DNA of 64,000 bases, from contig NC_063022.1 of NCBI RefSeq assembly GCF_020509005.1, forward strand, positions 1,674,001 through 1,738,000. The letters run 5' to 3'. The notes beneath the pieces were generated by a model that saw nothing but the letters and a program-made list of their open reading frames with translations, was not told the origin of the DNA and made no database searches. How positions within the stretch are numbered: the first letter of the stretch is position 1; each line of letters begins with the position of its first letter. Positions 1-64,000 of this stretch are shown here, in pieces. The position numbers and the translations under genes were made by a program. The stretch is from Fulvia fulva (Eukaryota > Ascomycota > Dothideomycetes > Mycosphaerellales > Mycosphaerellaceae).

Positions 1-1299
1 TTTAAGGAAAAGCCTTGCCGCATTCTATACTATTATCGCGCTAATAGGGATCAGCTCGACTTTCTTAGTAAGCCTATTAGTAACGGTCATAATGTTGTTA
101 TAGACTATGCCGTTAAGAGTACTATCTAGGAGTCCGATAACGAAGTCGACTATAATGTGTTTCTAAGGCCGATCTAGAACAGGAAGTGGCTATAGTAATC
201 CTAGTAGCTAGGAGTATAGAGATTTTGTTATATAGTAGGTACGGCAATTCGCGATGTATCTACGTACGGATCTCGCTAATCTAGGCTAGTAGAATTCACG
301 TACTACGAGTTTATAAGTACGAGCTCGTCCTAGATAGCCTACTACTAGAGCGTTATAGTTTATCTTAATTATCCTAGTCTATAAGGCTTAGTCATTTAGT
401 ACCTATAAGCTCTAGCCGTTGTATTGATTTCGAATATATAGTAGGTCGCTATCTACTTTATAGTATGCTAGGTAAATCTTCGCTCTCTATAGGAGTATAG
501 GAGTGCGGTCTTTCTATAGGTCCTTAATCGCGGTCGTAAGCTCGTTATCGGTTACGTACGCCGTCGATATTCGATACTCGAGTTCGGCTTCCCGCTAACT
601 TTTACGCGTCGCCGGTTGTTTAGTAGGCGCATCTCGTTCTATAGGCATAAACTCTTTAGCTTTAGGGTTTAGCTATACTAGTTCCTCTTCTTCCGGCGCA
701 TCTTCTACTATTACCTATAGTAAGGCGATCTTAAGGAATCGCTTAGGAGGTAGTAATGTCTTATGCTAATACTAGTTCCGAGGGTCGTCTACCCCCTACG
801 GAAGGTCCTAGCTACGTCTCGTTAGGCTGTCTAGCTTTGTACCTTAAATTCCTAGACGGTATATTATCTTAAAGTTGAACTATAATAAGAACTTAGCCTA
901 ACGCGCTTATCGCCGATTTAGCTACTTTGTCTTTATAAAGTATTCTAGTTTCTTATAGTCGGTATAAATCTTGACTAGCTATAAGTCCTTATTATCTACC
1001 TCGTAGGCAAGCTCGGGTCTCTATTCCTTAGAAGCCTTGATAATAGCTAACAGTTCCTTATTATAGATTTTATAATTACACTCCTATAGACTCAACTTCT
1101 TCGAGTAGAAGGCTATAGGATGTAGTATACTATTCTCGTTATACTACGAAAGCACGCCGGCGTTTCTAAAATCTAAAGAATCTGTCTCTACTACTATTTC
1201 CCCACCTAGTACGTAATGTACGAGTATGCCGGCTTTGCTAAACGTAGCTTTCAAATTGTTAAAGGCTCGTTAGCAATCTAGTGACTATTAAATCCTTCT
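1..1299 (-). pseudogene. Decayed Ty3/Gypsy pol fragment (RNase H and integrase part)
   Basis: Read on the minus strand, about 820-1180 gives a recognisable Gypsy RNase H: an FYSKKLS-like segment, then a KELLAII-like segment, then a TDYKKLEYF-like segment and LNRR-stop-AR (normally LNRRQAR). Sequence towards position 1 corresponds to the connection and integrase region but is too decayed to place motifs. Stops are TAG/TAA of RIP type. The matching region of the neighbouring Gypsy-2 (about 8500-9000) is clearly related but not identical. The rest of this element (RT, protease, gag) should lie to the right, but LINE copy A starts at 1300 and Gypsy sequence after 7250 is a different copy. The fragment is therefore truncated. 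No intact gene product is expected. Confidence 0.75.
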
Positions 1300-1376
1300 G
1301 GTCGACGACGAGAATCACCTGTACGTGGTGTCGGCTACGAACCTCTCGTCTAGCTACGAGAGAGCCAAGTATTCTC
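1300..1376 (+). ncRNA. HDV-like self-cleaving ribozyme at the exact 5' end of the leader
   Basis: Number the nucleotide at 1300 as 1. P1 pairs nt 1-7 (GGUCGAC) with 31-37 (GUCGGCU), including the G1.U37 wobble typical of HDV. P2 pairs 11-16 (GAGAAU) with 72-77 (AUUCUC). P3 pairs 18-20 (ACC) with 28-30 (GGU). P1.1 can form from G22-C39 and U23-A38. P4 is a perfect 7-bp hairpin, 44-50 (CUCUCGU) with 57-63 (ACGAGAG). The J4/2 strand reads AGCCAAG, comparable to GGCUAAG of antigenomic HDV, giving C66 (position 1365) as candidate catalytic base. Cleavage would fall just before G1300, the first base shared by all four leader copies. Such ribozymes are known at the 5' ends of R2, Baggins and L1Tc elements. 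RIP has damaged P3, P1.1 and P2 in the other three copies. The fold was found by eye and not tested. Confidence 0.8.
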
Positions 1377-2377
1377 ACGCTGGAGCGTCGTGGGCGCGAC
1401 GGGCGCGTAGCGTAGGCGAAGCCGCGGCGAACAGAGGACTACTAGCAAACCGGGTATGAAAACCATCCGACGAGCGTGTACTCGTGTCGGGAGCGAGTCC
1501 CTCTTCTTTCTACGTGTAAGAAGGGCGCGGAACCGTGGCCTATACGCTCGACAGGACACCTCTGGTATGAGTGCAGAATTTTCACCTCCGGAGACCGCAA
1601 ACCGAGCGGGCTAAGCGACGAACATTGGACGAGCGGACTACAGAACAACAACTGAGCGGACTATGCAACGGCGTCGAGCGGACTACGAAACAATCTGGTG
1701 TTTGCCAGCGGGCAATGCGGTGGGTAGGTGGACACGCGACGAAGCCTATAAGGGCCTGTTAAACACCCGGTATAGGAACGAGGGTTTTGCCTAAGGCACT
1801 GCCTGTCCCGCTACACAACGCACCTAGTCTGACATAGTAGATTGCGACGAGGAAAAGACGATAGCCTAAGCAAGGAAAAGACGGCTGTTAGGACGGGAAA
1901 AAGACGTACAATGCAAGTGGATTAGTTCTGTGATCGGGGAGGATCGAGGGCAGGGTGATAAGGAACTTCATATTGGTTAGTAGGTGGAAACGCAAGGAGT
2001 ACGCTGCCCGGCGTGGTGTGTGCCCCGAGCAAACCTGCGAGGCATGGACGGCCGCTTTCTAGAGATAGGCTGCGGTAACGCGAAGGGCGTCAAAACCTGG
2101 GGCGTGGTGTACACTGGCAGCGACGGCTGACACTGTCTGTACAGCCCGAGAGGACGGATGCGCATGTCGGTCAATAGAGAGCACTAAAGGGCTTAGGCCT
2201 ATGGAGGTGGATATTGGCTTAAGGAGCAAATAGGGAGGGAGGGCGTAGAGGGAAGCTTTTGCTCCGGGCTAACCTCTCGAAACGAGGCTACACGGTGGTG
2301 CTAGATGAGTGGGAAAGCGCGGTTAAGACTTGTCACCTTATCTCGTAGCTAGCTTGCTAAATACGATTCCTTCCTTG
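1300..2377 (+). other. Leader module, copy A (WEIRD-like non-coding 5' unit)
   Basis: This block begins GGTCGAC and ends in a CCTTCCTTG motif. It occurs four times in the window: here, 28819-29896, 35094-36170, and inverted at 26836-27912, always 1,077-1,078 nt long. What follows its 3' end differs in each copy (LINE-1 at the equivalents of 2378, 3039 and about 2552, and LINE-2), so it is a separate unit rather than the native 5' UTR of one LINE. It has no credible long ORF: the short frames are on both strands and are not conserved as coding. Its first 77 nt fold as an HDV-like ribozyme. It resembles the WEIRD part of Magnaporthe MINE elements in size and arrangement; sequence homology was not tested. 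Confidence 0.8.
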
Positions 2378-2496
2378 CCCTAGGACTAAGGGAGTTCTAC
2401 CTCATTCAATCTGGACAGCTTGAAGCTCTCTTCACCCTGTTTCTTCAGCTCCAAACGCCGCGGAGGTGCCTAGCTACATTAGGCAACTCCTAGGCA
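2378..2496 (+). other. LINE-1 5' untranslated region between leader and ORF1
   Basis: This short stretch is shared with copy B, whose LINE-1 homology begins at about 21866 with no leader. It is therefore probably the true LINE-1 5' end. Copy B carries an extra 200 bp here, between two ACCCTAT repeats. The stretch is absent from copies C and E, which join the leader further inside ORF1. Confidence 0.6.
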
Positions 2497-3774
2497 ATGG
2501 CAGCCCAGGCTACGGCACTAACGGCGCCTACGGCCCTATAGGCGAAGCCCCCCCAAGACAACTGGCAGCAACTTATAGAGGACGCAAAAAGCATGGAAAC
2601 TAACGATCAGCTCCCTTACCGGTCTCTACAGGTAATGATCACTCAGCTACGCACGGCGCTTGTACTGTCGTATCACCGAGGGCAACAAGAAATGAGGACG
2701 ACGTCCTAGGCGATTAGCAAGGCCACCCGGAATCAACACCCCTATAGCTAGGCATCGGTCGCGGCATCGATACCAGGCCCCCGCCCAACGCACGATGCAG
2801 TTACGATCCGCATTGCAGCAAAGGAAGACCAGGCCGAAGTTGCGAAGCTATCGAACAAGGAGCTCGCCTAACGAATCAACTAACTAGGGGTGGTCGCAGT
2901 GAACCAACAGTCCAACGGCACTCTACAGATCTATACTAGCTCTGCTACTGCTAGGAGGCACCTAGAGGCACAGCCACAGTGGGCATCTAAGGTTGCGGCA
3001 TTAGCGAAGGTCTTAACGAAACAATTCACGATCCTAGTCCACGACATGCCTAAGGAGTTTGACCCAACCAACCAGGGTCACCTACGCGCTCTCCAAGAGG
3101 ACAACCCGGTCACTCTTAACTCTCCAATCCAGAAGGCGACTTGGCTCCATAGGAAATGGCCAGAAGGCAAGAAGGCCTCGGCGCTAATAGTATGGCTACA
3201 AGACGCGAAAGCGGCGGATCTAGCGATAGAACAAGGCCTGGTCTGGCAATACAGCCTCAAGACAGTAGAAAAGCACTCCTCATCCTTTCGTGTCCTCCAA
3301 TGCTTCAAATGCCAACAGTATGGACACCAAACCTACACGTGCACAAACAAGCAGGCCTGCTCGAACTGTGTAGGAGACCATATGTCTAGGGACTGTACAT
3401 CGACTACGAGACGGTGCGCGAACTGTCCGGGGCACCACCCATCGTATAGTGCGGAATGCCCATAGCGGAAACTAGCGAAAAACAAGGCAATCACAAACAG
3501 AACCGTCGCCCCAAGATTCTACGGCGACCGTGAGGCTAGCCCACACCGGAACCAACTAGCGGCGGTCGGGCACAAGCGCCCTAGGGCCGAGAACGATGTA
3601 AAGGATGCGCAGCCTAGGGCGTACGGGAGGCCACGTGCTCTGCTAGCTGCGGCGAGGGAATCTAACCAGGCCCGGCTCCCCTTTAGTACACAGCCGATAG
3701 GCGTAGACCAGGACGCACAGGGCAGTAGGACACAGGACGATACAGAGGAAATGATTGTCGATGCCGATGACTAG
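2497..3774 (+). pseudogene. LINE-1 ORF1 (gag-like nucleic-acid-binding protein), RIP-broken
   Basis: The frame runs from ATG 2497 to TAG 3772-3774, 425 codons. It is interrupted by in-frame stops at 2539, 2707, 2749, 2869, 2881 and 3463, all TAG or TAA. The stop at 3463 is CAG in copy C, which shows directly that it is a C-to-T change and that the product ran past it. The middle part looks like a Tad1-type ORF1 RNA-binding region. Three CCHC zinc knuckles lie at about residues 269-322, the first starting CFKCQQYGH, then CSNC..H..DC and CANC..H..EC. The C-terminal quarter is Arg/Gln-rich and ends in an acidic tail. The family role is RNA binding and RNP formation. The last 8 nt overlap the ORF2 start in the string ATGACTAG, which suggests termination-reinitiation. 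The uninterrupted part is 2890-3465. Confidence 0.85.
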
Positions 3775-6700
3775 CCTCGACACGCTTAGCATCATCCAGT
3801 ATAACGTCAACCATAGCAAGGATATAGTCCAGAACCATTTCCTACACGAGGCGGACCCGCGCGTCCACCACGTCCTTGCAATCCAGGAGCCATGGATTAA
3901 CCCGCACCATAAGAGACCAACGACCTGCAAGTCACCAGGCTACACGACATGCCTACGAGGCGACGGCAGACCCCGCACGTGCTTCTATGTCAGCAAGGAC
4001 ATACTAGAATCCGACTGGGAGGTAGTGTACTACGCAGACGAAGAAGGCGGGGGCGATATTACCTCCCTCCACGTGGGTAGCACCTGGATACACAACCTAT
4101 ACATGCAACCGCCAGCCTCGAGGTCTAGCCGCGACCTAGGGGTCTGCAGACACCTAGACAGTGCGCTCAAGAGACAAGGGTGCCACATCGTAGTAGGAGA
4201 CTTCAACATACACCACCCTTCCTAGGAAAGCCTTATGCAGCCGCACCCTATAGCCGACGAAGTACTCGACTTGATGGCGAGCAACGCAATTGCCCTCAAT
4301 ACCCCGAAGGACCTGGGCACCTGGAAGAGAGGGGGACTCCAAGGCACGATCGACCTCTCCTGGATCTCAGATAGCTACTACCACACGGTAACCTACTGTG
4401 GGATCGAACATGAACTCGAGGCGTCGTCAGACCACATGCCAGTCAGGACCTCTATTGCGACACAGATACAACGCACACCAGCGAGAACCCCTAAGCCAAA
4501 CTGGGGAAAGGCCCACTGGGCCAACATCTAGGCGTACCTCGATGACTCCAAGAGGCTAGTCCAGATCGCGCAGCAGCAATACAACAGTAAAGACGAGATA
4601 GACGAAGCAGTCCAGGGGTTGACAGACGAAATAAGAAAAGCGACCTCACTTCACGTTCCGCTTGCCTAACCAACGACATGGTCCAAACCATACTGGACGC
4701 CGGAGTGCACTGCGGTAGTAAGAGAAGCAAGGAGAGCCCGCCGGGTGTGGACGAGCAGCCATAGCGAGGAGGCCTGGAACGTATACAGGGAGGCATGCCA
4801 ACAGAAGAAAGCCATAATACGGAGGGAGAAAGCAGTCGGCTGGAGGGCCACAGTGGAAGAAATCGCCGGCAAGCCAGAGAGGATGTGGAAGCTAGCGAAA
4901 TGGGCCCGACAGGACCCTACACAGGGCCCCTCCTTCTCTATCCCAGCGCTACAATCGCCTAGTGGCCCGGTTAGCGACCCCGAGGCCAAGGCGCGTCTAC
5001 TGGCTAGCAAGTTCTTCCCACCCCCAGTCGAGGCTGATCTAAGCGACATAAACAGCTCTACTCCCCTAGCCCCTAGCATCGCGGTCCAACAGGAGGTGTC
5101 CGAGGGAGAAGTTACCGCTGTGCTGAGGAAGTTGCCGGCGAAGAAAGCCCCGGGGCCGGATGGGATCCCAAACGAGCTACTAAAGAAGTGTAGAGATCAA
5201 CTAGCCCCAGCAGTTGCAGCGATCTTCAACGCCTGCCTACAGACCGGATACCACCCGATAGCTTTTAAACAATCGACGACAGTGGTCCTACGCAAGCCGC
5301 AGAAGGAAGACTATACGCAGGTGAAGTCGTACCGCCCAATTGCGCTCCTTAACACTCTTGGGAAGGCGCTTGAGAAGCTGGTTGCAACGAGACTCTCCGA
5401 GGCGGCAGAGGAACACTCCCTACTCCCGGACACCCAGATGGGTGCGCGCCCACAGCGATCGACGCTATCCGCGATGGAACTTATCACCTCTCAGGTAAAG
5501 GCCATCTGGTATAAGAATAGGGACAAGGTGGCTTCCTTACTTAGCCTAGACATATCGGGAGCCTTCGACTACGTGTCACACCCGCGGCTTCTCTACATCC
5601 TAAGGTCGAAAGGACTCCCTGAGTGGCTTGTCAACTTCGTACGGTCCTACCTCCAAAACCGCAGTACGTCGATCCTGGTCGGCCAGTACAGAAGCCCATT
5701 TCAAGCAGTCCACACTGGAATCCCGCAAGGCTCAACGCTAGCACCTATTCTGTTCCTCTTCTTTATGGCGACGCTGCTCCCAGCCCTAGAATCCCAGAAC
5801 ACCGCTGCGAGCGGCTTCGTAGACGACACAAACATCCTAGCGTGGTCTTCCTCGACTGAGGAGAACTGTAGGCTACTAGAAGAGAAGCACAAGATCTGCG
5901 AGGACTGGGCTAGGAGGCACGGGGCTCGGTTTGCCCCAGAAAAGTACAATCTGATACACTTTACGCGCCGGCCACGGTTCCACAATATGCAAGCTTCTAT
6001 CCAGATACAGGGGCACACGACTAACCCGGCAAATCAGCTCAGGATCCTCGGACTATAGGTGGACCCGGCGCTACGGTGGAGGAAGCACGTACAGGCAATA
6101 TTACGGAAAGCTGAACAGAATATGGCATCATGCCAGAGGCTCACTGCGTCCACATGGGGGGCGGACTTCCGGCAGTCACGACTTCTATATACGGCTATTG
6201 TACGGCCAGTCCTTACCTATGGCAGCCAAGTGTGGTCCTTAGGCGAGAGGGCCTGCCCATCGAAGGGACTCGTCGCGCCGCTAGCGAAGATCCAAAACCA
6301 ATGCCTAAGGAAGGTCACCGGGGCATAGAAGTCGACACCAACGAGGATGCTTGAGCACGAGACCGCTATACCGCCGATCGACCTATACATCCAGGGACTA
6401 CGGACCTCCTACATAGGCAAGTCGGCACAGTACCCAGTACAGAAGGTCATCGCCAGTGCAGTCGCAAGGGCCCGCGAATCAGTACCAGCGCACAAGGGCA
6501 TTCGACCCGGAAACGACCCGAACTACCGGGCAAGGGACGAACAGCTAGCAACACAATGGGAAGGTGAGAAATCGTTTGTAGAGCAACTATGGAAAGAGAG
6601 GTGGAACAACCAGGTTGTAGGGCATAGTGGACGCCCTCAGCCAGCGGGACAACCTAAGGAATGGTCAGCTACAAAATCCGCGGTCAAGCACCCCCCGAAG

Positions 6701-7078
6701 CTCATCCACTACCGCCTTACGAGGGCACAGAGTAGCATAGCAACCCAACTGCGAAGCGAACACATCGGCCTCCAGGGGTACCTATCATGGAGGAAGGTTC
6801 CAGGATACACGAATACTAGCTGCCCCTGCGGCTATCGCTCCCAGAACGTACGGCACGCACTCCTCGTCTGTCCGAGGTGGTCGCTAGGAAGGGGGGAGTG
6901 GATGGCAAAGGCGAGGAACCGGACGATTGGGGCACTTCTTAACAACGCTGAAGACCTACGGCGCATTACGAACTGGATACTAGAGAAGGGCTGGCTAGAA
7001 CAGTACCGCCTAGTAGGAGCAGTGCAGGAAGAGAGGACACGACGCAGCGCGACGAGACCGGCTAGGAGCGGGGGCTAA
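3767..7078 (+). pseudogene. LINE-1 ORF2: endonuclease-reverse transcriptase, RIP-broken
   Basis: One frame of 1,103 codons has stops at 4223, 4529, 4667, 6056 and 6326. The N-terminal AP-type endonuclease shows QYNVN near residue 12, IQEPW near 40, VVGDFN near 143 and SSDHMPV near 219. The RT follows: SYRPIALLN near 519, SLDISGAFD near 595, GIPQGSTLAP near 651 and the catalytic box FVDD near 685. The C-terminus carries a CCHC motif, CPCGY...H....C, at about 1,019-1,036. I find no RNase H domain between RT and this finger. The stop at 6326 (TAG) is TAT (Tyr) in copies B and C, a T-to-G change that RIP cannot make. Length is identical to copy C (3,312 nt), so no indels separate them. The protein would perform target-primed reverse transcription. 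The start at 3767 is chosen for the ATGACTAG overlap; an ATG at 3761 is also in frame. Confidence 0.9.
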
Positions 7079-7249
7079 CGGGGTAGTGACATGGACTACG
7101 TACGTTCAGAGGGAAAGCTAATCTAGACAAGGAGTAGTCGGGGGCGGGAAGGGTTTTCACCTATTCGGGTTTCCCTTTGTACATAACAATAGATATATAC
7201 CTGCATAGGCCGGATAGGGTCCTAGAACAGGGGAATGACAAATCTATCT
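7079..7249 (+). repeat. LINE-1 3' UTR and (TCTA)n tail
   Basis: About 150 nt of non-coding sequence follows the ORF2 stop and ends in a short TCTA tandem tail, shared almost base for base with copy C (33937 to about 34109). In this family the tail takes the place of poly(A), as in several fungal and insect LINEs. Confidence 0.75.
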
Positions 7250-10200
7250 ATCTATTAGTATATTTAGCTTACCATACTTATACTATTACTATAGAGTCTC
7301 GTAGCTTATACCTAAGGTCTATTATACGTTATATAAATATATTTATAGACTCTACGTCTAATCGCTATTTATACGGAAGTAGTTATATAGGGAGATTAAG
7401 TTTAGTATCTATATAACGTAGGTTCTTACTAATGTTCGCTATAAAAGGACTTACGCTAGTCGTTTCGGAGACGTAGTCGTTTATAGTGAACTCTATAAGT
7501 AGGAGCTTATCTAGCTAGTTATCCTAAGCGTAACTAGTAAACGTACGTAGGTACTATTCTATTATCTTATTAGTATTCTCGCTTTGACTATTAGTCTTAG
7601 GGTAATAGCCGGTTAAGATCTTACGGTTAATTTATAGCGACTCGTAGAGGCGTCCCTAGAAGGCTAATACCTATTAAGGACCACGATCCGACGTAATTGT
7701 CTTTAGTAGACTATGTCGGGAGAAGATATACTTTACGTAGATATATACGATATACTCCGCTATCATTTCTAATACTAGGATATAATGCCGCTCCTTACCT
7801 AAACGGTCTATAACTATAAGTACGTTCTTATAGTACTAACTATCTACCGTGTACTTGGCCCTTAGTAGTTCGATAACGAAGTTTAAGGTAACGTCGTCCT
7901 ACGTATCGAATAGGACTAGTAGTAGAGTAAGTAGTCTATATTAAGGCTCATTAATACTACGGCTATTACGGTATATACGGTATGCTCGTACGAAAGATCT
8001 AATAAACCGTATTATTCGTAGCTATATATAGTAACGTAATACTAACCGGCTCGTAGTTATCTTACCGGCGTGTCCTATAGTAGGTATATCGTAGAAGGCC
8101 TTAACGATACGTATACGTATAGTATTTTCCTTATCTTTGGTAGGTAGGATAAAGAGACTATAACCGCTATATCTGTTCTTAATATAGATTATCCTATCGA
8201 CTAGTATCGCGTACTTATCGTTAATCTTATTCTTTCGTAGTAGTTTAATAGGTTCGCCTACTACTAACTAGGTCGTAGCTTCGATTATATCGTCCTGTTC
8301 GTATAGCTTACTAATGTCGGCTAATAGCGCTTCGTCTATTACTACTCCTTCGACTTCGGATACGCTTAGCCGTAGGATTTAGCTAGCGCTAATAGATAAG
8401 AAGTGTTCTAGTTTAAGTAGTATACGATCCTACTATACGTACCGCGGATCTGATTTGTTATATAGAATCGCGTCCTATAAACGTCTAGTAAGGCTGTCTA
8501 GTTTAGCTCCTTAAACACCTAGACGATATATAATCTTAAAGAAGAATTATAAGAGGAACTCGGCCTATCTTACTTATCGTCTATTTAGTTACTTAGAAGT
8601 TATAAAGTATTCGAGGTTCTTATAGTCGCTATATACTAGTACTAGGTGGCCGCTTAGATTAGTAAAGTTCTTAAAGTCTAGTTCGTCGATATTACTAGCT
8701 ATAAGTTCGGGCTTCTACTCTTTAAATACTTTAACAATAGCAAGTAGTTCCTTAATATAAATGTCGTAATTATACTCCTACGGGCTCATCTTCTTAGATA
8801 GGTATACGATTGGCCTTAGAATGTTGTCCTTATCGTATTACAATAGGACCGTAGCCGTAATAAAGTCACTCGTATCCGTTTTAAGTACTATTCTACGTCC
8901 TAGGACAAACATTGCTAATATCGTACCTTTAGTATCGGTAAAAGCTTACTTTAGTCCGTCGAATGCCTTCTAACATTCCTCTGTCTATTACTAAGGGCAG
9001 TCCTTCTTAGTCAGCTTTACTATAGGTAATACTATCTTACTATAGTCCTTAATAAAGCGCCGATAGAACCCGGAGAACCTATTAAACGTAAGGACATCTT
9101 TTACGTTTACTAGTGTTCCCTATTCCCTTATAGCTTATACCTTAGCTAGGTCTTTTAAGACTCCGTCCTTACCGATAATAAGGCCTAGGTATTTAGTAGA
9201 TTAGGTATAAAACTTATATTTAGTAATGTCGAGTTATAGGCCGGCTTTACTACATTTACGATATACCTTCTTAATATACTCTATATGCTCCTTAAGAGTG
9301 CCGCTAAAGATGAGTATATTATCTAGGTATGCCGACGTAAAGTCGTTAAGGAACTCTCGTAGTATATTGTTAATATAAGACTTGAAAGTACTAGGGCCAT
9401 TACATAACCCGAATAGTATTACTAGGTATTCAAACTGTCTATATCGTATTATAAATACGGTCAGCTATTCGGAGCCCTCTACTATTCTAATACGATTGAA
9501 AGCGGTAATGACATCTAGCTTATTAAAGTACTTCTTACTAGTAATACGATTGAGTATGTCTTATATTAAGGGTATAGGATACCTAGACTTGATCGTACGT
9601 TCGTCAACTTATCTATAGTCAATATAGACTCTTAATCCACCTCCTAGTTTCTTAATAATAAGCACGGGTAATAAAGTATCTACTCTGCCTTCGTATCTAC
9701 GAATACCCTTTTAGGCTAACTACTCTTAGACCTAGTACGCGATGACTTCATCCTCCTAGTTTAATATCCGGTAGGGCCTACTAAAAGGCGGTATAGTTCC
9801 TAGCTTTAGCTTAATCTCGTAGTTAATACTAGGCCTATATAGTAGAAGCTCCTTCGTATCGTATTTAGAGAAGCAATATACGAATTCGTGATATATAGGG
9901 AGAAGGTAGTCCTTTAGATCGATAGTCTCCTCCTTCTTACGTATAAATTTGTCTATATCGGCTTATATATACATCTTGTAGGTAGAGAGAGTCGGACTAA
10001 CGCGTTACGCTACTAGTACGAACGCCGCTATACGTATATCAAGTCGCTCGATAGTCTTGTTATTAGAAAGCATCCTATAGCCGGTATTAGGCGAGTATGT
10101 CGCTATATTACGTATATTACGGGCGCTTATAGCGTAGGTAGTAGGTAGGTCTATAGCACGTATATCGCTAGGTTACTATAGCTCGTTCTTATTAAAGATA

Positions 10201-10650
10201 AACATTATATATGCCTCTACTCCTTTCCGCCTTACTATCTTCTTAATTGCCTCCGCGCTAACTTCCTAGATATCGACATCCGGTAGTATCGGCGTAGCTA
10301 GTTCTTTTCGAATAATAGTTTAGCGGTTCGCGGGCGTTCCTTTATAATTATATTAGAGGTTATAGTCTAGACAAAATCTCTATTGTCGTCTTCTTCGACA
10401 GTAGCTTAATACGCTAGTCGGGTCTTTAGGGTAGGTTCGAAGGTCTACTTAGTAATTACCGGTTCCTACTTATCGTTAATACTCTATACCTAGACTGGCT
10501 CGCTATCCTATAGGCAATACTCCTTATAGTACTCCGAGTCGAGGGTTATAGTACCTAACGTAAAGTAGATACCTAGCTAGTACGATATTATACTCTAGAT
10601 ATATAACCTAGAAGGTTCTAGTCTCCTTATAACTATTGCTAAGTATAAGT
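7250..10650 (-). pseudogene. Gypsy-2 pol (protease, RT, RNase H, integrase), heavily RIPed
   Basis: The minus-strand order from right to left is protease region (about 10300-10600), RT, RNase H, integrase. RT is clear near 9250-9500: an LFGLCNGPSTF-like segment and the catalytic box read as YLDN, where YxDD has lost its last Asp through a TTGAT-to-TTAAT type change. RNase H lies at about 8550-9000 with SKKMSP, KELLAIVK and LEYF segments. The integrase zinc region is at about 7950-8110 with a GHAGK-like motif, and its two expected Cys read as Tyr (TGY to TAY). The 3' end and LTR should lie in 7250-7450, but I cannot delimit the LTR. Ordered pol domains with RT before integrase make this Ty3/Gypsy rather than Copia. 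Confidence 0.8.
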
Positions 10651-10899
10651 TCTAGACTTATACGGTATTCTATTATTTCCGCGGCTATCGAGCCGTTTAC
10701 TAACCTAAGGGCTAGTAGGTTATTAAGCTTAATCAAGGGCAGATTGTGTTTTTACGTATAGGAGAAGTCGATATACTTAGAATTAGTACTGTTATTAAGA
10801 AAAGTAGATGCATTTTGCCTATTAGCTATCCCTAGTATTACGAGGTATAAGCCGATAATAGGGTTATATTCTATTTCTACTATCCTAAGAATATATAAC

Positions 10900-13080
10900 A
10901 ATAGCTTAAGCTCTTCGGGTGGCTTTACTAGTAGTGCCTCTTTATTATGTCTTATATTCTCCTTTTTATGTCTACTAGTTATTACGCTTAAGTAGTGGAC
11001 TAGGCATTTTCCGCCGGTAGTATAACGGTAGTGCCGCTAGCGTTAGTACCTAGGCGTACTAGTATCTCGTACTCGAATAGCTCGTAAGTACGCTACTATA
11101 GGCGGTGACCGGGCTTGCGACACTTCTTATAGAGGCTCTTACGTATATAGCGAGTGTTCTTAGCTTCGTCTATAGTCTTACTAAGGCTACTCTTAAATAG
11201 TTTAGGTCGGGTAGACTAAGCCTTACGGGTCGGCTTATTAGAGCCTAAACCTACTAGCTTATCGTCCTTATTATCCTTATTACCGTCCTTCTTATCGTCC
11301 TTCTTATTATTCTTTAGCTTCTCGGAGCGTAGGTAGAGAGCGTCGAGGATCCTAAAGTCCTTATCTATCTAATAGAGATTGTCGATTATCTCTTATAACG
11401 ATTCGGGACGGAAGTTAAGATACTTACTAAGATAGCGGATAGTTAGCTTATATTATAGGTTATCTATCGTATCTTTACCGTTAAGGCCTAGGATATTAGT
11501 ATTCTAGCGCTACTTAGGGAAGAAGGTCTAGAAGCTGTCCTTATTATCTATCTTAAGGTTACTTAGGCGATTACGAGACCTACTAATTAGGTTACGGTCT
11601 CCGTATCGCTTAGCGAGTTCCTTAATAAGGTCGTTAATACCCTTATACGTCTTCTTACTACTAGTTAGGCTGCCCGAGATAGTAGGGATCTTTAGTCTAA
11701 CTAGTTCCTAAATATTACCTAGTAAGGCTAGTAAGTCGTATACGAACTTAAGTACTACCTTCTTATCGCGAAAGACCGTATAGTCGATAATAGTCTCTAA
11801 CTCGGAGAAGAACTTCTCGAGGGAGGGTCTAGATAGCTTACTATCGATAGTACCGACGAACTTCTCTAGCTTATCTATACTACGCTAAGTCTTAAAGGGC
11901 TGGCTAAGGTCTAGATCGTACTTAACTAGAGACTCGAAGTCGTAGACTAGCTTCTTCTTCTTAGAAGAGCGGCGATAAGTACGAGTATCGCTATCTAACT
12001 CCGAGTCCTCCTCTAACTCCTTAGATAATAGATCGGAGTCGTTACTATTATCCTTACGTATAGACTTCTTAGCCTTCTTTCTAGTAGTACGGCGAGCTAC
12101 CTTGTCCTCCTCGTCCTTATTACTAGCTCTATTATTATCCTTCCTATTGTCCTTAGATAGGGTTCGGCCGTTCTATAGGGCACGACGCTATAATATAGCG
12201 CGAGATAGTAAGGATCGTACTCGAGAGCGGCCTTAGCGGTCTTCGAGTTACTTCTTAAGATTATCTACCTAAGTCTACTACGACTTATTAAGCTACTTAA
12301 TATCGTTCTAGTAGGTTTAAGCTTCTGTCTTATATATATCGAGATCGAATTCGAGGGTCTTAATCTTCGAGTCATTATTAGACAACTACTAAAGTGCCCC
12401 CTTAGCTTACTTCTTTAGGGTGTCGTTCTTTGCGGTAAGTATACTAATCTCTACGGACATTACTATATTCGATAATACCTTAGGTCGGGCCTTTAGGTTA
12501 TCGAGTTCTTACTAAACCTAGACAAGCTATTACTTAGCCTAATCTATTTCTCCTCGTACCGTACTAAGGTCCTTCTAATAAGCGTCGCGGTACTTAGTAG
12601 TATTATCCTTCTATACCTTTAGCGTATCGCGGTCCTTAACTAGGGTGTCGTATTTATTACGTATCTATTAGTCGTAACTCTTCTATCTCCTAAGCTCTTA
12701 CCCTACTTCGCCTAACTACTCGTAGAGGATAGTCGCTATCTATATTACGTTCCTATACTCTTACTCGGCGTGTCGTAGGATAAAGTAGATAGCCGCGGCG
12801 GTCTCGGGCTCTACTAGGAGCTAAACGAGCTAGTTAATATCGAGTTAAAGGAGGTCGTTCGCGGGAATTCGGAGGGTTTTCGCGACTTATTATATATCCT
12901 CGCCCTTACCTTCCTCGGTCGCGCCGTCGTCGTCGAAGTCGACTACCGCTATAGTAACGCCGTTCTCGTCTTAGATCCCGTCGTCGTTTAGAAGGTCGTA
13001 CAAGTTGAACTTACTAGGTAGGTTAGTAACTAGGCGCTATAAGTTCTCGAGTTTCTACTATATAGCGTCGTCGGTAGTCT
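10900..13080 (-). pseudogene. Gypsy-2 gag, heavily RIPed
   Basis: Reading minus, the zinc knuckle lies at about 11101-11132 as YKKCRKPGH, where the first Cys has become Tyr by a TGT-to-TAT change. Upstream (to the right) there is a gag-like region with a basic, Ser/Arg-rich stretch at about 11900-12250 and an acidic N-terminal part near 12850-13000. All stops are TAG/TAA. It continues directly into pol to the left. Confidence 0.65.
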
Positions 13081-13480
13081 ACTACTACTCTTACGTTTGT
13101 CTTTAAGTCTATATATTAAATATAGACTCGTACTATACTACTAGTCGTATAGCTAGTAGCGAGCCTCGCTATCCTTAGGGTCGTACTATATTAGGTACTA
13201 CTAAGCCTATAGTAGTCTCTTATACCGAGTCGCGCGTTTTTTATCGTACGCCGTAATCTCTTATTACGGTTATTATTAATAATCTACGCTCTTATAGATC
13301 CCCTCGTAGCTCTTCTACGGATATAGAGATCTAGCTAAGTATAACGGTTTATAGTCGTATTGATATAAAGTAGCTAGGTACGTAGGAAAGAGGAGCGCGA
13401 GGTACGCGGAGACTATATATAAGCCGAGGTACTACGCTAGTACGCGCGGTCACGTGACCTACGTACTAGCTAGACATTCA
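13081..13480 (-). other. Probable 5' region or LTR remnant of Gypsy-2
   Basis: The stretch is non-coding, lies upstream of the Gypsy-2 gag and includes a CACGTG near 13452. It should hold the 5' LTR and primer site, but no matching second LTR could be recognised by eye, so boundaries are not claimed. Confidence 0.35.
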
Positions 13481-16350
13481 CTAGGCCTAGGGCCGTAATA
13501 GCGGTCTTAATAGCCCTAGGTACTAGATATTAGTGTTCTTGTTCGTACGGTAAGCGCGGTAGGTATATATATAGCTCTTAATAAATCGTACGATACCTAG
13601 CTAGGTATAGTTACGAGCTACTAATTTATACGTCTTCTCGTCCCCTAAGTAACTAGCTACTATATAGTCGTAGAAAGCCTATACGATACGAGTACGTACC
13701 GGGATTTTACCTTTATCTAGATTATCTTCTAACTCCGGAAGAACGAATAGGCTATAATTACTATATATATTCTTAATATATATTATGCCTCCGACTAGGA
13801 CTATATAACGGTTATCGATACGGTACTTCCTTAGTAAGGTGTATAGATCATCTCGTTCTAGCTATTAAACGGCTTCCTTAGCCTCTAGTTACGTATAGAG
13901 TCCTCGAATAGCGGTCGTAAGCGGGGCTATAACGTTATTATTATATACTAATAATAATCTAGTAGACGATAGGTTTAGGATATAATCTAGGTCTAGTAAC
14001 ACCTAATACTACTATTAGTTTCGTAGGTTATCTAGGTGTCTAGGCTTCGGTAAGTCCTATAAACGTCGGGTTAAGCTATCTAGCTTAGTACCTTAAACTC
14101 CTAGCCTATAGACGATCTTAAAGAAAAACTACGAGAGAAACTCGGCCTAGCGAGCTTGTCTATAGTTTAATTACTTCGTGCTTATAAACTATTCGAGGTT
14201 CTTATAATCGGATTATATAAGCGTCGGCTTGTCCTTAGATTCCGGGTCTAGTAGATTCTTATAATCGTCGGTATTATATTCGTTAATAGTTAGCTCCGGT
14301 CGCTATTCCTCGAAAGCTTATATAATAGCTAGGAGCTCCTTATCGTAGATATCGTAGTTATATTACTAGGGATCTATCTTCTTAGATATATAAGCGATAG
14401 GATATAATACTCCTCGCTCGATACGTTATAAGAGTACTACTACTATTACGTAATCTAAGGCATCTGTTTCTAGAATAGTCTCTCGCCCTAGGTAGAAGTG
14501 TTTCAAGGTAGGCGTATCGATAAATACTTGCTTTAATGCCTCGAACGCCTATTAATATGGTAGAGACTAGTCCTATAGGACATTCTTCCTCGTAAGCTTT
14601 GTTATAGGCAAGCAGATCTTACTAAAATCCTTAATAAACCTAGGGTAGAAGTTAGTAAACCCTATAAACGACAAGATATCGGTGATATTTGCGGGTATAG
14701 GCCAATTCTTAACGTATTTAATCTTAGCTAGGTCTATCTTAATGCCCTTATTTGTAATAATAACACCTAGATAAGTGGTCTCGTGTCTAAAGAACTCGTA
14801 TTTATCAATATCTAACTAGAGCCCGGCGGTATCTAGCTTTCGTAAAACCTTTAGGATATATCAGACATACTCTTCTCTTGTCTTGCTAAAGACAAGTATA
14901 TTATTAAGGTAATATAACACGAAGTTATCTAGAAACTCCCTTAGTATATTGTTTATAAATGACTAAAACGTTCCTAGTATATTATATAGTCTAAAAGGTA
15001 TAACTACGTACTTAAACTACCTATATCTAGTAGTAAAGGCCGTTTTCTACTCGTCTCCTACTATAATACGGATACGATTAAACGTAGCAATAACATCTAG
15101 CTTAGTAAACTACTACGCGCTAGCAATGCGATCTAAGGTCTCTTAAAATAGTAGAATCGGGTAGCGACTCTTCGTCGTAAGCGCGTTTAGAGCTCTATAG
15201 TCTACGTATACTCGTAGCCCTCTACCCGGCTTTTTAACTATTAGAACAGGTGCTACTACTAGTAATACGCTTCTCTAAATAGAACCTTTCTTAAGTTGGT
15301 CGTCGATCTACTTCTTAATCACCTCGTTCTCTCGTATAGAGAAGGAGTATAGTCTTCGAAATAGCGGTGTCTAACTATTCTTTAGCTTGATCTTATAGTC
15401 TACGCTAGGCCGTCGCGGTAGGACCTTGTCTACTTCCTTACGGCTAAATAGCCTAGCCATTTCCCTAAACTCTACTAGTAATAAAGGGATAGGATCCTAG
15501 TCTTTGTCCTTGCCGTTTATAAAACGTTAATAGTCGTTAGCTAATATAGTAGAGGCGTTAAGTTGCTACTAGGTATAGTCACCCCGGGGCTCCCCCTGTC
15601 TATCTATATTTTCTTAAGTATTAGTATCTACTAACATCGCCGCGCTACCTCCTAGTACTAGCTTCGCTCTTATACTAAAAGCCTTTAGTATATACGCGAA
15701 TAGCGGGTCTTGCGCGACTTACTTATTAGGATTTTCTTTCGGGTTAAACATCTATATTATATATACTTTATAGCCCTTCCTCCGGCTTATACGCCGAAGT
15801 GCTTCTATATTAATAGGCTTGATATCGATCGCCGGCTTAGTCTCGACCTTTAGTTCTTTCTTCGTTCGACGCGCTAGCCGCTTAAGTGTTTTAACCCTAT
15901 CGGCGGGTAGTAGCTAGCGGACGTAATAAGACGGTTCCGGTTTATCGTAGGTGTCGACGGTATGTCGTATTACTACCTTCGTCGTATACGTCTCCTATAC
16001 TACTATAGGTTCGTTTTTATCCTCTACGTAGGGTTTAGCGTAATTAGATAGAGCTTAAGGTCGCGAACTCTCTAGTACTAGTATCTCGGTCTAAAGAACG
16101 CCTCTTAGTATAATACCCTTATCGTTAATAGACTATACGTATACTAGTTCAGTTCCGAGTATATAGTTCTGTCGACAATATAGTAAGAATAGGGTTATAG
16201 TTCCTAACGTATTATAGAACGTAGATTAATGCTCGTCGTACTAGAAACGGCCGAGGACTATATCGTATTCTAGTAATACGTAGTAGCTAGACCTAGTCTC
16301 TACGTAGTTACCGATCTGAATCTATACCGTTGTTCTATAAGTAATAATGT
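13480..16350 (-). pseudogene. Gypsy-3 pol (protease, RT, RNase H, partial integrase), heavily RIPed
   Basis: A second, related but distinct minus-strand Gypsy pol. RT is readable near 14600-15250, with an LREFLDNF segment and catalytic box YLNN (both catalytic Asp turned to Asn by RIP-type changes). RNase H follows at about 14100-14500 with AYISKKIDP and KELLAII segments. Only the start of integrase (about 13540-13990) is present before the Gypsy-2 boundary, so the element is 3'-truncated. The protease and linker region is at about 15600-16350. Confidence 0.75.
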
Positions 16351-16599
16351 TACTAGTAGGTCGGCTATCTACTAACATTAGCCCTAACGGATTAGATAGC
16401 TATATTATATTAAGGTTGTTCTTATATATAAAGTCGATATTAAAGTACGTAGAGTTAGTACTATTATTATAAAGGGTTTAAGTAGGGATCTTTCTATTTA
16501 CTATATATAGTATAACTAGATAAGAAGCTATTACCGGATTATATTTATCTATAGAGTAGTTTATAGCTAGTAGGGAGTGTACCGATATGCTCAAAACCT

Positions 16600-18650
16600 T
16601 ACCTCCCTTAGGAGGCCTATGTTTCTATTTATACTTTTTCTCGTTTTCTCGTAACTCTAACTCGTACGGTCTACTACGTATTACGCTTACGGAGTAGACT
16701 AGGCGTTTTCCGCGCCGCCGGTATTATTAGCGTTACTACTATTACTACCGTTACGGCGGTTATTACTTATGTTATAGCCTAGCGTAAATAGGCGGCGGGC
16801 GACATCTCGAAGGGGGTACTAATCGGTATCGACACGGCGATAACCTTCTTATTCGCATTTTAAGTACTAATTCTTATCGATATATTCCTAGGCGCGAGTA
16901 GTATCTAAAGGTTAGATATACTAAAATGCCTAAGGTCGATTAGCCTACTTAGTCTTAGCGTTCGGGTAAGTATTATTACCGCTACTCCCCGAAGCCGTAT
17001 CCTTCTTATCGTCGTTACCCTTAGTAGTCTTCTTATTACCTTAGGTCTTATTACTATTACCGGCCTTACCGTACTTAAGGTCGAACGCCTTAAACTTGTC
17101 CTCGTAGTTATATAGCGTAGACACGACTTACTTAAGGGTTATATTAACTATGTCCTCGTTTATAATACGGTTATCGTACCGCGAGTTTAACTTACGGAGT
17201 AGGAAGTCCTTCTCGAGTTTCTTTTCCTTCGCGCCGTCATTAAGGTTAATAATATCGGTATTCTTACGGAAGGATAGGTAGAAGTTACTAAACTTCTCCT
17301 TATTACCCTACTATAGACTATTAAGCTTAGTTATAGTATTAGTATAGGTATTATAGGTACCGTAGCGCCGGGCTATATCTTCTATTATCTTATCTATAGA
17401 GGCGTACTAAGTAGTAGTGCCTTCCGTAGATTTAGTAAGACTAGGGATCTTTAAGTCGATATAGGTCTATATACCGTTCTTTAACTAGCTCTAGACGTTC
17501 TAAAGGGAGTCCTTTATAGTACGGTACTTCGAGGCTTAGAGCTTAGCTTCGGTAGTACGCTACTACTCTTAGAACTTAATATCGTTGCTCTTTAGATCGA
17601 ACTTAGTAGGGGCCTTTAGCTCGTTAGAGGACTTAATACTAGTAGTTATATCGGCGTCGTAAGTCGTATATACGGAGATAGGGTTACTATCTAAGTCGGT
17701 ACTCGGGCGATTCTTCCTACCCTTACGACTACCGTCCTTATAGCTATTCTTACGGCCCTTATTACCGTCGTCCTCGTCGTCTAATAAGTCCGATAAATCC
17801 GGGTCCGACTTCTTCTTATTAGGCTTGCCTCTATTTTGCCGACGCTCTAGTAACTCTTTAGACTCGGTTCGCTAAGGTAGTAGGTCTTACTTTTCCTTAG
17901 ACCGGCTACGGTCTATCTCTTACTTCTTAAGCTTAGTAATACGCTTCTCGGCTACTACGAGCTTAGTCTTAGTCTCTACTAGCTTGCTCTCCGCTACCTT
18001 ATACTACGTATAATATACCTTCTTTATATCTTTAGCCCTTATAAGCTCGTCTAGGTCGATAACGATAGTATTATCGCGCTTAGCGATCTCCTCCTTTAGT
18101 CGCGTAACCTCCTCTTCTAAGGACTATCTAGTCGCCTATTCCGTATCGATTATATTCTCGAGTCGGTCTATCTAGTCCTTAGTATCTTACGCCTTACGGA
18201 GGTTAATACGGTTAGCTATATCGAGCGTAGTATTAAGCTTATACGTACGTCGGTAATCGGACTCGATATTATAGAGGATCTTATAGATCTACTAGGGATA
18301 GTCATTGACCGTCTTCTTGAACTTGTCTATATTCAACCCGTTTAAAGAGTCGAAGGCTTCCTAGAAGTTATCGATAGTAACCCTCCTCTTCCTCGGTACC
18401 TTAGTACCCTTATCTTCTATCTTATACTCGATAAACTCCGCCCTATATAGGTTAGCCAAGTTCAGCTCTATCTCGACCTCCTCTTCCTTAATCGCCTTGA
18501 GTTAGTCGAACACCTTCTTATACTACTTACGGTACTAGTTATTCTCGTCGAGGAGCCTATTTACGATATCCTCTTTACGTCCTTAAGTCTACGTCGCCGG
18601 GTTCGCGCTATTATTATCGGGTAGATCGGATAGTAGGGTAAAGAAAGATA
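16600..18650 (-). pseudogene. Gypsy-3 gag, heavily RIPed
   Basis: Minus-strand degenerate frame directly upstream of Gypsy-3 pol. It contains a Lys/Arg-rich region near 17700-17950 and long charged coiled-coil-like stretches towards 18050-18600, as in fungal Gypsy gag proteins. A zinc knuckle is expected near 16750-16870 but its cysteines are not readable. Stops are TAG/TAA. Confidence 0.6.
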
Positions 18651-19229
18651 ATCTATTAAGGGACGCGCGATAAACGTATCTATTAGTATTCTCTATACTT
18701 ACGCCTAGTACGCCGGTACCGGTCTATCTCCCTATTATTACTATATTAGCTATAATCTACTTTAAGGTACGACTTAGCGAGTACGATACCTAATCTTAGT
18801 ACTTCCTCGTATACTATCGCGGTTTCTCTATAATCTCCTAAATGTAGCTTCTCGTATCTCTCTATACGTTAGTAATGATCTATTTAAAGTGTTATAAGTA
18901 GGTATAAGTACGTAGTCGGGTAAGGTACAAGTCGAATAGATGTTCTATCTAAGGGAGGCGCGGAGGGCGCGAGAGTTATATATAGGCGCTAAGCCGCTAG
19001 TCGGATTAGTTAGCGGGCGCGAGGTCTAGGTACGTACCCGCGGGTTAAGTAAATATACGCCGGTACGGTGATATAATAGTACCTATTAAGCGCTTTAGAC
19101 TACTCGCGGTTCTATAACTACGGGCGCTATATTAAGTAAACCTATAGTTTAGGTACTCGATCGGGGTTCTCTAGTTATATAGACCTTTGATTTTTACTAG
19201 GGTTAAAGGATCTAACCTCCGCCGCGCGA
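18651..19229. other. Non-coding stretch: probable Gypsy-3 5' end or LTR remnant
   Basis: No frame can be followed. The position, upstream of Gypsy-3 gag, suggests 5' leader and LTR. Composition and arrangement resemble 13081-13480 next to Gypsy-2, but no paired LTR was recognised. Confidence 0.3.
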
Positions 19230-20290
19230 CCTCGTTAGTAAGCCCGAATACTTATTTCTACTTTTTCCTAAATAAGGTCATCGTCGATAGTAGTAGAAAT
19301 AGCTAGTTTATTAAGTATATTAATCTTAGGGATTAAGCGCGGTATCTACTTTATAACTGGCCGATAAAGCTACGGTAAAGTAAGTAGAAAGTCCGTATAT
19401 ACGGCCTTCTACCCTTCTTTACTATTAGCAATACCTGTCACCTCGTCTAGTATCTTCTAAAAGCGCCGAAACTTCTTAGGCTACTTCGGATAGAGTCTAT
19501 ATTTCTTATAAACTACCTTAGTAACTGACTCTAGGAGCTTCTAAAGTAGAAGACGGCTATGGGAGCTATTATCGAGGTCTTCCGGATCAATTAGGTCACT
19601 AGAGGCTACGAAGAGACGGATAAACTCCTTTATATCCTATTCCTTAGGGCTTTTCCCTTTCTCGGCCCGGACTATCTCTTTAAGATATTCTCGACTTCTT
19701 AATATCGAATAGGCATTAAATCTCGAAAATTTAGCTAAGAAGGACCTCCTAAAGGTGCTCCGCCTCATTTGCTATCCCTCTAACCTTATTACTAAACGTC
19801 GGATAGTAGTCTCGTAGTTACGCTCGAGACGACCCTAGAAGTTGTCTTTCTTAATTAATAGCCTTAGGAGATACTAGTCTATAAGATCATTAAACCTCTC
19901 CTAGAATTTAGTAGCGTTCCTACTATTAAAGAGGGGGTTTTCTAGACTCCCTAGAGTAGGGAAGCGAGGTCCTACATTTTCTATAGCAACAGCAAGACGG
20001 CTAAATAAGGCTACTATCGCATCTAGACTATAGGGTATTCCTAACGTTATAGTGCCCTCATTTAAGTTATCCTCTTCTTAGTTATTTCGTCGTGCTCTTT
20101 CCTTACCCTTATTAGAGCTTAAAGCCTCCGGGGTATTGTCTTCGTCGCTATCCGAGTCTTCTATCCCTTCTAGGATAATAGCCTCCCTATAAGGCCTATA
20201 TACCTTCGTTAGACTTTCTAGTAACTCTTAGCCAGCTCTAATACTAGTAAACGACTCGAACCTCGATAAAGATATAACTAAAACTTATGA
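19230..20290 (-). pseudogene. Decayed minus-strand coding remnant of unknown family
   Basis: Reading leftwards from about 20290, one frame of roughly 340 codons can be followed with only RIP-type stops. It has an acidic N-terminal part, then a long charged, Leu- and Arg-rich region with sequences such as RRLVIRLEG, SRFNAYSILRSREYL and KKFRRFQKILDEVTG. I see no zinc knuckle, RT, transposase or integrase signature. It could be a gag-like protein of another retroelement or a captured host gene. Near 20300-20400 there are short runs rich in ACCTTGACCTT-like repeats. Confidence 0.4.
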
Positions 20291-20807
20291 CCTTGTTTAT
20301 AACCGCAACCTTGCTCGTGACGTTATACTTACTTTGCTTAATACTAAGAACCTTGACCTTAGGTGCCTTAATACCTTAGGATTTAGACTTCGAGTCGACC
20401 TTGACCTTGATTTTACTAAAATGTACTAATAATACCACCGGGTATATACTTAAACCCCCCCCTTATTAACTACTAAAATATAGACGACTAACTACCCTAG
20501 TAAGTAAGGGCGCGCCTAGTGACCCTAGGATAGCTTACGCGTAGGCGTATATACTTGTCGGTCCGCGGGCCGTAAAATATATATAGTGATCCTAAAAAAA
20601 GATAATAAATCTGAAATTTTCAGATTCCCGTATCTTCGCCTTATAGAGAGATTCTTCGTAAATCCTAGCTTCCTACTAAGGTCGCCTCCTAACTATAAAT
20701 ATCTTAGTAGTACCCCTATACACCCCTACTACGTAATTAACCGTTAAAGGTTAACGAGATTCGACGCGTAAATTTCAGGGTCTAAAGGGGGCTCTTAGCT
20801 CGTCAAC
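20291..20807. other. Non-coding RIPed spacer
   Basis: No gene is seen. It contains a short run of A near 20596, the perfect palindrome TCTGAAATTTTCAGA near 20610 and the near-palindrome CCGTTAAAGGTTAACG near 20750. CpA is partly retained here. Confidence 0.4.
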
Positions 20808-21619
20808 ACTATAATTCTAAGTATATAATAGATAAAGTGGACAGAGTCTTAATTCTTCGGTATATCTTCTTCCTCTATAGGGCACTAGTTTCTTAGATAA
20901 GTAAGAAGTAAAAGTCTGTAGTAACATCTATAATAGAGGCTAAATATATAGCTATAAATATATATATAAAGTAGTCCTAATTTCTAGCTTCACTACTAAG
21001 GGAAATGGATTGTCTAGAGTTAGTAGGAGACTGTTCCTATTAACTAAGAATCACTAGAAACTAGGAGACTATATTAAATTTAAGATCAGTCTAATTAAGA
21101 GGTGACAATTAAGCTACCCTTGCCCTAGTAAAAGATGTATATATTTATAACAAGTCGAAGCACATTAACATTACCTATAACGCTATAAGGAAACTTTAGT
21201 AGATAAGGCTTATTACTATTAAGTATACCCTAACCTCTAAGGTAGTTATAGACGGGTTTATAAAACTAAAGACTAGTCTATACTTCTAGAGGTTTATAAG
21301 CTAGCTCAACCTATTATAAAAAGGTCTAAGTACTATTGACAGGAAGCGAGTAGACTATAACCTCCTATACGAGATGAGTTGGAGTGTTAAGATATAGTAT
21401 CTTAAAGGGAGTCAACAATTAGGAAGTGATCTAGTAGCCTAAGGCATCTACAATGACTCAGCTTGTAGGGAGATACCTTCTCTCCCCTTTAGCTTAGATA
21501 GACATCTAATACAATCAATACATTAGTTCCTAATATATTGCTATATACTCGTACTATTAGTTAGTTAAAGATTGATCTCTTACTCTACTCCGCTACTATT
21601 AATCCGTACCTATTCAATA
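20808..21619 (+). mobile_element. Copia-P 3' fragment (end of RNase H plus LTR)
   Basis: It is nearly identical to 49948-50760 of the full-length Copia-P: the C-terminal RNase H region, the polypurine tract (GAGATGAGTTGGAG just before 21385) and a 235-bp LTR at 21385-21619. It is more RIPed than the full-length copy. The 5' side is cut off at about 20808. Confidence 0.85.
21385..21619 (+). repeat. Copia-P LTR (3' fragment copy)
   Basis: 235 bp, beginning TGTTAAGATAT and ending CCTATTCAATA. The three other LTRs of this family (45140, 50526, 54013) have exactly the same length. Confidence 0.85.
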
Positions 21620-21865
21620 TTATTGATATTACCCTCCTCGATCTTCTAGTATATAGTCGGATCGAGCTTCTTAGTCTCCGAGTGAATAAAGTAAGTATTA
21701 ATAAGTTATAGTTATTCTACTTTAGCTCTTCCTATATACGGCGTATAGAAAACAGTATATTTAAGTATACTAGAACCGATCGATACGAACCGCGCTATTA
21801 CTAACTACGATATATTCGAAAGCCCTTATTAAGGCCATTCTAACGATCTAGAAAGTAGGCTCCTA
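21620..21865. other. Non-coding RIPed spacer
   Basis: Nothing recognisable lies between the Copia LTR and the start of LINE-1 copy B. Confidence 0.4.
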
Positions 21866-24800
21866 CCCCTAGAACTAAGGGAGTCCTACCTTATTTAATT
21901 TGGATAGCTTAAAGTTCTCTTCACCCTATATCACGGTCTACCTCGTAAGGCTATACTTGGTGTCACGTGACCTAGTGCGCTAGCGCGCCCGGACCCTAGA
22001 CCCTGACCTCGACGTTTACTTTATCGCGGCTTCGCGACTTTCTTATCTTCTCTTCTTTATAGAACTTATTCGATTCTAAGATATTGATACGTTTGCGCCC
22101 TATCTTACGCCTTGTCCGTATTACCCTATTTCTTTAGCTCTAAACGCCGCGGAGGTGCCTAGCTATATTAGGTAACTCCTAGGTAATAGTAGCCTAGGCT
22201 ACGGTACTACTAACGCCTACGGCTCTATAGGCGAAGCTCTCCTAAGACAACTAGTCGTAACTTATAGAGGACGTAAAAAGTATAGAAACTAACGATTAGC
22301 TCCTATACCGATGTCTATAGGTAATGATTACTTAGCTACGTACGGCGCTTATACTATCGTATTACCGAGGGTAATAAGAAATAAGGACGACGTCTTAGGC
22401 GATTAGTAAGGCCACCCGGAATTAACACCCCTATAGCTAGGTATCAGTCGCGGTATCGATACTAGGCCCCCGCCTAACGTACGATATAGTTACGATCCGT
22501 ATTGTAGTAAAGGAAGACTAGGCCGAAGTTACGAAGCTATTAAATAAGGAGCTCGCCTAACGAATTAACTAACTAGGGGTAGTCGTAGTAAACTAATAGT
22601 CTAACGGTACTCTATAGATCTATACTAGCTTTACTACTACTAGGAGGTACCTAGAGACGTAGCTATAATAGGTATCTAAGGTTGCGGTATTAGCGAAGGT
22701 CTTAACGAAGTAATTTACGATCCTAATCTACGATATACCTAAAGAGTTCGACCTAACTAACTAAGGTCACTTACGTACTCTCTAAGAGGACAACCTAGTC
22801 ACTCTTAACTCCCTAATCTAGAAGGCGACTTAGCTCTATACGAAATAGCTAGAAGGTAAGAAGGCCTTAGCGCTAATTATATAGCTATAAGACACAAAAG
22901 CGGCGGATCTAGCGATAGAACAAGGCCTAGTCTAGCAATATAGCCTTAAGATAGTAGAAAAGCACTCCTTATCCTTTCGTGTCCTCTAATACTTCAAATG
23001 CTAACAGTATAGACACCAAACCTATACGTACATAAACAAGTAGGCCTACTCGAACTATATAGGAGACTATATATCTAGGGACTATATATCGGCTAGGAGA
23101 CGGTACGCGAACTGTCCGGGATACTACCTAATATATAGCGCGGAATGCCTATAGCGGAAACTAGCGAAAAACAAGGCAATTACAAACAGAACCGTCGCCC
23201 TAAGATTCTACGGTAACCGTAAGGCTAGCCTATACCGGAACTAGCTAGCGGCGGTTAGGTATAAGCGCCCTAGGGCCGAGAATAATATAAAGGATACGTA
23301 ACCTAGGGCGTACGGGAGGCTTCGTACTCTACTAGCTACGGCGAGGGAATCTAACTAGGCCCGGCTCCCCTTTAGTATATAGCCGATAGGCGTAGACTAG
23401 GACGTATAAGGTAGTAGGACATAGGATATTATAGAGGAAATGATTATTAATAACGATAACTAGCCTCGATACGCTTAGTATTATCTAGTATAACGTTAAC
23501 TATAGTAAGGATATAGTCTAGAACCATTTCCTATACGCGGCGGACCCGTACGTCTACTACGTCCTAGTAATCTAGGAGCTATAGATTAGCCCGTACTATA
23601 AGAGACTAACGACCTATAAGTTACTAGGCTATACGATATACCTACGAGGCGACGGTAGACCCCGTACGTACTTCTATATTAGTAAGGACATACTAGAATC
23701 CGACTAGGAGGTAGTATACTACGTAGACAAAGAAGGCGGGGGCGATATTACCTCCCTCTACGTAGGTAGTACCTAGATATATAACCTATATATATAACCG
23801 CTAGCCTCGAGGTCTAGCCGCGACCTTAGGGTCTATAGATACCTAGATAGTACGCTTAAGAGATAAGGATGCTACATCGTAGTAGGAGACTTTAATATAT
23901 ACTACCCTTCCTAGGAAAGCCTTATGTAGCCGCACCCTATAGCCGACGAAGTAATCGACTTGATAGCGAGTAACGTAATTGCCCTTAATACCCCGAAGGA
24001 CCTAGGCACCTAGAAGAGAGGGGGACTAAAAGGCACGATCGACCTCTCCTAGATCTTAGATAGCTACTACTATATAGTAACCTACTATAGGATCGAATAT
24101 AAACTCGAGGCGTCGTTAGACTATATACTAGTTAGGACCTCTATTACGATATAGATATAACGTATACTAGCGAGAACCCCTAAGCTAAACTAGGGAAAGG
24201 CCTACTAGGCTAATATCTCGGCGTACCTCGATAACTCCGAGAGGCTAGTCTAGATCGCGTAGTAGCAATACAATAGTAAAGACGGGATAGACGAAGTAGT
24301 TTAGGGGTTGATAGACGAAATAAGAAAAGCGACCTCACTTTACGTTCCGCTTGCCTAACTAACGATATAGTCTAAACTATACTAGACGCCGGAGTATACT
24401 ACGGTAGTAAGAGAAGTAAGGAGAGCCCGCCGGGTATAGACGAGCAGCTATAGCGAGGAGGCCTAGAACGTATATAGGGAGGTATACTAATAGAAGAAAG
24501 CTATAATACGGAGGGAGAAAGCAGTCGGCTAGAGGGCTATAGTAGAAGAAATCGCCGGTAAGCTAGAGAGGATGTAGAAGCTAGCGAAATGGGCCCGACA
24601 GGACCCTATATAGGGCCCCTCCTTCTCTATCCTAGCACTATAATCGCCTAGTAGCCCGGTTAGCGACCCCGAGGCCAAGGCGCGTCTACTAGCTAGCAAG
24701 TTCTTCCCGCCCCTAGTCGAGGCTGATCTAAGCGACATAAATAGCTCTACTCCCCTAGCCCCTAGTATCGCGGTCTAATAGGAGGTGTCCGAGGGAGAAG

Positions 24801-26128
24801 TTGCCGCTATACTAAGGAAGTTACCGGCAAAGAAAGCCCCGGGGCCGGATAGGATCCTAAACGAGCTACTAAAGAAGTATAGAGATCAACTAGCCCTAGT
24901 AGTTATAGCGATCTTCAACGCCTGCCTATAGACCGGATACTACCTAATAGCTTTTAAATAATCGACGATAGTAGTCCTACGTAAGCCGTAAAAGGAAGAC
25001 TATACGTAGGTGAAGTCGTACCGCCTAATTACGCTCCTTAATACTCTTAGGAAGGCGCTTAAGAAGCTAGTTATAACGAGACTCTCCGAGGCGGTAGAGG
25101 AACAATCCCTACTCCCGGACACCTAGATAGGTGCGCGCCTATAGCGATCGACGCTATCCGCGATAGAACTTATCACCTCTTAGGTAAAGGCTATCTAGTA
25201 TAAGAATAGGGACAAGGTGGCTTCCTTACTTAGCCTAGACATATCGGGAGCCTTCGACTACGTGTTATACCCGCGGCTACTCTATATCCTAAGGTCGAAA
25301 GGACTCCCTAAGTAGCTTGTTAACTTCGTACGGTCCTACCTCTAAGACCGTAGTACGTCGATCCTAGTCGGCTAGTATAGAAGCCTATTTTAAGTAGTCT
25401 ATACTAGAATCCTATAAGGCTTAACGCTAGTACCTATTCTGTTCCTCTTCTTTATAGCGACGCTACTCCTAGCCCTAGAATCCTAGAACACCGCTACGAG
25501 CGGCTTCGTAGACGACATAAACATCCTAGCGTAGTCTTCCTCGACTAAGGAGAACTATAGGCTACTAGAAGAGAAGTATAAGATCTGCGAGGACTAGGCT
25601 AGGAGGTACGGGGCTCGGTTTACCCTAGAAAAGTACAATCTAATACACTTTACGCGCCGGCCACGGTTCTACAATATATAAGCTTCTATCTAGATATAGG
25701 GGCATACGACTAACCCGGCAAATTAGCTTAGGATCCTCGGACTATAGATAGACCCGGCGCTACGGTAGAGGAAGTACGTATAGGTAATATTACGGAAAGC
25801 TAAACAGAATATAGCATTATACTAGAGGCTTACTACATCTATATAGGGGGCGGACTTTCGGTACTTACGACTTCTATATACTGCTATTATACGCCTAGTC
25901 CTTACCTATAGGAGCTAAGTATAGTCCTTAGGCGAGAGGGCCTACCTATTAAAGGGACTCGTCGCGCCGTTAGCGAAGATCTAAAACTAATGCCTAAGGA
26001 AGGTTACCGGGGTATATAAGTCGATACTAACGAGGATGCTTAAGCACGAGACCGCTATACCGCCGATCGACCTATATATCTAGGGACTACGGACCTCCTA
26101 CTTAGGCAAGTCGGCACAGTACCTAGTA
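21866..26128 (+). mobile_element. LINE-1 copy B, leaderless, heavily RIPed, 3'-truncated
   Basis: Homologous to 2378-6440 of copy A, but with TAG/TAA stops throughout. ORF1 spans about 22170-23460 and ORF2 about 23455-26128. The RT box FVDD is still readable near 25510. It has no leader: sequence upstream of 21866 is unrelated. A 200-bp extra segment sits at 21930-22129. The element stops at about 26128, within the ORF2 region equivalent to 6440 of copy A, at an inverted junction with fragment E. Confidence 0.85.
21930..22129. other. 200-bp extra segment in copy B flanked by 7-bp direct repeats
   Basis: Relative to copy A, exactly 200 bp is present between two ACCCTAT copies (21923-21929 and 22123-22129). 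It contains CACGTGAC and a GC-rich stretch. It is either an insertion in B or a repeat-mediated deletion in A. Confidence 0.6.
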
Positions 26129-27912
26129 AGGCTATATTACTAGATTAGGCCTTGTTCTATTACTAGGTCCGCCGCTTTCGCGCCTTATAGCTATATAATT
26201 AGCGCTAAGGCCTTCTTACCTTCTAGCTATTTCGTATAGAGCTAAGTCGCCTTCTAGATTAGGGAGTTAAGAGTGACTAGGTTGTCCTCTTAGAGAGTAC
26301 GTAAGTGACCTTAGTTAGTTAGGTCGAACTCTTTAGGTATATCGTAGATTAGGATCGTAAATTACTTCGTTAAGACCTTCGCTAATACCGCAACCTTAGA
26401 TACCTATTATAGCTACGTCTCTAGGTACCTCCTAGTAGTAGTAGAGCTAGTATAGATCTATAGAGTACCGTTAGACTATTAGTTTACTACGACTACCCCT
26501 AGTTAGTTAATTCGTTAGGCGAGCTCCTTATTCGATAGCTTCGTAACTTCGGCCTAGTCTTCCTTTACTACAATACGGATCGTAACTATATCGTACGTTA
26601 GGCGGGGGCCTAGTATCGATACCGCGACCGATACCTAGCTATAGGGGTGTTAATTCCGGGTGGCCTTACTGATCGCCTAAGACGTCGTCCTTATTTCTTA
26701 TTACCCTCGGTAATACGATAGTATAAGCGCCGTACGTAGCTAAGTAATCATTACCTATAGACATCGATATAGGAGCTAATCGTTAGTTTCTATACTTTTT
26801 ACGTCCTCTATAAGTTACTACTAGTTGTCTTAGGGTAAGGAAGGAATCGTATTTAGTAAGCTAGCTACGAGATAAGGTAATAAGTCTTAACCGCGCTTTC
26901 CTACTTATCTAGTACTACCGTATAGCCTCGTTTCGAGAGGTTAGCCCGGAGTAAAAGCTTCCCTCTACGCCCTCCCTCCCTATTTACTCCTTAAGCTAAT
27001 ATCTACCTCTATAGGCCTAAGCCCTTTAGCGCTCTCTATTAACTAATATACGTATCCGTCCTCTCGGGCTATATAGATAGTATTAGCCGTCGCTACTAGT
27101 ATATACTACGCCCTAGGTTTTAACGCCCTTCGCGTTACCGTAGCCTATCTCTAGAAAGCGGCCGTCTATGCCTCGCAGGTTTGCTCGGGGTATACACTAC
27201 GCCGGGTAGCGTACTCCTTACGTTTCTACCTACTAACTAATATAAAGTTCCTTATTACCCTACCCTCGATCCTCCCCGATTATAGAACTAATCTACTTAT
27301 TTATACGTCTTTTCCCCGTCCTAATAGCCGTCTTTTCCTTACTTAGGCTATCGTCTTTTCCTCGTCGTAATCTACTATATTAGACTAGGTACGTTATGTA
27401 GCGGGATAGCTAGTACCTTAGGTAAAACCCTCGTTCCTATACCGGCTACTTAATAGGCCCTTATAGGCTTTGTCGCGTATCTACCTACCTACCGTATTGC
27501 CCGCTAGTAAATACTAGATTGTTTCGTAGTCCGCTCGACGCCGTTGTATAGTCCGCTTAGTTATTATTCTATAGTCCGCTCGTCTAATGTTCGCCGCTTA
27601 GCCCGCTCGGTTTACGGTCTCCGAAGGTGAAAATTCTATACTTATACTAGAGGTGTCCTATCGAGCGTATAGGCTACGGTTCCGCGCCCTTCTTATACGT
27701 AGAAAGAAGAGGGACTCGCTCCCGATACGAGTATACGCTCGTCGGATAGTTTTCATACCCGTATTACTAGTAGTCCTCTATTTACCGCGGCTTCGCCTAC
27801 GTTACGCGCCCGTCGCGCCTACGACGCTCTAGCGTAAGAATACTTAGCTCTCTCGTAGTAAGACGAGATGTTTATAGCCGACACTATATATAGGTGATTC
27901 TCGTCGTCGACC
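26129..27912 (-). mobile_element. LINE-1 fragment E (leader plus partial ORF1), inverted
   Basis: On the minus strand, 27912 to 26836 is the leader (1,077 nt). It is followed directly by LINE-1 ORF1 from the equivalent of about 2552 in copy A to about 3250, where it meets the end of copy B head-on at about 26128. The ORF1 part is heavily RIPed. The ribozyme at 27836-27912 keeps P1 and the P4 core but has lost pairs in P3. Confidence 0.85.
26836..27912 (-). other. Leader module, copy E
   Basis: Starts GGTCGAC at 27912 and ends at the usual CCTTCCTT motif at 26836. Length is 1,077 nt. It is joined at its 3' end to ORF1 of LINE-1 about 175 nt further in than copy A. Confidence 0.8.
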
Positions 27913-28818
27913 GACGCGTAATAATAGGAATAGACAGAACTATAGAACTCGAAGAACGCGTAGAGTTATATTAGAATATAGAATACGGTAAGGCGTATAG
28001 CGCGTAAATACCTAGAGAACGTAACGCGGCGACATTATTAGTAGGTAGTCGCGCGCTCGTAGACAGTTAGGAAATAGGCATCGTTACGCCTCCCCCGAAC
28101 CTAGATAATATAACTTTATAGACAAACGACGGTATACTACCGCTACTAAAGCCTAAGGGTAAAGGTAAGTAGCGTATATCTCTTTTCCCCGACCTGTCCT
28201 CTTTTCCTTAGAGTTAGATATAGGACGATAACCGGCGGGTTATAGTAGACACCGGTGTCGCGCTATAATAGGAAATTAATAAAGCTTACTAGAAGGCCTT
28301 CGAGTAAGAAGGAGGTAGTACGATTAACTTTATAGAACTGTTCGAGTTTAAGCTTAAAGAGAACCTAGGCGGCGACCTAGGCGAGGTATACCTATTACTC
28401 GACGAGGTAGAGCACATTCTCGTATCCGAATACTAGAATGTTATACTAGACAAACTTACGACCCTCGTATCCTAGTAACCGAAGACTACCTACGACTTTG
28501 TACTCTAGGTAGTAAATATAGCGATTACTAAAGGTAGACAACTCGATATAATAGAGCGAGCTAATAACCTCTAGAACACTAAGTATACTACGCTATATAC
28601 CGAGTATAACCGTATCTATAAGATACTACGAAGCGAGGAGGCTATAATATAGAAGATAGCCGTAGACCTAAAGAGTAAGAAGGATTATAACCTAGTAAAG
28701 TTATAAGAGGAGAAGAAGAAGGTATAGGATACCGAAGCTAAGAACTAGGCTCTATAGAAGGAGGTTAACGATCTAAAGACTCGACTCTAAGCTACTAAAG
28801 ACACTATATAGAATAGAG
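27913..28818 (+). pseudogene. Gypsy-4 gag-like fragment, left part
   Basis: A plus-strand degenerate frame with charged, coiled-coil-like content, for example a KEKKKVQDTEAKNQA-like stretch near 28710. It is interrupted at 28818 by LINE-1 copy C and resumes at 34125 after the target duplication. The left edge abuts leader E. It belongs to a family different from Gypsy-2 and Gypsy-3. Confidence 0.55.
28804..28818 (+). repeat. Target-site duplication of copy C, left
   Basis: CTATATAGAATAGAG, repeated exactly at 34110-34124 on the other side of copy C. Its first bases could also be counted as part of the TCTA tail. Confidence 0.85.
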
Positions 28819-29896
28819 GGTCGACGACGAGAATCACCTATACGTAGTGTCGGCTACGAACCTCTCGTCTAGCTACGAGAGAGCCAAGTATTCTTACGCT
28901 AGAGCGTCGTAGGCGCGACGGGCGCGTAGCGTAGGCGAAGCCGCGGCGAACAGAGGACTACTAGCAAAACGGGTATAAAAACTATCCGACGAGCGTGTAC
29001 TCGTGTCGGGAGCGAGTCCCTCTTCTTTCTACGTGTAAGAAGGGCGCGGAACCGTGGCCTATACGCTCGATAGGACACCTCTGGTATAAGTACAGAATTT
29101 TCACCTCCGGAGACCGTAAACCGAGCGGGCTAAGCGACGAACATTAGACGAGCGGACTACAGAACAACAACTGAGCGGACTATACAACGGCGTCGAGCGG
29201 ACTACGAAACAATCTAGTGTTTGCTAGCGGGCAATGCGGTAGGTAGGTGGACACGCGACGAAGCCTATAAGGGCCTATTGAACACCCGGTATAGGAACGA
29301 GGGTTTTGCCTAAGGCACTGCCTGTCCCGCTACATAACGCACCTAGTCTGACATAGTAGATTGCGACGAGGAAAAGACGATAGCCTAAGCAAGGAAAAGA
29401 CGGCTGTTAGGACGGGGAAAAGACGTATAATACAAGTGGATTAGTTCTATAATCGGGGAGGATCGAGGGCAGGGTGATAAGGAACTTCATATTGGTTAGT
29501 AGGTGGAAACGCAAGGAGTACGCTGCCCGGCGTAGTGTGTGCCCCGAGCAAACCTACGAGGCATAGACGGCCGCTTTCTAGAGATAGGCTACGGTAACGC
29601 GAAGGGCGTCAAAACCTAGGGCGTAGTATACACTAGTAGCGACGGCTGATACTGTCTATACAGTCCGAGAGGACGGATGCGCATGTCGGTCAATAGAGAG
29701 CACTAAAGGGCTTAGGCCTATAGAGGTGGATATTGGCTTAAGGAGCAAACAGGGAGGGAGGGCGTAGAGGGAAGCTTTTGCTCCGGGCTAACCTCTCGAA
29801 ACGAGGCTACACGGTGGTACTAGATGAGTAGGAAAGCGCGGTTAAGACTTGTCACCTTATCTCGTAGCTAGCTTGCTAAATACGATTCCTTCCTTG
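28819..29896 (+). other. Leader module, copy C
   Basis: 1,078 nt, collinear with copy A without indels that change its length. The ribozyme (28819-28895) has G-to-A changes at nt 22 and 28 and C-to-T at nt 77, which weaken P1.1, P3 and P2. P1, P4 and the J4/2 strand are intact. Confidence 0.8.
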
Positions 29897-30632
29897 CTAC
29901 GACATGCCTAAGGAGTTTGACCTAACTAACTAGGGTCACCTACGCGCTCTCTAAGAGGACAACCCGGTCACTCTTAACTCTCTAATCCAGAAGGCGACTT
30001 GGCTCTATAGGAAATGGCCAGAAGGCAAGAAGGCCTCGGCGCTAATAGTATAGCTACAAGACGCGAAAGCGGCGGATCTAGCGATAGAACAAGGCCTGGT
30101 CTGGCAATATAGCCTCAAGACAGTAGAAAAGCACTCCTCATCCTTTCGTGTCCTCTAATACTTCAAATGCCAACAGTATGGACACCAAACCTACACGTGT
30201 ACAAACAAGCAGGCCTGCTCGAACTGTGTAGGAGACTATATGTCTAGGGACTGTACATCGACTACGAGACGGTGCGCGAACTGTCCGGGGTACTACCTAT
30301 CGTATAGTACGGAATGCCTACAGCGGAAACTAGCGAAAAACAAGGCAATCACAAACAGAACCGTCGCCCTAAGATTCTACGGCGACCGTGAGGCTAGCCT
30401 ATACCGGAACTAACTAGCGGCGGTCGGGCACAAGCGCCCTAGGGCCGAGAACGATATAAAGGATGCGCAACCTAGGGCGTACGGGAGGCTACGTGCTCTG
30501 CTAGCTACGGCGAGGGAATCTAACTAGGCCCGGCTCCCCTTTAGTATATAGCCGATAGGCGTAGACCAGGACGTATAGGGCAGTAGGACATAGGACGATA
30601 TAGAGGAAATGATTGTCGATGCCGATGACTAG
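29897..30632 (+). pseudogene. LINE-1 ORF1, 3' part (copy C)
   Basis: Begins inside ORF1 at the position equivalent to 3039 of copy A, right after the leader. It carries the knuckle region and the C-terminal tail. It keeps CAG at 30322 where copy A has its TAG at 3463. It ends in the ATGACTAG overlap at 30625-30632. With its start codon lost it could not make ORF1 protein. Confidence 0.8.
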
Positions 30633-33600
30633 CCTCGACACGCTTAGTATTATCCAGTATAACGTTAACTATAGCAAGGATATAGTCCAGAACTATTTCC
30701 TACACGAGGCGGACCCGCGCGTCCACTACGTCCTTACAATCCAGGAGCTATAGATTAACCCGCACTATAAGAGACCAACGACCTACAAGTCACTAGGCTA
30801 CACGACATGCCTACGAGGCGACGGCAGACCCCGCACGTGCTTCTATGTCAGCAAGGACATACTAGAATCCGACTAGGAGGTAGTGTACTACGCAGACGAA
30901 GAAGGCGGGGGCGATATTACCTCCCTCCACGTGGGTAGCACCTGGATACACAACCTATATATGCAACCGCTAGCCTCGAGGTCTAGCCGCGACCTAGGGG
31001 TCTGTAGACACCTAGACAGTGCGCTCAAGAGACAAGGGTGCTACATCGTAGTAGGAGACTTCAACATACACCACCCTTCCTAGGAAAGCCTTATGTAGCC
31101 GTACCCTATAGCCGACGAAGTACTCGACTTGATAGCGAGCAACGCAATTGCCCTTAATACCCCGAAGGACCTGTACACCTAGAAGAGAGGGGGACTCCAA
31201 GGCACGATCGACCTCTCCTGGATCTCAGATAGCCACTACCACACGGTAACCTACTATAGGATCGAACATGAACTCGAGGCGTCGTCAGACTACATGCTAG
31301 TCAGGACCTCTATTGCGACATAGATACAACGCACACTAGCGGGAACCCCTAAGCCAAACTGGGGAAAGGCCCACTGGGCCAACATCTAGGCGTACCTCGA
31401 TGACTCTAAGAGGCTAGTCCAGATCGCGTAGCAGCAATACAATAGTAAAGACGAGATAGACGAAGCAGTCTAGGGGTTGACAGACGAAATAAGAAAAGCG
31501 ACCTCACTTCACGTTCCGCTTGCCTAACCAACGACATGGTCCAAACTATACTGGACGCCGGAGTGCACTACGGTAGTAAGAGAAGCAAGGAGAGCCCGCC
31601 GGGTATGGACGAGCAGCTATAGCGAGGAGGCCTAGAACGTATATAGGGAGGCATGCCAACAGAAGAAAGCCATAATACGAAGGGAGAAAGCAGTCGGCTG
31701 GAGGGCTACAGTGGAAGAAATCGCCGGCAAGCCAGAGAGGATGTGGAAGCTAGCGAAATGGGCCCGACAGGACCCTACACAGGGCCCCTCCTTCTCTATC
31801 CCAGCGCTACAATCGCCTAGTGGCCCGGTTAGCGACCCCGAGGCCAAGGCGCGTCTACTGGCTAGCAAGTTCTTCCCGCCCCTAGTCGAGGCTGATCTAA
31901 GCGACATAAACAGCTCTACTCCCCTAGCCCCTAGCATCGCGGTCTAACAGGAGGTGTCCGAGGGAGAAGTTGCCGCTGTGCTAAGGAAGTTACCGGCGAA
32001 GAAAGCCCCGGGGCCGGATAGGATCCCAAACGAGCTACTAAAGAAGTGTAGAGATCAACTAGCCCTAGCAGTTATAGCGATCTTCAACGCCTGCCTATAG
32101 ACCGGGTACCACCCGATAGCTTTCAAACAATCGACGACAGTGGTCCTACGCAAGCCGCAGAAGGAAGACTATACGTAGGTGAAGTCGTACCGCCCAATTG
32201 CGCTCCTTAACACTCTTGGGAAGGCGCTTGAGAAGCTGGTTGCAACGAGACTCTCCGAGGCGGCAGAGGAACACTCCCTACTCCCGGACACCTAGATAGG
32301 TGCGCGCCCATAGCGATCGACGCTATCCGCGATAGAACTTATCACCTCTTAGGTAAAGGCCATCTAGTATAAGAATAGGGACAAGGTGGCTTCCTTACTT
32401 AGCCTAGACATATCGGGAGCCTTCGACTACGTGTCATACCCGCGGCTACTCTACATCCTAAGGTCGAAAGGACTCCCTGAGTGGCTTGTCAACTTCGTAC
32501 GGTCCTACCTCCAAAACCGTAGTACGTCGATCCTGGTCGGCCTGTACAGAAGCCCATTTTAAGTAGTCTACACTAGAATCCCGCAAGGCTTAACGCTAGC
32601 ACCTATTCTGTTCCTCTTCTTTATAGCGACGCTGCTCCTAGCCCTAGAATCCTAGAACACCGCTGCGAGCGGCTTCGTAGACGACACAAACATCCTAGCG
32701 TGGTCTTCCTCGACTAAGGAGAACTATAGGCTACTAGAAGAGAAGCACAAGATCTGCGAGGACTGGGCTAGGAGGCACGGTGCTCGGTTTGCCCTAGAAA
32801 AGTACAATCTGATACACTTTACGCGCCGGCCACGGTTCCATAATATGCAAGCTTCTATCCAGATATAGGGGCATACGACTAACCCGGCAAATCAGCTCAG
32901 GATCCTCGGACTATAGGTGGACCCGGCGCTACGGTAGAGGAAGTACGTATAGGCAATATTACGGAAAGCTGAACAGAATATAGCATCATACTAGAGGCTT
33001 ACTACGTCTATATAGGGGGCGGACTTCCGGCAGTCACGACTTCTATATACGGCTATTATACGGCCAGTCCTTACCTATAGTAGCCAAGTGTGGTCCTTAG
33101 GCGAGAGGGCCTGCCTATCGAAGGGACTCGTCGCGCCGCTAGCGAAGATCCAAAACCAATGCCTAAGGAAGGTCACCGGGGCATATAAGTCGACACTAAC
33201 GAGGATGCTTGAGCACGAGACCGCTATACCGCCGATCGACCTATACATCCAGGGACTACGGACCTCCTACTTAGGCAAGTCGGCACAGTACCTAGTATAG
33301 AAGGTCATCGCCAGTGCAGTCGCAAGGGCCCGCGAATCAGTACTAGCGTATAGGGGCATTCGACCCGGAAACGAGCCGAACTACCGGGCAAGGGACGAAC
33401 AGCTAGCAACACAATAGGAAGGTAAGAAATCGTTTGTAGAGCAACTATAGAAAGAGAGGTGGAACAACTAGGTTGTAGGGCATAGTGGACGCCCTTAGCC
33501 AGCGGGACAACCTAAGGAATGGTCAGCTACAAAATCCGCGGTCAAGCACCCCCCGAAGCTTATCTACTACCGCCTTACGAGGGCATAGAGTAGCATAGCA

Positions 33601-33936
33601 ACCCAACTGCGAAGCGAACACATCGGCCTCTAGGGGTACCTATCATAGAGGAAGGTTCTAGGATACACGAATACTAGCTGCCCCTACGGCTATCGCTCCT
33701 AGAACGTACGGTACGCACTCCTCGTCTGTCCGAGGTGGTCGCTAGGAAGGGGGGAGTGGATAGCAAAGGCGAGGAACCGGACGATTGGGGCACTTCTTAA
33801 CAACGCTAAGGACCTACGGCGCATTACGAACTAGATACTAGAGAAGGGCTGGCTAGAACAGTACCGCCTAGTAGGAACAGTGTAGGAAGAGAGGACACGA
33901 CGTAGCGCGACGAGACCGGCTAGGAGCGGGGGCTAA
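30625..33936 (+). pseudogene. LINE-1 ORF2 (copy C), RIP-broken
   Basis: 3,312 nt, exactly the length of ORF2 in copy A. More TAG/TAA stops than A, including in the endonuclease and fingers. The RT box FVDD near 32678 is intact. The codon at the position of A's stop 6326 is TAT (Tyr). Confidence 0.85.
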
Positions 33937-34109
33937 CGGGGTAGTGACATAGACTACGTACGTTCAGAGGGAAAGCTAAACTAGACAAGGAGTAGTCGGG
34001 GGCGGGAAGGGTTTTCACCTATTCGGGTTTCCCTTTGTACATAACAATAGATATATACCTGTATAGGCCGGATAGGGTCCTAGAACAGGGGAATGACAAA
34101 TCTATCTAT

Positions 34110-34124
34110 CTATATAGAATAGAG
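34110..34124 (+). repeat. Target-site duplication of copy C, right
   Basis: Exact repeat of 28804-28818. Confidence 0.85.
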
Positions 34125-35093
34125 GTAAGGGCCGCTCTAGTCGCCGACCCTCCTACTTACCTCCGCGCGAGACTTTACTCGAGTAGCTAATACGTAAGTA
34201 TCGTAAAGCTACTAGTAGAGGCGGCGGCGGCGGAGGCGGTAGTAATAATAATAACGGTAATAGTAATAACGACCGAGGACGTAATAGAAACCGTCTACGA
34301 CCTAATAATAATAACGGTCGCGACTCTCGAGCGCGTAACATCCGTATATAGACTCCCCTAACCGAACTTTTAGAACGCCTATTTACTATTAACCGTACTC
34401 TAATACGCGATATCGAGGTTAGTAAGGGCGTGCCTAACCCGAAGTACTTTAAGAACGATAACGACCCTAACTTCGACAGTTAGTATAGTAGCGTGCTTCT
34501 TAAGCTAACTATAACTACTTTCCGCTCCGAGGTAGACGGCCTACGTTTTATATATAGATAGACATAGGGTGACCCTTAGAGAAGTATTAAGCTAAGGATC
34601 CCCGTACCTAGATAACAATTATTTAACGAGTTTAAGACTAGTAAAGAACTACTAGATTAGATAACGCGCTAGTACGGCACCCGTAACGAAGGAACTAAGG
34701 CTATAGTTAATATCGCTACCTATAAGTAGGAGTAGGGCGAGACCTTTATTACCTCCTACGCTCGCTACTCGAACCTACGTACTTAGATAGAGTAGACCGA
34801 CGAGACTAAGCTAATACTATTTCGTAACCGCCTAAACCGTAAGTACTTTATTAAGACTTTCGGCGATAGGGAAGTAGATAGACGCTTATACAATATATAG
34901 GATGTTATTAAGGAATGTATAGTATTAGATAGGAGCTTCTACAAGACCGACCGACTATATCTATAGAAGGAGCGCCTACGTAGCAACCCCAATTCGAACA
35001 ATAACGGCGTATAGGGCGGTAGTAATACCGTAGGCGCCGTAGCTACTAGTACGACCGCTATAATCGTCTAGCGACTACTATAATACGTAGGTA
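34125..35093 (+). pseudogene. Gypsy-4 gag-like fragment, right part
   Basis: Continues the frame cut by copy C. The region 34740-34960 reads as a typical retrotransposon gag core, with ETFITSYARYSNLRT, FRNRLNRKYF and IKECIVLDRSFY segments between RIP-type stops. An Asn/Ser/Thr-rich tail follows. It is cut off at 35093 by leader D, before any zinc knuckle. Confidence 0.65.
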
Positions 35094-36170
35094 GGTCGAC
35101 GACGAGAATCACCTATACGTAGTTTCGGCTACGAACCTCTCGTCTAGCTACGAGAGAGCCAAGTATTCTTACGCTAGAGCGTCGTAGGCGCGACGGGCGC
35201 GTAACGTAGGCGAAGCCGCGGCGAATAGAGGACTACTAGTAAAACGGGTATAAAAACTATCCGACGAGCGTATAATCGTGTCGGGAGCGAGTCCCTCTTC
35301 TTTCTACGTATAAGAAGGGCGCGGAACCGTGGCCTATACGCTCGATAGGACACCTCTAGTATAAGTGTAGAATTTTCACCTCCGGAGACCGTAAACCGAG
35401 CGGGCTAAGCGACGAACATTAGACGAGCGGACTATAGAATAATAACTAAGCGGACTATACGACGGCGTCGAGCGGACTACGAAACAATCTAGTATTTACT
35501 AGCGGGCAATACGGTAGGTAGGTAGATACGCGACAAAGCCTATAAGGGCCTATTAAGTAGCCGGTATAGGAACGAGGGTTTTACCTAAGGTACTAGCTAT
35601 CCCGCTACATAACGTACCTAGTCTAATATAGTAGATTACGACGAGGAAAAGACGATAGCCTAAGTAAGGAAAAGACGGCTATTAGGACGGGGAAAAGACG
35701 TATAAATAAGTAGATTAGTTCTATAATCGGGGAGGATCGAGGGTAGGGTAATAAGGTACTTTATATTAGTTAGTAGGTAGAAACGTAAGGAGTACGCTAC
35801 CCGGCGTAGTGTATACCCCGAGCAAACCTACGAGGTATAGACGGCCCCTTTCTAGAGATAGGCTACGGTAACGCGAAGGGCGTCAAAACCTAGGGCGTAG
35901 TGTACACTAGTAGCGACGGCTAATACTGTCTATATAGCCCGAGAGGACGGATACGTATGTCGGTCAATAGAGAGCACTAAAGGGCTTAGGCCTATAGAGG
36001 TAGATATTGGCTTAAGGAGTAAATAGGGAGGGAGGGCGTAGAGGGAAGCTTTTGCTCCGGGCTAACCTCTCGAAACGAGGCTATACGGTAGTACTAGATA
36101 AGTAGGAAAGCGCGGTTAAGACTTGTTACCTTATCTCGTAGCTAGCTTACTAAATACGATTCCTTCCTTA
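35094..36170 (+). other. Leader module, copy D
   Basis: 1,077 nt, same two ends as copies A, C and E. The ribozyme here has an additional change at nt 31 (first base of the P1 3' strand), so P1 is damaged. Confidence 0.8.
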
Positions 36171-38285
36171 CTAAGAGACGTAGGAGCAATACTGCTACGC
36201 GATATAAGAGAAGAAGGCATAGATAAGACGCGATAAGCTATAGGACTAGAGAGCGACGATCGGGCTCGTTATAGAAAACCCGGAATAGATATAGAGACTT
36301 ACTAGATAGGCACGACTACCTAAAGAGCAATAAGCCCCTTACTTCCCCCTAATCGTAGACCGCGAAGGGATTGCCTAGGCTACGTCCCGGGGCAAGGCAA
36401 AAGCGTTAGCCGACTATTTCTTTTCGACGTAAGTAGAGGCAGACCTTATAGACATCGACCCGAGTATATACCCGGAACCCCTAGACATAGATTAGGCGGT
36501 TAGCTCTAATATAGTAATAGGAGTCATAAGTAAGCTAAAAGGACGAAAAGCCCTAGGCCTAGATAGGATACTAAACGTACTACTAAAAGAGTATAGAGAA
36601 GAGATCGCGCCGAGCCTTATAAACCTATTTACCGCGTGCCTACGGCTAGGGTATCACCGAAAGCCGTATAGAGAGTCTATGATAGTAGTGCTACGTAAGC
36701 TATAGAAGGAAGACTATACTTAGCCCAAGTCGTATAGACTAATAGTACTTCTAAATACGATAGGGAAGGTCCTAGAAAAGATAGTAGCCTAGAGACTTAC
36801 GTAGCTTACCGAGGACAACTACGTACTCCTAGTAACACAGATAGGGGGAAGAAGCTAGCGATCGACACTAATAGTAATAGAGCTAATTACGGAGCAAATT
36901 CAGACCCTCTAGTACTACGGTAGGAACCGAGCGGCGTCCTTACTATCCCTCGACATTGTAGGGGCCTTCGATAACGTCTTATACTAAAGGCTAATATATA
37001 TCCTATAGCAGAAAGGCATCCCCTAGTAGGTAACGTCGTTCGTCTACTCCTTTCTCTAGGAACGGACGACATACCTAGTCCTAGGAAGGTACACGTCCGA
37101 CCCGGTAAAGGTAGAGACTAGAATACCTTAGGGATCTACTCTCTCCCCTATCCTATTTCTAATATTTATGTCGTATCTAATCCCCCTACTCACCTCTCCG
37201 CAAACCTTAGTATCGGGGTTCGTAGACGATATAAACATCCTAGCCTAGTCAGACTTAATAGAAGAGAACTGTCGCCTCCTTAAAGATAGGCATAAGAAAT
37301 ACGAGGAGTAGGCAAAGAAGTATAGTACCCGGTTCGCCCCTAAAAAGTACTAACTTATACAATTTAGTAAAGCGAGAATATACTATAATATAAAGGCGGC
37401 GGTAAGAATCTAAGGCTACGAGACTAAGCTATTAGCGGAGCTACGAGTACTAGGGATCTAGCTCGACCCGAAGCTAAGCTAGAATGTACAGATTAAGAAA
37501 GCCTAGAGTCGAGCGTAAGTCAATAAAGCCTCGATAAAGAGGCTTACGGCATCTATATAGGGAGTAACATTCGATAAGGTAAGAGTAATATATAAGGCGA
37601 TCGTTAGACTAGCTATATTATACGGGGCATAGATTTGGGGAATAGGAGGCGTAGGCAAGCCGATCCCGAAACGGATAGAGCAACCCCTAAATAGGACATA
37701 GGTAGGCAACCTACGTAGGGTACTAGGCGTATATAAGACAACGTTAATAAGCACGGTAGAAATAGAGACAGGAATACTACTAATCGGTCAGTACATCTAG
37801 GGAATAAGAATTTAATACGCGGCAAAGACGACAGGTTACCTAGTACAAACTACGATCTAGGAGGCAAATAATAAGATAGAAAGCCGCTACCGGAGAGGGG
37901 TAGGACATAGGACAAGCCAAAAAGAGGATGACCTTACTACCTTTACGGCCGTATAGACAAGCACCGAATGGCTAGTACGAAAGGAGGAGGAGCGTAGGAC
38001 TCGCTAGGCCGGCGGGAGCAAGGCTAAGACCTAAAGCCTAGCGGAATAGATAGCTAGCTACCTATAGGAGTAGGACTAGAAAAGGAAGCCCCCTAAGACA
38101 ATAGGCCCGATAGCGCTCCGAGCCTTCTAGAGACACAATTACTAGCTATATAGGGACCTAACAAGGGCCGAAGCAAGCATAGCGATCTAAATTAGGTCCG
38201 AACATATTGGATTAAGGGCCTACCTGTTTAGGAGACGCGTACTAGACATCTATAGCCTAGCCTACTAGTGTAGCTACCTATCGTA
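36171..38285 (+). pseudogene. LINE-2 ORF2, 5'- and 3'-truncated, RIP-broken
   Basis: Starts just before the RT, at a point matching about 4775 of LINE-1. Order and motifs match LINE-1: SYRLIVLLNTIGK, LLSLDIVGAFDNV, GSTLSPILF and catalytic FVDD near 37220, then a thumb region and an RSEHIGLRAYL segment near 38195. Sequence is diverged from LINE-1 well beyond RIP. It ends before the C-terminal finger is complete, at the junction with pogo P1. Confidence 0.8.
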
Positions 38286-39300
38286 CGGTATACGGTAGCT
38301 AGAGCACTTCTAGAAGTATACTATAGCTCGTACGACTAGGGTATAGAGACTGCTTATTATCGATAGCTACGAGAGCTATAACTCGAAGGCATTCTAGAAT
38401 CTATATAAGGAATACAAGATCTTAGCCCTATATATACTATCGTACGCCTCGTACTTACTCTAGCTATTAGATATAGGTTACTATTCGCCTTTAAAGAAGG
38501 TATACGGTACTTGGCTCTCGGGCTTAGTACGCTAGCGTATTACTTATATCGATAAAGTAGAGTTCCTACGCGCCTTCCGGGTAGCCTATAACGCTATATT
38601 TAGACAGGAGAACATCCTATCGAGCTTTAGAGGCGCTAGTTTAGTTCTATTTAATCTATAGGTAGTGATAGACAAGCTTAATATCAAGCTATGTACGCTA
38701 ACCCCTATAGCTCCGGACTCTACCCCTTAGGAGTCAAAGACACTACGAACTATAAAAGAATTCGACTCTTAATCGACACTAGTAACAAATAAAATGCGTG
38801 CCCGGGCAGGTTTATCGCTAAACTCGTTATAGGAAGGGGTATATTAGCTTGTGAAAGGGAGTAGAGGGATAGCGTATTAGATAGCTCTTATACGAAGCGA
38901 GATTAGTAAGCTACGTAAGTCTAACGAGGCCCTTATATAGCGAAAAGTATGAAAGCGTAAGTATATTTAGTCTAGAGGGTCTCTAACCTTCGATAAGGCG
39001 TCGTAATTAATACCTCTAGAGGATACTAGGAGGCAGGAAGTGAGTAGAGAGTCGCTAGATAGTGTTCGGCTAGTACTAAGGCTACGACGCTATAAGCGAT
39101 ATAGCGAGTCGGGGTATAACGTACGTACCTATTAAGTAGACTTACTAGATAGCGAAGAATCTGAAGAGGAATTGTCCTCCTAGTAACGATTCTGTAGGAT
39201 GTCGTCGTGTTAAGATACCGTCGTAATCAAAGTACAAGTAGTATAGTTCTTAGCAAAAGTAGCCGCTCGGTAGTATAGCCCGCTCGGTAGTAAAGCACGT
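38286..39300 (+). pseudogene. Fot1/pogo transposon P1, 3' half with terminal repeat
   Basis: C-terminal part of a DDE transposase: an IRQLEHFQKYT segment, LLIID (second catalytic Asp region) near 38358 and LLQLLDIGYYSPLKK (third acidic region) near 38460, then a long basic tail. The 3' terminal inverted repeat lies at about 39243-39300, ends ACGT and is followed by TA, as expected for pogo. The 5' half is absent: it is fused to LINE-2 at about 38285. Confidence 0.8.
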
Positions 39301-39451
39301 TATTGTATTATAATCACTATATTTATAAGCTAGAGGGGAAACTATTTACCTAACTAAGCCGATTCTAGCTACCGTAGTAAACACTACTTCTTCTTTAAAT
39401 ACTACTTCTTCTTCTCGCGCTTTCTATCTTTTACTCGAATATACTACGTAC
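39301..39451. other. Spacer with pyrimidine-rich direct repeats
   Basis: Contains two copies of an ACTACTTCTTCTTTAAAT-like unit near 39385-39415. No gene. Confidence 0.4.
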
Positions 39452-39676
39452 TGTTAAGAACAGGACACGAATTGCGCAGCCGTGGAAGATAGAAATTACA
39501 GATTATGTGAATGAAGAAGGACCCAATAGGATAGCGTGTATCTATGCACAGTATCGCTAGTTGATGGTGTAGGTATTTCAGGAGGGACAGCTGCACTCAG
39601 GACTTGACTGGCAAGCCCTGATTACTGATCCCCCTAAGCACCTAATGTTGACCCTATGACCTGCATATTCTCAACA
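39452..39676 (-). repeat. Copia-M 3' LTR
   Basis: Minus-strand sequence begins TGTTGAGAATATGC at 39676 and ends TGTTCTTAACA at 39452. It is homologous over its length to the solo LTR at 52208-52441, which fixed these ends. Confidence 0.8.
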
Positions 39677-39699
39677 CTCCTACTCAGGTCAGAAGGTCT

Positions 39700-42600
39700 C
39701 AAACAATCCCTTATGCAAGCTAGAGCTGCCTTACAAAGTTTTGAAACTGCTGGCCATTGAGGGGCTTAGTCAGCCTATTAGCAACCATGTCCTTTGTGTA
39801 GCAGTAATCTACTGCAATCTTCCTTTGCTACTAGAGATTCCTGACATAGTGGTATGCCACATCAATATGCTTTGACCTGTCATAGACATAGGCATCTTTG
39901 ACAAAGGTCAAAGCTGCTTGGTTGTCACCTATAAGCTTCACTGGTCTCAGCTCATCAACAGTACTTTTGCTTGCCTTGATCCTAGGTTAGAATGAACACT
40001 CTCTAACTAGGTCAGGACACCTCATCTCTCTGAGGACTGTAGCAAGAAACTGTGACTGCTTGGCTGCTGCATTCATGGCTATGAACTCAGCCTCTATTGT
40101 TGATGTGGCAACAGACTTCTGCTTCCTACTTATCTAGGACACAGGTGATCCACAAAGGAACCACATATGTCCAAGGATTGAGACTCTGTCTGCCTTGTCC
40201 ATGGCATAATCAGAATCTGAGTATCCCTAGAGAATACCTCCTCCTCTTCTGTACATCAAGCCCAGGTCCGGGTATGATCTCAGATACCTGGAGAGTTTCT
40301 TCAAAGCTCTAAGGTGTTGCTTTGAAGGGTCAGCAACATATGAGCTGATTCTTCTAAGGGGGAAAGCAAGGTCTGGCCTTGTCATTGTCATTGGCCACAT
40401 CCAGGTACCATTGCAACTCTGGTACTTCTGTTTGTTGCACCTCTCATCCATAGTAGCTGAAGGTCTTAGATCCTCATAGCTGTCCATAGGTGAGAGTGTG
40501 GGTGTGGCCTTCTCTAGAGAGATGCCCATCTTGGCAAGGTTAGTTTAGATGTAGTGTCCTTGATCAAGCTTTACAGTACCTTAGGACCTGTTTCTTGTAA
40601 TCCTCATTCCAAGGATCTTCTCAGGTTCCCCAAGATCTTTGATCTTGAACACTCTTCTAAATTTAGCCTTGAACCACTGAACATCTGACAGCTTTGGAGC
40701 TGCAATGGGGATGTCATCTACATAGGTGAGGACCATGATGTCTCTTCCTCTGTGGATGAGTAGGCATGGATCTACCTAGGACTAGGTAGATCCAATCTGT
40801 TCTAGCTTGGCAACATAGAGCTTGTTCCAATCTCTAGCTGCTTGCTTCAGTCTATATAGGCTTCTAAGGACCTTAAAGACCATATTTGGTGGAATTTCAA
40901 CACCTAGGGGTGGGATCATATAGATGTCTTCAAGAAGGCTACTTTCGGTGAAAGCATTGTTCACATCTACCTAGTGCATCTCAAGATCTCTCTCACATAC
41001 TATAGCCATAAAGACCCTAAGGGTATCATGCCTAACAGTAGGTGCAAAGGTCTCTTTAAAGTCAACACCATATTTCTGTGAAAATCCTCTTATAACCAGT
41101 CTTGCCTTGAACTTTTCAATAGCTCTACTAATCATTCTTTTCACATCAAAAACCCACTTAGATGTAACTAGGTTTGCACCCCTTGGTGGTACAACTGGAT
41201 CCAAGGTGTTGTTGCTTCCTAAGGCAATAAGTTCTTTCTGGATTGCCTCTTTCCACATATGTCCCCAATTAGGGTCTCCCACTGCCTCCTTATAGGACTT
41301 TGGGATTGGCACTTCCTGCTAGTAGGCCATGGCCTGCCCAACAGCAGCAAATGCATGTCCCTCCACATCATTCAGGATTTCCTTAACCCAGCTCATAGTT
41401 AGATCAAGATGAAACATCTGAGCAATCAATGCCCTATGATGCTTGGCGTTATGCTCAGCAGAGCCATCATCTTCATCCCCGCTTGACCTCTTGTTACGTG
41501 CAAGCTGAGGTGACTGTTGAGGTTGATCCTCCTGAACAGGTTCCTCTTCCTTTTCTTTTCTTGGAGTCCCCTCTACTCCAATCTTCTGGTACTCTCTAAT
41601 GTCTTTTGGAGGTTAGGGAAGTTGCACAAACAGAGGCTTTGCCTGGAGCTGCTGTGGCTGCATTGATGAACTGGAGACCTGAGCAGGAGGTCTTCCAACG
41701 GGGTTTCTCTTGAGGGCTCTGCTTGACTGGTTTGTGAAGGTGATGCCAAGATCCATATCACCCACCTTTTCATTCTCAAACCAGTCAACTTGCCCGTGTG
41801 TTCTGATGGCTTTCATGTCAGGCTCCCAGAAGAGCCATTGCTTTGTGGTGTTCTCTATATAGCCAACAAAGACAACTTCTTTACCCCTATTCATGAGCTC
41901 GTCACTTCTCAAGCCTTGAGGTTAGGATCTCGGGTCTACACAGACCACTGCTTTACATCCCTAGACTCTCAAATGGTCAACTGATGGTACCTGGCCAGTG
42001 AAGGCTTCTTCTAGTGAAAGAGTAGTACCATCTATTATTGGTCCATTTGGAAATCTGTTTCTGACCACAGTTTGAGCAATAAGGGCCTCTGGCCAGAATT
42101 CAACTAGCATATTTGAGTCCTCAAGCATAGCTCTTACTGTGTTCTCAGAGGCTTGGATTGACCTTTCTACAGGTCCATTCTGAAGTGAGTTTTCGGCATC
42201 AGTTGTGTCTATCTGAATGCCAAACTCCTTCTCCTACTGTTTTAGCAAGGAAAGAATTTCCCTTGTACCATCACTACGGATTGCAGATAGAAAACACCTT
42301 AAGCTGTTCTCTACCTGAACCTTCTATTCCTTTAGAGCTGTAGGAGCATCACTGCTAGCCTTCAAAGGGATTACCCACTTCTTCCTTGAGAAGTTGTCTA
42401 CAATCTTAAGCCAGTACTTGAAGCCAAGTCTTGAGACTGCACCTTGAAAAGGCCCACAGATGTTAATAGAGATGAGGGCCAGCCTCTCTCCTTTCCTCTC
42501 TGTGGCAGGTCCTTTGAACTTCCTCATGTTTGTAAGGGAGCAGACCTTACAGTTCTGGTGTTCAGAAGGAACAGGAATGGGATCTTTCTTGTTAGTGACT

Positions 42601-42990
42601 CTATACAGGTTTCTTAGCACTCCCTTGCTAAGGTGTGCATATCTTCTATGCCATAGCTCCTACTGGTCCTGGGACTCAGTGGCAGTCATAGCCTGTTCCA
42701 ATTCACACTCAAAATGTGTACCTAACTTGGACAGATCCAAGTCATGCTCCTATAGAGAGGCATATGCTTGAGGCATAGCTCCAAGCTGCTCTAAAACACT
42801 TTGAATGAATGGAACACCCCCTCTCAGCTTTGTCTGGACAACAGGTTTTCCAGAAAGGGATTTAAGGGTGAAACTGGGTGGTTAGACAGCAAACTGTTGG
42901 CTGAACTGATTCCAAGAAACAAGGCTAACTCCAAGGCCAGGAACAAACAAAACATTCTTCAAGACAATCTGCTTCCTAGAAGGACCACCC
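39700..42990 (-). pseudogene. Copia-M pol (integrase, RT, RNase H), lightly broken
   Basis: From right to left: GAG-pre-integrase and integrase at about 42320-42620, with HQNCKVC zinc residues and a VDNFSRKKW segment. The first catalytic Asp site reads SIN, a TTGAC-to-TTAAC type change. RT runs 41312 to about 40500 with WVFDVKR, KARLVIRGFSQ, VDVNNAFTES and an intact YVDD at about 40711-40724. RNase H at about 40000-40230 has an STIEAEFIA segment. Open pieces include 40971-41312 and 40227-40529. Breaks are mostly TAG from TGG or CAG. Integrase before RT defines Copia. The product would be a pol polyprotein for cDNA synthesis and integration. Confidence 0.85.
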
Positions 42991-42999
42991 ATCACTGCA

Positions 43000-44000
43000 C
43001 TCCCCTCATGTGTGGCATGTAGGTAGCCACCCCCAACCTTGATCCACTTCCTCTTCTGAAGAGGTTTCAGGGTCCTTTGGCTTCCACAGTCGAATGGGCA
43101 ATCTCATCAACTTCATCATCCTCTGATGGTGTCTCAGGGTCTGATGAGTCTTCCTGCGTTGTATGGGCTCTCGCAGGCTTCTTGGTGGATGAGGCTTTCT
43201 TCTTCTGGCTGTCACCCACCTTCCTTGTAAGGTCCTTCATCACCACTAGGATGTCCCTCAGGCTTAGGGATGGGGACCTCCTTCTCGGTGGTGATGATTG
43301 TCTCTTTGTAACAGAGGTGTTTCCTCTGTTGAGCTTGTCCTTCCTGACAGCATGCTTGGCTCCAGAGAGGTGTGGGCAATCCTTGATCACATGATCACCA
43401 TCACAGAGATGGCAGGTGATCTTGCCCTGGAAACCTCTTCCTGCAAACATTGCTGTTTCCTTGGATGCAACTTCCAGCCTGGATTCATGTGACTCAAGCA
43501 GTTGTAGACAATCTTTATATAACAGTCCTGGCTAGGCCAGGATGGTGTTCTTGGTCTCAAGATACACCTTAGGCAGGGCTTGAAGCAGATGCTTTAGCTT
43601 CCTTGTAGGCTCTCTGTAGTGAGCCTCTGCTGGGTCAACTTCAGCAATCCTTCTTGCAAGATTGCTAAGGTGGACCCAGGCCTGTTTGATGGTCATGCCA
43701 TCTGTCATTCTGAAGTTGATCAATTCTTAAATAACTGCTATTGCATATGCAGCATGAACCTTGCTGTACTTTGCCCTCATCTTGAGCTAGATCTCTCTAG
43801 CTTGTCTTATCTCTAACACCTCATCTTGGTCATCTTGTGAAAGGCAGATGAAGATCTTATATCTTGCCTTTGCATTTGCTTTCCTCCTAACTGGACTGTA
43901 TCTTGACTCTCTAAGTCTAGGTGAGGGATCTGATGACTCAGATAGTGTTAAGGAGCTAGGTGTGCTTGATAATAGATGGCTTCTATCTATAACCTAAAGC
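43000..44000 (-). pseudogene. Copia-M gag, lightly broken
   Basis: The minus frame 43450-43067 carries the zinc knuckle CHLCDGDHVIKDC (C-x2-C-x3-H-x4-C, one residue shorter than usual before His) followed by a Lys/Arg-rich and Ser/Glu-rich tail. Upstream 43723-43532 has the gag helical core with an LSNLARRIAEVDP segment. The same short-spaced knuckle appears in Copia-P. Confidence 0.75.
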
Positions 44001-44145
44001 ACATCTTAAGCTTCAAGATGGTCTTGTATGAATAAGAACCATGTCCCCTAGTGTCCTTAGTTAGGATAGGTGCTGCTCTCCTCCTACTAAGGGTGCTATG
44101 TCCAGTTTCCTCTATACTTTTATATATAGGACAGGATGGCTACCT

Positions 44146-44579
44146 ATAGAAGAAAGGTATTCGTTCGTACGCGATCGGATCGATAGGAGGTGAACTGAAC
44201 GCGAGGTTAATAGTAGAGAGAATCGCTGTCCACTAGAAAGCGAGGAAAGTCGGTCGTAAGGATCGTGTTTCTAAGACACTGTCTATACCTCTTTTAGGGG
44301 AGGGTGTTCTGAGACACTACGGCTCTCTTAGACGGAACAGTTAGTTAGTAAGGACAACGCGATGTTCTAAGAGCAACGCTTCCTAGTAGGCTCGCCTACC
44401 TTTCTAAGGTATTAGTATAGGCTTCTCTTCTAACCCTCTAAGTTAGTCAAAGTCTAATAGTACCTTACTAGGCTCTTTCACGACTAACATACACCTATAG
44501 CGAGCTGTAGCTTCCTATATAATACGGAGGCGGCCTCTAGTCTGCCCTTCCTTTTAGTATTATAGAGGAATAACTACTA
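44146..44579. other. RIPed spacer between Copia-M and pogo P3
   Basis: No gene. It has two imperfect copies of a TTCTAAGACACT-like unit (near 44270 and 44310). CpA is partly retained. Confidence 0.4.
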
Positions 44580-45139
44580 ACGTACTTTACTACCGAGCGG
44601 GCTATACTACCGAGCGGGCTACTTTTACTAAGAACTGTACCACTTCTATAGATATAGCTATACAACTACTATTATAGCGTATATTGTCTTTAAACGAGGC
44701 CAAACTGACCTTAGCTGTCTAGGCTACGAAACGCGACGCGACAATCACAAATCGACTTGCTATAAAGGTATACGACGCGTCTCGAACTATACTAGAGTAT
44801 CGATTAAATAGACGACCTCCTCGGGGTGACTACGAGCCTAATTCGAAGAAGCTTATAGAGCTAGAAGAGAGGGTGATACTTAAGCATATACTCGAGCTAG
44901 ATCTTATAGGTTTCCCGCTATTAAAGGCTAGTATACGAGTAATAGCCGATTTATTACTATAAGAGAAGGTTCTTAAGCCCACTAGTCTTAATTAGACAGA
45001 TAGGTTTATTAGGCGGTATCGTAAGCTAAAGGTTTGTATAATACGTAGATATGATTATTAGCGAGCCCTAATAGAAGATCTAGACGTTATTAAGAAGTAG
45101 TTCTTACTTATACGTAATATAAAGGAGAAGTATAGTATC
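44580..45139 (+). pseudogene. Fot1/pogo transposon P3, 5' half with terminal repeat
   Basis: The 5' terminal repeat begins ACGTACTTTACTACC after a TA and contains two tandem CCGAGCGGGCTA units. The transposase N-terminus follows: a helix-turn-helix with EAKLTLAV and LNRRPPRG segments, then a CENP-B-type region with ERVILKHILELD, DRFIRRYRKLK and RRYDYQRALIED. At 45139, after GTATC, the frame is cut by the 5' LTR of Copia-P. The 3' half is not found on the other side. Confidence 0.8.
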
Positions 45140-45374
45140 TATTAATATGTAGCATCTCAAAGGGAGTTAACAATTAGGAAGTGATCTAGTAGCCTAAGGC
45201 ATCTACGATAACTTAGCTTATAGGGAGATACCTTCTCTCCCCTTTAGCTTAGATAGACATCTAATACAATTAACACATTAGTTCCTAATATATTGCTATA
45301 TACTCGTGCTATTAGTCAGTTAAAGATTGATCTCTTACTCCACTCCGCTACTATTAATCCGTACCTATTTAATA
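45140..45374 (+). repeat. Copia-P 5' LTR
   Basis: Begins TATTAATATGTAGC (from TGTTAAGATGTAGC), ends CCTATTTAATA. 235 bp, matching the other three family LTRs. Confidence 0.85.
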
Positions 45375-45389
45375 GGTTATAAGCCCGGG
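45375..45389 (+). promoter_or_regulatory. Copia-P primer-binding site (probable initiator tRNA-Met half-molecule)
   Basis: GGTTATAAGCCCGGG follows the LTR directly. Allowing one RIP change (TGA to TAA) it reads GGTTATGAGCCCGGG, complementary to the anticodon stem-loop (CUCAUAA) of fungal initiator tRNA-Met. Copia elements are known to use a tRNA-iMet half as primer. Confidence 0.6.
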
Positions 45390-45399
45390 TTTATGTAGG

Positions 45400-46860
45400 A
45401 ATACGAGCAACCTATATTAGTATAGGTTACTTATATCCCTTGCTATCGTAGCAGAAAACATCTAGGAATTAGAAGTCTACCCCGTCTATCTTATTAAGGA
45501 GCTTAGTTCGATACTAAGTAATAGGTAACCTAGATAAGGACTCTATACGGCTTACTTAAAGCCAATACCTTAAAGATACTCTATAGGCAGAATTGCATCG
45601 AGATGCTATTAAGAAGGACTTTAAGTAAGTCATTTGAAGCTCTACTAGGAGAGACAGACCTATGTCCTAGCCCCGAGACCTTATACCGCTCCTTCTTTAC
45701 TTTACTAAGTAGGCCTTAGTATCTACACCTACGAACTTTCCTATTCTATACTAGAAGCCTTAGTAGGATCTGAGCTACTACTTTGGAATATATACACCTT
45801 GTTTCATTACATCCAATCTATTATAGATTTATACTAAGAGAAGATAGAGGAGAAGGGAGGCAAAATCCTTATTCTTAGGAGGGACAATTAGAAGAGATAG
45901 TTTAACCTTTAGAGATATAAGATAGAGAGCTAATCAGTATTCTTTACAATTAATGACCTAATAGAAGTGTCTTTTAACAATATTAAGGGCAAGACTCTGA
46001 AACTCTAAGAAGAGGCTACAACTAAAGGGATCCTTAATACGCTAATATAGACAAGATATAATATAGTATATAACTTTAGTATCCTTAGTAGGATTATAGA
46101 AGAAGATGAATTTGAGCTTAAGGGCTTATATAAATCTAGAACAGCTGCTAAGAAGTAGGTGTATCTCTAGAACAAGTATAGCTAGGTGCTACTAACCTAT
46201 ATATATAAGCTTATAAAGCAATTTATGACCTTTAAGATAAGTAAAGAGTTCACTATTAGATCTATATAGACACACCTAGTTTCTCTTAGAAAAAGGATTG
46301 CTTATGTTGACCTAGAGGGTTAGTATTATAGGAAAGCTAATGTGAGGATGACCTAGCTCTTAAGCTCACTGCTACCTAACTACTATATAGCTAGGGATAC
46401 TATTATAGCTTAGCTAAAGATAGATTATAAAAGGACCTTAAAGATCCTTGAAGCTTAAGAAGCTAGGTTAGATCCCTCTAAGGCTAAGTATAGTATAGTA
46501 GCCACCTAGGTCAAGCCCTTAGGTCTAGTAAGACCACTCTCCTACCTTCTCTATAAGAAGGATCATCTAATTAAGGACTGCTCTAGTCTACCTAAGGCAA
46601 GAAAGGTCCTTAGATCTTATTCCTAACTACTATCTTCCTAGAATATAACATATATTAAGAAGAAGAGAACTCTACTACCCACTTTAAGGAGGACACTAAG
46701 AGAGAAGTCCTCTATAGAAGAACTTAAGAAAATGGTGAAGAAACTCAGCTCTGATATGCTGTCACTCTAGAAGAACTAGGCCTAGTCTTATACCTCTAAA
46801 GCAAAGAAGACTAGAAAAGGTTTTTCCGCCTAAGAGTCACGTGACTTATGCAGCTCATCC
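45400..46860 (+). pseudogene. Copia-P gag, RIP-broken
   Basis: A plus-strand degenerate frame. The knuckle near 46525-46570 reads Y-x2-Y-KKDH-LIKDC, where both first cysteines have become Tyr. It aligns with the intact CHLCDGDHVIKDC of Copia-M, which supports RIP as the cause. Confidence 0.65.
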
Positions 46861-49800
46861 CTAGAGACAATGTCTGCTGATAATAAGTATAATAAAGTGG
46901 CTTACTTAACTATAGAAGTCTAAGGCAAGTTCCTCTCGTTAGAGTAGTTACTTAACTCCTATACTTTATCCTATATAACTGACTAAAGCTGCCTCTTTAG
47001 ATCTATAACTCCCTTAATAAGGAAGAAATGGATCAAAGTAGGAGGTGGGTTTTTATTAGCTACTTATATTAGGAATGTAGAGATGAGTAGGAGAGCTAGT
47101 AGAAAAGTTGTTTTAGAAGAGGTCCTACTTATACCTAAGCTAGGAGTAAACCTAGTTTTATAGAACTAGTTTAGTAAGTAGTTTAGTGTTCAACCTCTAT
47201 TATTTTCTCTTATTTCCCCCTCTAGTAAGACTATTGTCTAGACAAAGCTCCTTAGGGGGGTTCTATTTATTAATAAGATTTCTCCTCTCCTACAAGAACG
47301 GGCACATTACTCATTATGTGCACTACTAATAGAGAATGCCTTTGTAACTACTCAATTAGAGACCGACCTAAAGTAGTAGGAGCTTTAGTATAGAAGATTT
47401 ATACACTTTAGGAAGAGTTTGCTCTATAATCTTTATAAGGTAATAGACTTGAAAGAACCTATTCCTATCCCTAAGGATAGCTTTTACTAGTATAGAGTAT
47501 GTTCAATAGTAAAGATGAAGAAGTATAAAGACAAAGTTATAGAGAGAAGACCTAAAAGATTTGCCCTTATATCTATTAACATATATAGCCTACTACTAAT
47601 CTCAAGACTAGGATTTAGATACTAGCTTAAGATTGTTAATAACTTCTCTAGGAAGAAGTAGACCTTTCCTCTTAGGAAAAGAGAAGATACTCTAGTTGCT
47701 CTCTAGAACTAGAAGATCAAAGTAGAGAGGAAATTATTAGCGTAGCTAAAAGTAGTAAGGCTTGACAATATAAAAGAACTTATTATATTAGTAAAGCAGT
47801 AGAAGAAGGATTTAGGGATTAGGCTCGAGCCGACTAAGGTATATAACTCTCTATAGAATAGACTAGTTAAGAGGTCAATACAAACCTTAGAGGACTCTAT
47901 AAGGGCAATGCTTAAAGAGGCTAAAATGCCGGTTGAATTTTGGCCTAAAGCACTAGAGGCCTAAACTTATATAAGGAACAAACTGCTAAATGGCCTAGAT
48001 TACGATAGGTTGAAGGTTTCACTAGATAAGGCTTTTGATAGTATCAAACCGACTATCAACTATTTGAAAGTTTAGGGATACAAAGCTATTGTCTATATAC
48101 ACACAAGATCCTAACCTCAATAGGTAAGAAGTAACAAGCTAATAAATAGGGGTAAAGAAGTAGTGTTTATTAGGTATATTAGAAATGTAGCTAAAGCCTA
48201 GCTCTTTTAGGAACTAGACATAAGAGCTGTTAAACAACACATATATATAGACTTCTTTAAGGACTAGTCTAGAGGTGATATAGGTCTTAATGTTCTAACA
48301 TTGAATCTACTAAGTAGTGTACTAGCTAGGAAGCCCTTAGGAAGGCCGAGGAAGAACGTATCCTTAGGACAATCTACCTACTATTTAGGCGTCTATTAAA
48401 GCACCCCCGAAATAGATTAGCCAATTAAGAGCCCTAAAGTCGCTTAGCCGAGGAAGCTATTTATGTAACTTCCCTAACCTCCGGAGAACGTAGGGGAATT
48501 TCAGAAAATCGATTAGCTAATTGAGAGAAGCTCCCTAGATCCCTAGGAAATAGACGTTACTAGGTTATAAGTGACGGTCCCTAAATCATCCCTTAGAAAG
48601 AGAAAGGCTAACTATAATGTTGAGGGCTATAACATAAAACAGAAAGCCCTAAAACCGATAGTCCCTAAGCCCGAACTAACTACTAAAGTAGGAGAAGTAA
48701 TAGACCTCTTAGAGAACCTTACTACTTTTTACTAAGCTTTCTTTATAGCTATGCAATTAGTAGACAGTTCAATACTATAGGATAGCGAATTCCTAGAAGA
48801 AGTTAAGGACATGGCCTTTATAGTAACTATAGAAGCTATTATATATAAGCAAGAGGTCCTAATTCCAGAATCCTATAAGGATGCTATAAATGACAAGAAA
48901 TAGGGACATCTTTAGAAGGAAGTAATCCAAAAGGAACTAGATGCTCTATAGAGTAACAACACCTAGGAAAATTCTGTTCCACTAAAAGGAGCAAATCTGG
49001 TTACATCAAGATGGGTCTTTGATATTAAGAGAAGCATTAATGGAGCTATTGAAAAGTTCAAGGCTAGACTAGTTGCAAGGGGCTTCTCACAGAAGTTTAG
49101 TGTTGACTTTATAGAGACATTTGCACCTACAGTAAGACAGGACACCCTTAGGGTGTTTATAGCTATTGTGTATAAGAAGGATCTTCATCTTTACCAAGTG
49201 GATGTGAACAATGCATTTACAGAAAGCACCCTCCATAAAGACATCTTTATGTTACCACTACTAGGAGTTAAGCTTCTACTAAACATAGTATTCAAAATCC
49301 TTAAAAGCTTATATAGACTTAAGCAAGCAGCTAGAGATTGGAATCAACTCTATATATCAAAGCTTAGAGAGATTAGATTCACACAGTTAGAAGTGGATCT
49401 ATACCTACTTATCTATAAGAAGAGGGAGATCATAATCCTTATATATATAGATAACATTCCAATTGCTACACTAAAGTTAATAGATATTCTCTAGTTTAAA
49501 AGAGAGCTTAGCAAGATCTTTAAGATCAAAGATCTAGGTAAACCTGAAAAGATCCTTAGCATAAGAGTCATAAGGGACAGGAAGAGAGGAATCCTAAAAC
49601 TTGACCAAGGACACTTTGTTAGGGACAGCCTAGCTAAGATAGGAATGAACTATAAGAAGGCAGCACCTACACACTCACCTATAGACAGCTATAAGGCCCT
49701 CAAACCTTCAAGCCATATAGATAAGAGGTGTAATAAGGCAGAGTACTAGAGTATTAATAGTACTTAGATGTAGCTAGTAACAATTATAAGGCTAGACATT

Positions 49801-50440
49801 GCTTTTGCCCTAGGAAGGATAAGCTTATTTATGAGTGATCTATCCACCTACTACATAAAGGCTTTGAAGAAGATCACTAGGTACCTAAGATCATACCCTG
49901 ATCTAGGACTTCAGTTCTTAAAGTCTAGAAAAGGACACCTTATTAGATACTGTAATTCTGATTATATAATAGACAAAGTAGATAGAGTCTCAATCCTTAG
50001 GTATGTCTTCTTCCTCTATAGGGCACCAGTTTCTTAGATAAGTAAGAAGCAAAAGTCTGTAGCAACATCTATAATAGAGGCTAAATGTATAGCTATAAAT
50101 GTATATACAAAGCAGTCCTAATTCCTAGCTTTACTACTAAGAGAAATAGATTGTCTAGAGTTAGTAGGAGACTGTTCCTATTAACCAAGAATTACTAGAA
50201 ACTAGGAGACTGTATCAAATTTGAGACTAGTCTAATTAAGAGGTGACAATCAAGCTGCCCTTACCCTAGTAAAAGATGCACATATTTATAATAAGTTGAA
50301 GCACATTGACATTGCCTATAACGCTATTAAGAAACTTTAGTAGAGGAGGCTTATTACTATTAAGTACACCCTAACCTCTAAGATAGTTGTAGACGGGTTT
50401 ATAAAACTAAAGACTAGTCTATACTTCTAGAGTTTTATAA
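46861..50440 (+). pseudogene. Copia-P pol (integrase, RT, RNase H), RIP-broken
   Basis: Integrase region about 47480-47900 with an RLGFRY...LKIVNNFSRKK segment. RT from about 48960: SRWVFDIKRS, KARLVARGFSQ, VDVNNAFTES near 49200 and LYRLKQAARDWN near 49315. The catalytic box is YIDN near 49450 (last Asp changed). RNase H lies at about 49930-50150. Longest open piece 49153-49494. Same organisation as Copia-M and about the same family. Confidence 0.8.
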
Positions 50441-50525
50441 GCTAGCTTAACCTGTTATAAAAAGGTCCAAGTACTATTAACAGGAAGTGAGCAGACTATA
50501 ACCTCCTATACGAGATGAGTAGGAG

Positions 50526-50760
50526 TGTTAAGATGTAGCATCTTAAAGGGAGTCAACAATTAGGAAGTGATCTAGTAGCCTAAGGCATCTATAATGACTC
50601 AGCTTGTAGGGAGATACCTTCTCTCCCCTTTAGCTTAGATAGACATCTAATACAATCAATACATTAGTTCCTAATATATTGCTATATACTCGTGCTATTA
50701 GTTAGTTAAAGATTGATCTCTTACTCTACTCTGCTACTATTAATCCGTACCTATTTAATA
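50526..50760 (+). repeat. Copia-P 3' LTR
   Basis: Begins TGTTAAGATGTAGCATC after the polypurine tract GAGATGAGTAGGAG, ends CCTATTTAATA. 235 bp. Confidence 0.9.
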
Positions 50761-50913
50761 CGTAACTATATATATCTTTACCCGACTATACTATAGCTCC
50801 CCTCGCCCGTAATAGTCGAACTAGCTATAACGTACGAACGTACTAGGAAGATAAAGAGAACAATTCTGAATCGAATAATAGTATTAAATTTACTAGTTCT
50901 CTATTTAATAGTA
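50761..50913. other. Short RIPed spacer
   Basis: No recognisable content between Copia-P and pogo P2. Confidence 0.4.
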
Positions 50914-53001
50914 ACGTACTTTACTATCGAGCGGGCTACTTTTACTCAGAACTATACTACTTCTAATTTAATTACGACGGTATCTTAACACGACAATAGC
51001 CTATAGAATCGTTACTAGGAGGACAATTCCTCTTTAGATTCTTTACTATCTAGTAAGTCTACTTAATAGGTACGTATAATATACCCCGACTCGCTATATC
51101 GCTTATAGCGTCGTAGCCTTAGTACTAGCCGAACACTATCTAGCGACTCTCTACTCACTTCCTACCTCCTAGTATCCTCTAGAGGTATTAATTACGACGC
51201 CTTATCAAAGGTTAGAGACCCTCTAGACTAAATATACTTACGCTTTCGTACTTTCTGCTATATAATGGCCTCGTTAGACTTACGTAGCTTACTAATCTCG
51301 CTTCGTATAAGAGCTATCTAATACGCTATCCCTCTACTCCCTTTCACAAGCTAATATACCCCTTCCTATAACGAGTTTAGCGATAAACCTGCCCGGGCAC
51401 GCATTTTATTTGTTACTAGTGTCGATTAAGAGTCGAATTCTTTTATAGTTCGTAGTGTCTTTGACTCCTAAGGGGTAGAGTCCGGAGCTATAGGGGTTAG
51501 CGTACATAGCTTGATATTAAGCTTGTCTATCACTACCTATAGATTAAATAGAACTAAACTAGCGCCTCTAAAGCTCGATAGGATGTTCTCCTGTCTAAAT
51601 ATAGCGTTATAGGCTACCCGGAAGGCGCGTAGGAACTCTACTTTATCGATATAAGTAATACGCTAGCGTACTAAGCCCGAGAGCCAAGTACCGTATACCT
51701 TCTTTAAAGGCGAATAGTAACCTATATCTAATAGCTAGAGTAAGTACGAGGCGTACGATAGTATATATAGGGCTAAGATCTTGTATTCCTTATATAGATT
51801 CTAGAATGCCTTCGAGTTATAGCTCTCGTAGCTATCGATAATAAGCAGTCTCTATACCCTAGTCGTACGAGCTATAGTATACTTCTAGAAGTGCTCTAGC
51901 TACCGTATACCGAACTTATTGTTAGTCTAGCCGTTCTCTATTAGCCCGATTATCTAGTCTAGACCCAAGTTGCCGTCTTAGTACTAGGTACTAATGTACT
52001 ATTTCCCTATAAGGATAACGTAGGGTAGGAGCGCTATTCCGTCTATATAGATAGTCTTAATTACTATTACCTATTCTCTATTACCCTATGAAACCACCTT
52101 CCTCTTTCTACTACGCCTTTCTAAACCGGTAACGACGCTCTAAGACGTAATAATACCTATTATAAACCCTGTCTCGTCGAAGTTGTAGGTGTCCTAGTCA
52201 AGGATACTATTAAATAGGTACGAGTTACGTAGTAGTAGAAGACGGCGGATTATACGAAAGACGAAGAAGGACCTAATAGGATAGCGTATATCTATATAAA
52301 GTATCGCTAGTATTAGTATAGGTAGATACTAGGTGTCCGGATGTTTACTAGCCTATAGGCTAGTAAACCCTACTTACGTAATCTACTTATATAACATACC
52401 TACACCTATATACTTGACCTACGGCCTATATGTTCTTAACAGATACTATACTTCTCCTTTATATTACGTATAAGTAAGAACTACTTCTTAATAACGTCTA
52501 GATCTTCTATTAGGGCTCGCTAATAATCATATCTACGTATTATACAAACCTTTAGCTTACGATACCGCCTAATAAACCTATCTGTCTAATTAAGACTAGT
52601 GGGCTTAAGAACCTTCTCTTATAGTAATAAATCGGCTATTACTCGTATACTAGCCTTTAATAGCGGGAAACCTATAAGATCTAGCTCGAGTATATGCTTA
52701 AGTATCACCCTCTCTTCTAGCTCTATAAGCTTCTTCGAATTAGGCTCGTAGTCACCCCGAGGAGGTCGTCTATTTAATCGATACTCTAGTATAGTTCGAG
52801 ACGCGTCGTATACCTTTATAGCAAGTCGATTTGTGATTGTCGCGTCGCGTTTCGTAGCCTAGACAGCTAAGGTCAGTTTGGCCTCGTTTAAAGACAATAT
52901 ACGCTATAATAGTAGTTGTATAGCTATATCTATAGAAGTGGTACAGTTCTTAGTAAAAGTGGCCCGCTCGGTAGTATAGCCCGCTCGGTAGTAAAGTACG
53001 T
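50914..53001 (-). mobile_element. Fot1/pogo transposon P2, complete, RIPed, carrying a solo LTR
   Basis: Terminal inverted repeats start ACGTACTTTAC at both ends and are flanked by TA (50912-50913 and 53002-53003). The right repeat has two tandem CCCGCTCGGTAGTA units, the left only one. The transposase is on the minus strand: helix-turn-helix and CENP-B-type part about 52900-52447, solo LTR 52208-52441, then the DDE domain with DTYNFDETGF near 52170, LLIID near 51835 and LLQLLDIGYYSPLKK near 51720. All stops are RIP-type. Confidence 0.85.
52208..52441 (-). repeat. Solo LTR (Copia-M-like) inside pogo P2
   Basis: 234 bp, minus-strand start TGTTAAGAACATATAGG, end CCTATTTAATA, flanked by GATAC at 52203-52207 and 52442-52446. 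Related along its length to the Copia-M LTR at 39452-39676. Removing it and one GATAC restores the transposase frame between a KYSI segment and DTYNFDETGF. Confidence 0.85.
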
Positions 53002-53003
53002 TA

Positions 53004-53321
53004 GTAAAAACAATTGATAAAGTATATAAGTTAGTCGTACTAAGACAAAATTCCTAGCTTACTAGTGTTTCTAGCTTACTAGTACTTTACGTTACTCTTC
53101 ATAAGCCCGTATAATAATTTCTAATATAAATAACGTAATAGCTCTAAGTATTACGAATATAGGTTAGTAGGTATATCGTACGGTACTAAGACTAACTTAG
53201 TATATACTAAGCTAGTCGAGATAATAGTACGGCAATACTACCGAGACACCGTACGAATAGTAGGAGCGACTTAGAGGACCTAAAGTCGCTTAGCTAGTTA
53301 GTACAAGACTATTAGAGGAAC
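53004..53321. other. RIPed spacer ending in the left target duplication of Copia-Q
   Basis: Contains a tandem CTAGCTTACTAGT pair near 53060-53090. No gene. GGAAC at 53317-53321 is the target duplication of Copia-Q. Confidence 0.5.
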
Positions 53322-53528
53322 TGTCGCGATCCGAGCGTATATATAGGCAATATCCTATTATTAAAACTTAAGGCTACGTACGCTAGGAATTAGGTAACTA
53401 ATTAGTTACCTATAGCCTCTTTAAGAGTAACACTTGTCTATTCTAGATAGACATATATAATATATAACCTGCTTTTAGAACACCCTATATAAGCCCGTAT
53501 AATAACTTCCTACACTTCTAACGTGATA
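53322..53528 (+). repeat. Copia-Q 5' LTR
   Basis: Begins TGTCGCGATCCGAGCG and ends CTAACGTGATA. 207 bp, almost identical to the 3' LTR. The bases after it, GTTACGAGCCCG, are the expected primer-site position; the tRNA was not identified with confidence. Confidence 0.9.
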
Positions 53529-53599
53529 GTTACGAGCCCGATTAGCGCTTACTAACATTCGCTACGATAAGGAAGCCCTAAAGTAGAGTTTGTATCGTT

Positions 53600-54960
53600 A
53601 TAGCACTACTACTACAACTAGTATAGTAGTATCCCCTAGGCCTAGTAAACCCGCGTAGAACTTTTACTAGCCTATAACCTATTTTGTAGTTATAGCTACT
53701 ACCGAGACCCCGGTAACTACCGGTACCCTACCTTAGGGTACCGTAGTTCTAAAGAGCTATAACTAATAGGACAAGTTTGACCGTTAGCTAGAGCTCTACG
53801 TAGAGTCTTTAAATGTCGAGAAGTATATAGATCCTGACTAACTAAGTAACGAGCTAATAGAGCCTACTTACTTAACGTTTAAGGAAATCTAATAAGCGTA
53901 TACGGTAGGAGACGCTACATTAAGAGACCTTATTAAGCTACGACAAATAGACGTAGACCGAAGGTAACGGATATACGATATCTTTACTACTACGCGATCA
54001 AAGCTTATTACCTATTAAGATGTAGTATCTTAAAGGGAGTTAACAATTAGGAAGTGATCTAGTAGCCTAAGGCATCCACGATGACTCAGCTTATAGGGAG
54101 ATACCTTCTCTCCCCTTTAGCTTAGATAGACATCTAACACAATCAACATATTGGTTCCTGATATATTGCTGTATGCTCGTGCTATTAGTCAGTTGAAGAT
54201 TGATCTCTTACTCCACTCCGCTACTATCTACCCGTACCTATTAAACATTACCTACCTTATCCGTACGACGACAGAGCTAGGGTAAGAGCTAATATACGGC
54301 TAGAATACCCTTAGAGCGAAATACTAGGCTCTTAAGGATCAGTATAGTCTAGACGATATACTACGTAAGCGGTAGCTTACGCTTAAGCTATCTAGGCTTT
54401 AGAAGGCTATCGTACGTAGAATCGATAACTAGTACTTAGACTAGTTAGTTTTATAGACTAAGATACTTAAGTATAACTACGCCGAGTACGACGACCTTAG
54501 TAGATACTTCCTACTTACTATTTAGTAGAAGTAGGCTCTAGCCTACGGTGCTTCTCTATATAACGAGTAGAAGCGTAACAAAATGTTACTATAAAAGCTT
54601 ACTAAGCGTTACCTCGAATAGATACACGACACCGTACTAGTAATAACTAACGGTCGATTAGTCTTCGTAACCTTCTCCGGAGAAACCTTAGTAGAGGATA
54701 AAACAGTACCTATAGGTACTAGTTAAGAGGAGGGTGACTATAGTAGTAGCCGTAGTAACAAAAACCGTAGTAATAGCCGCGGTAACAAGGGTCGTAGTAG
54801 TAGCCGTAGCGATAAGAACAAAGATAAGGACAATAATAGGCTAAGCGGCTACTAGAATATTACCGGCGAGCCTAAGGACACCTGTTATAAGGGCCTATTC
54901 TTATACGATATAATCAACCCCGACAAGCGCCTAGTAAAGGATTAGCGCTTAGAGTAGTAG
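53600..54960 (+). pseudogene. Copia-Q gag region, interrupted by a solo LTR
   Basis: Near 53760 the frame reads as a Copia gag N-terminus, with an LELYVESLNVEKYIDPD segment. The frame is interrupted at 54008-54252 by the solo LTR and continues after it. A Ser/Arg/Asn/Lys-rich stretch at about 54740-54830 precedes a CYKGLF segment. Stops are TAG/TAA only. Confidence 0.7.
54013..54247 (+). repeat. Solo LTR of Copia-P family inside Copia-Q gag
   Basis: 235 bp, flanked by TTACC at 54008-54012 and 54248-54252. This duplication fixes the true LTR start at the T(G/A)TTAAGA motif rather than at the internal TGTAGCATC. Confidence 0.88.
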
Positions 54961-57900
54961 AAGAAGTACTAGAAAAACTTTATTAACTACTACTTACGCG
55001 ACGACGGCGAGCGTCTACTTAGCGTATTAAATCGTAACAATCGTAAGGACTAGGAACCTGACAAGGCTATTACTAATACGAAGAAGGTATTACTAAGCGA
55101 TAAGGGCTTTATTGGCCTTACTGTTCTTTCTAGCTCAATTAGTAAGTTAAGAGTCAACTTTAGGGATTACTAGGTATATAATAACTGTTCAGACACTTAT
55201 ATGATCAATTATTATGACTAGGAGGGTGTAGAGTTTATTATAGAGCGCCTTACTACCTTAGAAATCTAGGCTAGAACAACTACCTTTCTAATTGTAGCGT
55301 TAGGGCGTATTTATATATTAATTAGGGGCTATTTATTCACCTTACTAGATGTGGCTTACTGCCTAGGCTTTTATATAAACGTCATCTCTTATATACGTAT
55401 AGAAAGAGCCGGACTCTAGTAGTACGGACGTAGTAATTTAATATAGTACAACGATACTAAATTGATAGACCTATACCGCCCTACTAGTACAATCCCTTTC
55501 TTCAAGGTGGTCATACTACCTAAGTTACCTATTATTTACTAATAGCCTATAAAAGAGGGCCTAGTACTGCCGAAGGTCACTAAAAAGATACGTAACGCGC
55601 ACTTTATCAGTACTATTAGTAGGGGTATAAACATCGGCGATAAACCTACTAATAGCGTAGTATCTCTAACTACTTAAGAGGATAGTAACCGTACCGTTCT
55701 CGTAGTTATAAACAGTACTAGGGGCACTAAAGGTATAGCTACGTCTAGTAGGACCCCTATTAAACACCGAAAGCTCTCTAGCCGCTAGTAGTATTAAATC
55801 TTTAGTTATATTAGCGCTGAACGTATTAAGTAGTTACCGCTTAGAGTTAAGGGGGTAATCATTAACGATAGTCTAAGCGTACCCCTTACTATATATTATA
55901 GAGTATATAGGCTTAGTAAAGCTTATAAGGTGTATAATTGGTCTTAGCCTATTAGGGTAATGACCCTATACGGCTATATAGCTATAGACTTAGTAGAATT
56001 TACTATCGCCTATAACGGTAATAGGTACCTCGTCTACTTCTACGATCTAGATACCTATAGACACTTCTAGTTTACTATTAAGAATAGGGATTAGCAATCG
56101 GTATTAGCTTACTTTAATAGCCTACTAAGCTTTATTAACTTTATTAGTCGTAGGTTCGTATACTTCTATAGCGATAACGAGCCCGCTATTAGGAAGGTGA
56201 TTCGCTTAGTTATTAATAATAACAAGATTGAATAGTACGTAACCGCGGAATACGCGCCTACGTAAGACCTAGTAGAAAGAGCTAGAGCTCTAATTATTAC
56301 TATAAGTAGAACTATTCGTATCTACGTACGATTACCGGAAAAGCTTTAGCTAGAATATACTATAGTAGCGGTATATATCCTCTAGCGATCCCCTATCTAG
56401 TCAAAGGGCTAGAAGACCCTATTCGAATTAGTAATAGGACGAATTCTAAACGTAGGTCATATAGTAGTGTATAGCTCCCTTATATACGTATTTATCTATA
56501 GACTAGATTAGCCTAGTAAGAGCGAGAAACTCTAAGAGAGAGCGCTTATAGGCTACCTTATAGGATACGACTCTACTAACATCTACCGCGTATAGGACCT
56601 ATTAAAAGATAGGGTTATACGAGTCAAGGACGTCCTCTTCGATAAGACCACGTTCTATAACCTATTACGCCTAATAGTAGGGTATACGACCCCTATCGAG
56701 AATATCGTAATAGCGGAACCGGCTAAAGAGCCTAATTAATACTACGACCTATATATTGCTTATTACGAGTAAGACATAGTATAGGCCGAGGGGGTAGAAG
56801 AATAGGCTTAGTAGCCGTACACCTAATAACCTCGAGACGCCTACTAAAAGCTCCTTAGGTAAGAACTATACTAGCCGTAACACCGCGAGTTAGTAATATA
56901 TAACTAAAAGGACCGGCAAATTGAGCACGTAACAGATCACGTGACTTAAGACAATATATAGTAGTTAGTACACAACACTACTAACTACTACGATACCCTA
57001 TAGTAGTAGATAATAGATGCCCTTACCGTAGAAGACCGTAAGGAGATTATAGGCAATACGGACCCTAATCGCGAGCTATATCTATTTATATTCACACTAC
57101 TAGAAGACGCATTAATATATAACGCGTCTAATATACTACTCTTCCCCCTAGAGCTAGAGCTCTATTGTTATAGTCTCCCTATAGAGTGTATAGAAGGTGG
57201 GGACAGAAGAGCCTTAGAGTGCTTAGAAGTTATTAAGAAGTGAAAGTCTAGCTTAGTGCGTAAGCGCCAAGAATTATATGCCCCGTAACATTCACTACGG
57301 GACCTAGCCCTCTAAATTCACCACTCTACCAAACCTTAACAGATTCACTTCGGCTCGTGACTGTGTAACTCACGGCACTCCCGCGAGTACCCGCGACTAC
57401 GCTAGACCCTAGAAGAAGCTCGTAGAAGACTCGGAACGTAGGGCAGGTTGGAATAAGGTTTTGAGCAAAGCTACTAAGCGCGGCTTCGTACGGGTTAGCC
57501 TTGTTGATACGGGGACACGTACTCGCGAGGGTCACGTATAAATATCTGGCCTTCCCTAGGCCTCTCTTACTTTCTTCGTCTTTCGTTTTGTGTAGCAATT
57601 ATACTATACCCTTTGTATCTACACTTCGTACCTATATTCTCGCTTTCATTCTTATATCTTATAGGCCAGGCTCTCGCCCCTAACATCTATACACTAGAGG
57701 AGTCTAACTATATAGTTATAGAGAATAGAAAGCGCCTACGAACGGCCTACTTCTACTATATACTATACTAGATTATAGTCGCTAATATAATTATCGGCTA
57801 GATGTCCGGTATACGACCTAGAATACGCGCCTATCGCGATAAGAGCGATCGAAGCCCTATACGAAGAGGCAATAGCCCTCTAAGGCGTGTTAATACTACT

Positions 57901-59606
57901 ACCTCTATATACCGCGATAACCTTCCGCCCGAACCTTCTAACTACCGAGCCGCTATAAAACACCGCTTCTCCTAATAGTAGATCGAAGCTATAGCTAAGG
58001 AGTTTACTAAAGCCCTAGTAATAGGTACATTTAGATAGGTAACAAAGGAAGAGAAGGATTAGGATACGTAGTAAGAGGAGGGACTTTAGCTACTACTACC
58101 GCTAAAGTAGGTATATAAATATAAACTAGACGAGTACGGTATACTAAAGAGCTTTAAGGCTAGGCTATACGTAAGAGGCGATTTATAAGGAATACACTTA
58201 GACATATACGCCGCTATACTACTAGTAAGTATGTTCCGTCTCTCCTATACTATAGCCGCGAGCTTCTACCTAGAAGCCGAACAATTCGATATTATTAACG
58301 CCTTCCTAAACTCGGACCTACTATACACTATATATCTATAACCACCTCCTAGAATCGATAGGCTATCCTATAGACACGCCCTTAAGCTAGTTAAGGCCCT
58401 CTACGGTCTAAAGGAGTCCCCTTTATTATAGTATAACTCCCTAACCGAGACGCTAGCCTCCCTTAGACTAGTACCCCTATCGGACTCTAAATGTATCTAC
58501 TATAATAACAAAGTTATGTTCTTCTTTTACGTTAACGACCTAGTTATACTCTACTACCGTAAGTATAAGGCCTATACTACTAATATTTAGTAGCGGCTAC
58601 TTACTAAGTACGAGATATACGAGCTCGGTAATCTCTCCTAGTTCCTAGGGATCAAGGTTACGCGCGATAGAAACAAGCGCTTGCTATAGCTCTCTTAAGA
58701 AGACTATATTAAGAAGCTAGCCGCTAAATTTAGTATATCTACGAATATACGTAAAACGACAGTACTAGTAGATTAACACCTTAATTAGACCGTTCTAGAG
58801 GGTTATTAACCCACCTCTATCGCTATCCTTACGTACTAATAACGTATAGGATCCCTTAACTTCGCCGCTATATATACGCGGCCTGACATCGCCTTTTTCT
58901 TATCTATACTATTGTAGTATCCAACTAAGCTAACTAAGACATACCTTAAGCTTACAGATCAGTACTTACGCTATCTCCTAGAGATTAAGAACCTCTACCT
59001 TATATATAGCGCTAGTAAACACATCACTAGCCTTTATAGCTAACTAGAGCACCTCGGTAGTAACTACGAGTTCTTTAGAGTATCGGACGCGTCCTACGGT
59101 ATAAATAACGACAGGACTAGCTTAAATAGCTAGGTCTTTATACTATTCGGTAGACTAGTAGATTATAAGGTATCTAAACAAATCACTATTACTAAGTCCT
59201 TAATAGAGGCTAAGCTACTCGGGCTTTCGTAAGCCGCCTTAGAGCTTATATAGTAGTAACGAGTCTTCGCTAAGATACACCTTTAGTTTAATTAGCGTAC
59301 CTACTTATACTACGACAACACGTAGACTATCCGCCTTATTAACTAATAAGGGCAAAAGCTTAATACGAAGCTACGCTACGTTAATATCTACTACTACTAG
59401 CTCTAATAGCGAGACTAGCGCGGGGATATTAAGATCAAGTATCTTAGTACTAACGACATACCTATAGACGGGCTGACTAAGCTACTTCTACTATAGAAGT
59501 ATAAGCACTTCGTTAAGCTACTTAATATAGCTAAGGAAGGTATAGACCTATATATCTTAGTACCCTCTATAGCCGTATTAGGAGGTAACGGGCTAATAGA
59601 TGCCTA
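54961..59606 (+). pseudogene. Copia-Q pol (protease, integrase, RT, RNase H), RIP-broken
   Basis: The integrase core is at about 55960-56230 with AIDLVEF and YSDNEPAI segments, and an LVERA segment follows near 56265. RT runs about 58110-58900: KARLYVRGD, FDIINAFLNSDL and LYGLKES. The catalytic box is YVND near 58527 (YVDD with one Asp lost to a TTGAC-to-TTAAC type change). RNase H is at about 59080-59240 with VSDASYG and SLIEAKLLGLS segments. The pol ends near 59606. The frame is split at 57166-57685 by a 520-bp solo LTR but otherwise shows only RIP-type stops, no frameshift. Confidence 0.82.
57166..57685 (+). repeat. 520-bp solo LTR, lightly RIPed, in Copia-Q pol
   Basis: Begins TGTTATAG, ends CCTAACA, with inverted TGTTA/TAACA ends and a 5-bp duplication TCTAT at 57161-57165 and 57686-57690. 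It retains CA and TG, unlike the surrounding pol, so it is a later arrival. TATAAATA near 57537 is a plausible promoter. No internal part of this family is present in the window. Strand is assigned from the TATA box only; a 90-codon minus frame (57598-57326) is judged incidental. Confidence 0.85.
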
Positions 59607-60687
59607 AGAAGCCCGTAGTAGCGGCCTTACCTTATCTCGAAACGAATACCAAACGGCTTCATCTTTACGGACACCTCTCTAGAAGCGCTAGTAGGCGTAA
59701 AACACGGCTACTAGTAGCTACTAATACTATAGACGATAACGAAACTAGGGCAAAGTATCTACTATTTACCGGTGTGGCCCTAGTACTATTATTAATAGGT
59801 ATTTCTCGGACTCCTATTAGCTAATAGCGTAAGGGCGAGAAACACCCCTGTTACTAGTAGTAGTATACGCGTACGCGACAAAAGTAGCGCGTCTAATTAG
59901 AACGCGAGAAACGCCTCTAACTTACTACTAGTAACAATACTACTACCTTGTTACTATATTATCCGCTGCTTTCGCACCTCGTATATAGTATACACTTGCC
60001 TAAAACAAAAAGGTGTAACTACCCTAAGGTAATGACCTTTAAAAGTATAGAAAGTAAGGCACCCCGAAGGTGCCTTTTTAACTTTCCGATACCGTTGCTC
60101 CGGTATTACCTATTAGAGCCCTATTACACCTTATATAGTAAAAGCTCTATCGTAGACAGCCTAGTATATTACGCTACTAACTAGTATCTTATACTCCTTA
60201 GGGGTAGAGCGAGCTCTCTTACTATTCGCCGGAGCGAAATAACTTAGTATAGAGCAATTATCGGACAATTTAATAAGTTAAGCGGACGACAATATATATT
60301 TAAGTATACGATAGGACTAAGGCTACCCCTAGATTGAACTTAGGACCTCTAATGTTTACCGGTAGGTAAGATAATTACATACTTAAGTAAAAGTCCGTAT
60401 AACGGGACTATTACCTAAGCTATCTTACCGGTAATAGTTATATAATCTATACTTTATTATATAGGTAACAATAGCAGTAGTAAAAGTAAGGAATAAGGGA
60501 AGGGGTATAAAGCTTACCTCACTTACCTTAGCTTACTTTACTTAAAATAGCTGACTTACCCTTACTATAGTAGTAGTAATACCGAGGGCCTAACGTTACT
60601 ACTATAGGTAGGGGGGTAGTTATAATAGGGTGTACGCGATTATATAGGAATTAGCTCATTCACTCTAGCGTACGAGCTAAGGGGGTG
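59607..60687 (+). other. Copia-Q 3' non-coding region
   Basis: About 1.1 kb separates the pol end from the 3' LTR, long for a Copia element. One short frame (59600-59824) ends in a hydrophobic stretch near 59760-59805. A polypurine tract AAGGGGG precedes the LTR. Apart from a weak tRNA-like region near 60310-60390, nothing is recognised. Confidence 0.5.
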
Positions 60688-60894
60688 TGTCGCGATCCGA
60701 GCGTATATATAGGTAACATCCTATTATTAAAACTTAAGGCTACGTACGCTAAGAATCAGGTAACTAATTAGTTACCTATAGCCTCTTTAAGAGCAATACT
60801 TGTTTATTCTAGATAGATATATATAATATATAACCTGCTTTTAAAACACCCTATATAAGCCCGTATAATAACTTCCTATACTTCTAACGTAATA
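60688..60894 (+). repeat. Copia-Q 3' LTR
   Basis: Begins TGTCGCGATCCGAGCG after the polypurine tract, ends CTAACGTAATA. 207 bp. GGAAC follows. Confidence 0.9.
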
Positions 60895-60899
60895 GGAAC

Positions 60900-61415
60900 T
60901 ACCGTCGTAGGATAAGATATAGGTAAAACCGATAAGGCGTAGTAAAACAGAACTAGGACTAGAGCAATATCCCTCTATATAGGTATAAGAGACGTAGTCT
61001 CTATACCGATAGTAGAGACACCTTTAGTACTAAACACTGTTCTACTATATACCTTTGTATACTATATTAGTCCTCTCTCCTTCCCTATTACGTATCCTAA
61101 CTTCCGTATATATACATACTATATCTGTTTAATACTAAGCTCTAAGTATTATATAGGCAATATTATATAGTAGTTTTAGCGCCTATACGACTCTATATAC
61201 GGGCTTGATTACGGCTTAGGTCGTATTTATAGGTCGGCTTATAATAATAGTAATTATATAAGCTTCTAACTACCTATTAAGCTAATTCTTAGTACGTTAA
61301 ACTCGTAAATACGCTAGCTATCGAATAGGCGTACTTATATACTATGTTTTGCTTATCGCGTTGTTTTGGTTTTATAGGTTATAGTGTTAGTGACCAAACT
61401 GTATAACGTTATAAG
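60900..61415. other. RIPed to non-RIPed transition, no gene seen
   Basis: Starts with the same RIPed composition as the transposon block. From about 61330 CA and TG reappear. No coding frame or repeat was recognised. Confidence 0.45.
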
Positions 61416-61545
61416 CTCCTCAGACCCTTAGGGATTGAAAGTGGTGGGTGTGTGTGATTGGTCGAGATTTTAGCGTCATGTCTGCCTGAGGCCAACACCA
61501 CACCCGCCACTATTCATTTCAATCCACGCGGTCTGATTTAGGAGG
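61416..61545. repeat. Foldback (MITE-like) inverted repeat
   Basis: Left-arm segments CTCCT, CAGAC, GGATTGAAA and GTGGTGGGTGTG are matched in reverse order by CACACCCGCCAC, TTTCAATCC, GTCTG and AGGAG on the right. Arms are about 37 nt with small gaps, around a loop of about 45 nt. No clear target duplication was identified. It sits at the edge of the RIPed block. Confidence 0.6.
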
Positions 61546-62286
61546 TAGCTCTTCCGTTTCGTGAGCAGATACCTCGTTCGTCGCTAGTTGCCGTAGCATG
61601 ACCCCCACGCGACTGCGTAAGATTGGCCCATCGAGGGTGGTGATTTCGGTCTTTGTGGCAACTACCGGAGCGCCGCGCGTCGTGCGAGGCCTTTGTTTTG
61701 CAACGCCGTTGTTTATGTACGGCCGTGACGGTAGGTTGCTCGGTCTAGCCACAGGTATGACGCGGTAAAGCCATGCGGGAATTGGGAGCTTTGGTAACCA
61801 AGACATAAGGATGTGTCTCGACGCGGACCCTCATACTAATCTGAGTAGAAAGGAGGTGGAACCTGGGCGTGAAATACGCGAGGAGTAGGTAGGGTAGACG
61901 GGAGTCAGAGTTTTGGGGTAGGGACTCCGTCACCTTTGTGCTGGATGTTCAGAATAATCGAATGGATGCCTTCCGTTTCTGATTAGCTTGTATACAATTA
62001 ATTGTCTTTGTCTTTAGAAATTGTGCACTGTTCAAGAGAGCTACAGCTAACAAAGACACCGACAAAGTGTCGAAGGTGGGCACACTGCAGCACCTGAATA
62101 TTGTACTGGAACAGTGGAAACTGAAGGTAACACATAGAGCACAAGTTAGTCTTGGCATGTACTGATCTTCGCGGTTCCTCCCTTCCGGGGCCTGCTGTAA
62201 GGGACGCTTTGGATCTGCCTCCCAGCACCCATATCTCCACACGTTGATGCCCTCAAGATGCCGGAACATTGTTTTGAATGATCTTA
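61546..62286. other. Non-RIPed region downstream of the 62.3-kb gene
   Basis: Normal dinucleotide composition. Short minus frames occur (61806-61519 and 61933-61745), without recognisable domains; I do not call them genes. The 3' UTR of the neighbouring gene presumably lies here. Confidence 0.4.
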
Positions 62287-63747
62287 TCAAGCGGACTTCG
62301 TTGGACTCATGGGGTCTGGTGTCCCTTGCTTGGTGCTCAATCTCCATCGGTTCATTCTATCGCGTTGAAAGGGACTGCCCTGTGATCTGATCACGGGTGT
62401 TCGTACAGCTGATGATTCGGAGGCAGCAATACCACCGCCAGTGATCTGGGCCTGTTCGTCGGATTGTCGAGTGGGGCTTTGCACTACCGGTGTTGATAGT
62501 CCCAGCTCTTGGTATCTTTGACTCAGAGCTTGAAGAAGAAGCTCTGCCTTAGCAATTGCCAGTTTCATATCTCGCATCGAGTAGTCCCCGTATTGCTCGA
62601 AGCGTTCTACGCTCGAGTTCGTGAAGGTGAGAAAGTGTCGCTGCATAGTGCTGCTATGCGCTAGCATGGCGTTCGCCAGCTGTCGTTGTACGCTTTTCAA
62701 CCCTTCCAGCGTAGAATGGTACACTCTGTCCATGTCATCTCGGCGTGTAAGTTGGTCGATAGCTTGTTGTTCGTCTCCAGTCAGATGTGGTATCGCCTGG
62801 CGTTGGGCGAGATCTGGTGAGTCGGAGGCTGGGGCATCAGCGGGTCTTTCGGCCTCGTCATAGCCAGTGAGCAGTGGCTGGAAAAAGTTATCAATGAGGA
62901 AGGTCTTCAGTTCCTGCTGATGCTCACATCGATACTTCTGGATCGAAGAGAGTCGGGCGATTTCGGCTTCAAGTTGCACCTGCTCCGTGAGCAGTGTCTC
63001 AAGGCGAGCTGCGAGCAGACCTTGCTCCAGGCGCGATGGGCAAGAACTAATGGCAGATGAGGTTGACCCCTTAACACGCCACTGATCGGTTTTGTTCACG
63101 TTAAGCCGATGTCGGTGGCGTTGCAATTCTTTCTCGCCGGACTCCTTGAGAACGTTGAGATCGAGGCACGCACTCAAACAGTAACATCCTCGAGGTTTGA
63201 GAGCCCAGTCTGGCTCGAAATTAGCGTCGAGGCAGGAGTTGACGTATTGCTGAGCTACAATATAGAGTGCGCGCCATGAAACGAGGCACTCATCCTCGTG
63301 TGTAGCCAGGTCCGCCTCGAAGGTCCTGAGACGTGCCTCCTGCTCTGTCCTTGCCTGTTCTTGGCTGATTATGGCGGTTTGTATTGTCGCGATCTGAGAT
63401 GCGTGATCGCTTGTTGTGTCACCCTGTAGCCGCAGCATGGTGCAGTACTTTCTATCAATCATTTCGGTCAACTCGGAACATTCTTGAGCATGTTGCGCCA
63501 CATCTTCGGACACTGCAGAGCAGTTCTTCACGCTTTGGCATAGCTGTCGTATGAGACCGATGAAAATTTGGCCTTGCTCCAGTGGCGATTTGGGAGGCCC
63601 TCGCGACTGGTGTTGGTGATGTGCTCTTGCTTTGGTTCTGAAAGTTCTATGACTTGGACTAGGGAAAATTTCAGGCTTCTTGATGCTACCTCTCCCAGAA
63701 ATTCGCCTCAACCAACGGCAAAAGCCAGTTCGTGGTATGCAGTCCAT
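62287..63747 (-). CDS. Hypothetical coiled-coil-rich protein, 486 aa
   Basis: One uninterrupted frame from ATG at 63745-63747 to TGA at 62287-62289, in DNA of normal composition. The N-terminal 60 residues are basic and Pro/Ser-rich. Residues about 60-180 and 240-300 are Gln/Glu/Leu-rich and look like coiled coils, separated by a Cys-containing patch (GCYCLSACLDLN). Residues 350-430 form another helical, charged region with a YHSTLEGLKSVQRQLANAM segment. The C-terminus is Ser/Thr/Pro/Arg-rich and ends PMSPTKSA, suggesting phosphorylation sites. No signal peptide, membrane segment or enzyme motif is seen. It resembles the unannotated fungal coiled-coil proteins that often sit beside transposon islands. 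No intron was needed to read it, but one cannot be excluded. Function unknown. Confidence 0.7.
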   Translation of the reverse strand: MDCIPRTGFCRWLRRISGRGSIKKPEIFPSPSHRTFRTKARAHHQHQSRGPPKSPLEQGQIFIGLIRQLCQSVKNCSAVSEDVAQHAQECSELTEMIDRKYCTMLRLQGDTTSDHASQIATIQTAIISQEQARTEQEARLRTFEADLATHEDECLVSWRALYIVAQQYVNSCLDANFEPDWALKPRGCYCLSACLDLNVLKESGEKELQRHRHRLNVNKTDQWRVKGSTSSAISSCPSRLEQGLLAARLETLLTEQVQLEAEIARLSSIQKYRCEHQQELKTFLIDNFFQPLLTGYDEAERPADAPASDSPDLAQRQAIPHLTGDEQQAIDQLTRRDDMDRVYHSTLEGLKSVQRQLANAMLAHSSTMQRHFLTFTNSSVERFEQYGDYSMRDMKLAIAKAELLLQALSQRYQELGLSTPVVQSPTRQSDEQAQITGGGIAASESSAVRTPVIRSQGSPFQRDRMNRWRLSTKQGTPDPMSPTKSA

Positions 63748-64000
63748 GAACGATGTGCAACTTGATGGTCAATGGTTCGCATCGTGCAAACGAAAAGTTC
63801 GACTGGGAAACAGTCCGCCTTCGTGCTGCGTCCATCAGGCCTTTGTTCATATGCACATTTCCGGCCAGAGCAAGCGTTTCGCGGAACACAAAGAAGTGTT
63901 GTAAGCACCCGCAAAAATGGTTGGTCGAGCATATACGACAGGTCTATCGGTATTGAGACAGGCCTCTGCTGGTGAGTAAGACATGTCACAGCCTCAGGTT
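63748..64000. other. Upstream region of the 486-aa gene
   Basis: Several short overlapping frames on both strands, none convincing. It should hold the promoter and 5' UTR of the minus-strand gene. No TATA box stands out. Confidence 0.4.

Follow-up and report, generated by a model that had tools for sequence, protein, structure and literature searches.

A predicted HDV-like ribozyme at the head of a WEIRD-like non-coding RNA joined to several LINE families in Fulvia fulva

Introduction

What sets the first nucleotide of a non-coding RNA that ends up joined to truncated LINEs? The question is raised by position 1300 of a 64,000-nucleotide stretch of Fulvia fulva contig NC_063022.1 (hereafter the window), at which a 1079-nt unit, the leader, begins upstream of a 5'-truncated LINE (Table 1; nt numbers below count from the first base of the leader). 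The leader has no long open reading frame, only 15 overlapping stop-to-stop frames of 50–86 aa, and its first letter, G1, is constant in the four window copies, as the initial annotation had pointed out, while the base before it differs in each (T, G, A and C).

Both halves of the question have precedents. In Magnaporthe, MINE elements are chimeras of the WEIRD RNA and the LINE MGL, of which 33 were described with the donor motif GCC*A/U; WEIRD figures in that 2007 paper as an abundant RNA of which neither the gene nor the function is known, and the sections that describe it say nothing on what sets its ends (Gogvadze et al., PMC2104539). HDV-like ribozymes sit at the 5' ends of R2 and L1Tc/ingi LINEs (PMC3774820, PMC4035085), and active HDV variants are known in fungi from a study whose text contains neither the word 'retrotransposon' nor 'transposable' (PMC5640933).

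Here we propose that positions 1300–1376 form a self-cleaving HDV-like ribozyme that heads a 1079-nt non-coding RNA working like the Magnaporthe WEIRD RNA, a reading to which we assign a probability of roughly three in four. HDV-like ribozymes at LINE 5' ends and in fungi, and WEIRD–LINE chimeras, are known already (PMC3774820, PMC5640933, PMC2104539); what would be new is a ribozyme at the head of a captured RNA, a union that we did not find in the open-access PMC literature searched. That open-access literature yielded no report of a ribozyme for WEIRD or MINE.

Results

An HDV-like fold at the start of the leader

As far as the letters of the DNA can tell, all pairs of a nested double pseudoknot of five helices are present in 1300–1376, where a structural descriptor also matches. 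P1 joins nt 1–7 to nt 31–37 (GU, GC, UG, CG, GC, AU, CG), P2 joins nt 11–16 to nt 72–77 through six Watson–Crick pairs and P3 joins nt 18–20 to nt 28–30; P1.1 consists of G22–C39 and U23–A38, and P4 of seven pairs between nt 44–50 and nt 57–63. The core letters of HDV-like ribozymes are there as well, with C66 in J4/2 AGCCAAGU and UGUACGU in L3, against UCUACGU in the Rfam model RF02682. HDV-like ribozymes need a 5' purine at the cleavage site (PMC11331408), and the base in question, G1, is a purine that lies at the base of P1 and pairs with U37. The predicted cleavage falls between 1299 and 1300. Every element that the initial annotation had drawn, from P1, P2, P3 and P1.1 to the 7-bp P4 and the J4/2 cytosine at 1365, was found again, and we regard the fold, at the level of sequence, as confirmed and correctly placed.

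Table 1. Positions of the leader, its fold and its copies in the window
Feature	Position	Strand	Basis or details
Leader, non-coding unit of 1079 nt, WEIRD-like RNA, constant ends	1300..2378	+	copy comparison
HDV-like ribozyme fold (P1, P2, P3, P1.1, P4, J4/2)	1300..1376	+	pairs checked, lettered descriptor match, RF02682 13.1 bits
P1 5' strand	1300..1306	+	pairs with 1330–1336
P2 5' strand	1310..1315	+	pairs with 1371–1376
P3 1317–1319/1327–1329, L3 UGUACGU 1320–1326	1317..1329	+	P1.1 = 1321–1338 + 1322–1337
P4 hairpin, 1343–1349/1356–1362	1343..1362	+	pair check
J4/2 AGCCAAGU, candidate catalytic C at 1365 (nt 66)	1363..1370	+	pair check; GCUAAGA at RF02682 counterpart
5'-truncated LINE (fam2) of copy A, CTAT-repeat end	2379..7255	+	endonuclease piece 3755–4225, reverse transcriptase piece 4670–6058
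Leader copy, RIP-type changes, then LINE fam2	26837..27912	-	no target duplication at LINE end
Leader copy, RIP-type changes, then LINE fam2	28819..29897	+	15-bp target duplication 28804–28818 + 34110–34124
Leader copy, RIP-type changes, then LINE fam1	35094..36170	+	target duplication not found

Like the fungal HDV variants, the fold has one extra C between P2 and P3 (C17 here); typically, in those variants, a C–G pair occupies the cleavage site and P4 contains a loop E, whereas the leader has G1–U37 and a plain 7-bp P4 (PMC5640933). Its closest counterpart in Rfam, RF02682, shares the same helices, an identical P3, an L3 one letter off and the J4/2 pattern GC(U/C)AAG (GCUAAGA there, GCCAAGU here). 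The first P1.1 pair is C–G in RF02682 and G–C in the leader, a two-sided change, and the two differ in the letters of P1, P2 and P4 and in the length of J1/2.

The description of an intact ribozyme holds for copy A, at 1300, and fails for the other three window copies, which carry RIP-type damage: the copy at 28819 has lost pairs 20–28 and 22–39, that at 35094 has lost 7–31 in addition to these two, and that at 27912 on the minus strand has lost 20–28 together with the CG of L3. Elsewhere too, RIP-type damaged copies break pairs, 20–28 most often in a tally that leaves out the P4 rows, and one copy (L035) lacks C66. These breaks are silent on selection, since RIP-type damage is not expected to respect structure. 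Among 38 unRIPed copies, none varies in nt 1–77, an invariance that is partly an artefact of selection because the copies were chosen by exact match to nt 1–36; with 59 variable sites over the 1079 nt in these copies, only about 2 would be expected in nt 37–77. The in-genome variation observed in nt 1–77 is either RIP-type or found in damaged copies, and the genome-wide copy comparison put forward in the initial annotation accordingly speaks neither for nor against the pairs.

Covariance models and chance expectation

A covariance-model search of the window and the genome, which the initial annotation had put forward as a check, found nothing in the window at the Rfam gathering score. When the segment 1250–1450 was searched to E 10, the single match was RF02682 (HDV-F-prausnitzii), which starts on 1300, spans 1300–1369 over the whole model and scores 13.1 bits (E 3.5), below the cut-off of 44. 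Across the genome, the same model matched three other places at 19.3–20.9 bits (E 4.2–9.8), above the 13.1 bits of the leader; we take these as noise, and no leader match is among those listed in that search. RF00094 gave no match in the genome to E 10.

Chance expectation was gauged on dinucleotide shuffles with a strict descriptor that asks for a 7-bp P1, a 3-bp P3, a 2-bp P1.1, a minimum of 5 bp in each of P2 and P4, and HDV-like nesting; matches that also carry the conserved letters, CG in L3 and CNA in J4/2, are called lettered. Shuffles of the window (10.2 Mb) produced 14 matches and those of the leader (9.39 Mb) produced 8, for a total of 22 structural and no lettered matches in 19.6 Mb. 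The RF02682 consensus, which served as the positive control and has a longer J1/2 than this strict version allows, escaped it. A widened descriptor with J1/2 of up to 10 nt recovers the F. prausnitzii consensus and gave 30 matches (none lettered) in 12.8 Mb and 42 (one lettered) in 15.3 Mb, or 72 structural matches and one lettered match in 28.1 Mb of shuffles. On both strands of the real window, it matches at 9186 (not lettered) and at 1300 (lettered), the lettered match beginning on the first base of the element. From the shuffle counts, a structural match on a given base would therefore arise with a probability of about 3e-6 and a lettered one, estimated from a single match, of about 4e-8; these rates are lenient to the candidate because both descriptors were drawn after it was known.

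Folding energies, which were computed free of pseudoknots and hence leave the double pseudoknot outside the score, do not stand out, with z −0.15 for a 77-nt piece, −0.61 for a 70-nt piece and −0.83 for a 101-nt piece. For the 70-nt piece, the best structure consists of P1 and P4; that of the 77-nt piece does without P1, at −21.5 kcal/mol versus −19.2 for P1, P3 and P4 together.

The predicted cleavage site is the boundary of the element

The genome of 67.17 Mb in 14 contigs holds 142 exact copies of leader nt 1–36. Among 52 copies whose first 16 letters match exactly, the sequence before G1 is unrelated and all flanks are distinct, the base at −1 being A in 19, T in 13, C in 11 and G in 9, and a TATA or TATTA lies at −20 to −7 in 50 of them. 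Of 20 loci of 10 kb, 18 carry a target duplication of 12–16 bp that abuts G1 and recurs at the CTAT tail of the LINE, some of these duplications overlapping the tail; two loci (L011, L021) have none. All 20 leaders chosen by their 3' end, 7 of them with changes in nt 1–77, extend to nt 1. The claim that the predicted cut coincides with the 5' boundary of the element is borne out by the unrelated flanks and the flush duplications. In the window itself, no target duplication was found at a LINE end for the copies at 1300, 27912 (minus strand) and 35094, and its absence at copy A counts against our reading of a ribozyme-headed unit.

A boundary of this kind could also be drawn by transcription. 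Suppose that the leader is a non-coding RNA of the host, transcribed from a promoter that starts at GG. Its fixed start would then suffice to account for the constant G1 and the boundary, and the fold would be either fortuitous or a structure that guards the end but does not cleave. Such a reading gains from Rfam scores under the cut-off and from a ribozyme activity that is only predicted, and is challenged by a lettered match that occurs once per 28.1 Mb of shuffles and yet falls on the boundary base, albeit for a descriptor drawn post hoc. We consider it unlikely. A self-cutting ribozyme at the start of the leader would explain why the copies have an identical first letter, and we continue with this preferred reading.

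The leader is separate from the LINEs that it precedes

The 3' end of the leader, ..TTCCTTCCTTG(C), is as constant as its start, with 195 exact 32-mer matches in the genome and varied sequence beyond. LINE-like sequence lies somewhere in the first 0.3–1.5 kb downstream in 47 of 48 leader copies and within 240 nt downstream in 33 of 40. The LINE encodes an endonuclease (PF03372) and a reverse transcriptase (PF00078); Podosphaera aphanis supplies the three best-matching protein relatives, the top one being 52% identical over all 462 aa. Eight leaders are without a clear LINE match: the downstream sequence of three (L080, L086, L092) resembles the start of ORF1 by eye, one (L034) overlaps L080 at 98%, one (L053) shares sequence with L074 by eye, two (L059, L084) are unplaced, and in the last (L085) the leader is followed by leader nt 297 onward and then by LINE fam2.

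Four LINE 3'-end types together account for 1141 exact ends in the genome, so that leader ends and LINE ends stand at about one to six (195 versus 1141), damaged copies being missed in both counts. When seven upstream regions of fam2 were aligned, three shared the start TCATCGATC.., which is unlike the leader, and the others diverged nearby; fam2 copies that extend farther upstream thus appear to begin with non-leader sequence.

Of 85 junctions, 58 were kept, 6 at the first bases of a reference and 21 lacking a close match being left out. The 58 junctions, placed on a LINE or leader reference, represent 38 distinct donor sites, at which position −2 is a purine in 36, position −1 a pyrimidine in all 38 and position 0 a C in 37. 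The trinucleotide RYC occurs at 35 of the 38 sites, compared with 871 of 13733 in the LINE references; the independent donor signal is R–Y, because position 0 overlaps the last C of the leader. LINE-derived sequence starts at RY|C immediately after the leader's final nucleotide, and the join carries no poly(A). The break points, for example those of L033, L051 and L083, would mark where the LINE RNA stops or is cut.

In the simplest picture, that of the initial annotation, the leader would be the 5' UTR of one LINE and the chimeras would multiply as one element. Several insertions do have a junction in common, but such junctions come with different leader haplotypes (for example L033/L051, L004/L040 and L043/L052), which points to repeated switching at hot spots. 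Furthermore, one leader end meets 38 distinct donor sites in several LINE families, LINE ends far outnumber leader ends, and fam2 copies reaching farther upstream appear to begin otherwise. This picture is disfavoured, and we hold it to be very improbable. To judge from the copies, the leader is a separate unit whose constant 3' end is fused to LINEs of several families at many points of truncation, and a ribozyme at its head would therefore define the 5' end of a captured RNA. The idea of a chimeric retrotransposon with a ribozyme 5' end accordingly stands as regards the chimeric retroelement and has to be amended in that the leader is a 1079-nt unit of its own, not the 5' part of the LINE.

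The element is also not a LINE of the R2 or L1Tc type with its own 5' ribozyme, although it works like one. In R2 and L1Tc/ingi, as here, an HDV-like fold lies at the 5' end of the element with the predicted cut at or near the boundary; there, the ribozyme is part of the LINE's own transcript, whereas here it would head a separate RNA joined to several LINEs (PMC3774820, PMC4035085).

Two sets of short repeats lie in the leader interior and may bind protein: four copies of GAGCGG(A/G)CTA at 1604–1691, spaced about 24 nt apart, and three copies of AAAAGACG at 1846–1906 with 23-nt spacing.

Proposed template switching and likeness to MINE

The fixed ends, RY|C joins and flush duplications of TATA-rich targets are the expected traces of a template switch. 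Ribozyme cleavage of any upstream transcript, 5' of G1, would yield a 5'-OH end enclosed by the double pseudoknot, and leader templates would in consequence all end at the same G; the folded 5'-OH end may also shield the leader RNA, as has been argued for R2 templates (PMC11331408). A LINE reverse transcriptase would then jump from its spent LINE RNA template to the 3' end of the leader RNA, copy the leader to its first base and give a chimera that is inserted with a target duplication and that would carry the ribozyme again. End-to-end template jumping was described for the R2 reverse transcriptase in 2004 (cited in PMC2104539). One locus (L085/L095/L096; G000:C3, about 1271600–1274160, minus strand), composed of a whole leader, leader nt 297–1079 and LINE fam2, is, as we read it, a chimera of two template jumps with a second leader as donor.

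The leader chimeras are built like MINE, with a full-length RNA as the 5' part, a truncated LINE in the same orientation as the 3' part, and target duplications. In both systems the non-coding RNA measures about 1.1 kb (1113 nt for WEIRD, 1079 nt for the leader) and is joined, at full length and directly, to a 5'-truncated LINE, junctions fall at hot spots, a double-jump chimera occurs and no solo copy was found (PMC2104539). The donor motifs are similar, not identical (GCC*A/U versus RY|C), and the systems differ in scale, with 33 chimeras there against 195 exact leader ends and at least four LINE 3'-end types here; the account of MINE, in the sections that we draw on, mentions no ribozyme (PMC2104539). 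The published WEIRD primers, our only WEIRD query, showed no similarity to the leader.

A solo source gene was not clearly found among the 88 of 195 exact leader ends examined. One candidate solo leader (L086) was rejected on the ORF1-like look of its downstream sequence. Evenly spaced leader ends on C1 near 8.83 Mb, considered as a leader array, proved to be a tandem duplication of a 4667-bp leader–LINE unit (L032; G000:C1:8825600–8831600), in which two stretches are identical over 1334 nt (two of three units compared).

A ribozyme at the 5' end would account for the fixed 3' end only if the precursor were head-to-tail. This brings in a further reading, in which the leader would be an RNA of the retrozyme or viroid kind: a single ribozyme would cleave a head-to-tail precursor and so create both ends, and the RNA would spread because LINE reverse transcriptases accept its 3' end. 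Generalized, WEIRD-type RNAs would be ribozyme-processed LINE parasites: one HDV-like ribozyme would free both ends from a precursor that is multimeric or circular, reverse transcriptases belonging to several LINE families would be offered the 3' end in mid-synthesis, and each insertion would reinstall the ribozyme. Two fixed leader ends joined without poly(A), no clear solo leader among the copies examined, and a second leader that can act as donor, the jump again landing on the leader 3' end, all fit. On the other side, one RIP-tolerant pattern allowing up to 25 nt between units found no head-to-tail junction in the genome, the minus strand has no ribozyme match, the first 1000 nt show no extra folding stability (z 0.70), and a source gene may exist among the other 107 of 195 leader ends. 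We see the retrozyme-like origin as improbable, slightly more so than a promoter-set end, and the wider notion of WEIRD-type parasites as equally speculative. A search of viral contigs with one exact 20-mer of the leader returned nothing, and for a viroid-like agent as such, given the z of 0.70 and the lack of a minus-strand ribozyme, nothing tested lends support.

If the preferred reading of a ribozyme-headed captured RNA is true, the 5' end of a WEIRD-type RNA would be fixed by a ribozyme that begins on its first base, and processing by 5' ribozymes would extend from the LINEs' own transcripts to an RNA captured by several LINEs through template switching. With 142 exact starts of the leader and 38 distinct sites of switching, the genome offers a rich natural record of LINE template jumping.

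Other features of the window

Three further observations concern the rest of the window. An inverted repeat of 571 nt (44575–45145 and 52436–53006) is 100% complementary, whereas many other window repeats are RIP-damaged. Positions 48967–49494 match a copia-type reverse transcriptase (RVT_2), and 62287–63768 on the minus strand hold a 493-aa open frame with no Pfam match at E 0.001.
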